NCBI RefSeq assembly: GCF_037975245.1
Contig: NC_092582.1
Coordinates: 10,206,001-10,270,000, forward strand
Direction: 5' to 3'
Source: Apostichopus japonicus
Taxonomy: Eukaryota > Echinodermata > Holothuroidea > Aspidochirotida > Stichopodidae
Length of the DNA stretch: 64,000 nucleotides
How positions within the stretch are numbered: the first letter of the stretch is position 1; each line of letters begins with the position of its first letter. Shown here piece after piece: positions 1 through 64,000 of this stretch. The notes below the pieces were generated by a model. It made no database searches, had not been told where the DNA came from, and saw only the letters and a program-made list of their open reading frames with translations. A program made the position numbers and the translations under genes.

Positions 1-3000
1 AAGACGTCATCACCCGGGGTTCGAACCACGGATGCAAAAGACTGTCTCGCTCATCAGCTCGTACAGTGCGCCAAGCCAACGCGCCACTGTATGGACTGAG
101 ATATTAGGCCGATTAACTAATACTTAAAGCTCCCCATGTAGGCACTCGCTGTAAAAGATCGGCAAAAGACGTCATCACCCGGGGTTCGAACCACGGATGC
201 AAAAGACTGTCTCGCTCATCAGCTCGTACAGTGCGCCAAGCCAACGCGCCACTGTATGGACTGAGATATTAGGCCGATTAACTAATACTTAAAGCTCCCC
301 ATTTAGGCACTCGCTGTAAAAGACCGGCAAAAGACGTCATCACCCGGGGTTCGAACCACGGATGCAAAAGACTGTCTCGCTCATCAGCTCGTACAGTGCG
401 CCAAGCCAACGCGCCACTGTATGGACTGAGATATTAGGCCGATTAACTAATACTTAAAGCTCCCCATGTAGGCACTCGCTGTAAAAGATCGGCAAAAGAC
501 GTCATCACCCGGGGTTCGAACCACGGATGCAAAAGACTGTCTCGCTCATCAGCTCGTACAGTGCGCCAAGCAAACGCGCCACTGTATGGACTGAGATATT
601 AGGCCGATTAACTAATACTTAAAGCTCCCCATGTAGGCACTCGCTGTAAAAGATCGGCAAAAGACGTCATCACCCGGGGTTCGAACCACGGATGCAAAAG
701 ACTGTCTCGCTCATCAGCTCGTACAGTGCGCCAAGCCATCGCGCCACTGTATGGACTGAGATATTAGGCCGATTAACTAATACTTAAAGCTCCCCATTTA
801 GGCACTCGCTGTAAAAGACCGGCAAAAGACGTCATCACCCGGGGTTCGAACCACGGATGCAAAAGACTGTCTCGCTCATCAGCTCGTACAGTGCGCCAAG
901 CCAACGCGCCACTGTATGGACTGAGATATTAGGCCGATTAACTAATACTTAAAGCTCCCCATTTAGGCACTCGCTGTAAAAGACCGGCAAAAGACGTCAT
1001 CACCCGGGGTTCGAACCACGGATGCAAAAGACTGTCTCGCTCATCAGCTCGTACAGTGCGCCAAGCCAACGCGCCACTGTATGGACTGAGATATTAGGCC
1101 GATTAACTAATACTTAAAGCTCCCCATGTAGGCACTCGCTGTAAAAGATCGGCAAAAGACGTCATCACCCGGGGTTCGAACCACGGATGCAAAAGACTGT
1201 CTCGCTCATCAGCTCGTACAGTGCGCCAAGCCATCGCGCCACTGTATGGACTGAGATATTAGGCCGATTAACTAATACTTACAGCTCCCCATTTAGGCAC
1301 TCGCTGTAAAAGACCGGCAAAAGACGTCATCACCCGGGGTTCGAACCACGGATGCAAAAGACTGTCTCGCTCATCAGCTCGTACAGTGCGCCAAGCCAAC
1401 GCGCCACTGTATGGACTGAGATATTAGGCCGATTAACTAATACTTAAAGCTCCCCATTTAGGCACTCGCTGTAAAAGATCGGCAAAAGACGTCATCACCC
1501 GGGGTTCGAACCACGGATGCAAAAGACTGTCTCGCTCATCAGCTCGTACAGTGCGCCAAGCCATCGCGCCACTGTATGGACTGAGATATTAGGCCGATTA
1601 ACTAATACTTAAAGCTCCCCATGTAGGCACTCGCTGTAAAAGATCGGCAAAAGACGTCATCACCCGGGGTTCGAACCACGGATGCAAAAGACTGTCTCGC
1701 TCATCAGCTCGTACAGTGCGCCAAGCCATCGCGCCACTGTATGGACTGAGATATTAGGCCGATTAACTAATGCTTAAAGCTCCCCATGTAGGCACTCGCT
1801 GTAAAAGACCGGCAAAAGACGTCATCACCCGGGGTTCGAACCACGGATGCAAAAGACTGTCTCGCTCATCAGCTCGTACAGTGCGCCAAGCCATCGCGCC
1901 ACTGTATGGACTGAGATATTAGGCCGATTAACTAATGCCTAAAGCTCCCCATGTAGGCACTCGCTGTAAAAGACCGGCAAAAGACGTCATCACCCGGGGT
2001 TCGAACCACGGATGCAAAAGACTGTCTCGCTCATCAGCTCGTACAGTGCGCCAAGCCATCGCGCCACTGTATGGACTGAGATATTAGGCCGATTAACTAA
2101 TGCTTAAAGCTCCCCATGTAGGCACTCGCTGTAAAAGATCGGCAAAAGACGTCATCACCCGGGGTTCGAACCACGGATGCAAAAGACTGTCTCGCTCATC
2201 AGCTCGTACAGTGCGCCAAGCCATCGCGCCACTGTATGGACTGAGATATTAGGCCGATTAACTAATGCTTAAAACTCCCCATGTAGGCACTCGCTGTAAA
2301 AGATCGGCAAAAGACGTCATCACCCGGGGTTCGAACCACGGATGCAAAAGACTGTCTCGCTCATCAGCTCGTACAGTGCGCCAAGCCATCGCGCCACTGT
2401 ATGGACTGAGATATTAGGCCGATTAACTAATGCTTAAAACTCCCCATGTAGGCACTCGCTGTAAAAGACCGGCAAAAGACGTCATCACCCGGGGTTCGAA
2501 CCACGGATGCAAAAGACTGTCTCGCTCATCAGCTCGTACAGTGCGCCAAGCCATCGCGCCACTGTATGGACTGAGATATTAGGCCGATTAACTAATGCTT
2601 AAAGCTCCCCATGTAGGCACTCGCTGTAAAAGATCGGCAAAAGACGTCATCACCCGGGGTTCGAACCACGGATGCAAAAGACTGTCTCGCTCATCAGCTC
2701 GTACAGTGCGCCAAGCCATCGCGCCACTGTATGGACTGAGATATTAGGCCGATTAACTAATGCTTAAAGCTCCTCATGTAGGCACTCGCTGTAAAAGATC
2801 GGCAAAAGACGTCATCACCCGGGGTTCGAACCACGGATGCAAAAGACTGTCTCGCTCATCAGCTCGTACAGTGCGCCAAGCCATCGCGCCACTGTATGGA
2901 CTGAGATATTAGGCCGATTAACTAATGCTTAAAGCTCCCCATTTAGGCACTCGCTGTAAAAGACCGGCAAAAGACGTCATCACCCGGGGTTCGAACCACG

Positions 3001-3149
3001 GATGCAAAAGACTGTCTCGCTCATCAGCTCGTACAGTGCGCCGAGCCATCGCGCCACTGTATGGACTGAGATACTTGGGCCGATTAACTAATACTTAAAG
3101 CTCCCAGTGTTAGAACGGGGAGATTAAAAGACGTCATCACCGGGGTTCG
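1..3149 (-). repeat. 165-bp satellite array, 19 tandem copies, with tRNA-like pol III boxes
   Basis: Units begin at 1, 166, 331 and so on every 165 bp to 2971, with no length change over 18 full copies. Copy 19 diverges after about 3073. A broken start of another unit (3126-3149) follows an 18-bp unrelated stretch. Read on the minus strand, each unit has an A-box-like TGGCGCGTTGG (unit positions 86 to 76) and, 47 bp on, a B box GGTTCGAACCC (27 to 17). This is the promoter layout of tRNAs and tRNA-derived SINEs. The tRNA stems are degenerate, so a SINE or tRNA-derived satellite is likelier than functional tRNA genes. Copies differ at a few diagnostic sites: ccaacg/ccatcg, atactt/atgctt, atgta/attta and gatc/gacc. 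Confidence 0.9.
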
Positions 3150-3592
3150 CAAACAAAACAACTTTGATTTGATTTTGATTTGATTTGTTTTATTTTGTTT
3201 TTTCACGTGCAAATATACAAGGTGAAAGGAAGTCTTCTATAAAGCATACAATAGCTTAACAATGTATAAGACTCCCTGAAGAAAAAAAAGAGAAGAAAAA
3301 ATTAAAAATCAAATTAATCGTTTCGACAATTAATCAATTATATGATATTTTAATTAATATGATGCAATTATTTCTTTCATATAACTTTTTCTAAATGTTC
3401 TACACGATAATTTATTTTCAATAATGTTAGTAATAGAATTCCATGTTTTTATTGCTCGATTTCTGAGGCTTAACATTCCTGTTGAGGTATTCGTGTTGTG
3501 ATAATGCGCATGATTTGCGTGTCTTGTGGTGTGGTGATGTATATCCGAATTACTGATTAAATAATTATGAAATGCATTAGGTAGGAGTCCAT

Positions 3593-4379
3593 CATGGGCG
3601 GCGATCCTGGGGGGAAGGGGGGATATATCCCCCCATGAAAATGGGTGGAGGGGATGTAATACACCATATCCCCCCCCCCACCAAATGCCAGGGATAAGAA
3701 TATTTTCATGCCTACATTTATGCATCATCGTGAATGTACGGCTCTTTTTTAGCTTCATTTCTCGCCTACCATAAACGCAGTGCGATCTTTCAAATAAACC
3801 GTCTTTATCTTTATCACGGTATTGATATAGTACATATATGCACCCTCATAGTATTCATATAGGCCCTATAGTAGGCCTACACACGTACATGTTCCCTCGA
3901 ACAGCTGAGAACCTCATGTTACCAGGGTAATGCTTAATACACGTTTCACCTTGATGCCCTAGCAATCGGTACCTAGGAATGTAACTATGTGTAATTGTGT
4001 ACTGCATGTGTATAGGCCTATAATAGCCTGCATGAGGCCATTTTATTCATCGAATAATATAAAAGAGCTCTCGAACATTCTAACGTGGCCTGAAACAAGA
4101 TTGACAGGGGCAATTTTCCCAAAATAACACCCGAAATTAAAAAAAAAAGTATTTTGGATCCTGATTATGAGATATTTCGGACATGATATCCCTATTTTAA
4201 AGTTGGGTATATGCCGCTTGGAAACCTTGGGAAGTGCCGTTTCCGGCCATCTAGAGGGTTTGTAAATCCCCAAATTTTCTTGTACGCTTCGCGCCAACTC
4301 ATGGTGGCGCTACGCTTAGATAGTCAACAAGGTCATATCCCCCCCCCCCCCCACTCGGAAGTACGGATCGCCGCCCATG
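3593..4379. mobile_element. Non-autonomous hAT element, 8-bp TSD gagtccat
   Basis: It has perfect 15-bp terminal inverted repeats, CATGGGCGGCGATCC at 3593 and GGATCGCCGCCCATG ending at 4379. They are flanked by the 8-bp duplication gagtccat (3585-3592 and 4380-4387). Removing the element restores the LINE reading across the junction. The inside carries (C)n runs and one copy of the recurrent GCGCCACC hairpin core (about 4260-4335, minus orientation). No transposase is visible. Confidence 0.9.
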
Positions 4380-5812
4380 GAGTCCATTCAAAGCCTTATA
4401 AGTGAAGGTGGTAAGATTTACACGTATTATGTCATTAATTTTCAATACATTCAGATCCTTGAATAGAAGGCTGGTGTGATCACGTGGTGCAGCACGTGAT
4501 ATGTGGCGGACAGCTTTCTTTTGCATTATAATAATAAATAGCTTAAGATTAGTATCACGTGTACCAGACCAAATTATCGAGCAATAAGAAAAATGTGGGA
4601 CCACTAAAGTTTGATAGGGTCTTTAATATGTGTTGTGGCAGGTAGTGTTTCAATTTCGATAATATTCCTATATTTTTTGCAAACTTTCCTGCACACTATG
4701 GAAATATGATCACCCCATGAAAGTTTATGATTAATGTGTACACCTAAGAATTTATTAGAAAATACTTCTTTGAGAATTTTACCTCCCATAAAAATATCTT
4801 TATCCCAGCTGAAATTTCGGGATGTATTAAAAACAATATAATTCGTTTTGCCAATGTTAAGCGACAGCTTATTAGAGGCAAACCAGTCGTTAAATTTATT
4901 CAATTCAGAAGACACTTTAAAATGAAATAGCTTTTCATTTCTATTTGATTCGAAAAAAATATTTGTGTCGTCGGCAAATAACGTAATGTTTGCGATCTCT
5001 GAAACGTGGCAGATGTCATTGACATATATAATAAACAGTAAAGGGCCTAGAATTGAGTCTTGTGGAACACCACATTGAATTTCTGCAAGATGAGAATGAG
5101 TGTTTTTGTAAGAGATATATTGATGCCGATTAGATACATAACTATCGATCCAGTTCAGCGTCGTTCCTCTGATGCCATAATGTTGTAATTTACTAAGTAG
5201 AATGGTATGGTAGAATGGTTAACTTTATCAGAAACTTTGGTAATGTCATTGACATAAAGGATGAAAAACAATGAACCAAGTATAGAGCCTTGTGGCCAGG
5301 GGCGTCAATCCGATTTGAAACGTGGGGGGACGTAATCGATTCGAGTATTCCGGCCGTAAGTACTATCTAAGCGGAGCGCCACCATCAGTTGGCGCGCAGC
5401 GTAGCAAGAAAATTTCAGATTTCAATACCTGCCATATCGCTGGAGATGGCACTTGCCAGGCTGAGTAGCAGCCATCTAGTTGCGTGATTTCGGGACTAAT
5501 TACAAATTCGTCACTCAGAAAATCTGCAATAAAGTTCATGCGACCTTCATTTTTAGCGGATTATTTCGTCTATTAGTGATTTGAATTTGACATGAACATT
5601 AGAACCCAGTGCAAGTTGACAAATGATGCGGCGAACTGGAACCCCAGCCCCATTTTGCCCTATGTTTCGGGATAGAATACCCCTCATTTGTTCGAACCCA
5701 TGACAACTAACAATCTGTGAATAAATTTACTTCGAAATGGGCACATAAATTATCTTGCACCAAATCGGTAAAGGAATGACCACATGGCAGATATAGGCCT
5801 ATTATCCTATAG

Positions 5813-6141
5813 CAGGGGTGGGCAACCTTTTTGAATGAATGGGCCAGATTTTAGGAGTGAAAGATTGACAGGGCCGCACCTAACCAACGACCTGCTGTTT
5901 ATTTAAAACCTTTGCTTCCGAGGACGTTCAAGCAATAGGTGTGTGTAATAATCTGTATTCACAAAAACAATATGTCAATGCAGTCCAGTTGATAATTAAT
6001 GGTGATAATAGACCTACCTGACAGCATCATTGGTGCAGATAAATTCTAAGCAGCTAGTTTTTTTCTTGAGACATCTCACGGGCCCAAAAAAATCACTGGC
6101 GGGCCGCATGTGGCCCGCGGGCCGTAGGTTGCCCACCCCTG
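5813..6141. mobile_element. Small hAT element nested in the larger hAT
   Basis: The ends are CAGGGGTGGGCAACC and GGTTGCCCACCCCTG, exact 15-bp inverted repeats. The flanks tcctatag and gcctatag match at 7 of 8 bases, as expected for an aged 8-bp duplication. The interior includes a G/C-rich palindromic stretch around 6090-6125 (gggccgcatgtggcccgcgg), typical of Charlie-like hAT non-autonomous elements. There is no coding capacity. Confidence 0.85.
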
Positions 6142-7748
6142 GCCTATAGGAACGATGTTCTAAAGTGTGCCCGGACATATAGGCGAAGAAAGCTATCCGC
6201 CGCGACTGCATGTGAGTTTCTCGACTTGCCGTCCTGGGAGTCATACCACAAAATGGTGCATTTCCTCATACGCCATTATTAATAATTTAAATAACTAACT
6301 AATTAGGCACAGCCCAGATCCGAGTTCGTATAGCGAGCTTAGCGCAAATTTGGCCAAAAGTCGTCAAACACCAGCATGTTAAACCAGGTTGCTAGGTCTA
6401 CGAGAATATACATTTCTATGAATTTGAAAACAAGGATAGCAAGACAAACCACTTTTGTTATGTTTTCAGGACCTCACATATGCGCATGTATCGTCAGACT
6501 TAGAATAGGTCCGATGTGGGTGGTGGCTAAAGTGATGAAGACATGAAAATAAATCAGTGGTTGTTCGTTGGAGTCCTCAAGCAAGTTACCTCGGTTGCTA
6601 GGTGGATCTGCATCTGGTAATCGGGTGAATTCTGGTCGGAGCATACTATGTAACCACCGTGTACCACGGGACGTAGCTAAGGCCTGGTGATTGGGGGGGG
6701 GGGGGGTTGTAGTGGCTGAAAATCAGTTTTGAAGCCAGAAAATTCCGACTGCTGCTTTGTACCCCCCCCCCCACCCTCGCGCTACTCGTCAACGATTCGG
6801 TCAGTGTCAGTCAGAAAACCCAATCTTTCGCGACTGCACTTCTGTTCCGAACTTGTTGCGATACATTTGTACCCACTGGTACTCATTTCATAAACTTATT
6901 CCCCCCCCCCACCCCACCCCAACCAAATATTTTTGTGAAAATTCGGGCAATATGCTGATAACTTTTGGGCACCTACTGAAAGAAAGATAATTTGCAATGT
7001 GTTTTTCAGTGATTAAACTGATAGTATTATTACCCAACAATTCTAAACATTACGGAAGGGTAATAACAGGGAAAATGATTGTATGCTATTTGCATGCGAT
7101 GTAAAGACCAACGCATGCCTATATGCCCATTATCATGTGGAACGCGAACAATTTTGGTGATATTTACAACCCCTCCCCCCCCCCTAAAATCAAATTGGGC
7201 TCCTTCGCCTATGACGGTAGTTCTATTAGGCATTTTGTTTTTGTAGTATTCAAAATCATACGAAGTTTTGTACGGTGGAGTATAAGAATCGCGAGACACA
7301 ATTTCCCAAAGTGGCAAGGAAAACGTGGTTAATATGACAGGTTAAAGGTCAATTTTGACCGAAATTCTTCAATTTTTTTAGATCATGCACAATCACAGGG
7401 ATAAATGAATAGGCCTAGATAAACTAGAGTGCGACAGTCGGAAATTCCGACTGTCGCACTCCAATTTTCCAACAAGCGTCAGTTTTACCAAGTTTGGGGG
7501 TGAGACACCCCTCACCCCCCCCCCCCCTCTATAGTTTTCTCACTGTGGAGTAAACTCCGGTATCACTCAACAACAAGGTAACATGGGATGCGCTGCTACG
7601 GAATATACTCCCTATTTCATTTTCCCAATATTAGGGAACGGGCACCGTCTTTGAAACACCATCTTCAACTAAACAACAACTATGTACAGGCTTTGGCTCT
7701 AGCTATGAAGTACTGTGTCTTATCATAATGACGGAGCGCACTAGTTTT

Positions 7749-8170
7749 CTACTGGAATGGCCCGAAGATGCGGCGTCTGTAATCCGAGGAACCAACGAAT
7801 TTCTCTGCTAACTCCTCAGGCTTCCACTGGGCTAGACGTTCGCGGTGAATATGGCACACCATCACATGGTTCAGCCTCTGTTGAGTCATGGTGCTCCGTA
7901 GCCTTGTCTTCAAACGCCTCAGAGCACTAAAAGATCTCTCGGCTTCCGTCGAACTGGCGGAGGAGACGAGGAGCAACCGCAAGAGAGCTTCGACTTCACC
8001 AAACATAGCCCGTACCGCTGGATTCATCGACTTGAATATTTGTCTATACCTTAACCGACGACGAATGGAACTGGCCTCGAAAGAAAGGCAGACTAAACTT
8101 AAGATTGTTGGAGAGCTCAGGGTACCAACTCACGAGATCTTGGTGGAATTCTCCATTCAGCAGCATTGAG
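7749..8170 (-). pseudogene. hAT transposase C-terminal (dimerisation) domain, broken
   Basis: The 92-residue open frame at 7749-8027 contains LLRLLLVSSASSTEAERSFS, SALRRLKTRLRSTM and RLNHVMVCHIHRE. This is the conserved hAT family C-terminal block, in which the AERSFS..LRRLKT..R..M core mediates dimerisation and completes the catalytic fold. Just upstream on the minus strand (8041-8170) a different frame continues the homology (EFHQDLVSWYPELSNNLK). The reading frame is therefore shifted and has a stop, and the N-terminal catalytic part is gone. It lies inside the hAT at 5297-8334. Confidence 0.85.
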
Positions 8171-8492
8171 TGATATTCGATGATATGAATCCTGAACTGT
8201 GTAAGTCCTAACCAAATAGAGCCACGACACTACTCTTTTTCCAAATGTGTGGGGGACATTTGATATTGTTTCCCCCACCCATCGAAATGTGGGGGATGTG
8301 TCCCCCGCCCCCCCCCCCTGGATTGACGCCCATGCTTGTGGCACACCACATTGTATTATCTCCGGTTGGGAATGAGCACTTTTGTAGGATGTATATCGGT
8401 AGCGTTTGCTAAGTAACTGTCGATCCACTTAAGAGGGGTTCCTCTTATGCCGTAACGGTGTAAATTATTAAGCAGAATTGTGTGGTCTATTG

Positions 8493-9437
8493 CCTAGGTT
8501 CTCAACCTTTTTCTATCCAGGGACCCCTTGAGATAAACTGAAATTTTTGGAGGACCCCCGGACAGTGACCGACGACCTGGGGAGGGGTATAAGGGGAGGG
8601 GTGTTCCCCTCCCCTTTTGATTTTTTTTTTCAATATTTGAGGGTTAGATGCGAAATGGTGCATTATTTTGTGACTTTTGAAGTAAATTTATGTTCAAGAA
8701 TTTGTTTAGAAATGCATTTTTCTGGGCCTGGAATGCAGTTTTCCTAGACCTGCAAGTATTGCTAGGCATAGGCCTACTTGGAAATCCTTACTTTCAAATT
8801 ATATATTCCCAATTAAATGTTAATTTGGAAGCGATGATTTGTCAGGTACAAACTGGTTGATTCTGCATGAGGTCAGGAGAAATATGGGTTTTCTTTGTCA
8901 GAGATAGCTGCAAATGGCACCGTTTTCTTTGGTGTCAAATCCAAGTTAGTTATAACTTTACCTCCACCAAAGCCTTATAACTACCGCGCTTCGCTGTGTC
9001 AACAGTGAGCAACGCATCATAGTTATTGCTCTGCATATTAGGATGTATAGTGTGCAGTTAAGTTATACACAACACTCGGGTGGCATGTTATCCATACCTC
9101 ACCGAATGTATACCTTAATGAGAAACTATATTACTTGTTTTCATCGGGGAACGCACGATTCAACATTTATCGACTACTGACGATACGGTCTGATCATCAG
9201 GGTCCGACGTATTGACGGCTAGCCTAGCCTAGATTTCTAGAGGCATACATACTTCTTCCTTCGACTATATCTCTCATTCCATTTTTCACGAACCTCTTCG
9301 GCTTTCGCGGACCCTTATTTTTTTCACGGACCCTTATTTCTTCACGGACCCCCTGCGGACCCCTTTGCCCTCACGGACCCCCAAATAAATTTCACGGACC
9401 CCCTAGGGGTCCGCGGACCCCAGGTTGAGTATCCTGG
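8493..9437. mobile_element. Non-autonomous hAT element, TSD gtctattg
   Basis: The left end is CCTAGGTTCTCAACC and the right end GGTTGAGTATCCTGG, imperfect inverted repeats. They are flanked by a perfect 8-bp duplication gtctattg (8485-8492 and 9438-9445). It is inserted in the LINE; excision rejoins the FDTIDP..ILL region. The interior near 9330-9420 is a run of short GGACCC-type repeats (acggacccc motifs). A related interior (GATGCGAAATGGTGCA) recurs at 36848. Confidence 0.88.
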
Positions 9438-11813
9438 GTCTATTGTGTCAAAGGCCTTTGAGAGGTCCAGGAAAACCCCGACACATGTACTATTCTTGTC
9501 AAGATTACTATATAAAATGTCAATAGCATCAGCTAGTGCTAGCTCAGTGGAGTGTTCAGGACGGAATCCATACTGTTCGTGGCATAAAATGATATATTTT
9601 AAAATAAAGTTAAAAATACCATTATACATAAGCCTTTTAACTATTTTGGAAAAACATGATAAAAGTGATATAGGTCGATAATTTTCAAAGTTTTCTGAAT
9701 CCCCTTTCTTAAAGACAGGGATGACCTTGGCAAACTTAAGCATATCAGGAAATATACCAGTAATTAAACGACAAATTACAATTGTGGGTTAATGGTTTGG
9801 TAATAAATGGGAAAACTTGCCTAACAATACCAGGCTTAAAATCATCGTATCCAGCTGCCTTATTGGGTTTCATGCAAGAGGTGACTGTTTTTAACAACTC
9901 CGCCTCACTGACAGGATGAGAAAACATGGAATGAGTGTTAACATCAATGTTCACAGATTCCTGTGATTTACGCGGTTGTGGTTGATTTTATTGCCAGTGA
10001 TGGCCCCAGATTGACGAAAAGGTTATTAAATTTATCAGCAATGTCATGGTCGGTGTTAATCTCTTTGTCACCATCCTTGAAAGAAGAAGGATACGATGAT
10101 TGTTTACGACCATTATGGAGAATTTGGTTAATGGTATCCCAGGTGCCTTTGGGTTATTCCTTGCATGTTGTTGAAATTTAATTTTCTAGAAAATTTGATT
10201 ACATGATTTAACTAATTACAATATTGAGAATATATAGTTTTATTTACATCAGACGGGTTCTTTATATGTCTTTTAAATAGCTTATCTTTTCTTTTAATAG
10301 AAACAAGAATACCTTTAGTAATCCAAGGGTTCCTTTTGCTTCGTCTATTTCTGGCATTTACACGATATATACTTGGGAAAGCATTCATTGTATACATGGT
10401 TAACAGAATTAAAGAAATTACGATAGGCAACGTTTGAGTCATTTTGCATAAGCACATTTTCCCAGTGAATGTCCTGAATTTTGGAAACGAAATTCTCAAT
10501 ATTAGAATTGGTGTAATTTCGTACGTAGGCTGTGGTTCTTTGAGGATGAGTGTTGGTATAGGTTTGCAAAAATATAGGATAATGATCGCTTAAGTCAGTG
10601 GCAAATATACCTGTAAGTAGTCTGCAATCGTCATTAGTTTAAAAAAAAATTATCGATTAGAGATGTAGAAGTACTGCTTACACGGGTTGGCTTAATAATA
10701 GTGGGATAAAATTCGTTTGTGTATAAAACATTGAGAAATTTAGCTGATTTAGAATCATCAAACAAATCGATATTATAGTCGCCCATTAAGTACGTAGTGG
10801 AACGGCTGTTAGAAGTTATGGTTAGCATATCGTTCATATGTGAAATTTATCTATCCAATGAGCTGTTGGGAGGTCTATAGACTACGCCAACAATGTATTT
10901 TTTTCTTAGGTGGCTGATTTCTACTTCAATGAATAAAGACTCAATAGAGTCATTGAACACAGAAATATCATCCCTGTGTTTAAAACTAATATTATTGTTA
11001 ATAAATAGACATACACCGCCGCCTCTTTTGGAGGGCCGATGCTTTTCAATAAGGGTATAGTTATCAATGTGGAATAAATGGGGTTGTGTTTGATACAACT
11101 CTGAATATTACTGTAACGAATTCTGATCCATTTCTGAAAGTTGGGACCGAAGCCTATCCTATTAATTACTTTATAAAGGTACTTAATGTTCGACTCGGTC
11201 GACTTTGAGGGCATTGCAATGCCTTTCCCGTTATTGATGTTTAAATAATCAATATTTTTTTGTTTTTTCATCATTCTTACATTTTCAGTTATGTCTCTAC
11301 CCGGAAAACAATCTGGTCTTCAGAAATTAAAGATTGAGACGCCGCAAATCACCTTTCTTTGGAATGAGAGTTAAAACACATGTTCTCATAGAGGTACATA
11401 ATTCATCTGCATAAAATATTTCTTTTTGTAAGTTTCTCAAAAATGTCCATAAAATCGAACGAAAGGGTTTAAAAGAACAGCGGTGTCAAGCCATCCAGTC
11501 CTGGACTCTTGTTTGGCTCCATAGAAAAAAGGGCGTACTTCATCTCTTCCACGGTTATTTCGTTTTCTCAAAAATTTGCGTCCTTTGGTGAAAGATTTCT
11601 TGATATTTCGTTTAAAAGAAGTTGGAGACAGCTTTAGTCTGTTTTCTCCAATTTGTTTAATTTAGAATAAAAATTAATTTGTTCCGAAATAACTTCGTTG
11701 GGATTTTTAATAATATGGCATGTTTCGGTTAAGAGAGTTTTTATGCCTTTCTTCTTCTGTCGGCTTTTCTCCAGATTGAAAAGAAATTAGCGGATTTCTC
11801 GCCCTCTTCACAC

Positions 11814-13525
11814 CAGTGGCGTCGCCAAGGGGGGCCAGGGGGGCACGTGCCCCCATAGAAAACCTGCCCCCCGAGTGCCCCCCCATCTGAGATTTGGGTT
11901 GGTAAAAAAATATATATATATTTTGTTATATTCAACTCCCATCATCTGAGTTGGTTTTTCATAAGGACAAAGAAGCACAGTTATTCGTATTTTCTTCAAA
12001 TGAGCTGCGAAAAAATGAACAAGTTTATCCTTGAACGTCGGGTATCGCAGTCGTAACCCGCGCCATCACAACAGGTGTCGATATTTACATTGAATGTGTC
12101 AGTGCTCACGCCATACCAGCGGATACACAAGTCCGCTTCGCGAGCTACATGACTGTGAGAAGGGAGGGTACTGCAATATGTTGACTTGGTCTGAGGTTGA
12201 CAGGTTAGGAGCTGACGAAATGTGAGAATGTGAGGGTCCGCAGGCACCATACTTGCCTATATTTGTGGACCCATATATTAACCCTGTTGTGTAGGGGGTG
12301 CAGAGGTCATTTGAGGTCAGATGCTTGTAGGAACAAATGGCGAATGTTCACACCTGCATACTGAGCCATACTCGATGTGTGATCAAACATTGGATTGCAT
12401 GGTGAGATCCCTGATAGGGGCCAATAACGATGCTGGAACCTGTTACATCTTAATAGATAATGGGCGAAAACGAGAAGGACAAGAAAGGAGTCGGGGGTCA
12501 TGCACACATTAATTCAACAAATGTAGGTTCTATTGATAGGATTAGGCATAATATCGACAGCATGTGGTTCATATCCTCTGTAAAATTCTGCGCCTTGTTA
12601 AAATCATTACCTCAAAAATAGCAATTTCTGGAGATATCTTCAGATCGAATTTAGCATCAAATGTGGCAGCATTTTGCATCTAGCCCATCCTCCGTATGCG
12701 AAAATTTTCCAAAGGGGAGGGGGTAGTGGCGGCGGAACCGGGGGGAGGCCTTGGGGGGCTCAGCCCCCAATGAAAAAGTTGAGGGGGCAAATGCATTATA
12801 AGCCCCCCCCCCCTCCAATATTTACCAAGGCTCCGAAACGTGCATCTGCCCATTTTTCAATGCATTCTTGTCGATCTGTCCGATGCACACGTATACTATA
12901 TAGGTGTAATAATTTTAGTAAATGCTGGGGGACCCTCGGCCTGTCCCCTGGCTATAGACCATATTGTCACCCAACCGCATCTTCACGCCCCGTGAAAAGT
13001 GGAAGCAGTGAGTGTGAGTACCGGTAAGCGCAACACAACTTCGTCTTAGGCCAATGACTTGCTTCATTTCAGCCAGTTCTCCAACATCCCCTTACTACAC
13101 TCAAAAACGTCTTTGCGAGTACACTACGAGTAATAGCTCTCTTAACACACCATCGAATATACAAATTACAATGTTTTTACAGACTTTTACGTGCAATCTG
13201 AGAAATTGCAGGCTTGAGACCCATATTTTAGGGCTAGGTATTCGCAGCATAAAACACTCGGGAAGTGGCGTTTCCGGCCATCTGGAGGTTTGAAAAACCC
13301 AAAATTTTTCTTGTACGCTCCGCGCCAACTGATGGTGGCGTTCCGCTCAGATAGTCTCTACACATTAGCCCCCCCCAATAATTTTCCCGTTCCGCCGCGC
13401 CTGGAGGGGACCCCCTCCCCTTAGACTCCTCCCCAGGACGTTGATCCGTATCCACCTAAGTGCCCCCATCAAATGCTGGTGCCCCCCCTGTGCCCCCCAG
13501 ACTGAAAGGTCTGGTGACGCCACTG
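11814..13525. mobile_element. hAT element, 1.7 kb, TSD cttcacac
   Basis: The ends are CAGTGGCGTCGCCAAGG and CTGGTGACGCCACTG, with the perfect 8-bp duplication cttcacac on each side (11806-11813 and 13526-13533). It interrupts the L1-like frame exactly between EEGEK-coding sequences. No transposase was seen. A second hAT-like element (12724-13403) is nested inside. Confidence 0.9.
12724..13403 (-). mobile_element. Nested hAT-like element, same family as 37217-37978
   Basis: The left end TAGTGGCGGCGGAACCGG and right end CCGTTCCGCCGCGCCTG are inverted versions of the ends of the element at 37217-37978. The interiors match in opposite orientation: a block read as cgtgcatctgcccatttttc on one strand, and the GCGCCACC hairpin core next to ggctaatgtgtagagactat. 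Flanking duplications are not clear because both flanks are G-rich. Confidence 0.7.
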
Positions 13526-13593
13526 CTTCACACCATTGTAGTTTAGTTTTCTATTTTTATTTAACATGTACCAACTGGAATATACACTTGACA

Positions 13594-13884
13594 CAGGCGC
13601 GTAGCGAGGAATTTGCCAAGGGAGGGGCGAAACTGTAGATTCGGCATTGCAAACTATCTAAGCGTAGCGCCACCATGTTGGCGCGAAGCGTACAATGAAA
13701 TTTTGGCTGAAAATGCCTCCCAGATCGCTGGAAATGGCACTTCCCAGGCCTTGTAAGTTGCATCTTAGCATTTTCTCTTTTGAAAATACTAGGGATATCA
13801 TAAAAACATTAAAAATTAAAATTAAAAATATGCTCAAGGGGGGGCGGCTGCCCCCTTTCTCCCCCCCCCTTGGCTACGCGCCTG
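13594..13884 (+). mobile_element. 291-bp hAT MITE carrying the hairpin core, TSD acttgaca
   Basis: The ends are CAGGCGCGTAGCGAGG and CCTTGGCTACGCGCCTG, with the perfect duplication acttgaca (13586-13593 and 13885-13892). It contains the hairpin core agcgccaccatgttggcgcg (about 13660-13690) followed by the conserved cagatcgctggaaatggcac. A partial relative is at about 37995-38210, and a related right end (ggatacgcgcctg) is at about 38700-38712. Confidence 0.9.
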
Positions 13885-14000
13885 ACTTGACAACATTTTA
13901 GCTATGAATATACAAGCTCAATATTCGCACTGTAAATGCGTGAAGAAATTCTAGTTTTTGTATGGGACTGGATTAAGTTACTGTGATATTTTCTTGAAGT

Positions 14001-15150
14001 AATGATTAAAGTATAAGAAAATGCACTTAAGAGCTATAAGCTTCAATACTATGTTTTCTCCCATCAACATTTTGGCAGTTTGGAGAAGGGAACAGGTCGT
14101 TTTGTCCCACTACCAGTTTGCCCACTACCAGCCCCCCCCCCCATCGGTTTTCCTCCCAAGTACAAATCCTTTCGTGCGCTCAAGTACCAAGCAGTCCCCC
14201 CCCCCCCCCCATCACATCCTTCCAATTTGTACTTTCGAAATTGCCAAATGCTGTTATCGATTTTCAAATATTAGAATTATGCTCCAATAAACTTGCATGT
14301 TTAGAAAATGTTGAATGAAATATTGGACTATATGCTCAGAGAGGTACTTTATTGCCAAAAAGCGGTGAAGGCCAAATGTGGGTCACTAAACATGCATAAA
14401 TTTGTTGATTTGAGTAACTAAGTTTTATTTTCATGACATTACGATACAAAAATCTGTTAATAAGGGCAATGTTACACACGAAAAATTTTATTTGTCATTT
14501 AGCCTCTGAAGAAGATCAAATCGTCACGCCAACTTACTTTTACACACAAGAAATACGAGACAGAAAGATTATTGACACCGTTACAATAGGGATCGATTTG
14601 TGCATCTTTATTATGACATGCATATAATTTACTGCTTCGGCATGTACATTTAGGCCTACCATCACCTTCAGTTTAATACAATTCAATGTACAAGTACAAA
14701 TTTTACTATTGTAAAAACCTTGGGCAAGATCAAGTCAGGCCTTTCTTTCATTTTCAATTATTATATTATTATTTTTTTTTACTGCAACAATGCTGTTTTC
14801 TTGTTGTTAAATGAGATATTGAGAACAAGTTATATGCCCCTTGCATCATATGCAAACGTTTTAAAATGTTTTAAATTTACATTTACATGGCTATACAACT
14901 AAACGGCATATTTCGCTTTCCATATTGCTATCGACGGAAAAGGGGAAAATGTGTAGACTAATTGGCGTATCTGCTCTTTCACGCATTGCAACATTCTTAC
15001 ATATAACTGATGACATTATATGATCAGCTAAGCAGTCTTCGTATGCGTCTTTCGTTATGGTTACGAGACGCCGAACGAGAAAATATGATTTCCTGTTATT
15101 TACTAGCCAAACATATACTGGATTATAAATAAACAATAAAGTTAATACAA
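14001..15150. other. No gene recognised
   Basis: AT-rich sequence. There are two (C)n tracts near 14130 and 14200 inside repeated cccactaccag words. I see no coding similarity and no exon-like stretch. Confidence 0.5.
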
Positions 15151-15159
15151 ATGTCTCGG
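15151..15159 (+). CDS. Candidate tiny first coding exon of gene 1 (Met-Ser-Arg)
   Basis: ATGTCTCGG is followed directly by a strong donor, GTAAGA. It ends in phase 0, which is the phase needed to join the first recognised exon at 17392. The ATG has AA at -1/-2 but C at -3, a weak context. If right, the protein starts MSR-DWLKTS and is 887 aa. Nine coding bases can match by chance, so this is a proposal only. Confidence 0.3.
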
Positions 15160-17391
15160 GTAAGAATGGTTTGGATAATTCATCATACAGACTTAATACG
15201 ATTTAGCTTACAAAGAAACACAACTTCCAAATTCCTCGCGCCTATGCCGCCACCTTTCACACAACAATGACTCTGAGTGCTAAGTGAAAATCTATAAAAT
15301 ATGATGGTACCTAACTTAGGTTATACTTATAAGTTATAGGCCTAGCTAGCCTAAGTTCCAACAGGTAACGGATCTAGGCCTAGGCTATGCTTAACAATAA
15401 CGTTGAATATCGGCCTAAGCTACATTGTAGGCAGATACGATAGTCTTGTACAACTTTATAGGCCTAGGTATAACTCTGCAGACAAATTTTAAGGAGCAAA
15501 TTGTATGCTACCAAAGGATAATGGTTTATACTCTAATATTTAGCCTACGTTAAATTAAGAACATATTGGTTTCCTGCATGTACTAAAGTATAAGCCTAGG
15601 CTAGGCATTGAGTTGTATATGCATATTATTAAGCCTATACAATAACCAGCTGCATGATGGGCTGGCTGTTGGTGGGGGGGGGGGTATCAAAATAGCTGGT
15701 TGCATCATTCTCTATGTAGAGGTGACTTAGCCTAAAGGTCTACAAAAAGTTCTAGCAGAGAAGTACTGTAGGCCCTCACCACCAGACCCACCCCAAAAAT
15801 ATAGTGTTGAGAGCTATTGACGTGGTCATCAGCTAAATAAGTGTTGCACTGGTGCTAAATTTACCCAGCCATTGGTTCAATAAGCACTGCCCTGGTGCTT
15901 TTCTACTCAATCATTGGTTCAATAAGCATTCCACTGAGTGCTTTTTTACTTGATCGTGGTTACCTTAGCAATGCAATGGAGTTTCTTTACCCAGTTCTAG
16001 GCCTAGTTTGAATATTCCTGATGTACATTGCTCTTATTTGCCGACTATCGGAGATAAGAAACATGGTATCAGATCCAGAGGGTGGTATATTTGTATTTAT
16101 TAATTACTTTTTTCTTTAGGGAGTCTTCCACTTTGTTAAGCTTTTTAAGCTATATGGAAGACTTCCCTCTGCTTTGTACTTCTGTGGAAAAACAAATAAA
16201 TAAATAAATATGCAAGCACACCCCACCCCCATTTCACTCTCGTCTTCCCCAAACACATACACAGTAGGCCTACCATTTATTAGCCCAATATCGTATATAT
16301 ATGCTACACCAAGTATTTAACTCTTTTACAAAAGCAACAATTTTCTTTTTTCTTTCTGATGACCCCAATACCTCCTACATTGGAATCAGCTTCAATGGCC
16401 TCTCCATGCCTCCTAAGTTCTCCTAGTATATTTGAAAAAACTTATTTGAATTTCCTGCAATAAGATAGTACAAGCATCTGAACACTGCATCTGAATTGAC
16501 TGTTTAGATGAGATGCAAATAGACACAAATTTGTGTAATTCTTCTATGGCTTGATGAGTCTTGCGGCTGACAGGCTATAATCAAGTGAATTAATGGGCAA
16601 GTGTGCCATGCTTACATTTAGACAAGGATCGGGTAAATAGCTTCAACCAATTATAATATGCTCCAAAATGAAGAAAGAGGCAAAAGAGATCAATTCAAAA
16701 AATTTCAGAATCAGATTACTTCAATTCTCATGTGCTTGAAATCTCTTCAAGGACACAAAGTCACAGCTGCTTCCTGCCCATTGGATTCCCAACACAGCTA
16801 AGTCACCACAACCAATAACAATGCCCCTCCACCCCCCCCCCCCCCCCGGCCCCTTCAATCAGAATATGTAGAATGTAGATTAATTGATTTCTCATGTTAG
16901 AGATTTAGAAGAAAAAACATTGTTGGAGGAATTGTTTGGCTTCCATTTATTTGAAGTTAAACATCCCCCTTGAAAAAAGGGTCTGCTTTCTAAAGTTTCT
17001 ATAGTGATGACATAAGACAAAAAGAATATTATGTCACCATGAGAGTGAAAAGCAAAACATTAAATTCTATATGAATCTGAACAGTATTCCCAACGTTCAT
17101 GTTTTGTTCCCAAAGTACATGTAACTTGTTATAAATGCATTTCTGAGTGCTTTGCATTTCACTCTCAAGTATATTTCCAAGCCCGGAATACCCAAATGTG
17201 ACAAACATTAACCATCAGTGCAATCATCTGGTTTTACTCTGGACATATGAGTGCATATATCTGAATCATAAAGATGCATAATTTGCCTTTTAATTCACAT
17301 TCTAAATTTAATAATGTGGCCTTTTTACTACTGTAGACTTTAGCTAAATTCTTTAACCTGATTATTGACATTTTCTTCTGCCTCTTTGCAG
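15160..17391. other. Non-coding stretch upstream of gene 1 exon 17392 (possible first intron)
   Basis: No exon was recognised. 15330-15620 is dense in CTAGGC/GCCTAG and AGGCCTA words. 15670 and 16835 have G or C homopolymers. 16108-16215 holds the 3' end of a CR1-like LINE. A pyrimidine-rich acceptor (ttttcttctgcctctttgcag) ends at 17391. Confidence 0.6.
16108..16215 (+). mobile_element. Solo 3' UTR hairpin and tail of a CR1-like LINE
   Basis: gggagtcttcc (16131) pairs with ggaagacttccc (16163) around an inner GCTT/AAGC hairpin, and the segment ends in an (AAAT)n tail at 16190-16210. The same hairpin design, on the opposite strand, closes the LINE copies at 3225-3290 and 25318-25370. This is therefore a very short 5'-truncated copy. 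Confidence 0.75.
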
Positions 17392-20300
17392 GACTGGCTG
17401 AAGACATCTTCCGCTAGTTTATCAAAACTTGACCAAATTCAGCCAGCACGTTATCATGTAGAGTCATCCAATGCCAATGATGGTGAAAAGACAGTGTCAA
17501 GAAGAAAACAGAAAAATGTCCTGTACACAGATCTTGAGGCCAACCCACCATTGTCAAGCCTCACTAGCCAAAGGACAATCTGGTAATATATATATTATTC
17601 ATAATACTTCTGCTTCAAGTTTGAAGTTCAGAAGGGAGGACAGTAGCAGCCTTGTGTGGTGTGAGAACTAACTCAAATGGACACAGAAAATATAAATTTG
17701 ACTGTTTGTAAGTTGAAGCAATGCTTGCTTCTCTTAAAAGTTCAAAGAATATCAATCATCGAGAAGAGTCAAGCACTGGAAAATGGAAGGCTATCTGTGT
17801 TTGTCATTGAGATTGTTTGTTGTGTTATAAGGATAGTCCTGCGGAAAATTTATTTGTTTTATGATGTTCCTCAAAATCTCCCTCCAATTTTCTTCAAAAT
17901 TGTGATGCATTAACAAGATATTAGGATACACTACTGTCATTGGGATGTTGGCATAGGCGTAGGAGCCTCATTTGATTTGGGGGGGCTGTAACGACTTGCC
18001 CGAAAAATATAACCACAATTTTTCGCGCGCTCCGCGCGCGTCCCACATGTCAATGTGCATATCATTTAGGCATTCATTGGTTATTACATCACCTGCCAAT
18101 AACATAAAATCATTTTCCGTGTTATTACCCTTCCATATTGGTTAGAATTATTGGGGAAGTTGTTACAACAATAATGATAATAATAATATAAGAAAAACAC
18201 ATTGCAAATTCTTCTTCTTTTAGTAGGTGCCAGAGACGGAGCTAGGGGTATTGGTCGGGAGGGGGGGGGGGGAGAATGGTCTGTAGGGGCGCTTTTGACA
18301 CTATCTAAGCGGAGCGCCACCACTGGTTGGCGCGGAGCGTACAGAAATTTTTTGAGTAAAGATCCTCCCTAGATCGCCGGAAATGACCCTTTCCGGGCCT
18401 TACTAATTTGCAGATAAACGAAGAATAAATAGGTGTCATCGCCATTTGTCAGAAAATTGCACCAACAATATGTGACAAATGTCAATAGGTATTTGAGAGC
18501 GCAATATAAAAGTCAATAATCGCGAATAAGTAAAAAGTGGTGAAAAGCTGAAAAGGGCGCCAGCAGTCCATTTGAGTCCGTCAAGGGGGCATCCGCCCCC
18601 TCTGACTGTATGGACACTCCGCCACTGGTAGGTGGCGCAAAATTCTCAGCATATTGCCCAAATTTTCACCAAAAAAATTGAAAAAACACGCTGCAAATTA
18701 TTATTCTTTCAGTAGGTGCCCGAAAAAATTCCCAGCATATTGCCCGAATTTTCACCAAAAAATTGAAAAACACATCGCAAATTATTATTCTTTTAGTAGA
18801 TGCCCGAAAAATTCTCAGCATATTGCCGAATTTTCACCAAAAAAGAAAAGAAAAACACTTTGCAAATTCTTCTTCTTCCAGTAGGTGCCCGAAAAATTCT
18901 CAGCATATTGCCCGAATTTGAAAAAAAATTGGTTGGGGGGGCTGCAGCCCCCCCAGCCCCCCCGCCTCCTATGCCTATGGATGTTGGTTAAACTTCACAT
19001 GCCCTAAACCAGAGGTGGAACCCTACGGTATCCAATCTGAGTTCAAAACGAACTGGAAATCTATGAAGAAAACAAAAAATTGCTGTCAGTGTGCAACTAT
19101 GAGATCACACCTGTTTGCTTCAAGTTCACTCACAATACAAAATTGACAAATTCAGCAGTATCAAATGTCTCAAAAATGCATATTTGTATGAATTGGATGC
19201 AAATTTCAGGATGCTTAGAATCAGCTCTTCTTTCATTAATAAAAACTCAGTTTTCCCACTAGACTAAGTACTGTACATTGGAATGCAAAAATCTGAGTTC
19301 ACTTTTAAACTAGATTTATTATTTTCTCAATATAGACATTACCAGCTTCTTGATGTTAAGTTTGTTAATGATTTTATTTTACTACTGTTTTTCTTAGGGG
19401 AAGCAGCTCATCTATTACCGAGTTGATTCAAAGGCAGGAAGAAAGACAAAAGCAACTTGAAAAGAAACCTCCTAGAAGACCATGGAGTGGAAAGAAAGCA
19501 ACAGTAAACTCGAAGAAAGAAAAAGAGAAGTTAACGCAACCAGTTGGACCAAAGATAAGTGGTGAGTAGATTTTTCAGCTGACAGAATATTTCACAGGTC
19601 TTGTCTGCAACAGTGACAAGCAAAGGATTTCAAAGTGGGGTAGAGGGGGGGGGGGGGGAACAGATGGCTGAAATTCTAAATTGTACTGGTTTATGTAGTG
19701 ACATTCGTGGCATCTTATGCCTGGAGGAGTGTCTCTCTATTCTTCCCCAACTGAAACGTAAAATATGCCCAGACTAAGGGTTTCCCCGGACTGAAGATGG
19801 AGGTGGGGGCCATTGCCCCTGCACCCGCCACCTCCATACCCATTTGTACGTGCCACTGATCTGCAAGGTCAGAATATCCTCTATCTTAATACCTTGATCA
19901 ATACTTAACTAGGTGTTGTGTGAACCAGACACCTGCCTTTTCTATCAGCTTTGTGTTCAAGCTTATTATTTGCAATATTTTACTATATTATGCTAGACAA
20001 TTTTTGCAGCTTCTACTTTGTGTTTGGATTGCCTATACTGTCTTTTGTCGCCTGCCATAATAAACTTGTTCCTAAGTGCTTAAAAAAAGTTGGCTCAGTA
20101 AGTATATTTACCAACTTAAAGAAAACATTACGTTCTCATGCTGAATTAATCCACAATTTATGAATGTTTGTGTTATGTCAACTGTTATAACTTTAATAAT
20201 TGAAAAAGCTCCATTATAATCTTTCAAATGGCCTTTAATGTTTATGTGTTTACTTTATATGTATTTCTGTATGATTAAAACAACAACTGTGTGTTGCAAT

Positions 20301-23300
20301 CTATGGTGACTATAATTTATTTTGCCATCAAAAGCAAGTTTTTTTTTTATTATGATTATTTTTTGTGTGTGTACAGTCCTTGGTTCGCATTACCAACCTC
20401 AATCACGTCCTCCTAGTGGCCGTCCAAGATCAGGTAAGTCAACTTCAAGGCCAGCCAGTCATGGAGAGATTATCTCCCAGAAAGAAAGAGAAGACCTTCT
20501 GTTTGAGGAATTTATACAGTATCAACATGATGACATGGAAAATGGTGAGTTTGCAAGACGAACAAACCCCAAGAAAAAAAGGCCAAAATAGCTAATGAAC
20601 TGTCAAATGATCAGTAGTAACAATTCTACATTGGGACCCTAGAAATTTATGATAACTTCCCCTACTTTCCACACATTTGTACATAAAGCTTTTAAAGAAA
20701 ACTTCATTCTTTAATGGCTCAAAAATTCCAGAAATTAAGATTTTTAGGTTGTCTAACTGAGAATATCACCAATTTGATTTTTAACTGTGGTCTGAATAAT
20801 TAAATGCAACTCAACATCTTTTGTTAAGCCGATCTGTAACTGCAATTGAAGCATGCCTGCTGAGGGACAGTAAGGTATTTTTCTGGCATTCTAAAGTATA
20901 TTACCTCTTGAAAGCTGTACTGAATTTTAACTTTATTCTTGTTATCTTTTTTTTTGGCATTTTGAAGTATATCTGAGAACTCCATCTATGTTGGTTCCAT
21001 TAGTTTGTGCCATATTGCTTAATTTTATATTATTCCATTGTTAATATCTTTTGTATTCTTGGTTGTGATGATGGTATAGTGGGGAAGGGGGGGGGTGGGT
21101 TGTTTGGGTTTAAATAAGTAGGGTTGAGATCTGTTTACTTATCAGTTTCTCTTCTCAAATTTCATCATCATTCATTAAAATAACAGATATGAATATCTAT
21201 GATGAAGGTGATACAGATGAGAGGCAGGATGGAGGCCAAAGTTTAAAGTCTCTTCGGGAAACATTGGCAGATGCTGATGCAGCATGTTCTCATGACCCGG
21301 AAAGCCAGTCTGATGTTGTGTCAAAGCATTCTAAAAATCAGGTATGGAAAAACATAGTTTTATTACAAATTTCCTATCCCATCTTCATGTTTCTACAAAG
21401 ATCAACCTACACCTTAATTCTGTCTGCCCAAAACTCAAAAGAGAAGGCTTGTTAAAAGCTGGTGTTCACCTAGGGTCATCACATGGATTGGGTTTCAAAA
21501 TTATTGTTTGTTAACCTTAGAAAATTCTATTAAATTACACTGACATTAAACTCACATTCAGCTTGTTGCATGCAAAACAAAATATGTTATTTGTCATTGT
21601 GCATTATTGACTTTATGCCACATATATCAGTTCACAAGTGTGACAATTTTAACTATAAATATTTCAAAATGAATTGTAGGAATAGAAAGTAAATTGCACC
21701 GAGATGCTTAGAATATGTACCTCTTTCATCGTTTGGAAGTTAATCTACTGCTGGACTTCCCTTATTTCTACAATAATCACATCTGTGTAGTTAGTTATTC
21801 AGATATCATAATGCCTGTCTATTGTCTTTAGCTGTACATGCTAAATTTATCCACTTCCATTTGTCGACTTTTTCACCAAAATATCATTTCACCATCATGA
21901 CCTAGTCTCTATCAATACATGTAACTATCCATGGGTATCACATGAATGTGACACGAATGTGATCCCGGTGCCAAGATCATAACAGAGAACAGTTTTGCGC
22001 CTTTACATGTTTTCTGTTTTTCTCATGGTTTGAGTCTCCTGTACCACAACTCTTAAGGAAACCTACCCCAGAACCTATCAGGTTATCAATGACCTTGCCA
22101 CAGACCACCCAATGGAGTGATGATGACCAGGAGCTTGATTCTGAAAGGTAAGACAAGGAGAATCATTTAAATGCTCAGATTACAGCAGTTTGTAATATTT
22201 AAAAGGATTTTTATTAAATTAATTCCATTGCTGTTACTTTTGTTATTCACTCTTTTCTATCATTTTCTCATAACTTGTTGGCAAGTAGTTTTAAATGTGA
22301 ATTTACGAGATAGAGAACCACAAGTTACGATTAAGTTTTTTCCAACAGTTGACTAACACCAGGCACCAGAAACCAAATTCTGAGAGCTTCCTAGCTTGTA
22401 TGACTTGTATTAATGTATGTATGTAAACTTGTATGACTATAATGACATATTAATGGTTTGTTTATTGAGTGTTCCCTATATTCACTTTGTACACACTCTG
22501 GTAGCCCATACACTCAGAGTTCAGAATAGCTGATCTCCGATTAATACACTCTGAGGTATTTCTACCAATGTCAATGGGAAAGGAAAAGTAAGCAGTTACT
22601 GATATTACTTGTATTACCATATATATTAATGGTTTGTTTATGAAGTGTTCCCTTTATTCTTTGAACACACTCTGGAAGCCCATACACTCAGAGTTCAGAA
22701 TAACTGATGTCTGATTAATACACTCTGAGGTATTTCTACCAATGTCAATGGGAAAGGAAAAGTAAGCAGTTACTGATATTACTTGTATTACCATATATAT
22801 TAATGGTTTGTTTATGAAGTGTTCCCTTTATTTTTTGAACACACTCTGGAAGCCCATACACTCAGAGTTCAGAATAACTGATGTCTGATTACTACACTCT
22901 GAGGTATTTCTAGCAATGTCAATGGGAAAGGAAAAGTTGGAATTAACTGATAGAGAGCTAACAAACAAACCAGATCATCCACAGAAATTCTTTCTCTTTC
23001 TTAATATCATATCCACATTTTTTCTTTAGGAAACATCCTTCTTTACAAATTATAGTCACACTTTTTCATTACCCTTTCATTTTTAATCCTCAGCTTTAGC
23101 TCAGGAGATGAAAACGATGACCTTGAACTACAGAGTGTTACCAGTGAGATGTCCTCCAGAGGAATAAACTGTCTCAGACCGCTTAGTCCTGAATTAGAGG
23201 CACATGGAGGGGTCACCTATGTCTCTGTTACACCCAGAGATGTTGAATCAAGTCCCACACCGCCCTCTGAGAACTGTGAAAATACCCCTTCCAAATGTGA

Positions 23301-26300
23301 CAGTTCGGAACAAAGAGATATAAGATTACAAAACCAGGATCTGAATGAAGTAGAACAAGAACAGACAGAAGGCTTGGCAAGGAAAGAAATGAGACAAGCA
23401 AGTGAAGAAATAGACCTCCTATACAATGAGAAATCCCACCTACATATGAAGCATACCCCTAAACCACCAAGGCCAAGATCTTCCAAACCAAATAGTCGAA
23501 ATCGACAAATTTCCAAAGTTGAGCTGGACTATGGTGAGGAAAGTGTGGCAGCGAGTGAAAAGTCATTAGAGAAGGGATCAAAGTCATCAAACAGCGGAGA
23601 AGTCGAAACGATGATGTCACGAATGATGATAGAAGATGGTCAAGATGGACCACCGGCAGATGATACAACCGTCAGTCCATCCGAGACAAATAACAACATT
23701 TCAGATTACGGCAAGAGAACATTCCAAATGTCCTCTTCATCCTTCAACAGGCATTTCAATGATCTTGGAAAGAGAAATGGTAGTAACTTGGAGACAAAAC
23801 TAACGACAAAGACTGTGGAATTCAGTCCAGATGGCGTCAAAGAAAATGTAACCGTTTCAGTTTTGAAAAACTTCCCCGAACAGAATAAAATGGCTTCCAA
23901 AGGTTTCTCTTCTAACAGAAGCACAAAGCTAGGATTGCAAAAGAACCGCATGAAGGGGGAGAGGTCTGATTCTTCGACTGGTAGTACATCGGTTGCTCTG
24001 GCCCCGAGTGACGAATTAGACTCACAGAGGAAAACTCACAGTGCTATTATTCGTCCCATGATGATAAAATCAATTAAGGTAGGTCGACTCATCTCTGAGA
24101 CAGGAGGATGGTTGCCCTTTTGTTTTTATCTAGTAAGTAGTGTCCAATTCAGGGGACACAATCCATGTGGTGCACAATTTTTTAATTGTTTTTTTCATCA
24201 TTTTCTTTATCCTGCTTTTAATCCCTTTAAATCCTTTATGCAGATTTTTAATTAATTGATAAAAATGGAATCAGAGTTTCCATTTTGTATTACATAAATA
24301 TGGCCATTTTTTCTTTCTTTTTCCTGTTTTCTTTTTTAGCATGGAAATTTCTAATTTCTTTTTTTGTTCCCTTTTTGTGATGAATTCTTTTAATTCTCTC
24401 AGATATCAGAAAGGCCTCTGTCCAGGCCTGGTTCCCGCATGAGTCATCGAGAGAATGAATTTCCCTGTAGTGAAGGAGAAGAAGTAAACCGATCACCTGG
24501 AAGAGGAGAAATGGTGAAGGTATAGTATTACATATTTCATTTATTTGCTCACTTCCACCACAAAGATTTCATACAGAGGTATAGTTGATTTAAATTGTGA
24601 AAAAAGATTACAATATAGTTTTGAAAAGGAAGTGTTCTACGCTGTCTTACGATTTAAACAAAGTAGAAAAAACTCATGCAATGAAAAACAAGGAAAGGAT
24701 ACGATATTAACAAATTTGGAAACAAAGACAAGCGCTTCTTCACTTTAGCTAACCTGTTTGATACATGTATACCGGGGGTAACCAAAATCGGGTGTGAAGC
24801 AGGTGGGTTGAGAAAAATCTTTCTTTGCAACATAGAAAAACCAAAACCTGTTGGTAAAAGTGACTACATAGCTTTTCGCATATTGCTCAGCATTGCTACA
24901 AATTGTCCTCAATGCTTTTTAATGATCACCACTCCCTGTAATAGAGAATTCTTTTCCATCATATTCAAAGCTTGAGCAAACCTTGTGTTCCAAATGTTGT
25001 TCACAGTCACATGCCTGAAGTTAAGTAAGTCAGTCTTTCATTGAATGGCTAATTCATTTAATTATGGTGCCTTTAAAATTCCACCTTAAATTACAGCAAT
25101 ATATTCTACTATATTCAAAACTTATTTTGGCCTATATTTCCCTCTCTTCACCCCCCCCCCCCTCACACACACACACACACACACTTCTGCAACTCCCACC
25201 CTGTCCTACTCCCTACAATTCCATCTGCATGACAGGGTTGTATGTATGTCAATATTTTTAGAAATTAAAGAAACATATTTGTATATTTATTTGTTTCATC
25301 ACAATTTACAGTGTGACGGGAAGTCTCCTATAAAGCCTGTAAGGCTTAACAAAGTAGGAGACTCCCCAAAAAGAAAAAAGAAAGAAAAACTTAAGAATAG
25401 AAAAAGAAAAGTTAATTGTAGCATCTACAATGATGAAATAATCGAATTGACTCTACTTGAAATTAATAATGCTAATAAGCAATCCTAACAATCTTTATAA
25501 TGATCTTAATCGCAAACACACACAAGAATAAATCCATCAATAGTGAGAAATAATTACAGTTTGGAGATTCCCTTTGAATACAGAGTAAGAAGGCTTATTC
25601 TTAACATTATCCTGGAGATTATTCCACGTTTTTATAGCACGAATACGAGGGTTAAAAGAACTTAAAGTACTTCGTTGGGATAAAACATGGGCGTTATTAC
25701 AATGGCGTGTTTGATGGTTGTGGATTAGTCTATTACTATATATAAAATCTTTAAAAGCCTCGGGTAGCAATCCATTCCATGCTTTATATGCAAATGTTGC
25801 AAGCTGGACTCTTATAATATCATTAGTTTTAATAAATTTAATCTTTTGTATAATGGGCTAGTATGATCACGTGGTGCAGCATGTGATATATGGCGGATAG
25901 CTCTCTTCTGGAGGACACATAGGTGATTAAGATTTGTAGAATAGGTTCCTGACCAAATAGTCGTGCAATAAGTTAATTGGGGTAAAATCAGAGTTATATA
26001 GAGTGTTCTGAGTATATTTGGAGGTAAATAATGTTTTAATTTGCATATAATACCAGTATTTCTAGCCACTCTGTTACAGACTGCTGATATGTGATCACGC
26101 CACGAAAGTTTATTGTCTATGTGTACACCCAAGAACTTAGTAGTGTTAACCCGATTAATAATTTTATCATTCATGGTAATATTGTGATCCCATCTGAATG
26201 AGTGACTAGCATTAAACACCATATAATTAGTTTTTTCTATGTTAAGAGATAATTTGTTTGCTGCAAACCAGCTGGAAAATTTAGTTAGTTCAGTAGAAAC

Positions 26301-29300
26301 AGTTTTATGTGATGAGAGTAGATTTTGGGAATCGAAGAAAATATTTGTGTCGTCGGCAAATAATATTGTTTTAGCAATATCGGAGACATTAACGATATCA
26401 TTGACATAAATTATAAATAGTAATGGACCTAGTATAGAACCCTGAGGAACTCCGCAAACGATTTTAGCAAGTTCAGATTTCGAATTTTTATATAAAGTGT
26501 ACTGGTATCTATTTGAAAGATAACTATCTAGCCAATTTAGGGTTGTTCCTCTGATACCATAAAAAAATAATTTACTTAGTAATATTTTGTGATCGATGGT
26601 GTCAAAAGCTTTGGATAGGTCGAGAAATACGCCTACACAGGTATTATTCTTATCAAGACTATTATAAATATTGTTGACTGCATCTGCTAAAGCTAATTCT
26701 GTAGAATGGTCAGGACGAAATCCGTACTGCTCGTTATTAAGAACATTATAGAAAACTGTATATACGATTAAACATTAATCGTTCAATGATTTTTGAAAAC
26801 ACTGACAATAAAGATATAGGGCGGTAATTCTCAAAATGGCTGGGGTCTCCTTTTTTAAAGATTGGTTTTACCTTTGCTATTTTAAGCTTATCCGGAAAAA
26901 TGCCGGTGTTAAAAGAAATATTGCAGAGATGAGTTAAAGGCTTTACAATGTATGGGATAACTTGTTTGATAATACCTGGCTTAAAGTCATCATAGCCTGC
27001 TGCTTTGTTTGGTTTCACATTTGTGTGAGCAACTTTTAAAACTTCTTCTACTGTTACTGGAAATGTAAATATGGAATGGCATACCTTGTCATTATTATGT
27101 AAAAAATGTTCCGCTTTTAGTTTAATATTAATCTTACTAGCGAGGTTATAACCAAGATTTACAAAGTATTTGTTAAAGTACAGCGATGTCATTATCATTG
27201 CTAATTTCGCAATCATCATTTTTAAATGTTGCTGGATATGATGAGTCTTTACCGTTTTTATTGAGAATTTCATTAATTGTACTCCAAGTACTGTTTACGT
27301 TGTTTCTACTCTGCTTGAATTTATCATAAAAGTATAATCGTTTGGAATATCGTATAACATGGTTTAATTTATTACGGTACATTTTGTAAATAGACTTAGT
27401 ATGTTCAGTAGGATTCTTCAAATAACGTCTAAATAATATGTTCTTCCTTTTGATTGATTTTAAAATGCCCTTAGTGATCCAGGGATGTTTTTTAGTACGT
27501 TTCTTTTTTGGATTGAACACTTGAGTAGGAAAGCAATTATTATACGTAGTATTGAAATAATAGTAAAATGTATTATAAGCAGTATTAACATCTTGTTCGT
27601 TTAGGACATTGTCCCACGTAGTTTTCCCAATTTCAGAAGTGAAACTTTTTATATTATTATCACTGTAATTACGTGCATAGATGGGATTATTTTGTCGGCG
27701 ATTAGTCTCGAGGGCATTGACAAACACTGGAAAGTGATCAGTGATATCAGTTACAAAAATACCTGATGAAAGTTTAGAATTACTATTGGTTATATGTATG
27801 TTACATATGGTTTTATGTTTTGGTTACATATGTATTTTCTCAGCTGTGTTGTGAAGACCATTGAATATTTATATTTTGCCCAAATTTGTACATCAAGGAA
27901 ATATAAGTGAGTGCATTATTTTCACTTTTGTTACATTATTATTTACACACAAACGCAGATCAGAAACTTTTAAACTTGTCCGACTTGAGCTGAATTATTT
28001 GAAATGAGACTTGAATTAGCAAAATATATAGTACTGAACAACATAATTGTTATTAAACAAATTGCAATATGTGAAAATCATTAAACTCAATAAAAAGGGT
28101 TTTAGTTTCTCTTTTCTTTTTTGACAGAATATGATTATTATTATTCTCATTAACTCGCTATTTAAGTTCTGTCAGTCAAGAAATTGAATGCCAACTAAGA
28201 AATTAATTTGGTTATGGTTTCAATTCAACTAAAGTTGGAATTAAATTGTCAATTTTTGCTATCATTTGGCAATGGTCCTTTTTTCCTATAGACAGATGAA
28301 GGCAGAAGGAGAAATTCTCCATCTCATAGGAGAGAAAGAAACTTGAGACAGAGGCCTAAATCAGCTGTCACTCTGTCTAAGGTTAGTGAGGAATCCACCA
28401 TTTGATAGCATTGCTGTTAATGACCTTTCACAGGCTTGCTTGAGACCTAGCTACATATTAACATTTTCTGATATTCCTGCAAATGTAACATCCCATATGA
28501 AAATTGTTATAATTTTTGTTTAAAATATCATCAAATATGATTTTAATTCTTTTTTCATTTATTGAATTTAGACCCATAGATAATTCAGTACTACTTAAGA
28601 TTCACAACAAATTAAAATCAATTCATACAGGTACTGTATAAAAATCTTGCCTATAAAACATATCCAACAACTACAGGGTTAATAAACAAATGAAAACAGG
28701 TACTGGTAACGGTGATGAGAGATTTCAAGTTCGTGATGGTATTATTCTCTTCGACAGTATCGCAACCAGAAAGATGAACAGAGAATGTCACCAACTACGA
28801 AACTACATAGCAACAGTACCCGGACTCTTACACCTCAGACGAGAAGGTAAAAATATATCAGAAAATATGTACATGTTTCAACTTTATTTGACAAGCATAT
28901 CCCTTAATTAGTTTTTGTATAAAACTGATATGCGCTTTTGTGATTGTTTCTTTGTTATTATTTATACTTTTCAAGACTGCAACATGGTAGTTTACTAAAT
29001 AGAATATTTATCATGTTAGTTGTTCGAAATGACACAGAAACACTATCAAAATTTCTCTAATATTTTCAGTTTGCTTTTGCCCTCTCTTAATCATGAAATG
29101 GAAAGGTATCTGGGTGACAAGATTGTTTTCATTTGTCAGTTTCAAAGAACATATGGTTTGGAAGAAAAATGTAAGAAAACAAATTGTAGTGACCCATCCT
29201 GCCTTCCATTTTGGACCACCATACCATGGGCCTCCACAATGAAAGAGCAATAAATCAATAAAAAATATTAAGAAGAATTTAACGATTTGCATTAATATGT

Positions 29301-32300
29301 AGCCAATATCTTTGCAGTGTTCTGGCTGCTTTTGTCAGATTTAAACATACCTTACAAATAGGTGCAAGAGAAATTTGAAGTTTTGAATAATTAAAATGAT
29401 ACAGGACTGACTGCAGGCTTCACAAGATATGAAAAGAGTCATAAATTATTATCCAGAGAAATAAGTAGCTTTCTTTAGATATAGTTCTTTGGCTGAATAG
29501 TCAGACATCTCATTCTGGGGGAGAGGTCTAATGTGAAATATCGCCAAATTGCTACGTTGAGGTTTAGTTTTTAGTGTTTGTTGCAACCCAGTTACAACTC
29601 ATTTGTGAATATTTTAAAAATATTGAAATTGTGAAACAAAAGAGTAATTGCTCTGAAGGACAATACTATACAGCAGTGGAACCATAAATGGGATATAATT
29701 AAATTGTATGGTGTCTTCAGCTACTGTACAGTACCTGCCTACTGTCTGCATGTGTGTTTTTATGCCTCCATTGCCAGTACACTAAATTGTGTGACCTTTT
29801 TGTGTATACATGATGTTATGTTTTGTTGTTGTGTTGACTTGATGCTATATAATAATAAAGGAAAGGGAAAATAGTGTTTGTTGCAACTGTGTAGGCGAAG
29901 TTTAATTTTGGAGCTAATATGAATCCATCAATCATGTTTTTTTTGTGTATTGAAAGTGTCTCAATCATGTTAAGTACTGATACTGTCACATATAGTGATG
30001 TGTAGTATATATGTGTATCGTTTAGCTTACGTATTAAAAGAACAGTGATATTTATTCTTTATAAAGACCTTTAGAAAATTGGGACAAGTTAGTTTGCCGG
30101 TTTGTCATTTCATAAAACAGGACAACCCCGATTTATTGGGATATACTGTAACTATATATACCCATCTGAAAATGCGAAAAAGAACACAAATTCAACATCA
30201 TTTTATGTCACTGAAACCTTTATTTACATACACATGCATTTCGCTATTTTTTTTTTCACTCTTTGTAAACTCATTTCGTGTTCAGTGCGGCAGAGGTTAT
30301 GCGTAATCGTGAAGCAGCTAAAGCCCTGAGAGAAGGGACTTTAACAAGTACAAAGAAATATATACAGGAGAGTAAGTTGTTATATTGTTATGTTTTATTA
30401 ACACTTTTAATGAATCATCTTTAAATTTGGCCATATGAACAGTGAGTACTATGCAACTACATGCCATCAGCATTATCCTCCAATATACCAGAAAGAACCC
30501 CAACTTTTTTTTCACAATTATCAAAATTGTTAAGACTGAGATTTTTTGGGGCTCCCTGATACCTTTTGTTTCTCTTATGTAGCCCTCCTCAATATCTGGG
30601 CATAACTTTGAAACAATGCAAAACACGGAAACATGATAGACATGACTTTTACCTGCCAAATTAAGGATTTGCCAAGTGTATGCCTTTGGAAAATTTCTCC
30701 TTACCCAATTGTACACAATTGGAAAATGGCATAGGCCTAATATTGCTATCATGTTGTATGATGTATCACCTTTACCTTCTCTGTTTTCTTATCATCTATC
30801 AGATTACTCTGTAGAGGAGGTCAAACCAGTTTCTCCATCTAGAGTGCAACCTCCAGTTGAAAGTGATCCATCCTCTTCTTCAGATAGTGACTTTGATGTT
30901 AGTTTCATTGTTTTTATTTCGTACTACTTTTCACTCATTTCTACAAAGTATTGGAATTTCTATTACAAAACACATTTCTTTTTTAAATTACAAAGAATTA
31001 AAGTACATTTTATCTCTTACGATATATTGCATTAAACTTTGCTTTCATCATCCTTTCCCTTTAATTTCCCATTTGGAGGTGACAGGGAGGCATACTGTAG
31101 ATTGTTATAATGACAACAACAGCAACTACAAACTTTCGTTTCACATTTTTTTTTTTTTGTCTTCACATCGGTTGATATTAAATATTGCTAACAATATTTC
31201 AAATATCAAAACGTACCTAGTAATTCTTTTGAAAGTTTGGTCTCATTTTGTTACCCTTATAACTGGAGAGTACTGTCATGTTAAACATTTTTCTCAAAGC
31301 CAATAGAGTAGGCCCAACGAAATATGCTTTCATTGAATTTTAGGCTCAACTCCTTGTAAAGATTTTTCTCTTTACTTCACTTGATAGCGATTCGGAAACA
31401 TGGTTTTTGTTTGCTTTGATTTCAGCTTCCCAAAAGTAACCAAGAAGAAACAGTATTTGCAGTGAGACAGAAGCTAAGACAGAATGGTGTGAATGTACCC
31501 TTCAAGAACTTGAAAAGGTAAGTCATTGTGATAAACGACATTTATTTATATTGTATCTGCTCTATACTCGAATGGAATCTGGCCAAAGCGGTGGAGAGCT
31601 ATGATGACGGAGGCAAATTGAGATGGAGAAAGAAGATGGAACCTTTTGTGTACAAATCTGTTTTTCGTTTTATGCATGTTTTTGCCTACAGCTAGGACAT
31701 GAATTTATGTACCAATTGTAAATTTACCTTGTTAATGGGTTGCCAAGAAGCTCCCATATCCTTCCTACCTCCGATCACTCTGTGAAGATGCCTTCTGCTT
31801 TTTTATCAGTTACAATTTTAGAAGCCTCTTTCAGCCCACAAGTACTCCATGCATGATCATGTATAAGTCTGCCATGACTTGTGTGTCGTTGTTGACATTA
31901 CAAATCTCCCATTTGTCACAGATTTTCACTAACAGTACTTCTTTAAACTGGGCAAGTTCATGTTAACAAATTATTTAATTAGCATTGAGGTCTGACTGAA
32001 TGAAAAGTTGTAATGTTGCAACAAGCAAGGGTAATTCTCAAGACTCATGTTGATACTTAGTACATTGATACATGTGCCCCTTCCCCTTCTCCTCCCTGAA
32101 AAGCAAAGTTGTGAGAAAAAAAATAAAGAATCAACATTTGTTCCCCCTGGTAAAAAAAATCAGGGAAATTGGTTCAATTTTGATTGTTTGACTGGAAAAA
32201 GTGTTTGATTTTGTTTGAATTATTATAAACAAGTGAATTCCATGAAACGTCTGTACACTGGTCAGAGACCCGAAGTTTGCTTGCTCCCTGTGCATTGTTT

Positions 32301-34124
32301 GCTGCAGATATCCGTACTGTGATAGGAAGTTGAGACGTCACAATGTACTCCAACCAATTTTATTGTTCAGACATATAATATTTATGGACAAATATGTTTA
32401 TATTGATATGGTATCATCTGAATCTCATCTTATTGTCCTTTTTTTTCTAGAGGTCTGATGAGCCCGTCAGAGAGAGGTTTTGATGAATGCATGTCACAGC
32501 TCCCTCAGACTTCCTCTGCCAGGTATCTTACTCACACATCACTTAAGTATCCATTATTTGTTCTTTATAAAACAAAATTCTTGATTGAAAAGACAAACAG
32601 GACATTTCATATTTGAAGTGTTTTAAATTTCTTCTACTATAATATTACATCTGTTATTGCCTATAAACCACGTTCCCTGGCTATGAAAATTTTCAAGTAT
32701 CATTTTAACTTTCTTCTAGATGTTCAGAGGTAATATCTGATAATAATGAAAGTTTTATGAGTTGCAAAATATATGTTGGTACTAATATAATTACCTTCAA
32801 TGTGTGTAGCACTAACGTGACTGCACAAACTGCTTGCAAAGTGTCACCAAGATGCGTTACTTTCTTAGTATACATTCTTCTTTCATTCGTCAGAAATAAA
32901 TTTCGTTTTGTTCTTTTCTTATGATTTGTTTTTGGACAACATTAAATAGCAAAACTTGCAGAAAATAAGAAAAATAATATGAACAGCGATGAAGTAGAGG
33001 GAATGAAAACTAAGAAACCTTGAGAAGCTTATCGAAGCGTTTCACTCCCGAAAAACTTTTAAAAAGGTCAAATAAGAAATGCATAGTATAAAACAGTGAA
33101 CAGAGGAATTGAAGAGAAAGTAAACAAAGCAAAGAAAACTTCCCTTGGTACAATCAATTTAAAACAGGGATTGGAGGTCAAATTTACAAACTTTGTCATT
33201 TTTTTTTTCCACAATGATGGGACAAAATGCAAAATTTGGGTTTTTTGTTGTTGTTACTTTTGATACAATTGCTGATGTATTGGTATATTTTTTTTTCTCT
33301 GACTGGGACAGCTTATTGAACCAACCAGAAGTTTGGCTTGGAAATGTTTTCAGAAAATACAAACTTGCAGAGAAGGCATTGCGTAAGTTAAGATTTGTTT
33401 GAATACATTTGCTATTAAAATTAATATATGTATATATGCGTGAAGGGAAGTATGCATGACGGGAAGTATGAAACACTACACTGCAAATGAGGTTTTGTGT
33501 GTTTGATGAACAAAATTAGATTTTATTCAGAAAGATTCAGAGTTTATTCAAACTTGAATTGTACATTTAGGACATTTATTGGTGGGCAATAAATGTAACC
33601 TTTGAAATATCTACAGACTGTGGTTATGAGTACAATGAGTAGCAATCCATTGTATGACGAAAGAACCTTCAATTCCAATAATGGCTTATCAAATGGTCAA
33701 CCTCTTAAATATGTAGATTTGTTAAACTTTAGTAACTATGTTTGATATTAAAGTTGTGAACATTTTTGTACAATTTCTTAAGAGTGAGTTTCATGATATT
33801 AGGTAAACTCTTTCAAGTGGTTCAGTTAGTGAATGATTCTCTACTAAAATCTTCTTTTTTTATCTTTTGGGGGGAAGCATCTGTAGTTCAAATAGACGAA
33901 ACAATTTATGTGATAATAAATAATTTAGCATTTGAACTGTATCACTCTATCAAACAGAGCAGGCAAATGAGCGAATGGCTATACAGGAAGAAATGGAAGC
34001 CAAAGCTGCAGCTAGAGCAAGGGAGACGGTTGCTTCCGGGAAGACGAAGAAGAAGATGAAGAAGTGCAAACAAGGTGTAAAGAGAAAAGTAAGACCCAGG
34101 GTCAAGAACACAGCTGTGACATGA
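17392..34124 (+). CDS. Gene 1: uncharacterised serine-rich, basic, multi-exon protein (5' end uncertain)
   Basis: I do not recognise this protein. Fifteen exons splice with all phases agreeing: 17392-17582, 19398-19561, 20377-20544, 21187-21341, 22035-22147, 23094-24078, 24403-24519, 28292-28381, 28758-28846, 30286-30371, 30803-30897, 31426-31517, 32451-32522, 33312-33382 and 33958-34124 (stop TGA). That is 2655 bases, or 884 codons plus stop. All introns are GT..AG. The product is hydrophilic, with no membrane segment. It has Arg/Pro/Ser-rich motifs (RRPWSGKK, RPPSGRPRSGKS, SRPGSRMSHRE, RQRPKSAVTLSK), an acidic SSSSDSDFD, a short helical block ITELIQRQEERQKQLEKK, and a better-ordered C-terminal part (VRQKLRQNGVNVPFKNL, GLMSPSERGFDECMSQL, EVWLGNVFRKYKLAEKAL, a charged EEMEAKAAARARE helix, then a KTKKKMKKCK basic tail). 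The exon structure and clean frames argue for a live gene. A cytoskeletal, ciliary or nuclear role would be a guess. The start lies at or before 17392. Confidence 0.85.
18231..18627 (+). mobile_element. 397-bp hAT MITE with hairpin core, inserted in the 84-bp array
   Basis: It begins CAGAGACGGAGCTAGGGG and ends GGACACTCCGCCACTG. The flanks gtaggtgc (18223-18230) and gtaggtgg (18628-18635) match at 7 of 8 bases and are themselves part of the array unit. It contains a (G)n tract and the core agcgccaccactggttggcg at about 18315. The inverted ends are weak, so the boundaries rest on the duplication and on the interruption of the array. Confidence 0.75.
18640..18920 (+). repeat. 84-bp tandem repeat inside the hAT-like element
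   Basis: agtaggtgcc or agtagatgcc recurs at 18712, 18795 and 18880, giving three and a half units. One more unit was displaced to 18190-18230 by the nested insertion. Single related units on the other strand appear at about 6940-7000, 36460-36530 and 40085-40170. Confidence 0.85.
22440..22940 (+). repeat. 175-bp tandem repeat, 2.8 copies, in a gene 1 intron
   Basis: taatggtttgtttat starts units at 22451, 22627 and 22801. Each unit has acactctgg, then ccatacactcagagttcaga, then acactctgaggtatttcta, then caatgtcaatgggaaagg. Copies 2 and 3 are nearly identical and copy 1 is more diverged, consistent with a recent duplication of the right part. It lies between the exons ending 22147 and starting 23094. 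Confidence 0.9.
25270..27800 (-). mobile_element. CR1/Jockey-like LINE (copy 2) in a gene 1 intron, antisense
   Basis: Read on the minus strand: linker region (27173-27727, HPWITKGILKSIKRK), reverse transcriptase N-part (26746-27273; NKAAGYDDFKPGII, FKKGDPSHFENYRPISLL), one frameshift near 26750, then the palm (EQYGFRP, FLDLSKAFDTIDHKI near 26600, FADDTN near 26345-26360), KLSLNIEKTNYMVF, KFLGVHIDNKLSWRDHI (25812-26222) and the C-terminal region IKTWNNL (25537-25770). The 3' UTR hairpin is at 25318-25370. The endonuclease is absent (5' truncation near 27800). It is less decayed than copy 1 and lies opposite to the host gene between exons 24403-24519 and 28292-28381. Confidence 0.9.
25318..25372 (-). 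other. LINE 3' UTR hairpin
   Basis: GGGAAGTCTCC pairs with GGAGACTCCC (one bulged base). Inside it AAGCCT-gt-AAGGCTT forms a second hairpin. The same two-storey structure with different bases is seen at 3228-3282 and 16131-16175. Confidence 0.8.
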
Positions 34125-35750
34125 GTTCCAATAGTCATGTCTCTCTCTCTCCGAAATGAAGTCAGATGAACCAATGGTAAATGGAAGCTACAACTATTTT
34201 TTTGGCCAGCCTATCCTTAAAACCGTTGAGAGACAAAGTCCTTTAAGGAATTGGGAGTTTTATCCTGTCTGCAAACTGTGATCTATAACTTTATATTGAA
34301 ATGGGTTATCCCTACATATCGTCGACAGTTATCATTAAGCCTTGTTTGCCTTTGCGGACACAAAAGGGATCTGACATCACAAGGACAGTCAACATTTTTT
34401 TTGGTGCTCTCATACTCAAGATCAGACCGTGAACTCATAGAAACCTTCTTACAGCGATGTAGATTGCAGTGTGAACGCTCAGGGCATCATGCAACCGGAG
34501 ATCTCTGGTTATTTGCCCTCATTCCTTCCAGCATAAAGACAGACCTAAAGCAGGTGAACTATAGCACTACATGTAGTTTGTTGATTTGGAAGAAGAATCT
34601 TCCTGTCCTTTTGGCACTAGCAAAATGTTCTTTCATTTGACTCTGATCCACCACCTATTCTCAAATGTGAAATGGCACATCCAGGGTCAACCTTATTTAA
34701 CCTCTCTGAGGGGCATCAAGATCCTGATACCCCTTTCTTTCTCAAATGTGAACAAGGCCTTTAGTTTGCTTGCAAACCCTCCCATTTGGACATGTGAATG
34801 TTCTATTGTTTGAATTTGATTCCTTTAAACTTTAAAAGCAATGTTAATATATTTTTGGTTTTTGAAGGATATTTGATAACAGTAGTCATAAGATGATGAT
34901 TATGTCATTATTTCATGAATTTTAGGGTTATTAATGGTAATATTGTAAACCCATTCATACTGATTATAAAGGTGTTGTGCAATGCCCATTTTACTGTACA
35001 GATGACATCACAGAAAGCCCATAGTAGAAAGGATATTAAAGGAGTGTTGAATGTTGAATACTGAAAGAGAAAAATAATTTGTTTTCCTTCATTTTGCTCT
35101 GTATTGGATTGGACAGGGTTCCAACTGCACATAAGGGTATTTGAAGTTAGCAATACACCAATGACTGACGTGTGTTCGTTTTGAGATACATTCCAGCTTT
35201 GAAGTGGGAAATTAGATGCAAATTTCAAAGAAAAATATCAAGCAAATCCGTCAATGTGCTTTCCTGACATCACAACTGTCTACTACAAGTTCACGTTGGG
35301 TGCAAAAATATGTCAAATTAACGTTACCTCTGAATACGAATCTCACCAGGACGCTTAGAATATGGTTCTTTCATCAGTTGAAAATAAATTTTCACCTGGA
35401 CTATCCCTTTAAAGGGTTGAAGGAGGCATTAAAGAAGCACAAACACCTTGAGATGTTGTATCCATTTGAAAAGCAAAGTGTCTCCGTCCAGATCATAGAT
35501 AAAGACAATGTTTGGGAGCTATGTTAATTTTATTGTTTTATGCAGTCTTCCATCTCCAGTCTGTTTCTGTAAATACAAATTGATCAACTGCCTTCCAAAA
35601 GTATTTCAATGCTCAAGAGACATTTTTTGAAGAGATTTTGAATCCAGCCATTTTTTATCTGTGTAATTTTTATATCACAGATTTGACACTTTTGTATAGA
35701 ATTATTATCATGCCTAGTCGAGATATGAGTAGTAGAGTGGTGCCGGTATC
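34125..35750. other. Gene 1 3' UTR and intergenic sequence
   Basis: The open frames here (34251-34640 and 35216-35527, for example) show no domain and no plausible partner exons. This is probably the 3' UTR grading into intergenic DNA. I could not place the polyadenylation site. Confidence 0.5.
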
Positions 35751-35754
35751 AGGT

Positions 35755-36530
35755 GTGTGTCCAGGATTTTTCAACCCGGGGGGCGCCAATTACTATCTAA
35801 GCGGAGCGCCACCATCGGTTGGCGAGCAGCATACAAGAAAATTTCTGGTTGTTATACCCCCCAGATCACCGGAAATGGCACTTCTCGGGCTTGAAAATGG
35901 CCAAACAGATGAACACTTTTGCCTGAGAACCAAGTATTTCCCAATAGTTTTTTCTCCCATCCATAATCTTTTTGAAGATTGTCACCAGTCACACATCATG
36001 TTCGACCCCGTCGCATCTCCTGTGGATCATTGCTTTTTGTAGGTGATTCTACGTCGCGGCCCACAATAACCGACAGCCCCACTTTTGAAGGTTTTATGCC
36101 CATTTTTTGTTCAGAATTTCAAAATTCACATTTCTCGTGATTAAACTCACTTCAAAACATACCCATAATGTTGCCAAAATTTTCATCTATGGACAACCAA
36201 TATAGAAAAACCTCCTTGAACCCCTTACAGACTGGTCAAAATTGCACGAGTAGAGGGAAGTATGAAGAATGTTGGTCAGGAAATTTTCGAAAATTCAGAC
36301 ACAGTTAATTTATTGGTGAACAAATATTGAAACCTCTTATAACGGCTACTATAAACTTCGTTGAAGGAAATGAAAAAAATACCAGATATTGCCGAAACCG
36401 AACACTACACACATAGGTCAAGGAGGCGGGGGGGGGGGGGCTAACGAAATATTTCTTTCTGAAAATTCGGGCAATATGGTGAGAATTTTTCGGGCACCTG
36501 TACTGAAAGAAAAATACATTGCAATGATGT
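35755..36530 (+). mobile_element. Degraded non-autonomous DNA elements with hairpin core
   Basis: ccaggatttttcaacccgg is followed by actatctaagcggagcgcca and ggttggcgagcagc, then the conserved cagatcaccggaaatggcac. This is the same core seen in at least seven other places here. At about 36460-36530 one unit of the 84-bp repeat (aaaattcgggcaatatggtg) follows a (G)n run. I could not define termini. Confidence 0.65.
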
Positions 36531-36689
36531 AGCTAAAGAAAATGAATAGTTAAAAATTATCTCCTTGGTAATTAAAATATAGTTCTACGCTTGGCCGACT
36601 AATTCGCCAATACTAATGTAAAAGAGAGTTTTGACATAATTGGACCTCCATGCTTTCTCTCCATCTACATAGGAAAATTCGTTGTTTAT

Positions 36690-37205
36690 ATGAGCATCCC
36701 GCGGTACAGGGCCGAATTTAGACATGTGGAGGCCCGTGGGCAACCTTCAGTGGTGGAGGCCCCCCCCCCCTCCAGTGATCGCCGTCCTGGGGGAGGTGTG
36801 TAAGGGGAGGGGTATTGGATTTTTTCCAATAATTAAGGGTTCTTGGATGCGAAATGGTGCAGTATTTTGTGATTTCTGAAGTAAATTTTGTGATTTCTGA
36901 AGAATTTTCATTACGGTATGTAGGCCTGTTTGCCAGCAAAATTGTCAGTACAAGTAAAAAGGTTGCTACAACCTCTCTCACTCTCAGTACGAACGAGCAA
37001 TCATGATCAATCATATAAACATGGATATAATACTTACAGTACGTATATTTACAGACCAGGCAGTTTTCGAGACTTGACCCTTGCAAAATCTTGGATCAAT
37101 TTGTCGAAGTCAGTCTCTCTGAGAATGTCATATTCAATACTCATCAAGTACGCAAAAAGACAGTTTTTGAGGCTGTTTTGCCTGGAACGCCATTTTCATG
37201 CTCAC
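36690..37205 (+). mobile_element. Relative of the hAT at 8493-9437 (partial)
   Basis: gatgcgaaatggtgcagtat and the following ttttgtga..tgaagtaaattt match the interior of the 8493-9437 element (8649 onward), with a similar GGGGAGGGG stretch before them. I found no clear termini. Confidence 0.5.
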
Positions 37206-37216
37206 TGATATGATAT

Positions 37217-37978
37217 CAGGCGCGGCGGAACGGGGAAATTATTGAAGGGGGGGGGGGCTAATGTGTGGAGACTATCAGAGCCATATATACAGGCTCTGGA
37301 GACTATCTAAGCGGAGCGCCACCATCAGTTGGCGCGGAGCGTACAAGAAAATTTTGGGTTTTTCAAACCCCCAGATGGCCGGAAACGGCACTTCCCGAGT
37401 GTTTTGTGCTGCGAATACCTAGCCCTAAAATATGGGTCTCAAGCCTGCAATTTCTCAGATTGCACGTAAAAATCTGTAAAAACATTGTAATTTGTATATT
37501 CGATGATGTTTTAAGAGAGTAGCTATTACTCGTAGTGTACTCGCAAAGAGGTTTTTGAGTGTAGTAAATTACTACTTGCAATTAAATGCAATAATTAAAT
37601 AAATGTCATAAGAAAAAACAGAAAGCATTTCTTAATGTCAACAAATGGGTAATTCCAAAACATGTGCAGTTGCCAACAAATTTCTATAAATCCAAGCACT
37701 GTCACGAATGCATGCACCCTATACAGTACAGGTGAAATGCTAATATTGTGTTTTTATTCGTTTAATAATTGATTGCGTTTAAACAAAGAGCCATGTTCCA
37801 CGCCTTGCGTGTACTCATCGGACGCATCGAACAGATCGACAAGTATGCATTGAAAAATGGGCAGATGCACGTTTCGGAGCCTTGGTAAATATTGGGGGGG
37901 GGGGGGGGCTTATCATGCATTTGCCCCCTCAACTTTTTCAAGCCCCCCCCCCCCCCTCCCCCGGTTCCGCCGCCACTG
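37217..37978 (+). mobile_element. hAT-like element, same family as 12724-13403
   Basis: The left end CAGGCGCGGCGGAACGG and right end (inverted CAGTGGCGGCGGAACCGG) are strongly similar inverted repeats. The flanks are gatatgat-at on the left and gatatgat on the right, so the duplication is offset by two bases. It carries the hairpin core at about 37308-37345 and a 23-bp micro-insertion at 37276-37298. Long (G)n and (C)n tracts occur at about 37245, 37897 and 37945. Confidence 0.75.
37276..37298. mobile_element. 23-bp hAT-like micro-insertion with 8-bp TSD
   Basis: The insert starts CAGAGCC and ends GGCTCTG (perfect 7-bp inverted ends), with a 9-base middle, atatataca. It is flanked on both sides by gagactat (37268-37275 and 37299-37306). 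The sibling element at 12724-13403 has a single gagactat at this position and no insert. See findings. Confidence 0.8.
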
Positions 37979-38519
37979 GATATGATGTGATATCTGCTGT
38001 TCGCTTTACAAATTAAGTGTAGCGCCACCACAAGTTGGCGCGAAGCGTACAAGAAATTTTTGCCCGAAAGTGCCACCCAGATCGCTGGAAATGACACTTC
38101 CCATGCCTTGTAAGTTACATCTAAGCATTTTCTATTTTGAATTTACTAGCGATATCATAAAAAAAAAAATATGCTCGGGGGGGGGGGGCGGTCGCCCCAT
38201 TCCCGAAATGCGTCATGTTCCCCGACGACTCGGTCGAGTTCGAGACCAGCCACAGTTGGTTTAATAGCACAATTGTTTAAGGCGTCTATACACACACACA
38301 CGCGTTATGATAGACCATATATAGTATATATATTTATAGATACATTAGTGAGAGAGGAAAAATGGAAACGTCAAAAATGGAGTTGTCGGTGTAAGGGTGA
38401 GGCGCACGCCCCTTCCGAAATCCTCGATCCGTCACTGGCTACCCGGCCATGTGTATATAATAGGGTTCAGCGCTGTAATGATGTCACTGTTCCTCTTTCT
38501 CTTCCCGGTACATGTCTTG

Positions 38520-38672
38520 GCGTTTATCTTTTACTCCCTCCTTTTCTCCTTTTTCTCTCCTTCTTTTTCTTTTCCCTTCCTTCCTCTCCTCCTCCTCTTT
38601 TTTCCTTTTTTCCTTTTTTCCCCTTCTTTTTTCCTTTTTCTTCTCTTTTTTTTTCTCTCCTCTTTTTCTTAC
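38520..38672 (+). repeat. Polypyrimidine tract (C/T only, about 150 bp)
   Basis: Almost uninterrupted T and C with cctccttttctcc-type runs, immediately followed by acccggggggcgcgcgcccc. It is a simple low-complexity tract within transposon debris. The open frames across it on both strands are artefacts of composition. Confidence 0.85.
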
Positions 38673-38712
38673 CCGGGGGGCGCGCGCCCCCAACGCCCCC
38701 CCTGGATACGCG

Positions 38713-39126
38713 CCTGGGTATAGACTTTCTCCTTGGCAATGATATTTCTGGTGGCGGACTGCACAATTCCCCCATGTATTTACCCAACATCAGTCCACTA
38801 AGGAAACAATAGGGTTGTCGACAGAATACCCTGGTAATTTTCCAGCTTGTGTAACAACTCGTTCTATGGCCCGTAAAGCACCTTATGTGAATGATGTTAA
38901 GGTTCAAACAGGTAATGATTGTGTCCAACTGGCAGGAACAATTTTTGAAAACCTTACTGATGTATCTCGAGAAAATCAAATTGAGAAACCAGCTAAAAAT
39001 GCTGATGTGGTCAAACCATTCGTTTTAGATCGATGTTTAAATATTGATCAATATTTAAATATTGGCATTGGTTTGTTAGTCGGTCGGGTGAATGGTATTT
39101 GTGATGAACCCCTCACCCCAAGATAG
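38713..39126 (+). pseudogene. Ty3/Gypsy-type retrotransposon fragment (end of protease and linker)
   Basis: The first frame reads GIDFLLGNDISGGG, the C-terminal signature of Ty3/Gypsy aspartic proteases. After a stop at about 38810 a shifted frame continues with YPGNFPACVTTRSMARKAP, the linker that precedes the reverse transcriptase in these elements. No reverse transcriptase, integrase or LTR was recognised, so this is a small dead fragment. Confidence 0.6.
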
Positions 39127-40029
39127 ACCCTGGGCACGAAAACTTAACCAGGTAATAGATCCACACTCAGAAAATAATCCCCTTACATGGAGAGTGTGAT
39201 CTGACGACATTACGTCAAATGTTTATCACGAACTACCAAACTCCTGATGCCCTCTCAACCCGTCTGCTAACACATACTGTGACTGTGTGATCATCGTCTC
39301 AACGTGTATCACAAGTCGTTGTAGAACGGGAACAGATACTTTTTTAACAAAAGTCACCAGGAAAGAACCTGGACACGAAAAACTAAACAACGAACCGACT
39401 GATCCGTTCTTAACGCCAGTCCCCTTGCATCAAGACTGTGATCATCGTCCAGTGTGTATGATATTAGCCAAAAGGCCAATAAACCTGCGTAGGTATCTGA
39501 CATAGTTTTTTCTTTTCCTTTGCTAAAAAACCTCGCATGATGTCGTCGTGGGACCGCTTGAAGTAAAACTCAAAGTTTTGTTTCAAGTTTTACTAGTGAC
39601 ACATTCTTAATTTAGGTAACGATAGCAGCATTCGATCGAGTTAAACTTGAACCAAATTTAGAAGAGCATTTTGCAAAATTTTTCTCTAATCCTTTCGTAC
39701 TTTTGTGATATTGTGTGTGTGTGTGTGTTTTTTTTTTCGGTTAAACATATTCTGAACAAGTCTGAAGCCCAGAGCAATATCATTGGGTAACCAAGTAGCT
39801 TTTTTGTATATAACCTGTTGGATTATTTGCATTCCTGGCGAACCATTGGGACAAACAAGTGTGTAAAAATAAGTAGGCAAAATTGGCTGAGCTCGCATTT
39901 GGTAAAGCAGGGTAGGTGTCTGGCATTCTCAACTAAGTTACCTACACTAACTAAAAATTGTCACCAAAATACAGGCCACTCAACAGGAATCCACAGACAA
40001 AATTCCAGCGCCGCGTTTGATCATTTACC
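39127..40029. other. No gene recognised
   Basis: Two stretches resemble each other loosely: agaccctgggcacgaaaac at 39121 and agaacctggacacgaaaaac at 39364, each followed by a cccctta/cccctt..gtgatc motif. They may belong to the same retroelement remnant. There is a short (GT)n at 39713-39727. Confidence 0.45.
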
Positions 40030-40420
40030 CATAGGCGTAGGAAGCACGGGGCTGCAGACCCCCCCCCCCCCCCAATCAGATTTTTTTTGTGAAAATTCGG
40101 GCAATATGCTGATAATTTTTCGGGCACTTACCGAAAGAAAAATACTTTGCAATGTGTTTTTCAATTGTTAAACTTATATTAGTATTACCATTATTATTGT
40201 AACAACTTCCCCAATAATTCTAACCAATATGGAAGGGTAATAACACAGCAAATGATTGTATGTTATTGGCATGCGATGTAATAACAGATGCATGCCTGTA
40301 TAATATGCACATTATGATGTTGAACGCGTGCGAAGCCCGCGAAAAAGTTGTGGCTATATTTTTCGGGTAAGTCGAAACAGCACCCCCCCCCCCCAAATCA
40401 AATTAAATTGTGCGCCTATG
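40030..40420 (-). mobile_element. 391-bp hAT-like MITE with CATAGGCG ends, TSD catttacc
   Basis: It begins CATAGGCGTAGGAAGCAC and ends GTGCGCCTATG, flanked by a perfect 8-bp duplication catttacc (40022-40029 and 40421-40428). It contains one inverted 84-bp-type unit (aaaattcgggcaatatgctg) and (C)n tracts at both ends of the body. It is the same family as 17952-18979, and similar sequence is at 6900-7215 and 63719 onward. Confidence 0.88.
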
Positions 40421-40610
40421 CATTTACCTTATGTCTTCCATTTCCAATATCCAGTTAGAAAGTTATACAGCAATGGAAAGTGTCCCTTAAAATAGCCAAA
40501 ACAATATATATTCCAAAGCTATCACTTGACGGTATCACAACATCCATTTTAATCACTTTGGGTTACATTGATAAAAACATCAAATGAGACAGATAAGATA
40601 CTTTATTGTA

Positions 40611-40810
<200 letters not shown>

Positions 40811-41140
40811 TCAAGAGTTTTGCGTAATATCCTGATGCAAATCTTAGTCAATAATAATAAAAGCGATGATAATAATATGTTCATGAAAATGACGTGTAAC
40901 ACTAAGTAATGCAAATGTTATATTAAAATGTGTGAACAAAGGGTGATAATCATCCAAGTTGGAATTAGCTACATTTACGAGAATATTTATTAATACATAC
41001 ATTTGAGCGTAATATATTTTGCACATTTCTCTCGATCCAAGGATCGACAGCTGAAAGTTGAGTCACTGTCAGAGACTGAAGATGACTTCAATTTGAAATA
41101 AAACCGTTAATCCAACTGTCTTCAGTTTAAATTTTTGGAT

Positions 41141-42535
41141 TTAAAAGAGTTTTTTCCAGACCAGTACCATCCCACGCTTGAATCTTACGTTGGTAATACC
41201 GTAGAGAAATGGATTTATCGCGGAATTTAACCAAATCATATCTAAACAGATATGAAGGACAAACTCCGGTACGTTTATAACATCAGAATGGTAAAGACCA
41301 GATATGACGTAATAAGGGCACCAACAAATCACGTAGACAATAACCAATGTGGTTAGCGCCTTGACTGCCTTACGGCTTTTGTGCAGCTGAATACCCCGAT
41401 TTCTATTTACTGGGTTTTTTTTGCAGTCCCGAATCTTTTTAAAGATTTTTTCACTTGAATCGCTGTTTTCCTTGGTCGTATCTTCTTGGTCGCTAACCAC
41501 GTCTGCTCCCTGGTTATCGTATTTTGCCTCAATGAATTCCGTTTTGCTTTCTATGTCTTTCTTCGGATCTGTTTCAGCGTCTTCGTAGACAACTATGGGA
41601 TGACGGTGATCACTATTGAGAGACGTTTCCCGGCTATGTTGTTCAGTATCTGTTTTGTGCCCGACATTATTTTTCGGTGAGTCTCCTGTTCCCGTGTCAT
41701 CTCTAACTTTGTACCTATGGCCAGTCGAAGTTGGGTTAAATATCCCATTGCGTGCTCTTTGTGTCAGTTTGAAGCATACGCAACCATTTATTGTCGCCAA
41801 AAATATGAAAAATAACAGAAAATCACTGGGAACGTAAATACTGGAGTTTTTCACAGATGAGTAGACATCGTCTGAACAAAATGAAGGTGAAATATTAACA
41901 TTGGTCATGGAACTCTCGACGTTCTCAACAGTAGTTGGGTTAAGCGTCGTGAAGTTCGCCTCTTGATCGATAAATGGATCGATAAATTCTAGGTCAGGAC
42001 TAAAATGTGATGATGTATTACCTGTTAGTTCTTCAAGTACAATATCTATGTAAAACTTCGCAACTGTCGTCCCAAATGAGTAAATAACACTGAACGTCCA
42101 CACAATGGCGATAGTGATCAAGATTTTATTCTTGGTAACATTAATGGTGTACTTAATGGCGTCCCTTACGAGAAGGTACCGATCGAAACTAATCGCGATA
42201 ACAATTAAGGTGGAGACATAAATCAAAGTGGTTCCTCCAGCCAACCAAACAATGCAAGCTGTTTCACCAAGCGGCCAATTTCCTTCTTCAGTAGGGTACA
42301 AAAGCGACCAAAATGACTTTCCAAATTTGATCGTCAGAACGAAGCAACCGCCTAAAAGATCCGCTATAGCAAGATGCAAAATGAAATAATTAGATACCTT
42401 TTGTCGTATCTTTCTGTCTACATAAAACGCCGATATTACCAGCGAGTTCCCACCAATCGTTACGATAGCTAAACAACCATAGATTACTACGTATAAGATA
42501 TCGACGTCAACGCTTTCCGAGCTTTCCGATTCCAT
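41141..42535 (-). CDS. Class A GPCR, amine-receptor-like but without the amine-binding Asp
   Basis: A single-exon 464-aa receptor with seven membrane segments at about residues 14-36, 49-70, 94-116, 136-158, 235-255, 391-414 and 426-446. Class A hallmarks are present: GGNSLV (N30 = 1.50), LAIADLLGG (D59 = 2.50), C94 (3.25), DRY at 118-120, W146 (4.50), CWCPYY at 404-409 and NPFLY at 441-445. ISFDRYLLV and the long third intracellular loop (about 256-388, rich in charged residues and Ser/Thr) resemble muscarinic and histamine H3-like receptors. Residue 3.32, normally Asp in amine receptors, is Gly101, so a classical amine ligand is unlikely. Extracellular loop 2 is long (about 159-234), with four N-glycosylation sequons and Cys220 for the usual disulfide. 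There is no signal peptide. Intronless structure is common in this family. Confidence 0.92.
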   Translation of the reverse strand: MESESSESVDVDILYVVIYGCLAIVTIGGNSLVISAFYVDRKIRQKVSNYFILHLAIADLLGGCFVLTIKFGKSFWSLLYPTEEGNWPLGETACIVWLAGGTTLIYVSTLIVIAISFDRYLLVRDAIKYTINVTKNKILITIAIVWTFSVIYSFGTTVAKFYIDIVLEELTGNTSSHFSPDLEFIDPFIDQEANFTTLNPTTVENVESSMTNVNISPSFCSDDVYSSVKNSSIYVPSDFLLFFIFLATINGCVCFKLTQRARNGIFNPTSTGHRYKVRDDTGTGDSPKNNVGHKTDTEQHSRETSLNSDHRHPIVVYEDAETDPKKDIESKTEFIEAKYDNQGADVVSDQEDTTKENSDSSEKIFKKIRDCKKNPVNRNRGIQLHKSRKAVKALTTLVIVYVICWCPYYVISGLYHSDVINVPEFVLHICLDMIWLNSAINPFLYGITNVRFKRGMVLVWKKLF

Positions 42536-44918
42536 TTTAAGTTGTCAATGGTGATATGTTGGTTAAAATAAGACTACTAAACCGACAATTTAAAAACCCA
42601 AACACTTTTAAAGAGCTATTTTATGAGATAAGCGTATACAAATCACATGAAGCTGATACACATTCACATTAAGTTGTGTTTTGTTTTAGAAAACCACATA
42701 TTTAAATAACTCAAATGCTTATACAATCATTCTGTTTCTCCCTTACATGCGTGGATAACTTTGATTAACAAGCTTAACTAACAACAGACCATGCGCAGAG
42801 AGTCATCGGTAGTTTTAATAACCTGGCCAGGCTTTTATGATTAAGAAACCATTCATTAACGCTTTTAAGAGGTTTCATTTATATTTGAACAAATTTGCGT
42901 GTACGAATATCAGTCGAGATTTTCGATCCAATCTGCGAGACCGTGCTCACTTTATTGCCATTTTAGACTATAGGCGGTCGTTTTTTTTTTTAATTGTAAA
43001 TGTCAACTTTATATTGACTTAAGACGTTTTTAAGTCTTACGCATGAAGCTAGGCTACCGTATAAGGTTATAAAACACGAGAGGGCAAAAGATAATAAGTT
43101 ATTTCAGGCACTGATGTAGGGGTGTGTCCAGTTTAATTTTGAGAAAGGTAGGATGAAAGAAAACACAAACCAAATCATCATTATTGGTCTATTTGATAGA
43201 GATAACTGTCATGAACAACTTCACAACTTTAAACAAAAACGTTATTTCCATTTGGACGATTCACAGATTTAATAATGTCTTCACACACGAGGGTGAAGAC
43301 TTGCAAGTCTAAATATGACATCATCGAGCCACTGTTGCTTTACGTTTATATATCGGGGTTTTTTCTATAATGGAAATGAGTTTTTATTCGTTGCTCTTTT
43401 TTATGTTTGTGAAATTTGTACTATGAGGTTTCATTGAAATTCCTTTAATATAGTTATATGTTAGTAGCCTATTTGTTATATTTATTATTATAATTATTTT
43501 TTTGCAATGTTCTGCTACATGAAAATGCGAATACATTACATGGGTCATTAGCTTCACTAGTCCAGCTTTATATTATGTAATCATGAAGTTTTGTCTTTTA
43601 ATTACCGCTTAGTTTTGTGCTAACTCTATTTTGAAAAGTAACTTGACGACGAAATGTTAATGGATCGAAACGATTTCATTACCCACAGATTAAACTAAAA
43701 GTTTCGAGAAAATAATCATTTGCAAGTAGCCTACTGAAATTGATCAATTGCAAGTGTATATCTTGAGGTCAAATGCTTGAAAGGTTCGGCAAACTTAAAG
43801 CCAAGCAAAATAGCTGCTTCATTATAAAGGAGACGGCAAACCGGATCATAATAGTTAGTCTAATTGACGGTAATGCTGGGTGTGAACCTCACCCCCCCCC
43901 CCCCCTCCCGATTGCAAAAACTTTAAAATGATCAGGTTTAATGTATTTCCCATTCAGAAAAATAAAGCATCGTTTCAAAGACAAGAGGAAGACTTGAGCA
44001 AGTCTCAATATGATATCATGCATTGAGCTATTATTAATTTGTAACAGTTTGTCTTGCTTTACTGAAATGTTTAGCTTGTTTTGATATATGTTTGTTTTTA
44101 AATATGGATTGCCGATGCCCTTTCTAAATCTTGAATATATAACTATTACTTAAAAGTGGTATTATTTTCATTACCAACCCCGTCCCCGAGTACATTCACC
44201 TCCAAAACATGCTGCGCTGGAAAGCGAAGAACGGAACGTGAGGGATCAATACACCTTTATGTCCCATGCATGATACAACTTTTTAAATCATGACATCTCT
44301 CTAACTGAGCATAATGTATCGTATTTATTGACAGTTTGCTTCTTCTTTGGCTTTAGACTCAACGATTCGATGTACTTCAAGTTCTTTCATCTCGCTCTTC
44401 GTCCTGTTTTCGACCATCCAATGATTGAACCACTGCGATTTTATCACACAGCATACGCATGCGCATATGTACCACACCATGTTTACTAATGGTCTGTCCA
44501 TGACGTAACTCTGACACTGCTACGATGATAGGAACAAACAAGTGAAATCAATGCTATTTAATTATTTTCAGATTCCTTGCCTCATTGAAAATTCGAATAA
44601 CGTCAGCTTGCAGTTTTCAAGGAAATTATGAAAACAGCACGATTTCTGAACAAAAGGACAGATTTAACGAAGATATTGATAAGTGCACCCTGTTTGTTTG
44701 ATTTGAAATGCTTCAGTTTCAAACACAATGACGTCGATTAAAAGAACTACTTAGAGTTTGCTAATATGCTTCATGTTAAGTGATAACGATTTCCAAAATT
44801 GAAAAGAAAATCAATCAAAAGGCATAGACTGATGTGTTGTCTTTTATATTTTCACCCGTGGTGGGGGGGGGGCTGGAAGTTTATTCACTGTTCTGGATTT
44901 TTCAACTCATTGCGATTT

Positions 44919-44920
<2 letters not shown>
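42536..44920. other. No gene recognised (upstream of the GPCR)
   Basis: AT-rich sequence with no exon-like stretch or known repeat. There is a (C)n tract near 43890-43905. The GPCR promoter should lie near its left edge, but I see no convincing core promoter motif. Confidence 0.45.

Positions 44921-44991
<71 letters not shown>
44921..44991. repeat. (TA)n microsatellite, about 70 bp
   Basis: An uninterrupted TA run ending aaatatatag, immediately left of the 28-bp inverted repeat at 45000. Confidence 0.95.
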
Positions 44992-44995
<4 letters not shown>

Positions 44996-44999
44996 TATA

Positions 45000-45106
45000 G
45001 AATTAGGTAAGTGATTGGAAGTAAAACTGAAGAAGAGCTAGTTTTGCTCGAAAGCTCTGCAAAAACCAATCATTGGCTGTTTTACTTCCAATCACTTACC
45101 TAATTC
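45000..45106. repeat. Perfect 28-bp inverted repeat enclosing a hammerhead-like core
   Basis: Arm 45000-45027 (gaattaggtaagtg...aaaac) and arm 45079-45106 (gtttta...cttacctaattc) are exact reverse complements. The 51-nt loop starts with ctgaaga (45027-45033), then GAGC..GCTC (45035-45049), then GAAA (45050-45053). This resembles the CUGANGA / stem II / GAAA core of hammerhead ribozymes found in Penelope-like retroelements, with one extra A at 45034. I see no stem III or cleavage site, so it may be a decayed copy. TA arrays lie on both sides (44921-44991 and 45177-45211). Confidence 0.7.
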
Positions 45107-45175
45107 AATTATTGATAGCTCACTCGAGATCCAGCCTTTCTCTAAATGCAGCATAGTTGTTTAACAGTTTTTCCG

Positions 45176-45176
<1 letters not shown>

Positions 45177-45211
<35 letters not shown>
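45177..45211. repeat. (TA)n microsatellite, 35 bp
   Basis: A second TA run, right of the inverted repeat. Confidence 0.93.
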
Positions 45212-45214
<3 letters not shown>

Positions 45215-46985
45215 ATAATTCCACTAAAGGTTTTGTAATTCCTGTTATATCATTTATTTAGTCATTTACTAGCCTAGGCTACAATGTATAAATAAAACAC
45301 CCTACCATAACAAAGTATATATACTTTTTTTACATCTTCTTGTTGTTACATGTTATTATTTCTCACGATTACGGTCTATTAGAGAGATTCTTTCAACTCA
45401 TTTACTTTACCTGTCTCTTCGGTTTCAATAAGTCTTGCATAAATAATCTCCACCTTGAAATAAAGAAAACTATAAAAACAATGTTTGGCCAAACGTCAAA
45501 GTAAATTTTCCACACGTTTGGACATCGACCACTGAAAATATAATATTTTAAAGTAATAGTGACGTTTATAACCCAAAATTTAATTTTTAACATGGTCAGT
45601 GAAATGATAATTTCAATTTTTTTATCGTTCATTAAACTATGTAAGGCAGAGCTTATGTTCATATCGCACGTTTCGTTTCGTTTCTTTTCTTTTTAAATGA
45701 TCTCTTCTTCGAAATTCATAATATTGTCATATATAGTAGGCTACTAACAGTAAAGTATCTAGACGTAGGCCCCTGTACTACTTAAAACTATGTTATTGTC
45801 GAAAGTAATATCAGCTCCTGTTATATCTAATTTCAAATACAGTATTCGAATTCAAGTTATCATGGGCTAGTCCAACAAGTTTTCCCTACAATTTAAACTT
45901 TAAATTTAAAGTCAGCATTTTATGGACGTGAGCAATTGCCAGTGAGTTACGAAACGTGTAATATAACTTTAAAATATTGCGTTTATAACTGATGTATTTG
46001 TGTAATTTACCAAGTAGTTTAGGATGGACGGTTGCATAGCAACCGTGTTATTTGTTTCCTATTAAATCAATAATGACGATTCTACGTGACGCAATTCTCT
46101 ATATATATGAGCTAATATGGAAATGATGGCAATATGCACGTGTTCGTTTTGTGATGTTTTTTTTCAGAAAAGGAGGGGGGGGGGGGGGAGAACTGTTTTA
46201 AAGAAAAACAGCTTAACTGTAACATTTATGTGGGCATGACTTGATGCTTAACTCAAGAACATCACTTAGTACTGAGCTGGTAAGAGGCATTGTGCACCGT
46301 AAAAGAACTCTCTACATACGCAAAAATAAAATGTATATGGTTTGAGCCTCGCTAAAAATGAATATTTCAGAAGTTCAATCAACATATAATTGGTACAGTA
46401 AGAAGTATGTATTAAAGATTAACTATTATTGGCCTCAACTATGGTAGTATGTAGTCAATTTATGGCCACTGATGCTCCAAAACATAATAATTTGTTGATA
46501 CTCTAAAAATTATCTTTGTCCTCACTGAGACATTTAAAAGCACCTAATTACAACTAATTGCCAGTATATATGTTGGAAACAAGCCTCTTCACTCACCAGT
46601 AAACAGTATGTTTCGTGCGCTGCCCTTGGAAGGTCTTATAAGTGGTTTATGATTGCCTCAAATTTTCCTCAGGTTTTTGCACCTAATGTAGCCTACTTCA
46701 TTCATGCTCTTAAAAATTCACCCCCCCCCCCCCAAGAAAAAAAGCAAACAATTTCCTGTTTCGAAAAAGATGATCTCCTATCAGCTGTTACGCCACTTTC
46801 CGTTCTTGAAGCAATTAAGCGGATTTGGTAAAGATACTTAATAGAGTAGTCTATGTCACCTTAAGAAAAGCATCAATATTGATCTGAGATAGCTGTCATG
46901 AGCAACTTCTCCAAAAAAAGAGCTGTATTATTCCATTTGCATGAGTGAAGACTTGTAGACCAGGCTATGAATGAGCTATAGGGAC
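45212..46985. other. No gene recognised
   Basis: AT-rich. G or C homopolymers occur at about 46173-46186 and 46719-46731. No coding or repeat structure stands out. Confidence 0.5.
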
Positions 46986-47494
46986 GTATATCACGTGGAA
47001 GGAGGATTTATCTCGTGTGGTTTCTCTACACCAGAATTTCAGAAAGGAGTAAGAATATCTTGGGTAAAAAGCCCAAATCATGAACGCCCCCCGAAACGCC
47101 CCCCGGGGGTCTCTTTCTTGGGGGGTCCATTTTTTAAGGAAGAAAACAGAGGTTACATTTACACACAATTAGGATAAAATGTGGTTTTTCTAGACCATAA
47201 TTTCATAAGGAATGATAATATTTTGGGTTAAAAGCCCAAATCCTGAACGCAACCCCGAAATGTTTTTTTTTCGGGGAGGGGGTCCATTTTTTAAGGAAAA
47301 AATACCATAAGTTACATTTACACACAGAAGGAGGATTTATCTCATGTGGTTTCTCTACAACAGAATTTCAGAAAGGAGTAAGGATATCTTGGGTAAAAAG
47401 CCCAAATCCTGAACGCCCCGAAAACGGGGTCTCTTTCTTGGGGGGGGGGGGTCCATTTTTTAAGGTAAAAATACCATAAGTTACATTTACCCAC
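46986..47494 (+). repeat. Three imperfect tandem copies of a unit of about 160 bp
   Basis: Each copy runs gtggttt(c/t)tcta..a, cagaatttcagaaaggagta, tcttgggtaaaaagcccaaatc, gaacgcccc, a (G)n tract, ggtccattttttaagg and ttacatttacacacag. Copies start at about 47015, 47178 and 47345. Copies 1 and 3 are closest and copy 2 is more diverged. Confidence 0.85.
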
Positions 47495-47499
47495 AGATA

Positions 47500-48313
47500 A
47501 GATAAAACAAGCTCTAATTAACCTCAAAATTTAAACCCAGTTAGTTAATTAAGCCTTATATATTGGATGTGTTAACACTGTGGTGGTGGGAGATATTGCA
47601 CTGGGGGAGCATTATGACATTTTATGCCACGGATTTTGAACCGTTAGAGATATGAACTTGATTCTTTCATGACTTTTCCCCACGTCTTGCGCATTTTTGA
47701 CACCACTTTTGTCCATATATACTGTAGGACCCCTGAAGGGTGATATGTACCAATTTGTGATGACGTCAAAGAAATGTTTCAATTTTTACAATGACTTGTG
47801 TACAAAAACGTTAGTTTGATTAGGACAAAAATACCCTAATTTGGGACAAATTTTAAAGTCTGTTTGCCTCGAAGTAGCCTACATAACAATTATGCTTACA
47901 CAAATAAGATAAAACAAATTCTTATTAACCTCAAAATTTAAACCCAGTTAGTTAATTAAGCCTTATATATTGGATGTGGTTACACTGTGGTGGGGGAGGG
48001 GGGGTCTCAATTAGGACCCCCTATTTAACCCTAACTGCACTGGGGAGCATTATGACATTTTTGCCGCGGATTTTGAACCATTTGAGATATGAACTAGACT
48101 TTTTTTAATGACTTTTCCCCACGTCTTGCGCACATTTTGACATATGGGATCCCTGAAGGGTGAGTTATGTACCAATTTGTGATGACGTCACGGAAATGTT
48201 TTACAATTTTTTCATTGACTTGTGTACAAAAACGTTAGTTTAAATAGGATACAAATACTCTAACTTGGGACAAATTTAAAAGTCTGTTTGCCTTGAAGTA
48301 CATAACAATTGCT
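47500..48313 (+). repeat. 407-bp tandem duplication
   Basis: acctcaaaatttaaacccag occurs at 47521 and 47928, and the whole block follows in the same order both times: gttagttaattaagcc, tatattggatgtg, cactgtggtgg, attatgacatttt, cttttccccacgtcttgcgc, ccctgaagggtga, gtaccaatttgtgatgacgtca and cttgtgtacaaaaacgttag. The right copy has an extra aggaccccctatttaacc segment. Confidence 0.9.
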
Positions 48314-48586
48314 TACTTAATCTTCTAATTCGCTATCATCACTGTCGCCTAGCAAGTCGTCACAATCATTATATATAGAAACAGTTCTTGCACATCGTCA
48401 GGCATTAACCTTCTCGGGCCATCTCAGCTCTAGTGATTCTGTCCATCCATTGTCAACAATGTTTCCAGCTTCATAACTACTAATTACGATCGCTGAGCTC
48501 CATTCTCTAGCAATGAAGTTTGATCTAAGAATGTTAAATAACCTTATGATGATAATGGTCATGGTCAAACTGTTATCATATTCCAC
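48313..48586 (-). pseudogene. Possible C-terminal coding remnant with acidic tail
   Basis: In one minus-strand frame, a 62-residue stretch ending ELRWPEKVNA is followed by an in-frame stop. It then continues RTVSIYNDCDDLLGDSDDS and ends with a stop. The acidic DDLLGDSDDSELED end looks like a protein C-terminus, and the sequence lies directly beside the tandem duplications. I do not recognise the family, and it could be chance. Confidence 0.25.
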
Positions 48587-50262
48587 CTTGAAAATATGAA
48601 ATGAAATACAAAGAAATAGGTTCCAGATCCTAGTGGCAATATGACATCACAGATAATTTGCAAGTGATAAGGACTTCTAAACTATAGGATACCTCCGAAA
48701 CCCAGCAAAAAATTTCACAAAAATATCAGTCACATAAGCTCGATACAGTGGTTGCATGTGCTTGTGAGGCAGTTACCTTTTACATAGCAAGTGCATGCAT
48801 GCATTGCAACGAAACTCTTCTAAAAACACTTCATGCCACACAAGTATCTTAACAACATATCTTTGGAGAGTGTAGCCTATGTAATGATCAATCCGGTGGA
48901 GTGCACAGGACTTCAAATCTAAGAGTCGTGATTAATTGTCCCATTGCTCTTGTACAACAAGTTGGGATTTCGTTTCATTGCGATGGTAAAATTTTGAAGT
49001 TTGCAAAAGTGCGTAATCTGTACCCTGTAATAACGTTCTAACGTCCAAGATACGGCAGACGAGGTACACTGTACAGTACAATCTAGGCCTAGACCTAATT
49101 TCGTGGAACCGTTACCAATGGAATGACAGTTAGATGGCCCTGGTTCCAGCTTGACTGAGAATCTATATACATTATTTTCCAAGACAGTGCTTACATTACA
49201 AGTTCAGCTAGGCCTACAGTTGAATCCTTGTGACTGTGAAATCTTCTCATGTGCTCTTGTTTTCAAAACTGATAAGACTAGCAAGAAAATGTGCGTGTGC
49301 TTACTAATACTAAGCATCGTAATTGTTCGTACCATTAGGCATTACCTCAATGTTTATTAGCCTATCCAATGATCAAATACTTTAGCCTATATCAACCAGT
49401 CAATATGACCCAGGCCTCCGCCCATGAATTAGGCCTGGACCTAACTAAAGAACTTTGTACAATTTATCAGTGATACGCAAAGGCTGGTTGAATTTATCGT
49501 GGTAGAACTGTGGTTAAAGAGACATGAAAAATGATGAAGTAGGTCTAGGCTTAGACGAAAGTTTATTAGGCCTTAACCTGAAAATTTCTCCGGTGAATAT
49601 GGAGTATTTTACTGCAGCCTGTAACGTAGCATTGAACGTTAGGCCTAGTATTTAATGCTTGAAAGTACTAACTTGTAACATTGTTGTCAAATAAGAACCA
49701 AACGTACATGACTTAGGCCCTATGAAAGGCCTTAACCTTCATAGGCCTACAGTAGTTAGGGTGCGCGGTGAGCTTGTGCTTCGGGCTATACGTACGACAG
49801 ATCCAGATTTTGCCAATTTTTATGTTGGGTAGGATGCAGTAGAGGAAACTCAGCCAGGTTCCTGTTTGACAGATGGCTTTGTGTGGCATATCACAACTAA
49901 GCTTGCCTGTGTACCTGGACAAGGACATTACCCTTATACATTATCAAACACTAGTCTGAGCTATGCTATGTAAGCATAAGCCTGTAACTTTAATTCCTAC
50001 TTAATTAGGGGAGAAATAAACTAAACTTTACTGGAGCTACAAGTTCATGCATAGATCGTATCTGATGGTAATGTACTTCAGTAAAACTCAGCTCAATATT
50101 TTGGAGCATATTATGCCCTCCACCGTAAAGCAACCGTTATTGACCACTTCAGCTTCTTCTAACTTTTTCTACAGTACCGTACAGTACAGTAACTGCTTGC
50201 TAATACTGCTAAGCACCTTACTGTAAATCAATTATCCATTGTGCTATGTTCTCCATTTTCAG
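48587..50262. other. No gene recognised (upstream of gene 2)
   Basis: Rich in AGGCCTA words, especially 49085-49750. The gene 2 promoter probably lies in its right part. I cannot point to a core promoter. Confidence 0.45.
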
Positions 50263-53200
50263 AACTCGCATCAGTATGAGGAATGTACATGAGAGCACGG
50301 AAGCAATCCAGTGAATGTGGTACCGCCAGTCACTACTGTCCTTGACCAAGCATTAGTAAGCAAGGATTTTAAAGCTTCCTTAATTTGCAATACTGTGGAG
50401 GAAGAGAGACTGTAGACACAACTTAAATTATTGCCTTTCTGTGCATAAAATTCTCTTTGGCAGAAATGTCCAATCCAGTACCTCAAATCATCTTTTAGAT
50501 TTCATGTTTGAAATCCATTGCTATAACTAGCACTAGACAGCCATTTTCATGACTGTTTCATGGTTTAATCAAGAATTTATGAGGACTCAAATTGAGCACT
50601 TTGTGAGAAGGGCACGATCATATTGGCAAAAGTGGGCGTGGCATCTCAACTTTGAATAGCTGTAACAAGCACAAGGCCGAGGACTCAAATTTTGCAGACC
50701 TTTCTAACTCACTATAATGTCTACTACTGTCTGACTATTTGAGGTCATTAGAGAAAAAAATTCTGAGAGCCTACACAATATAAATATGTAAAGCATGGAT
50801 TTATTTCATGCTACCTTTTGATAGGCTTAGAGTTAGGAATATATTACATGGATCAACTTTGGTTCATTGTTGTCAATTTGTCAACAGAGGTCAAGTAGAA
50901 AAATGTGGCAATAATACACTAAAACCCTTTTGGCGTGCTTTGTGATTTTCTCATAGATCCACTCTGCCAGACGACAACCAAACTTCAAGTTCAGATAGGG
51001 TCGACTCCATCTCTGCCACTATGATCTGGGGTAAGTGTTTAGACTTGCAGTAACTTGACTTACCGGTTTTTAATTCCACAAACGAAGTCCATCCAAATGT
51101 TCATTCTGAGGTTTGGAATAAAACATTTAAAAGAGCCTGATTTTTGTGTAATTCTTCTGATTATCATGAAACCTCTCGATTGTCTGCCTCCTTTTAATGC
51201 ATGTTGCTCTTGGGTTGACAGTAAATCTTGTCAACATGAATAAATTATTCCATTTTTTAATTGTGCAATTGGTGCAAAAGAAGTTGAAACCTTGGGCTAA
51301 TTGCAACAGCTGGAAGGTGTTTTTTCTTCCTGCTGGATATGGAGCCAGTTTGGTCTATAAAATGTTTGGAATAATTTGTTTTCTAAAATAAGATATGAGG
51401 CAAGAATCATTTTATTGCAAAAACAAGCCAAACTTGATGGAAGTTGCTGACTAGATTTGATACTTTGCAAGCAGATAGTGTTTTGGACAAGAACACTTAC
51501 AGTACATGATGGAATTTCTGTGTAATACTGATATATTGATATGCCCTTGAGGGCTTCTCCCACTTTCATGGTCACTTTAACAGCATCGTAAAAATATCAG
51601 CGATATTATTATTATTATTATTATGTTAAACACACAGTCTGTACACACACACAGACAATATGGAATTCTTTTCATTCTTGGGCAGTACTAGTTTGTAGTT
51701 TGTCTGTAACAACTTGATTGCTCAGCTATTAATAACCTCACTGAAGATGTTCCGGCTTTGTTGTTTCCCCATCTCACTTTTACAACAGGGATGACGTTGC
51801 ACCCTGGAGAGGAGTGGACCAGGGAGATCCGCATCAAAGAACACCTTACCCTAGCAGCGCTAGAATGCAGACCGTGGAAATATAACGGTGAGCATCCTCA
51901 GGATTCACACGTGCAAAATAAATCATCAGTTTAATATGTCTGTCCCTGCCAGGAATCTAATAGCTCTCTGAAAAATGTGCATACTTGGCGGTCAATTATT
52001 TGGAGTCACAATTGGCATGCACACACTTATGCAAATTATTTGAACAATGTTCATGTATGCTCGCTGAACGCATCTTGCGTTGGGTTGTAGCTCTGACTTG
52101 TTGTTCACAACCAATTGGCTCTGCTTAATTATCAAGTTATTATTTATTAATTATGTCAGACCACAAATTTAGTATATAATATTCTAACTATGAGCTTTTT
52201 ATGCATAATTTCTTCAATCCTGGTACAAAATGAATTCCTCATGTAATCTGTTACCTACCTGTGCATGTACCTAGGTAATATATATTTGATGTACATACTG
52301 CCTTGATAGCTCTGGGCAATTTTAATAACCGATGCAGAACATGACACAGTCCCTTTAATTGAGATGGATGCAGTACATCTGAAATTCACAGCGTCAGTCT
52401 CTAAGGAGATACAAGTACTGATTCTTGTATCATAAAAATATGAAGATATAAATGTCTTCATTCTTGACATGGGACACCATCACAACAGCTTGGAAGACAA
52501 TAGTTGATTAACTTGGCAAAATAAAAAGGCATTGGATGCTACCAATAAAACTCAAGAAGGGTGCAGACAGACTAATATGGGATTATAGATGTCTTCATTC
52601 TTGACATGGGCCACAAACACAACAGTTTAGAAGAGGAAAGTTGATAAGCTTGGCAAATCAAAAAGGCACTGGACACATTGATGATTTGGATCTGTATATA
52701 GATATCATCAGCTTTAGATTTCACTTTTGTGAAAAGCATAGCAGCAGATTTGGTAGCAACTATACTTCAAGTGGGACTGTCATACTTTTGTGTCAGATGC
52801 ATACGTAGTGGTAATGTCATGAAATAACCCATTATAGAATGCACAGTGATATGTATATCCAATGCCATACTAGGTTGTCAAAACTACATTTACTAGATCT
52901 ATTGAAATAAATAAATTCAACAAGAGAATGCAACTTTTAGGTCCTTTGAAGGTAAACATTCTTCTAACATGGTGAAATATGTATATTTCCATCATTTAAG
53001 ATGAGCAATGACATCATTGTGATGACATTTTCATATTATGAAATCATCTAGATCATAAAGTTTTAAGGAAAACAAAAAACCGCTTATCAGTGAATAATTG
53101 TACTAGAAATCAGTACGATAGTAATTATTTCAGTGTCTGTTTACATTGTTATTTTTGTTTTTGGTCTTTTCTTTTCATATGAAGGTGAACCAAACCCAGC

Positions 53201-56200
53201 TGCGTGTTTATTGCTTAAGATTGACAATAATGATCATGTTATCTGTACATTGGAGAAAGGCTCAACACCCCAACAGAACTTAGACCTTGTCCTTCAACAG
53301 AGGGAGACTGTTACATTCACGGTAGAAGGAACAGGTCTGTGAAACCCATAATTGATCATTGCGTAAATGTTAGTACTGCTAAACTGGTGCAAAACTGTTG
53401 TACCTGGCCATCTTTAAATATCGACGATGTATTTTCTCCTTTTTCTAAAGAGTACTCCTGCTTTTAAGTGACTTTACAAAGATATTGTGGCACAGCATTT
53501 ATTGTTTGTTTACATATAACGTGTTAGTGAAAGTTGTGAGCTGTGGGAGGCATTTTCGGCCGGGAGACAAATTTTCTGGGGTCAGCATGGCTCTCAAAGC
53601 CCTCTTAATGAATGCCCACAAAATCTTACAATATCAGAGCAATGAGCATATCATTTAAATAAACATACTGTAGACTGCAACATTGAATTCCACTGCATGG
53701 TCAACCCAAATGGAAATAAACAATTGAAATATGTATATTTTTGGAGTTTAATTGTAGACAGGGCTATAAAGATATTTCAGTATAAAAGTGGACGATGCTG
53801 ATGATTGAGAACTTTCTCATCTTTCATTTCAAATCAAATTTAATATTTCTATTTTTGTCATGCAAGAAGGTACTTCCTTAAGTACTACGACTCAATGAAT
53901 CGGGTAGCCCTGTACAATAGAAGTTCAATAATTTCAATTCTCCATCTCGTGCTACATTAAATGCTACAGGACACAGCTGCATCTAACAAGCCTCTTTGAA
54001 ATTGCTGTTCAAGATGAAAGTGAAAATGAGAATCTGTTAAACTGTTGTTACTTCTGAAAGTATGATCGAAATAGGTAAGCCAAGGAAATGACCATCTTGT
54101 TTGTTCTTTAGGGATAGTGTACATCACTGGCTACAGCTCGGGTGACAGTGTTAACCTATGTGAAGAAACATCAATGCTCGGTAAGTATTCCGGATTTGAT
54201 TTCAAGGAAGAAATCTGACATGGAGTGTCATCTTACTGTACTTTCTTCAAAGCAGCTGGTTGGGTTTGCAGAGTAATATCTTCTGCTATCAAATATGCTT
54301 GAATAGAAACTGCTCTGTGTGTTGGTTTGTTGTAAATAGTGATACAAGTTGTACAAGAGATATAAACATCTAAAAAACACTACTGTAACTTTCCCAAAGA
54401 AATTTCAACGTTTAGCCAAGACCACCTTGTATATCATGTAGCGAATTCGAAGATAGAATCTAGCTATCATACAGGATAATTGAAGAACACAGACTCCCAT
54501 TTTCCTGAGACAATTGACCTTCTACTTGGTTAACTGGTGACTCAATTGTAAATAGACAGTCACTCTTCACTTTTTTCAACAGTTCAAACAAACCCACTGG
54601 TGCAGCAAGAAGTTGCAGGCGATTCTTTATCAGGGTATGACGATGAACATGAAGGTATTTTACGCTTGATAACTCTGCCCCTTTAAAGGTCATCAGTGGT
54701 GCTGACAAATTTGCTAAAAATTTTCGAAATGATTTCCCTTAAACTCCTGACCCTCCATATTGCTCTCATTGAGTCAGCGATTGTTTCACAATTTTTCTAG
54801 CATATATGAATGCTATCCTTGGTGACCATTACTAGTGCTTAAATAGAACTATCTGCTGCTAAACCTTCAATACTGCTAAAATATGGTCCAACTCTCCCAT
54901 CGTGATAGCTTGTTCTATTGCTAAGATAGAAATCTCAAGTTTTTTTTCCCCTTCATTTTATTTGGATAAGAACATTACTTGTTCAATAATTTGTGATGAC
55001 ATACATGGACAATGCTGGTATTACTTTCCTTGTTTTTTTCTTTACTGGTGCAATTAGGACCCTTCTAGAATTGAAACAACCTCAATTAAAGCAGCTTTTT
55101 GCGTTTTGTTGCCGGTTTCCCACCCTTTTGACATGTCCATTGTATTTTTTACATGTATTCATCACAAAATAGTAAACTAAGATATTAGCCAAGTTTTTCT
55201 CCTGCCAAGTGCATGAATTAGCAAGTAATTAAGGACTTCTGCTGATAACGAGTAGAGTGTCTTCCGACAAATTGATCATTTAAAATTAATGGCATGCAGT
55301 TCCCCAAATCCACTAGTTTGAATACGACCAATCAGTGAATAGCTAACATGTTAAAATAGGAGCCGTTGCTTAAACGAGATTCATTCACGGCAATACCAAA
55401 CACTTGCGCCGGTCTCACAGCCATACACAATGTACACAAATAAAGCATGGTGTTGTAGTACATATAGGTGTACTGGGTTGCTTATGACGCCGGCAAAGTG
55501 AAAATGATTGTCCTCATTATTCAATGACGTTCATAAAATTTAAATGTTCATATTATGGGCGGGGTTTTTGCGATCCTAATGGACAATATCTTTGACAAAA
55601 ACAGAAGCCTGAATATTATTAAAGTCTATCAAACTGTGCATGAAATATTGTGTCCATTTTGTGTAATTTGCTCCTGGAGCATTTTTTTTAATTTGATAAA
55701 GGGCTTAACAAATGCATATTATTATCATGAAATGAAGTGCAAATACAGTAGGTGAAATATCATTGCTGATGAATAATGGGACCATGGTAAGTAATCATAG
55801 TTTAGCTCTCCTTGCAAATATCTTGCTTCAGGTTGGTCCATGTGCTTCTCAGACGTTAATGAATAACTATTTCTTGTCGTGTTGTTGAATGCCACCTTTA
55901 CAGAGCTTATTTATTTAAAATATATGAAAGTTTTGGCTCATTTTTACTTCAAACGAAATTTTCCAGTACAGTTGAGTTTGGCTTCTCAAGATATCAGAAG
56001 CAATTAAGAGCCGGCTCAGATGGTATTCTATATGGCTTTATCAAAATTTTGCAACATTATTTATATTTTCTGTTTTGGTCGATTTATCAATTACCATTTT
56101 TATTTTCCCCTTCAACAGTGTCATCTGATACGGATTATTATAGCAAAGAAGGAAATTCAAACAAGATTCAAGAGATCAAAAATGAGGTAGTTATTTCAAG

Positions 56201-57604
56201 TGACTTTCATGAAGGGGATGAGGAGGAGTGGGAGGAGGAGGAAGACCATCAGCTTGGCCATGTGCATGATATAGACAATCTGTCTCCATCCCTCAAAACT
56301 CTGAACAGTCCCCCTAAAGGAACAGATATTGAGAATGAGACAGAAATAACTCCCAGAGTGGATATCTCATCTCGTGAGAGACAAGTTTTAACTGCTTATG
56401 AAAGCGCTTCCTTGAGACTAGCTGAACACTGCCCAACTGCTGGTAATATTTCTTCAAACAGCTCTGTCAATAGAATTCCAGAAAGCTCGAGTCTTGTGTA
56501 CGGTATAAAAGATCATACGTCGATGAGTGTTGCCACGGAGACAAACTCTCAGCAAACTTTACACAAAGATGAGGATTATGAAGCATTGATAGATAATACA
56601 TTGGAAGTAAATGTTCATCCAAAACCTGACCAAAATCATCATAAGAAGAAAAAGATCACCTGGCGTAAGTATTTTTTTTTTCACTCACATCTGTTTACTT
56701 CTAATTTATTATGCCAAACTTGACAGAGCTATAAAGCTCTGAATAAAGCTGCATATTTGAAATTGTTTAATTAGTAAAGTTCTCCTGTAAGGCAAATATA
56801 GATGTTACTGTAGCTGGTTGGGCTAAACATATGTCATCTTCCATCATGCAAAAAACATGTTAGCAAGTTGTAAGTTAACAGCATGATTGACAAAGTAATT
56901 ATATATTAAACTACTCACACATGTCTTTTCATTTTTCATAACAAGCATCAGTTGTTTATATGTTTCTGAAGTACTATTACAATGCCACGTTCCCACCACT
57001 ACAGCCTACTTTTAGTAAATTAATCATTGCTGATTTTTTCATGATTTTTCACAATATAAATAAAAACTTTTGAAGCTAATTGTCAGCTTTCTGCTGCTGT
57101 AGTTTGGTAAACAAAATTTTTTCTTTTCATTTTTTTTTTTCAACAGTAGGTGAGCATATTATAAAGTCATCTCCAGCCAGCATATCTTACCCCGTCTTTG
57201 CAAAGTCATTCCAAAACAGGAGAACTTTAAAGAAAAAGGAGAAAGTACATAGTCAACATTTAAAAGATGGCAAATACAAAAGACTAATTTCATACTGTCG
57301 AGGTTTACCACATCACCAAGGAATGCATGAGAATTACCAGACAGATTTTAGACCCTTCAAATGTCAGTATTGTGGTAAATCTTTCCTGAGGAAAGCCTGC
57401 GTCAGGGTCCACGAGCGGATACACACCGGAGAGAAACCGTTCAAGTGCAGATACTGTAGTAAAACATTCAATCAGAAGGCGCACGTTCAATCACATGAGA
57501 TTGTTCACACGGGAGATAAAAATTTCAAGTGTCAATTCTGCGACAAAGCGTTTGCACATTTATCGACTGCTAGAAGGCATGAACGGATACACACAAGGGC
57601 ATAG
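50263..57604 (+). CDS. Gene 2: nucleoplasmin-like domain plus three C2H2 zinc fingers
   Basis: Eight exons with agreeing phases: 50263-50310 (ATG at 50276), 50957-51030, 51789-51887, 53185-53334, 54112-54180, 54583-54654, 56119-56664 and 57147-57604 (TAG). They give 500 aa. The first exon is the least certain; an alternative ATG at 51021 gives 467 aa. Residues about 34-127 match the FKBP/HD2-type nucleoplasmin-like fold: MIWGMTLHPGEEW, HLTLAALEC, HVICTLEKG, TPQQNLDLVL, ETVTFTVEGTG and IVYITGY. An acidic tract follows (about 198-210, EGDEEEWEEEED), then a polar disordered region with a basic HHKKKK stretch near 340. Three C2H2 fingers follow, with C421/C424/H437/H441, C449/C452/H465/H469 and C477/C480/H493/H497. 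The first linker is canonical TGEKP, the second TGDKN. The nucleoplasmin-like domain suggests a pentameric histone-binding or chaperone module, and the fingers suggest DNA targeting. No FKBP domain is present. A nuclear chromatin role is inference. Confidence 0.9.
51021..54180 (+). other. Nucleoplasmin-like (NPL) domain region of gene 2
   Basis: Exon parts 51021-51030, 51789-51887, 53185-53334 and 54112-54180 encode the whole beta-sandwich. It runs from WGMTLHPGEEW (compare the family pattern WGv.L.PGk) to GIVYITGYSSGDS (compare G.V.LTGY). Three introns, all phase 1, interrupt the domain. Confidence 0.82.
52443..52690 (+). repeat. Imperfect tandem duplication, about 137-bp period
   Basis: atgtcttcattcttgacatg occurs at about 52450 and 52587. 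Each is followed by a cacaacag, agttgat..cttggcaaa and aaaaggca-tgga block. It lies in a gene 2 intron. Confidence 0.8.
57347..57598 (+). other. Three tandem C2H2 zinc fingers of gene 2
   Basis: Each finger is C-x2-C-x12-H-x3-H. Predicted helix contact residues (-1, 2, 3, 6) are R/A/C/V, Q/A/H/S and H/S/T/R. All three lie in the last exon, preceded by a basic stretch (RRTLKKKEK). Confidence 0.93.
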
Positions 57605-60600
57605 TGTATTTTCCTGCCCTACGCTAATGGGGCACATGTCCAACCAGAACATATATGCCTAAGCAGTCGGGTCCAATCATATTAGATACACTGTCCAAAC
57701 AATTTTCAGTCCCGCTTGGTCTAATGAGGTTGATCTGCCCTATATCTTCACGATTTCACATTTGGTTTGGCCTGTGTGTACATGCCACTTCAAAGCATCA
57801 AGATCCTTAAAGGCCAGATAGTTTCACAATTTATGCTTCAAAATATAATTATACTTCATTGATTCCTCACAATAGATCCAAGCATATCTATCTGGAGATT
57901 TGATCTTGTGGTCAGCAGGGACACAAATCATGTAATTAACTGTCAGCTGCCAGAGTGGGAGATAAGAGGGGTATTGATGTCACCTGTCTTGGTTAACGTT
58001 TGCCCCAGATTTCCTAGGGGCCAAATTTCACTATGGGATCATCAATTGTGACAGAGTCTATCATGGATTTTGCACTCTGTCATAGTCAAAACAGTATTAC
58101 AAGGTGAAGAACCAAATTTCATTGTGCACATGTTACTTTGGTTGCTATGTAGCATTGACATGTGGTTTCGTAATCAGAATTTATAGGAGAGCATAGCCTA
58201 ATTTGAAGTAATTTCTCACTACTAACTATGTGAAAACCTTACTTGTTCCCCACATATTTGCATTCGTTTGATTTATTGCCACATGTTGTCACAGATCTCT
58301 GAGTTGACCTGTGTTCTTGGGTTTCCAGACTTTTTCACAGTACAAACCTGTGGTAATGTATGTGATGAGTTGGAAACGGGTAAATTCTGTGTCTAAATCA
58401 GTTTCACCCCCAGTCCCCGGTGTTTCAAGACATAATCACAGGTTCCCACATGTGAATTGGAAACTCTGACGCAGGTTTTGTTTTTTGTAAGGATATCTTA
58501 TTTTGTGTGCTCTCTCTTCAAAGTATGTGTGTTCTTTCAGAGCATCTTCCTATCATTATTGTATCCTTTGTGGACAAAAATATGTCGAAGAGCCTTTGAT
58601 CAGGGCAGTTGGGTACTTTGACTTTATATCAAGTGCACCATTGGGTAACTCTAACTCCTCCATTTCAAAAAGAAGATAGTTCTATATCATGAAGGGCTCT
58701 TTGCATTTCAAAAGAAACACTAAAAATGTTGTATTGCATGTAAAGTGATAATTCACATTGTCCTTTGTAAAATTGTCTGGCATAGAAAAATTAAAAAGTT
58801 TTATTGGATAATTATTATAATATAATATAATATTGTTGTCTTTGTTTTTATAAATGTGGTTTTGTGTTAAAAGAATATGACTACACCTCATAAAATGTAT
58901 AGTGTTTCTGAAGCTGCTTTGGTGCCATTTGGCTTTACTCATCTTCGTTTTCTCAAAACCACAAAAATGGGTATAAGGGTCACTGCTTTGTCGGAAGCAT
59001 ATCTTGTTTATTTCCCGAATATGTGATTGCAGTTAGACCTTTCTTTAAATAGATCACAAGTTGCAAATATGGAAACAAAAAGTACAAGTCAAGTAAGATA
59101 GAGAAGACATCCCAATATAACAAACATCCCTGTGTTTATATTGGAATGTTTTCTAATGATAATTTAAATCTTGTTGGAAAGATGAACATTTTCATAACCT
59201 AGAGTGTTCAGTATTGCCCACATTTGTGCTAAAGTTACAATATGGCCACTCTTGCTGAAATTTCTACAACCTTTATCATTGCCACCCTCAAAACAATGTG
59301 AAGAATCCTTGATGTCTGCATAATCAGGAGAGTCAGAAATGTAGCTTTATAAACATTACGATCTTCCCTGCCTATAGCTAATACCACCGAGTCCCCTGTT
59401 TTTGGCCCAAAACAGGGAAATTGAATATCTACCTGAGTTGGTAATGCTAGCCATATTGAATGCTCCTCTGCACAAATTCATGAATAAATTGAACACACAG
59501 TGTATTATTTCAGTGGTCAAGCCAAACTTGTCCTCACACAAAGGAAAGTAGTGCTTGCCATTAGAGCACTTGTGTTTACAATCATACAGGTAACTGGTCA
59601 ATTAATTTGGTACCCTCAAGGATGAATCTGCAGTGTTTAGGGTAGTGTATCCTATCAAGTAACAAATTATTAATGCTCCAGTGAATTTGAGGTCTGTTTT
59701 TCTATAAGCAGGCTTGACCAGCATGAAAGCAACTATTTTAGAATGCATAAATTTGAGACCTGTGTCGATGAGACCTGTATTGATGAGTCCTGTATCATGT
59801 GGTCTGCCTCATTCCCCCTCAACACTTCTGCTCTACTAATGTGTATCTATCCTTCCTGGGTATACCAAATATGCAACTGAATACAGTTGCAACAATCTGT
59901 ACTATTAGGTACTTGGTCTAGAATCAGTCCCTACTCGAGAATTTTCTAAAGCCTGAAGCAGACAGAAACGCATTGACACATCCAAAAGAAATTTTATTTA
60001 TTTATTTAAAGCACTCTGTCAGTCTTTGTGTGCCCAAAATTGACCAACTTTTTTTTTAATCTCAAATGAGAATACATTCCATCACATTTCATTGCAACCT
60101 TTAACTTCAATAAAAATTGCTTTTCTTTGAATGCATACCATGATACAATTTTTCAGCTTTTGCTGCAAATTTATTAGTTTCAGTCAATCATATTCATTCC
60201 CAACAAACCAATGATTCATGTGCAATTTATCATCCATATAAAATGGTAATATCACAAACAAACAAAACAAATTTTAACAACAAGCACAAGTTAAGCTGTT
60301 TAAAACTTTTAGGTTGACTTTTCACTGAAAAATATGCTTCAAAAGATCTCTTCTTCAATAATTAGGCTGAAATGATATACACATAATACTACTAGAGATC
60401 AACTTACAGTACTGTTATCTGCAGTGAAAGAGTGCACTTTGTCGAGTTTTGCAATAGTAGATGGAACCGTTTTGGCAGTACCCTCTGTTGATTTGGGGCA
60501 TGGTTGGAGAGCCCCCTTGAATTTGTTTAATAACACCTTGTCTCACAATATGGAAAAAATTATAACAATTGACATCATTTAGAAAAGTAGTAACTAAATA

Positions 60601-61238
60601 AACATTAAAAAAAAAATGTCACTCTCTAGTCACAAGTTACATTGTTGAGCACTTTCTTCGTGTATGCTATGATTCCAAATTGCTGAAATTCCAAGTGAAT
60701 ATTGATGTAAAGGAAGGATTTACTTCAAGCAGTGAAAAATACTTTAAAAAGGTTAATGAAATAGTTTAGAAGTACATGAACCACTTATGTCCCATGCCTG
60801 AATGGAAATCCAACTGGTGCAACTTCACTGTTTCTGTTGTATTTGTTTTTAGATGGCAGAAGGGGAGGGGATTACAGTAACAGGTGGTTACCATGGTGAG
60901 TTGCTCTAAATTGTAATAGCAAGATGGCTAAAACAGGTTTAACAGTTTAACTTCAAGACTCCATCTTTGATGCAAACCGATAGAATTACACTGTTGAACT
61001 GTAAGTTAACATCATGCAGCAGCACATATTAGCAAGTTAAACCTTTCAACAGTCATAAAGACTCAGTTATTACAAACTACTGTGCACTATATACAGATTC
61101 CACAACAAACTCTACGTACAAGGGGCAAAAGCCAGAGATTTCCGGTGAGACATCTGCCGTTGTACATGTGCGGTGAGTCATTGTAACCTCAAAAGCTGCC
61201 AGTAGCAATACTACAGTAAACGATGCTTCCTCTGTTCA
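57605..61238. other. Convergent 3' region of gene 2 and the PHPT1-like gene
   Basis: No coding exon was recognised. An AATAAA at 60109-60114 (plus strand) could end gene 2 transcripts. On the minus strand, tandem AATAAA-type signals lie at about 59996-60010 (attttatttatttattt on the plus strand) and could end the opposite gene. If both are used, the two 3' ends overlap by about 100 bases. Confidence 0.4.
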
Positions 61239-61896
61239 TCAGTATCCCTCATCGGAAAATGTGATGCTGGTGTAGTCTGGGTACCTTGACTTAAGCAATC
61301 CAACAGTTATAGAATGATCAGCTTTCCCAAAGCCCTGCAGAGAAGAGAAGAGAAGAGGCATTATTATTACAAATTCCTCTAATTTTTCTATGAACGTTTT
61401 TCTTAGGAATGTAATACATTTGCCAGTTGGTAAATTTTGGGTGAAGTCACAACCTCACTGATTCATGTTCAATGTTTTAAGACTTTTGTTAGTTTAAAAG
61501 ACTTGAGATTTTCAGGGTTTGAAAATCAAAAGTTTAAAATTACAAAACCAAATGCCCAGTGGTAATTTCCTTGAATTATTACACAAGCAACATCTGTGGT
61601 GGCAGAAAATGCATATTCCTTCTTTCTTGTAAATGGCAAGTGGCTAAATCTACTGGCATTTAGCCAATAAATAGCCCTGAGGCCTGCTTTTAGAAATATG
61701 TCTTACATCCACCATAAGACTAAACCAAGAAACAAAAAAAAGGCAATAAAAGTCAAAACAGTCAATTTAGTTATTACCACAGAGTAGCCATACACTAATA
61801 TAGATTTCCTATCAGGAGAATGTTCAATCCTTCCTCCACCAAGACAAGAGAGTCGCAAATCCTTGTTCTTGCCCTCAAATTCTTCGAAAATATCAG
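61239..61896 (-). CDS. PHPT1: PHPT1-like phosphohistidine phosphatase, last two coding exons
   Basis: On the minus strand, exon 61778-61896 (entered in phase 1, leaving in phase 0) encodes DIFEEFEGK..., then SCLGGGRIEHSPDRKSILVY and GYSV. Exon 61239-61334 encodes GFGKADHSITVGLLKSRYPD and ends TFSDEGY-stop. Splice sites are tcctcag/CTGATA, GTG/gtaata and ctctgcag/GGC. CLGGGRI, the VYGYS motif, the KYPDY-like block and the terminal D-G-Y match the C-terminal half of the 14-kDa protein-histidine phosphatase family (about 125 aa), which removes phosphate from phosphohistidine in the cytosol. The catalytic His (EYHAD motif) would sit just before DIF in the upstream exon. I could not find that exon, and it probably lies beyond 64000. 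The gene converges on gene 2. Confidence 0.87.
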
Positions 61897-63718
61897 CTGA
61901 GGAGGAAAAGGATGTAACAGAAATTTAGTAAGTTTTACACACCAGGAATAGAAGAAAGAAATAAGTCCCATAAATCCTTACTGGACAAAAAGCACTTGAT
62001 GGTCCAGTCTTCTGTTGAGTCATTAAAACTTTTGTTGAGTCATAAAATAATAAGTTGTGATAAGTTGTGCAAAATAAATCACCTTTTCCAAAGCTTTCCA
62101 ATATCCAGAATGACAAGTCATTTGTGCTCCATGGAGATGTCAAATCTGTGCACTGTGGAGCCGTCAACAACTGACAACATCATATGACTTTCAAACTACT
62201 AAAAAAAGATAGTACTCGTTGATGGGCACCTATAGGTACGATATCTATTAGAATCTATCAGATTAACCAAGCTGTAATTACTCTATCAACTTGATTACAA
62301 ACATTTGATATTTTGGCCACTGGGGGCTTCAAATGGCCTTCGACCTACACCAATCACAAAAGCAGTTGAGAAATCATCAAGGGGCATCTATGTATAGTAA
62401 AGGCTTCATACTTGACGCACCTTTGTAATTGACACACCTTTCAAATATTACTAGCAACGATACAGCAGGCTGCAAGTTGCAACCAAAACTTTTTGCAGTC
62501 AAGCAGAGTTACATATTTCATGAGTTTGAATCCATTTCAGGTATATATGCTGATCAAATTGTTGGGTTGTTTATAGGCTTTCAACACCCTCCCCAGTTTT
62601 GCATGTTTATTGGCATTTGGAAATCTTACTCCCTAAAGATAACCCAAATTACCTCAAATATAATACCACTACTCTCTGGGACCAGACTTGTCTGAGCTTA
62701 GAGGCTCAGAGCAAGCAGCATCCAAAGTCAATGGATGTATACTTAGGCCTACACTATACAGTAAGCTTATCGAAGAATGTGTCAATTTAGGGGTATGAAA
62801 GAACTTGACACAGCAGACATTTTGTGGTCAAATTCTGCTGAATTATACGTTGCATAGGCACAGAATAATAAATATTTTGGGATCATTAAATTTCTGAGGA
62901 ACTACACATATGAAAAATGCATACAGATGAGTGATTTGGATTTTTTGTTGATAGACATCGTTAATCAAATCCTTAAGTGCGTCAAAATTGAGCCCACCAT
63001 GCTACTAAGTGTGAGGTTCATACAAGCCACTGACACATGAGATATTTACAAGCGAAGGTGTCACATACACACACATTCTGTATGCATGCCATCACCATCG
63101 CATATTGTCTTTTACTCAAAATAAAATTTAATTACGTAAATTGTGGAGCATTTTAAGCTGTTTGGTCCCGGCTGTTATAGTAATATCTCTCAACAATGAT
63201 TGCAGGTTGATGTTAAGTTTGTACTTGGTTCCAATGGTGTACTATTTCTAATCAGATTTGATTCCCATTCAGTCAATTACCAGAGCTGTATTGTTGACTA
63301 ATTCTATGAATTGCAAGTACATATCTGTTAACATTGTGAACTAAAATTTTAACATGCAACATATTTTCCATTCTTTATGATTTTTTAATTCTGCTTTTTA
63401 CATAAACTCTGACTACAGTGCAGTCAGAAAACAATCCATTGTCATTCACACTGGAAAAGAGGTACGCCTACAGTACATAACTGGTGCATTATCAAACATC
63501 AGTTGTTAGAAATGAACCAATAAGCATACATACTAACAACGCTGTGACATCTACTGTACTGTATTCACAATTAAGCCCCAACCATCAAAATTATATGAAG
63601 AATATTTAGATAGGCTATTGCAAAGGTTTTCAGCTTTTACAAAGTATTATGTGTTCAGTGAGCATCACAGCCATACAGATTTTGTAAAATCTCAGCTACA
63701 GTTGAACGTACATCTGAA
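61897..63718. other. Probable PHPT1-like intron, nothing else recognised
   Basis: No exon with the expected EYHAD-type end was found on the minus strand, and no repeat family was recognised. Confidence 0.45.
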
Positions 63719-64000
63719 CATAGGCGTACGAGGCGGGGGGGGGGGCAGACTGCCCCCCCAAATTTCCAGAGGACAAGAAATTTGGGCAAAAGTCCTGAAA
63801 AATTTGGGCAGCCTAAGAGGAGAAAAAAATATGTATATATATGTATGTATGTATATATATATGCTTGCCTGAATCTTTTTCAAATTTTTGCCCGACAATT
63901 CCATGATTTTCTTTATTTAGCATCATGATGCCCGAATATTTCCGTGTAACACCACCGTAAGCGCAGCTCATCTGGGCAATTTTGTTCTACTGTAACTAGT
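63719..64000. mobile_element. Left end of a CATAGGCG-type hAT-like element
   Basis: CATAGGCGTACGAGGC starts at 63719, followed by a (G)n run and gcagactgccccccc, as at the ends of the elements at 17952 and 40030. A short (TA/TG)n follows at about 63830-63861. The right end is not in the window. Confidence 0.55.

What the first reader, a model, noticed from the sequence alone, without database searches (positions are those of the whole stretch)
50263..57604. Animal protein joining an FKBP/HD2-type nucleoplasmin-like domain to C2H2 zinc fingers
The sequence shows a complete nucleoplasmin-like beta-sandwich (WGMTLHPGEEW ... TPQQNLDL ... GIVYITGY), an acidic tract and three perfect C2H2 fingers, all in one frame-consistent 8-exon gene. 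In animals and fungi this fold is known mainly fused to an FKBP isomerase domain. In plants, HD2 histone deacetylases have the same order: NPL fold, acidic stretch, C2H2 finger. An animal protein with that order suggests convergent or ancient assembly of a sequence-targeted histone chaperone. I am not aware of this combination being described in animals.
Basis: partly seen in the sequence, partly recalled or inferred. Interest (0 to 1): 0.82.

Follow-up and report, generated by a model that had tools for sequence, protein, structure and literature searches.

The report
Sea cucumber nucleoplasmin-like zinc-finger gene family
A probable sea cucumber genome carries a family of genes that join a ring-forming histone-chaperone domain to DNA-binding zinc fingers, some with rows of separate finger exons behind one shared chaperone start, which could let one gene aim the same chaperone at many DNA sites.

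Summary
The window has a seven-coding-exon gene (51021-57604, +, 467 aa): N-terminal nucleoplasmin-like (NPL) domain (PF17800, E 1.2e-16), acidic linker, three C2H2 fingers, all six introns phase 1. It is not a lone oddity. The same genome (671.6 Mb; inferred Apostichopus japonicus) holds at least 29 NPL heads: 17 have C2H2 fingers downstream on the same strand (12 read in DNA, 5 by match coordinates), 1 has an FKBP domain, 11 are unresolved. Finger places found by search lie downstream of heads, not upstream (50 vs 0 within 80 kb). On C1, four single heads are followed by about 17, 12, 11 and 5 separate finger exons. Of 28 finger ORFs read, 27 have their best acceptor in phase 1, as NPL introns require, and they look terminal. 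This is the genomic layout of Drosophila lola and mod(mdg4), with an NPL head instead of BTB. Best reading: an NPL-FKBP-type head gained fingers in animals, independently of plant HD2, and expanded into DNA-aimed, oligomeric chromatin proteins, several with alternative finger exons. No transcripts and no other animal genomes could be tested.

The parts
50957..51020 (+). probable 5' part of the first coding exon (untranslated, or an in-frame extension)
   Evidence: acceptor TCTCATAG before 50957; open in frame up to the ATG at 51021; not tested by RNA
51021..51030 (+). coding exon 1, MIWG start of the NPL domain, donor GTAAGT, phase 1
   Evidence: the ATG-xxx-TGG-G|GT exon was found upstream of exon 2 in 14 of 20 loci searched
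51789..51887 (+). coding exon 2, NPL first strands with pore positions His22 and Thr24
53185..53334 (+). coding exon 3, NPL core with pore Asp (QQNLDL)
   Evidence: PF17800 match at this place, E 5.4e-7 on its own
54112..54180 (+). coding exon 4, last NPL strand (GIVYITGY)
54583..54654 (+). coding exon 5, start of the linker
56119..56664 (+). coding exon 6, acidic linker; DEEEWEEEED tract at 56217-56246, basic HHKKKK at 56637-56654
57147..57604 (+). coding exon 7, terminal finger exon with stop
   Evidence: best acceptor of its ORF, score 15.2, phase 1; best donor before the stop scores 1.9
57362..57424 (+). C2H2 finger 1
57446..57508 (+). C2H2 finger 2
57530..57592 (+). C2H2 finger 3

Best explanation
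The window gene is one member of an animal gene family in which the head of an NPL-FKBP-type protein has been joined to C2H2 fingers. The NPL domain is expected to form a ring of four or five subunits that binds histones or nucleosomes; the acidic linker tethers the fingers, and the fingers place the ring on particular DNA sequences. In several family members on C1 one head is followed by a row of separate terminal finger exons that could each be spliced to the head, so one gene would make many isoforms with a common oligomerising part and different DNA specificity, as Drosophila lola does with a BTB head. Shown here: domain make-up, exon layout and phases, arrangement of heads and finger exons, and protein-level conservation in the pairs compared. 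Inferred: alternative splicing, oligomer formation, histone binding and DNA targeting.
For: NPL domain E 1.2e-16 and three fingers in one frame. Ten other heads given to Pfam, the FKBP one included, all match PF17800, E 1.6e-13 to 1.2e-22. 29 NPL heads in the union (26; 28). Exon 3 in 23 of 23 head loci read and exon 2 in 22 of 23, two of them cut by the start of the stretch, same strand and order. Of 89 merged finger places on head-bearing contigs, 51 lie within 80 kb of a head: 50 same-strand downstream, 0 upstream, 1 antisense (two of the three searches behind it used finger exons of the C1 rows as query, so the number is enriched for rows, though not for strand or side). In the first 20 loci, fetched before fingers were looked at, 6 have two or more fingers within 7.5 kb downstream (31 motifs; 1 upstream, 2 antisense). 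Acceptor phase: 27 of 28 finger ORFs in phase 1, with an acceptor profile trained only on 19 NPL exon-2 acceptors; 462 control ORFs gave 180/153/129 over the phases. Rows of finger exons with no NPL match between them; heads C1:7122834 and C1:7258557 face each other and the listed finger places change strand once between them. Best donor of any phase between last finger and stop is absent or below 4.0 in 20 of 22 finger ORFs, 4.0 and 4.5 (not phase 1) in two, against 4.0 to 13.1 for 43 NPL donors. Head exons L013/L014: dN 0.059, dS 0.719; finger exon L018/L019: dN 0.005, dS 0.101. lola and mod(mdg4) layout: PMC1947980 and PMC4667647 (passages).
Against: No transcript was available, so no head-to-finger splice is proven, in the window or elsewhere. 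The window gene has one finger exon only; no other C2H2 ORF was found in the window or to C22:10277000. 11 of 29 heads have no finger or FKBP seen yet, and 5 of the 17 with fingers rest on match coordinates. One finger place is antisense to its nearest head (C1:6110150). One of 28 finger ORFs has its best acceptor in another phase (L015, ORF 15010; a phase-1 site at 15050 scores third). Tandem duplication makes phases non-independent, and control ORFs lean slightly to phase 1 too (180 of 462). Two places in the largest row hold a stop codon inside (7146901, 7170426). The pore His is kept in only 12 of 20 heads and the Asp in 17 of 20. Apart from itself, the window's finger exon matches other places of this genome only in and just before its finger part (positions about 45-150 in the listed matches).
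Confidence: 0.72

Rival explanations
1. The window gene is a true NPL-C2H2 fusion, but the rows of finger exons on C1 are clusters of small independent zinc-finger genes or dead exons that merely lie behind NPL genes.
For: No RNA; two places of the largest row carry an internal stop; ordinary zinc-finger clusters exist in this genome, for example C17:1.38-1.78 Mb.
Against: Gaps between neighbouring finger exons can be 0.46 to 1.1 kb (L013, L014), with no NPL match between; 27 of 28 finger ORFs have a phase-1 best acceptor; of 51 finger places near heads none is upstream on the head's strand and 1 is antisense; between tandem copies replacement differences per site are lower than silent ones in 4 of 4 pairs (0.24, 0.39, 0.45, 0.42 against 0.80, 0.85, 0.89, 0.78; computed).
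Confidence: 0.2
2. Heads and finger exons are joined mainly by trans-splicing, as in mod(mdg4), with finger exons having their own promoters.
For: mod(mdg4) uses acceptors on both strands in some insects (PMC4667647 passages); one antisense finger place near a head here.
Against: 50 of 51 finger places within 80 kb of a head are downstream on the head's strand, so ordinary cis-splicing is enough.
Confidence: 0.1
3. A shared ancestor of plants and animals already had an NPL-acidic-C2H2 protein, and this family and plant HD2 both descend from it.
For: Same order of parts; HDT1 is the best PDB match by a small margin.
Against: The NPL-FKBP head of the same genome has the same exon 2/3/4 layout and lies next to the family in the tree; fingers vary from 2 to 14 or more per exon.
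Confidence: 0.06
4. The window model is a false join: NPL exons and finger exon belong to two neighbouring genes.
For: No RNA.
Against: The same pairing recurs at 17 of 29 heads; frame and phase agree across all six introns.
Confidence: 0.04

Closest known systems
Plant HD2 / HD-tuin proteins
   Same: N-terminal NPL fold, acidic stretch, C-terminal C2H2 (PMC4414354)
   Different: Animal; 2 to 14 or more fingers per finger exon instead of one C-terminal finger; multi-gene family with rows of finger exons; NPL nearest to heads of its own genome, the NPL-FKBP one next
NPL-FKBP proteins (Drosophila FKBP39, yeast Fpr4)
   Same: NPL head with His, Ser/Thr, Asp and Tyr at the pore positions in the window protein; shared exon layout with the NPL-FKBP gene at C2:2871739
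   Different: Fingers in place of the isomerase domain; no FKBP_C match in the window protein
Drosophila lola and mod(mdg4)
   Same: One common N-terminal part and many separate C-terminal exons, mostly finger-bearing (PMC1947980, PMC4667647 passages)
   Different: NPL instead of BTB; deuterostome (inferred); several paralogous loci; splicing not yet shown
KRAB-, SCAN- or ZAD-type zinc-finger families (recalled, not searched)
   Same: Lineage-expanded C2H2 family with a common N-terminal domain
   Different: The common domain is a histone-chaperone fold

Membership tests
NPL (PF17800) | profile match over the curated cut-off along the whole domain | tested here: met
   61.7 bits against a cut-off of 23.4, positions 1-92 of 94
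NPL (PF17800) | conserved pore residues His-x-Ser, Asp, Tyr | tested here: met
   window: His, Thr in place of Ser, Asp, Tyr; across 20 heads His 12, Ser/Thr 20, Asp 17; Tyr 13 of the 14 with exon 4 joined, so weaker in several paralogues
NPL (PF17800) | oligomeric ring, histone binding | not testable with these tools
   reported for the FKBP39 NPL domain as pentamer (PMC4414354) and for full-length FKBP39 as tetramer (PMC5225439, abstract)
Plant HD2 / HD-tuin | NPL, acidic stretch, C2H2 in that order | tested here: met
Plant HD2 / HD-tuin | one C-terminal finger | tested here: not met
   three fingers
Plant HD2 / HD-tuin | NPL of the HD-tuin clade | tested here: inconclusive
   the one HD2 row joins plant FKBP43 and the window head joins heads of its own genome, but the PDB rows sit on long branches and only one HD2 row was used
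NPL-FKBP | C-terminal FKBP_C domain | tested here: not met
   no PF00254 among the 12 families matched at E up to 1; of 15 FKBP_C places in the genome only C2:2877480 lies behind one of the heads, C2:2871739
C2H2 zinc-finger proteins | C-x2-C-x12-H-x3-5-H fingers over the cut-off | tested here: met
   PF00096 39.7 bits against 25.2, three stretches
lola/mod(mdg4)-type locus | one shared head and several separate terminal exons on the same strand | tested here: met
   four C1 loci, about 17, 12, 11 and 5 finger exons; not met by the window gene, which has one finger exon
lola/mod(mdg4)-type locus | transcripts joining the head to different terminal exons | not testable with these tools
lola/mod(mdg4)-type locus | BTB head | tested here: not met
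   head is NPL; no BTB family among the matches

The most novel reading that the evidence does not exclude
Each C1 row gene makes a pool of subunits with one ring-forming NPL head and up to about 17 different finger tails. Mixed rings of four or five subunits (or stacked rings) then carry several different finger sets at once, giving a combinatorial code in which a histone-chaperone ring reads several DNA sites together and loads, removes or holds histones there.
Probability: 0.3. Interest if true: 0.93.

Novelty: new variant of a known kind. Interest (0 to 1): 0.8.

Why it matters
It would add a fourth NPL arrangement to the three listed in 2015 (PMC4414354) and place it in animals, where a histone-chaperone fold becomes the common head of an expanded zinc-finger family. 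If the finger rows are alternative exons, a deuterostome has re-invented the lola/mod(mdg4) way of making many DNA-binding isoforms with an unrelated oligomerising domain. That gives a direct test of what NPL rings do on chromatin: change the finger exon and see where histones move.

Tried and rejected
A false join of two genes was rejected because the pairing recurs at 17 of 29 heads. Finger exons as internal exons in series were judged unlikely because of the poor donors before their stops. Direct descent from a plant-like HD2 was judged unlikely but is not excluded.

Searches that gave nothing of the kind: papers on nucleoplasmin, zinc finger, domain architecture and echinoderm (0); nucleoplasmin-like, zinc finger proteins and gene family expansion (0); zinc finger, alternative last exons and sea cucumber (0); C2H2 zinc finger, echinoderm, N-terminal domain and lineage-specific expansion (one, on CTCF, listing only); nucleoplasmin-like domain, C2H2 and animals (the 2015 survey and two plant papers, listing only). 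A Holothuria glaberrima genome preprint (PMC13228809, passages) counts 167 zf-C2H2 genes and its main text has no word beginning with nucleoplasmin. No annotated animal genomes are held here, so presence in other animals is open.
Full report
What is in the window. Seven coding exons between 51021 and 57604 on the + strand join into one frame of 467 aa, all six introns in phase 1. The product starts MIWGMTLHPGEEW and carries an NPL domain over residues 2-94 (PF17800, E 1.2e-16, positions 1-92 of 94), an acidic linker and three C2H2 fingers at residues 388-464. A PDB search with the NPL part returned three sequences at E up to 10, and all three are NPL domains: plant HDT1, Drosophila FKBP39, plant FKBP43. 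Pore positions named for FKBP39 (His24, Ser26, Asp62, Tyr86; PMC4414354, Results part 1 read) correspond to His, Thr, Asp and Tyr here.

Where it comes from. The genome search places the window at C22:10206001-10270000 of an assembly of 671,581,487 bases in 35 contigs. The published Apostichopus japonicus assembly has 671.60 Mb (scaffold total 671,643,915), 23 chromosomes of 18.21-46.02 Mb and 34 scaffolds (PMC10344927, passages); the nine contigs whose length I saw run from 18.96 to 46.04 Mb. I infer that species or a close one; the totals are not identical and nothing here proves it.

A family, not a gene. PF17800 matched 26 places, and a paralogue's exon 3 as query matched 28, three of them new: 29 heads in all, a lower bound. 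I read DNA at 23 of them (window, L009-L030). Exon 3 is present in 23 of 23 and exon 2 in 22 of 23 (two cut by the start of the stretch), same strand and order. The short first exon ATG-xxx-TGG-G|GT was found in 14 of 20 loci searched and exon 4 in 17 of 23. Ten heads given to Pfam, the FKBP one included, all match PF17800. One head, C2:2871739 (L012), has an FKBP_C match 5.7 kb downstream and the same exon 2/3/4 phases. In a tree of 20 heads and three PDB rows this FKBP head lies between the PDB rows and all the other 19 heads (fork of 19: 91/91); the window head groups with L023 and L026 (94/90). Both supports are below the tool's strong mark, the root is for drawing only, and branches to the PDB rows are long.

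Fingers belong to the heads. In the first 20 loci, fetched before fingers were looked at, 6 have two or more C2H2 motifs within 7.5 kb downstream on the same strand (31 motifs in all 20), against 1 upstream and 2 antisense. Coordinates from three genome searches (143 places on the nine head-bearing contigs, merged to 89; places on other contigs left out; only the best 150 candidates scored in each, the list cut short) put 50 places downstream on the head's strand within 80 kb, none upstream and one antisense. Searches used finger exons of the C1 rows as query, so the 50 are enriched for those rows; the queries do not favour a strand or a side. Combining coordinates (13 heads) and sequence (4 more: C6:3021013, C1:19678983, C1:17097152 and the window), 17 of 29 heads have fingers: 12 read in DNA and 5 by match coordinates only (C11:3458244, C1:7258557, C1:10039698, C1:8560011, C4:7595484; for C1:7258557 three far exons were read in L036). 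One has FKBP. Eleven are unresolved, 8 of these read only over about 7.5 kb downstream and 3 not read. A later search added finger places C11:3448112 (10 kb behind head C11:3458244) and C1:7164588.

Rows of terminal finger exons. Behind head C1:1138681 five finger exons were read, with 3, 3, 4, 4 and 4 fingers. Behind C1:6902114 there are 11 finger places (3 read), behind C1:7122834 17 (15, one read at about 7136.5 kb, one; 7 read in all; two of the others hold an internal stop), and behind C1:7258557 12 (11, one more read in L036; 3 read). The last two heads face each other and the listed finger places change strand once between them. No further NPL head was found inside these rows; one antisense fragment and one very weak sense match resembling NPL exon 3 were seen in L014. 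Among the finger exons read, most row exons find their best match in the same row, or, for the 6902114 and 7122834 rows, in each other; exceptions are L014_16195 and L015_21238. This points to tandem exon duplication and to a copy of a whole head-plus-row unit. The window gene has no such row: no other C2H2 ORF was found in the window or 7 kb beyond it.

Splice logic. An acceptor profile was trained on 19 NPL exon-2 acceptors only and applied to every ORF with two or more fingers. The best acceptor is in phase 1 for 21 of 22, 3 of 3 in L036 and 3 of 3 in L037: 27 of 28. Control ORFs without fingers gave 180, 153 and 129 over the three phases, 180 being phase 1, n = 462. The binomial figure of 2.5e-12 overstates the case because tandem copies share phase by descent and the control leans slightly to phase 1. 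Between the last finger and the stop the best donor of any phase is absent or below 4.0 in 20 of 22 ORFs and 4.0 and 4.5 (not phase 1) in two, while 43 NPL donors, chosen as the best consensus match, score 4.0 to 13.1; one of the 22 (L030) is cut by the end of the stretch. So each finger ORF looks like a terminal exon waiting for a phase-1 donor, which is what NPL exons offer.

Selection. Head exons of L013 and L014: dN 0.059, dS 0.719; finger exon of L018 and L019: dN 0.005, dS 0.101 (15 silent, 3 replacement changes). Four tandem finger-exon pairs are near saturation at silent sites (0.78-0.89 differences per site) while replacement differences per site are 0.24 (L014_17524/18852), 0.39 (L015_15050/18574), 0.45 (L013_15444/16248) and 0.42 (L013_13937/15444). 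These exons look kept as protein; the last two pairs are too far apart to say much.

How it most likely works. NPL domains form rings (pentamer for isolated FKBP39 and Fpr4 domains, dimer of pentamers for HD2, PMC4414354; tetramer for full-length FKBP39, PMC5225439 abstract) and FKBP39 associates with histones (PMC4414354, Discussion). A ring of NPL heads with acidic tethers and fingers would be a multivalent DNA-bound chromatin protein. In the row loci, different finger exons on one head would vary the DNA site while keeping the ring, as lola varies fingers on a BTB head (PMC1947980 passages). The splicing, the ring, the histone binding and the DNA targets are inference.

Novelty. The 2015 NPL survey lists three arrangements and gives the zinc finger to plant HD-tuins. 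My paper searches listed no paper on an animal NPL-C2H2 protein; the library lacks most subscription journals, and no animal protein database was available, so database records or papers outside it may exist. I rate it a new variant of a known kind: known parts, new combination, scale and locus layout.

Noticed in passing
window 41141-42544 (-): Single-exon rhodopsin-family GPCR, ORF of 467 aa, PF00001 E 6.1e-36.
   Followed up: partly
window 25812-27823, 4604-5218, 9342-9788 (-): Pieces of LINE-like retroelements; RVT_1 E 7.3e-31 at 25812-26774; the other pieces by eye.
   Followed up: partly
window 7749-8129 (-): Probable remnant of a hAT transposase C-terminus, PF05699 E 3.3e-5.
   Followed up: partly
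L018 (C11:6257160) and L019 (C11:9538747): Near-identical NPL-C2H2 genes 3.3 Mb apart on one contig: finger exon 262 of 265 aa identical; the two longest DNA alignments are 91 and 97% identical.
   Followed up: partly
L014, about C1:7129046 (-): Antisense fragment resembling NPL exon 3 (E 1.6e-10) between the head and the finger row.
   Followed up: no
C1:6110150 (+): Only finger place found antisense to and downstream of a head (C1:6127605, -); could be an unrelated gene or a trans-spliced exon.
   Followed up: no
C17:1.38-1.78 Mb and C1:19.76-19.94 Mb: Large clusters of long-ORF C2H2 places with no NPL head within them (finger places).
   Followed up: no
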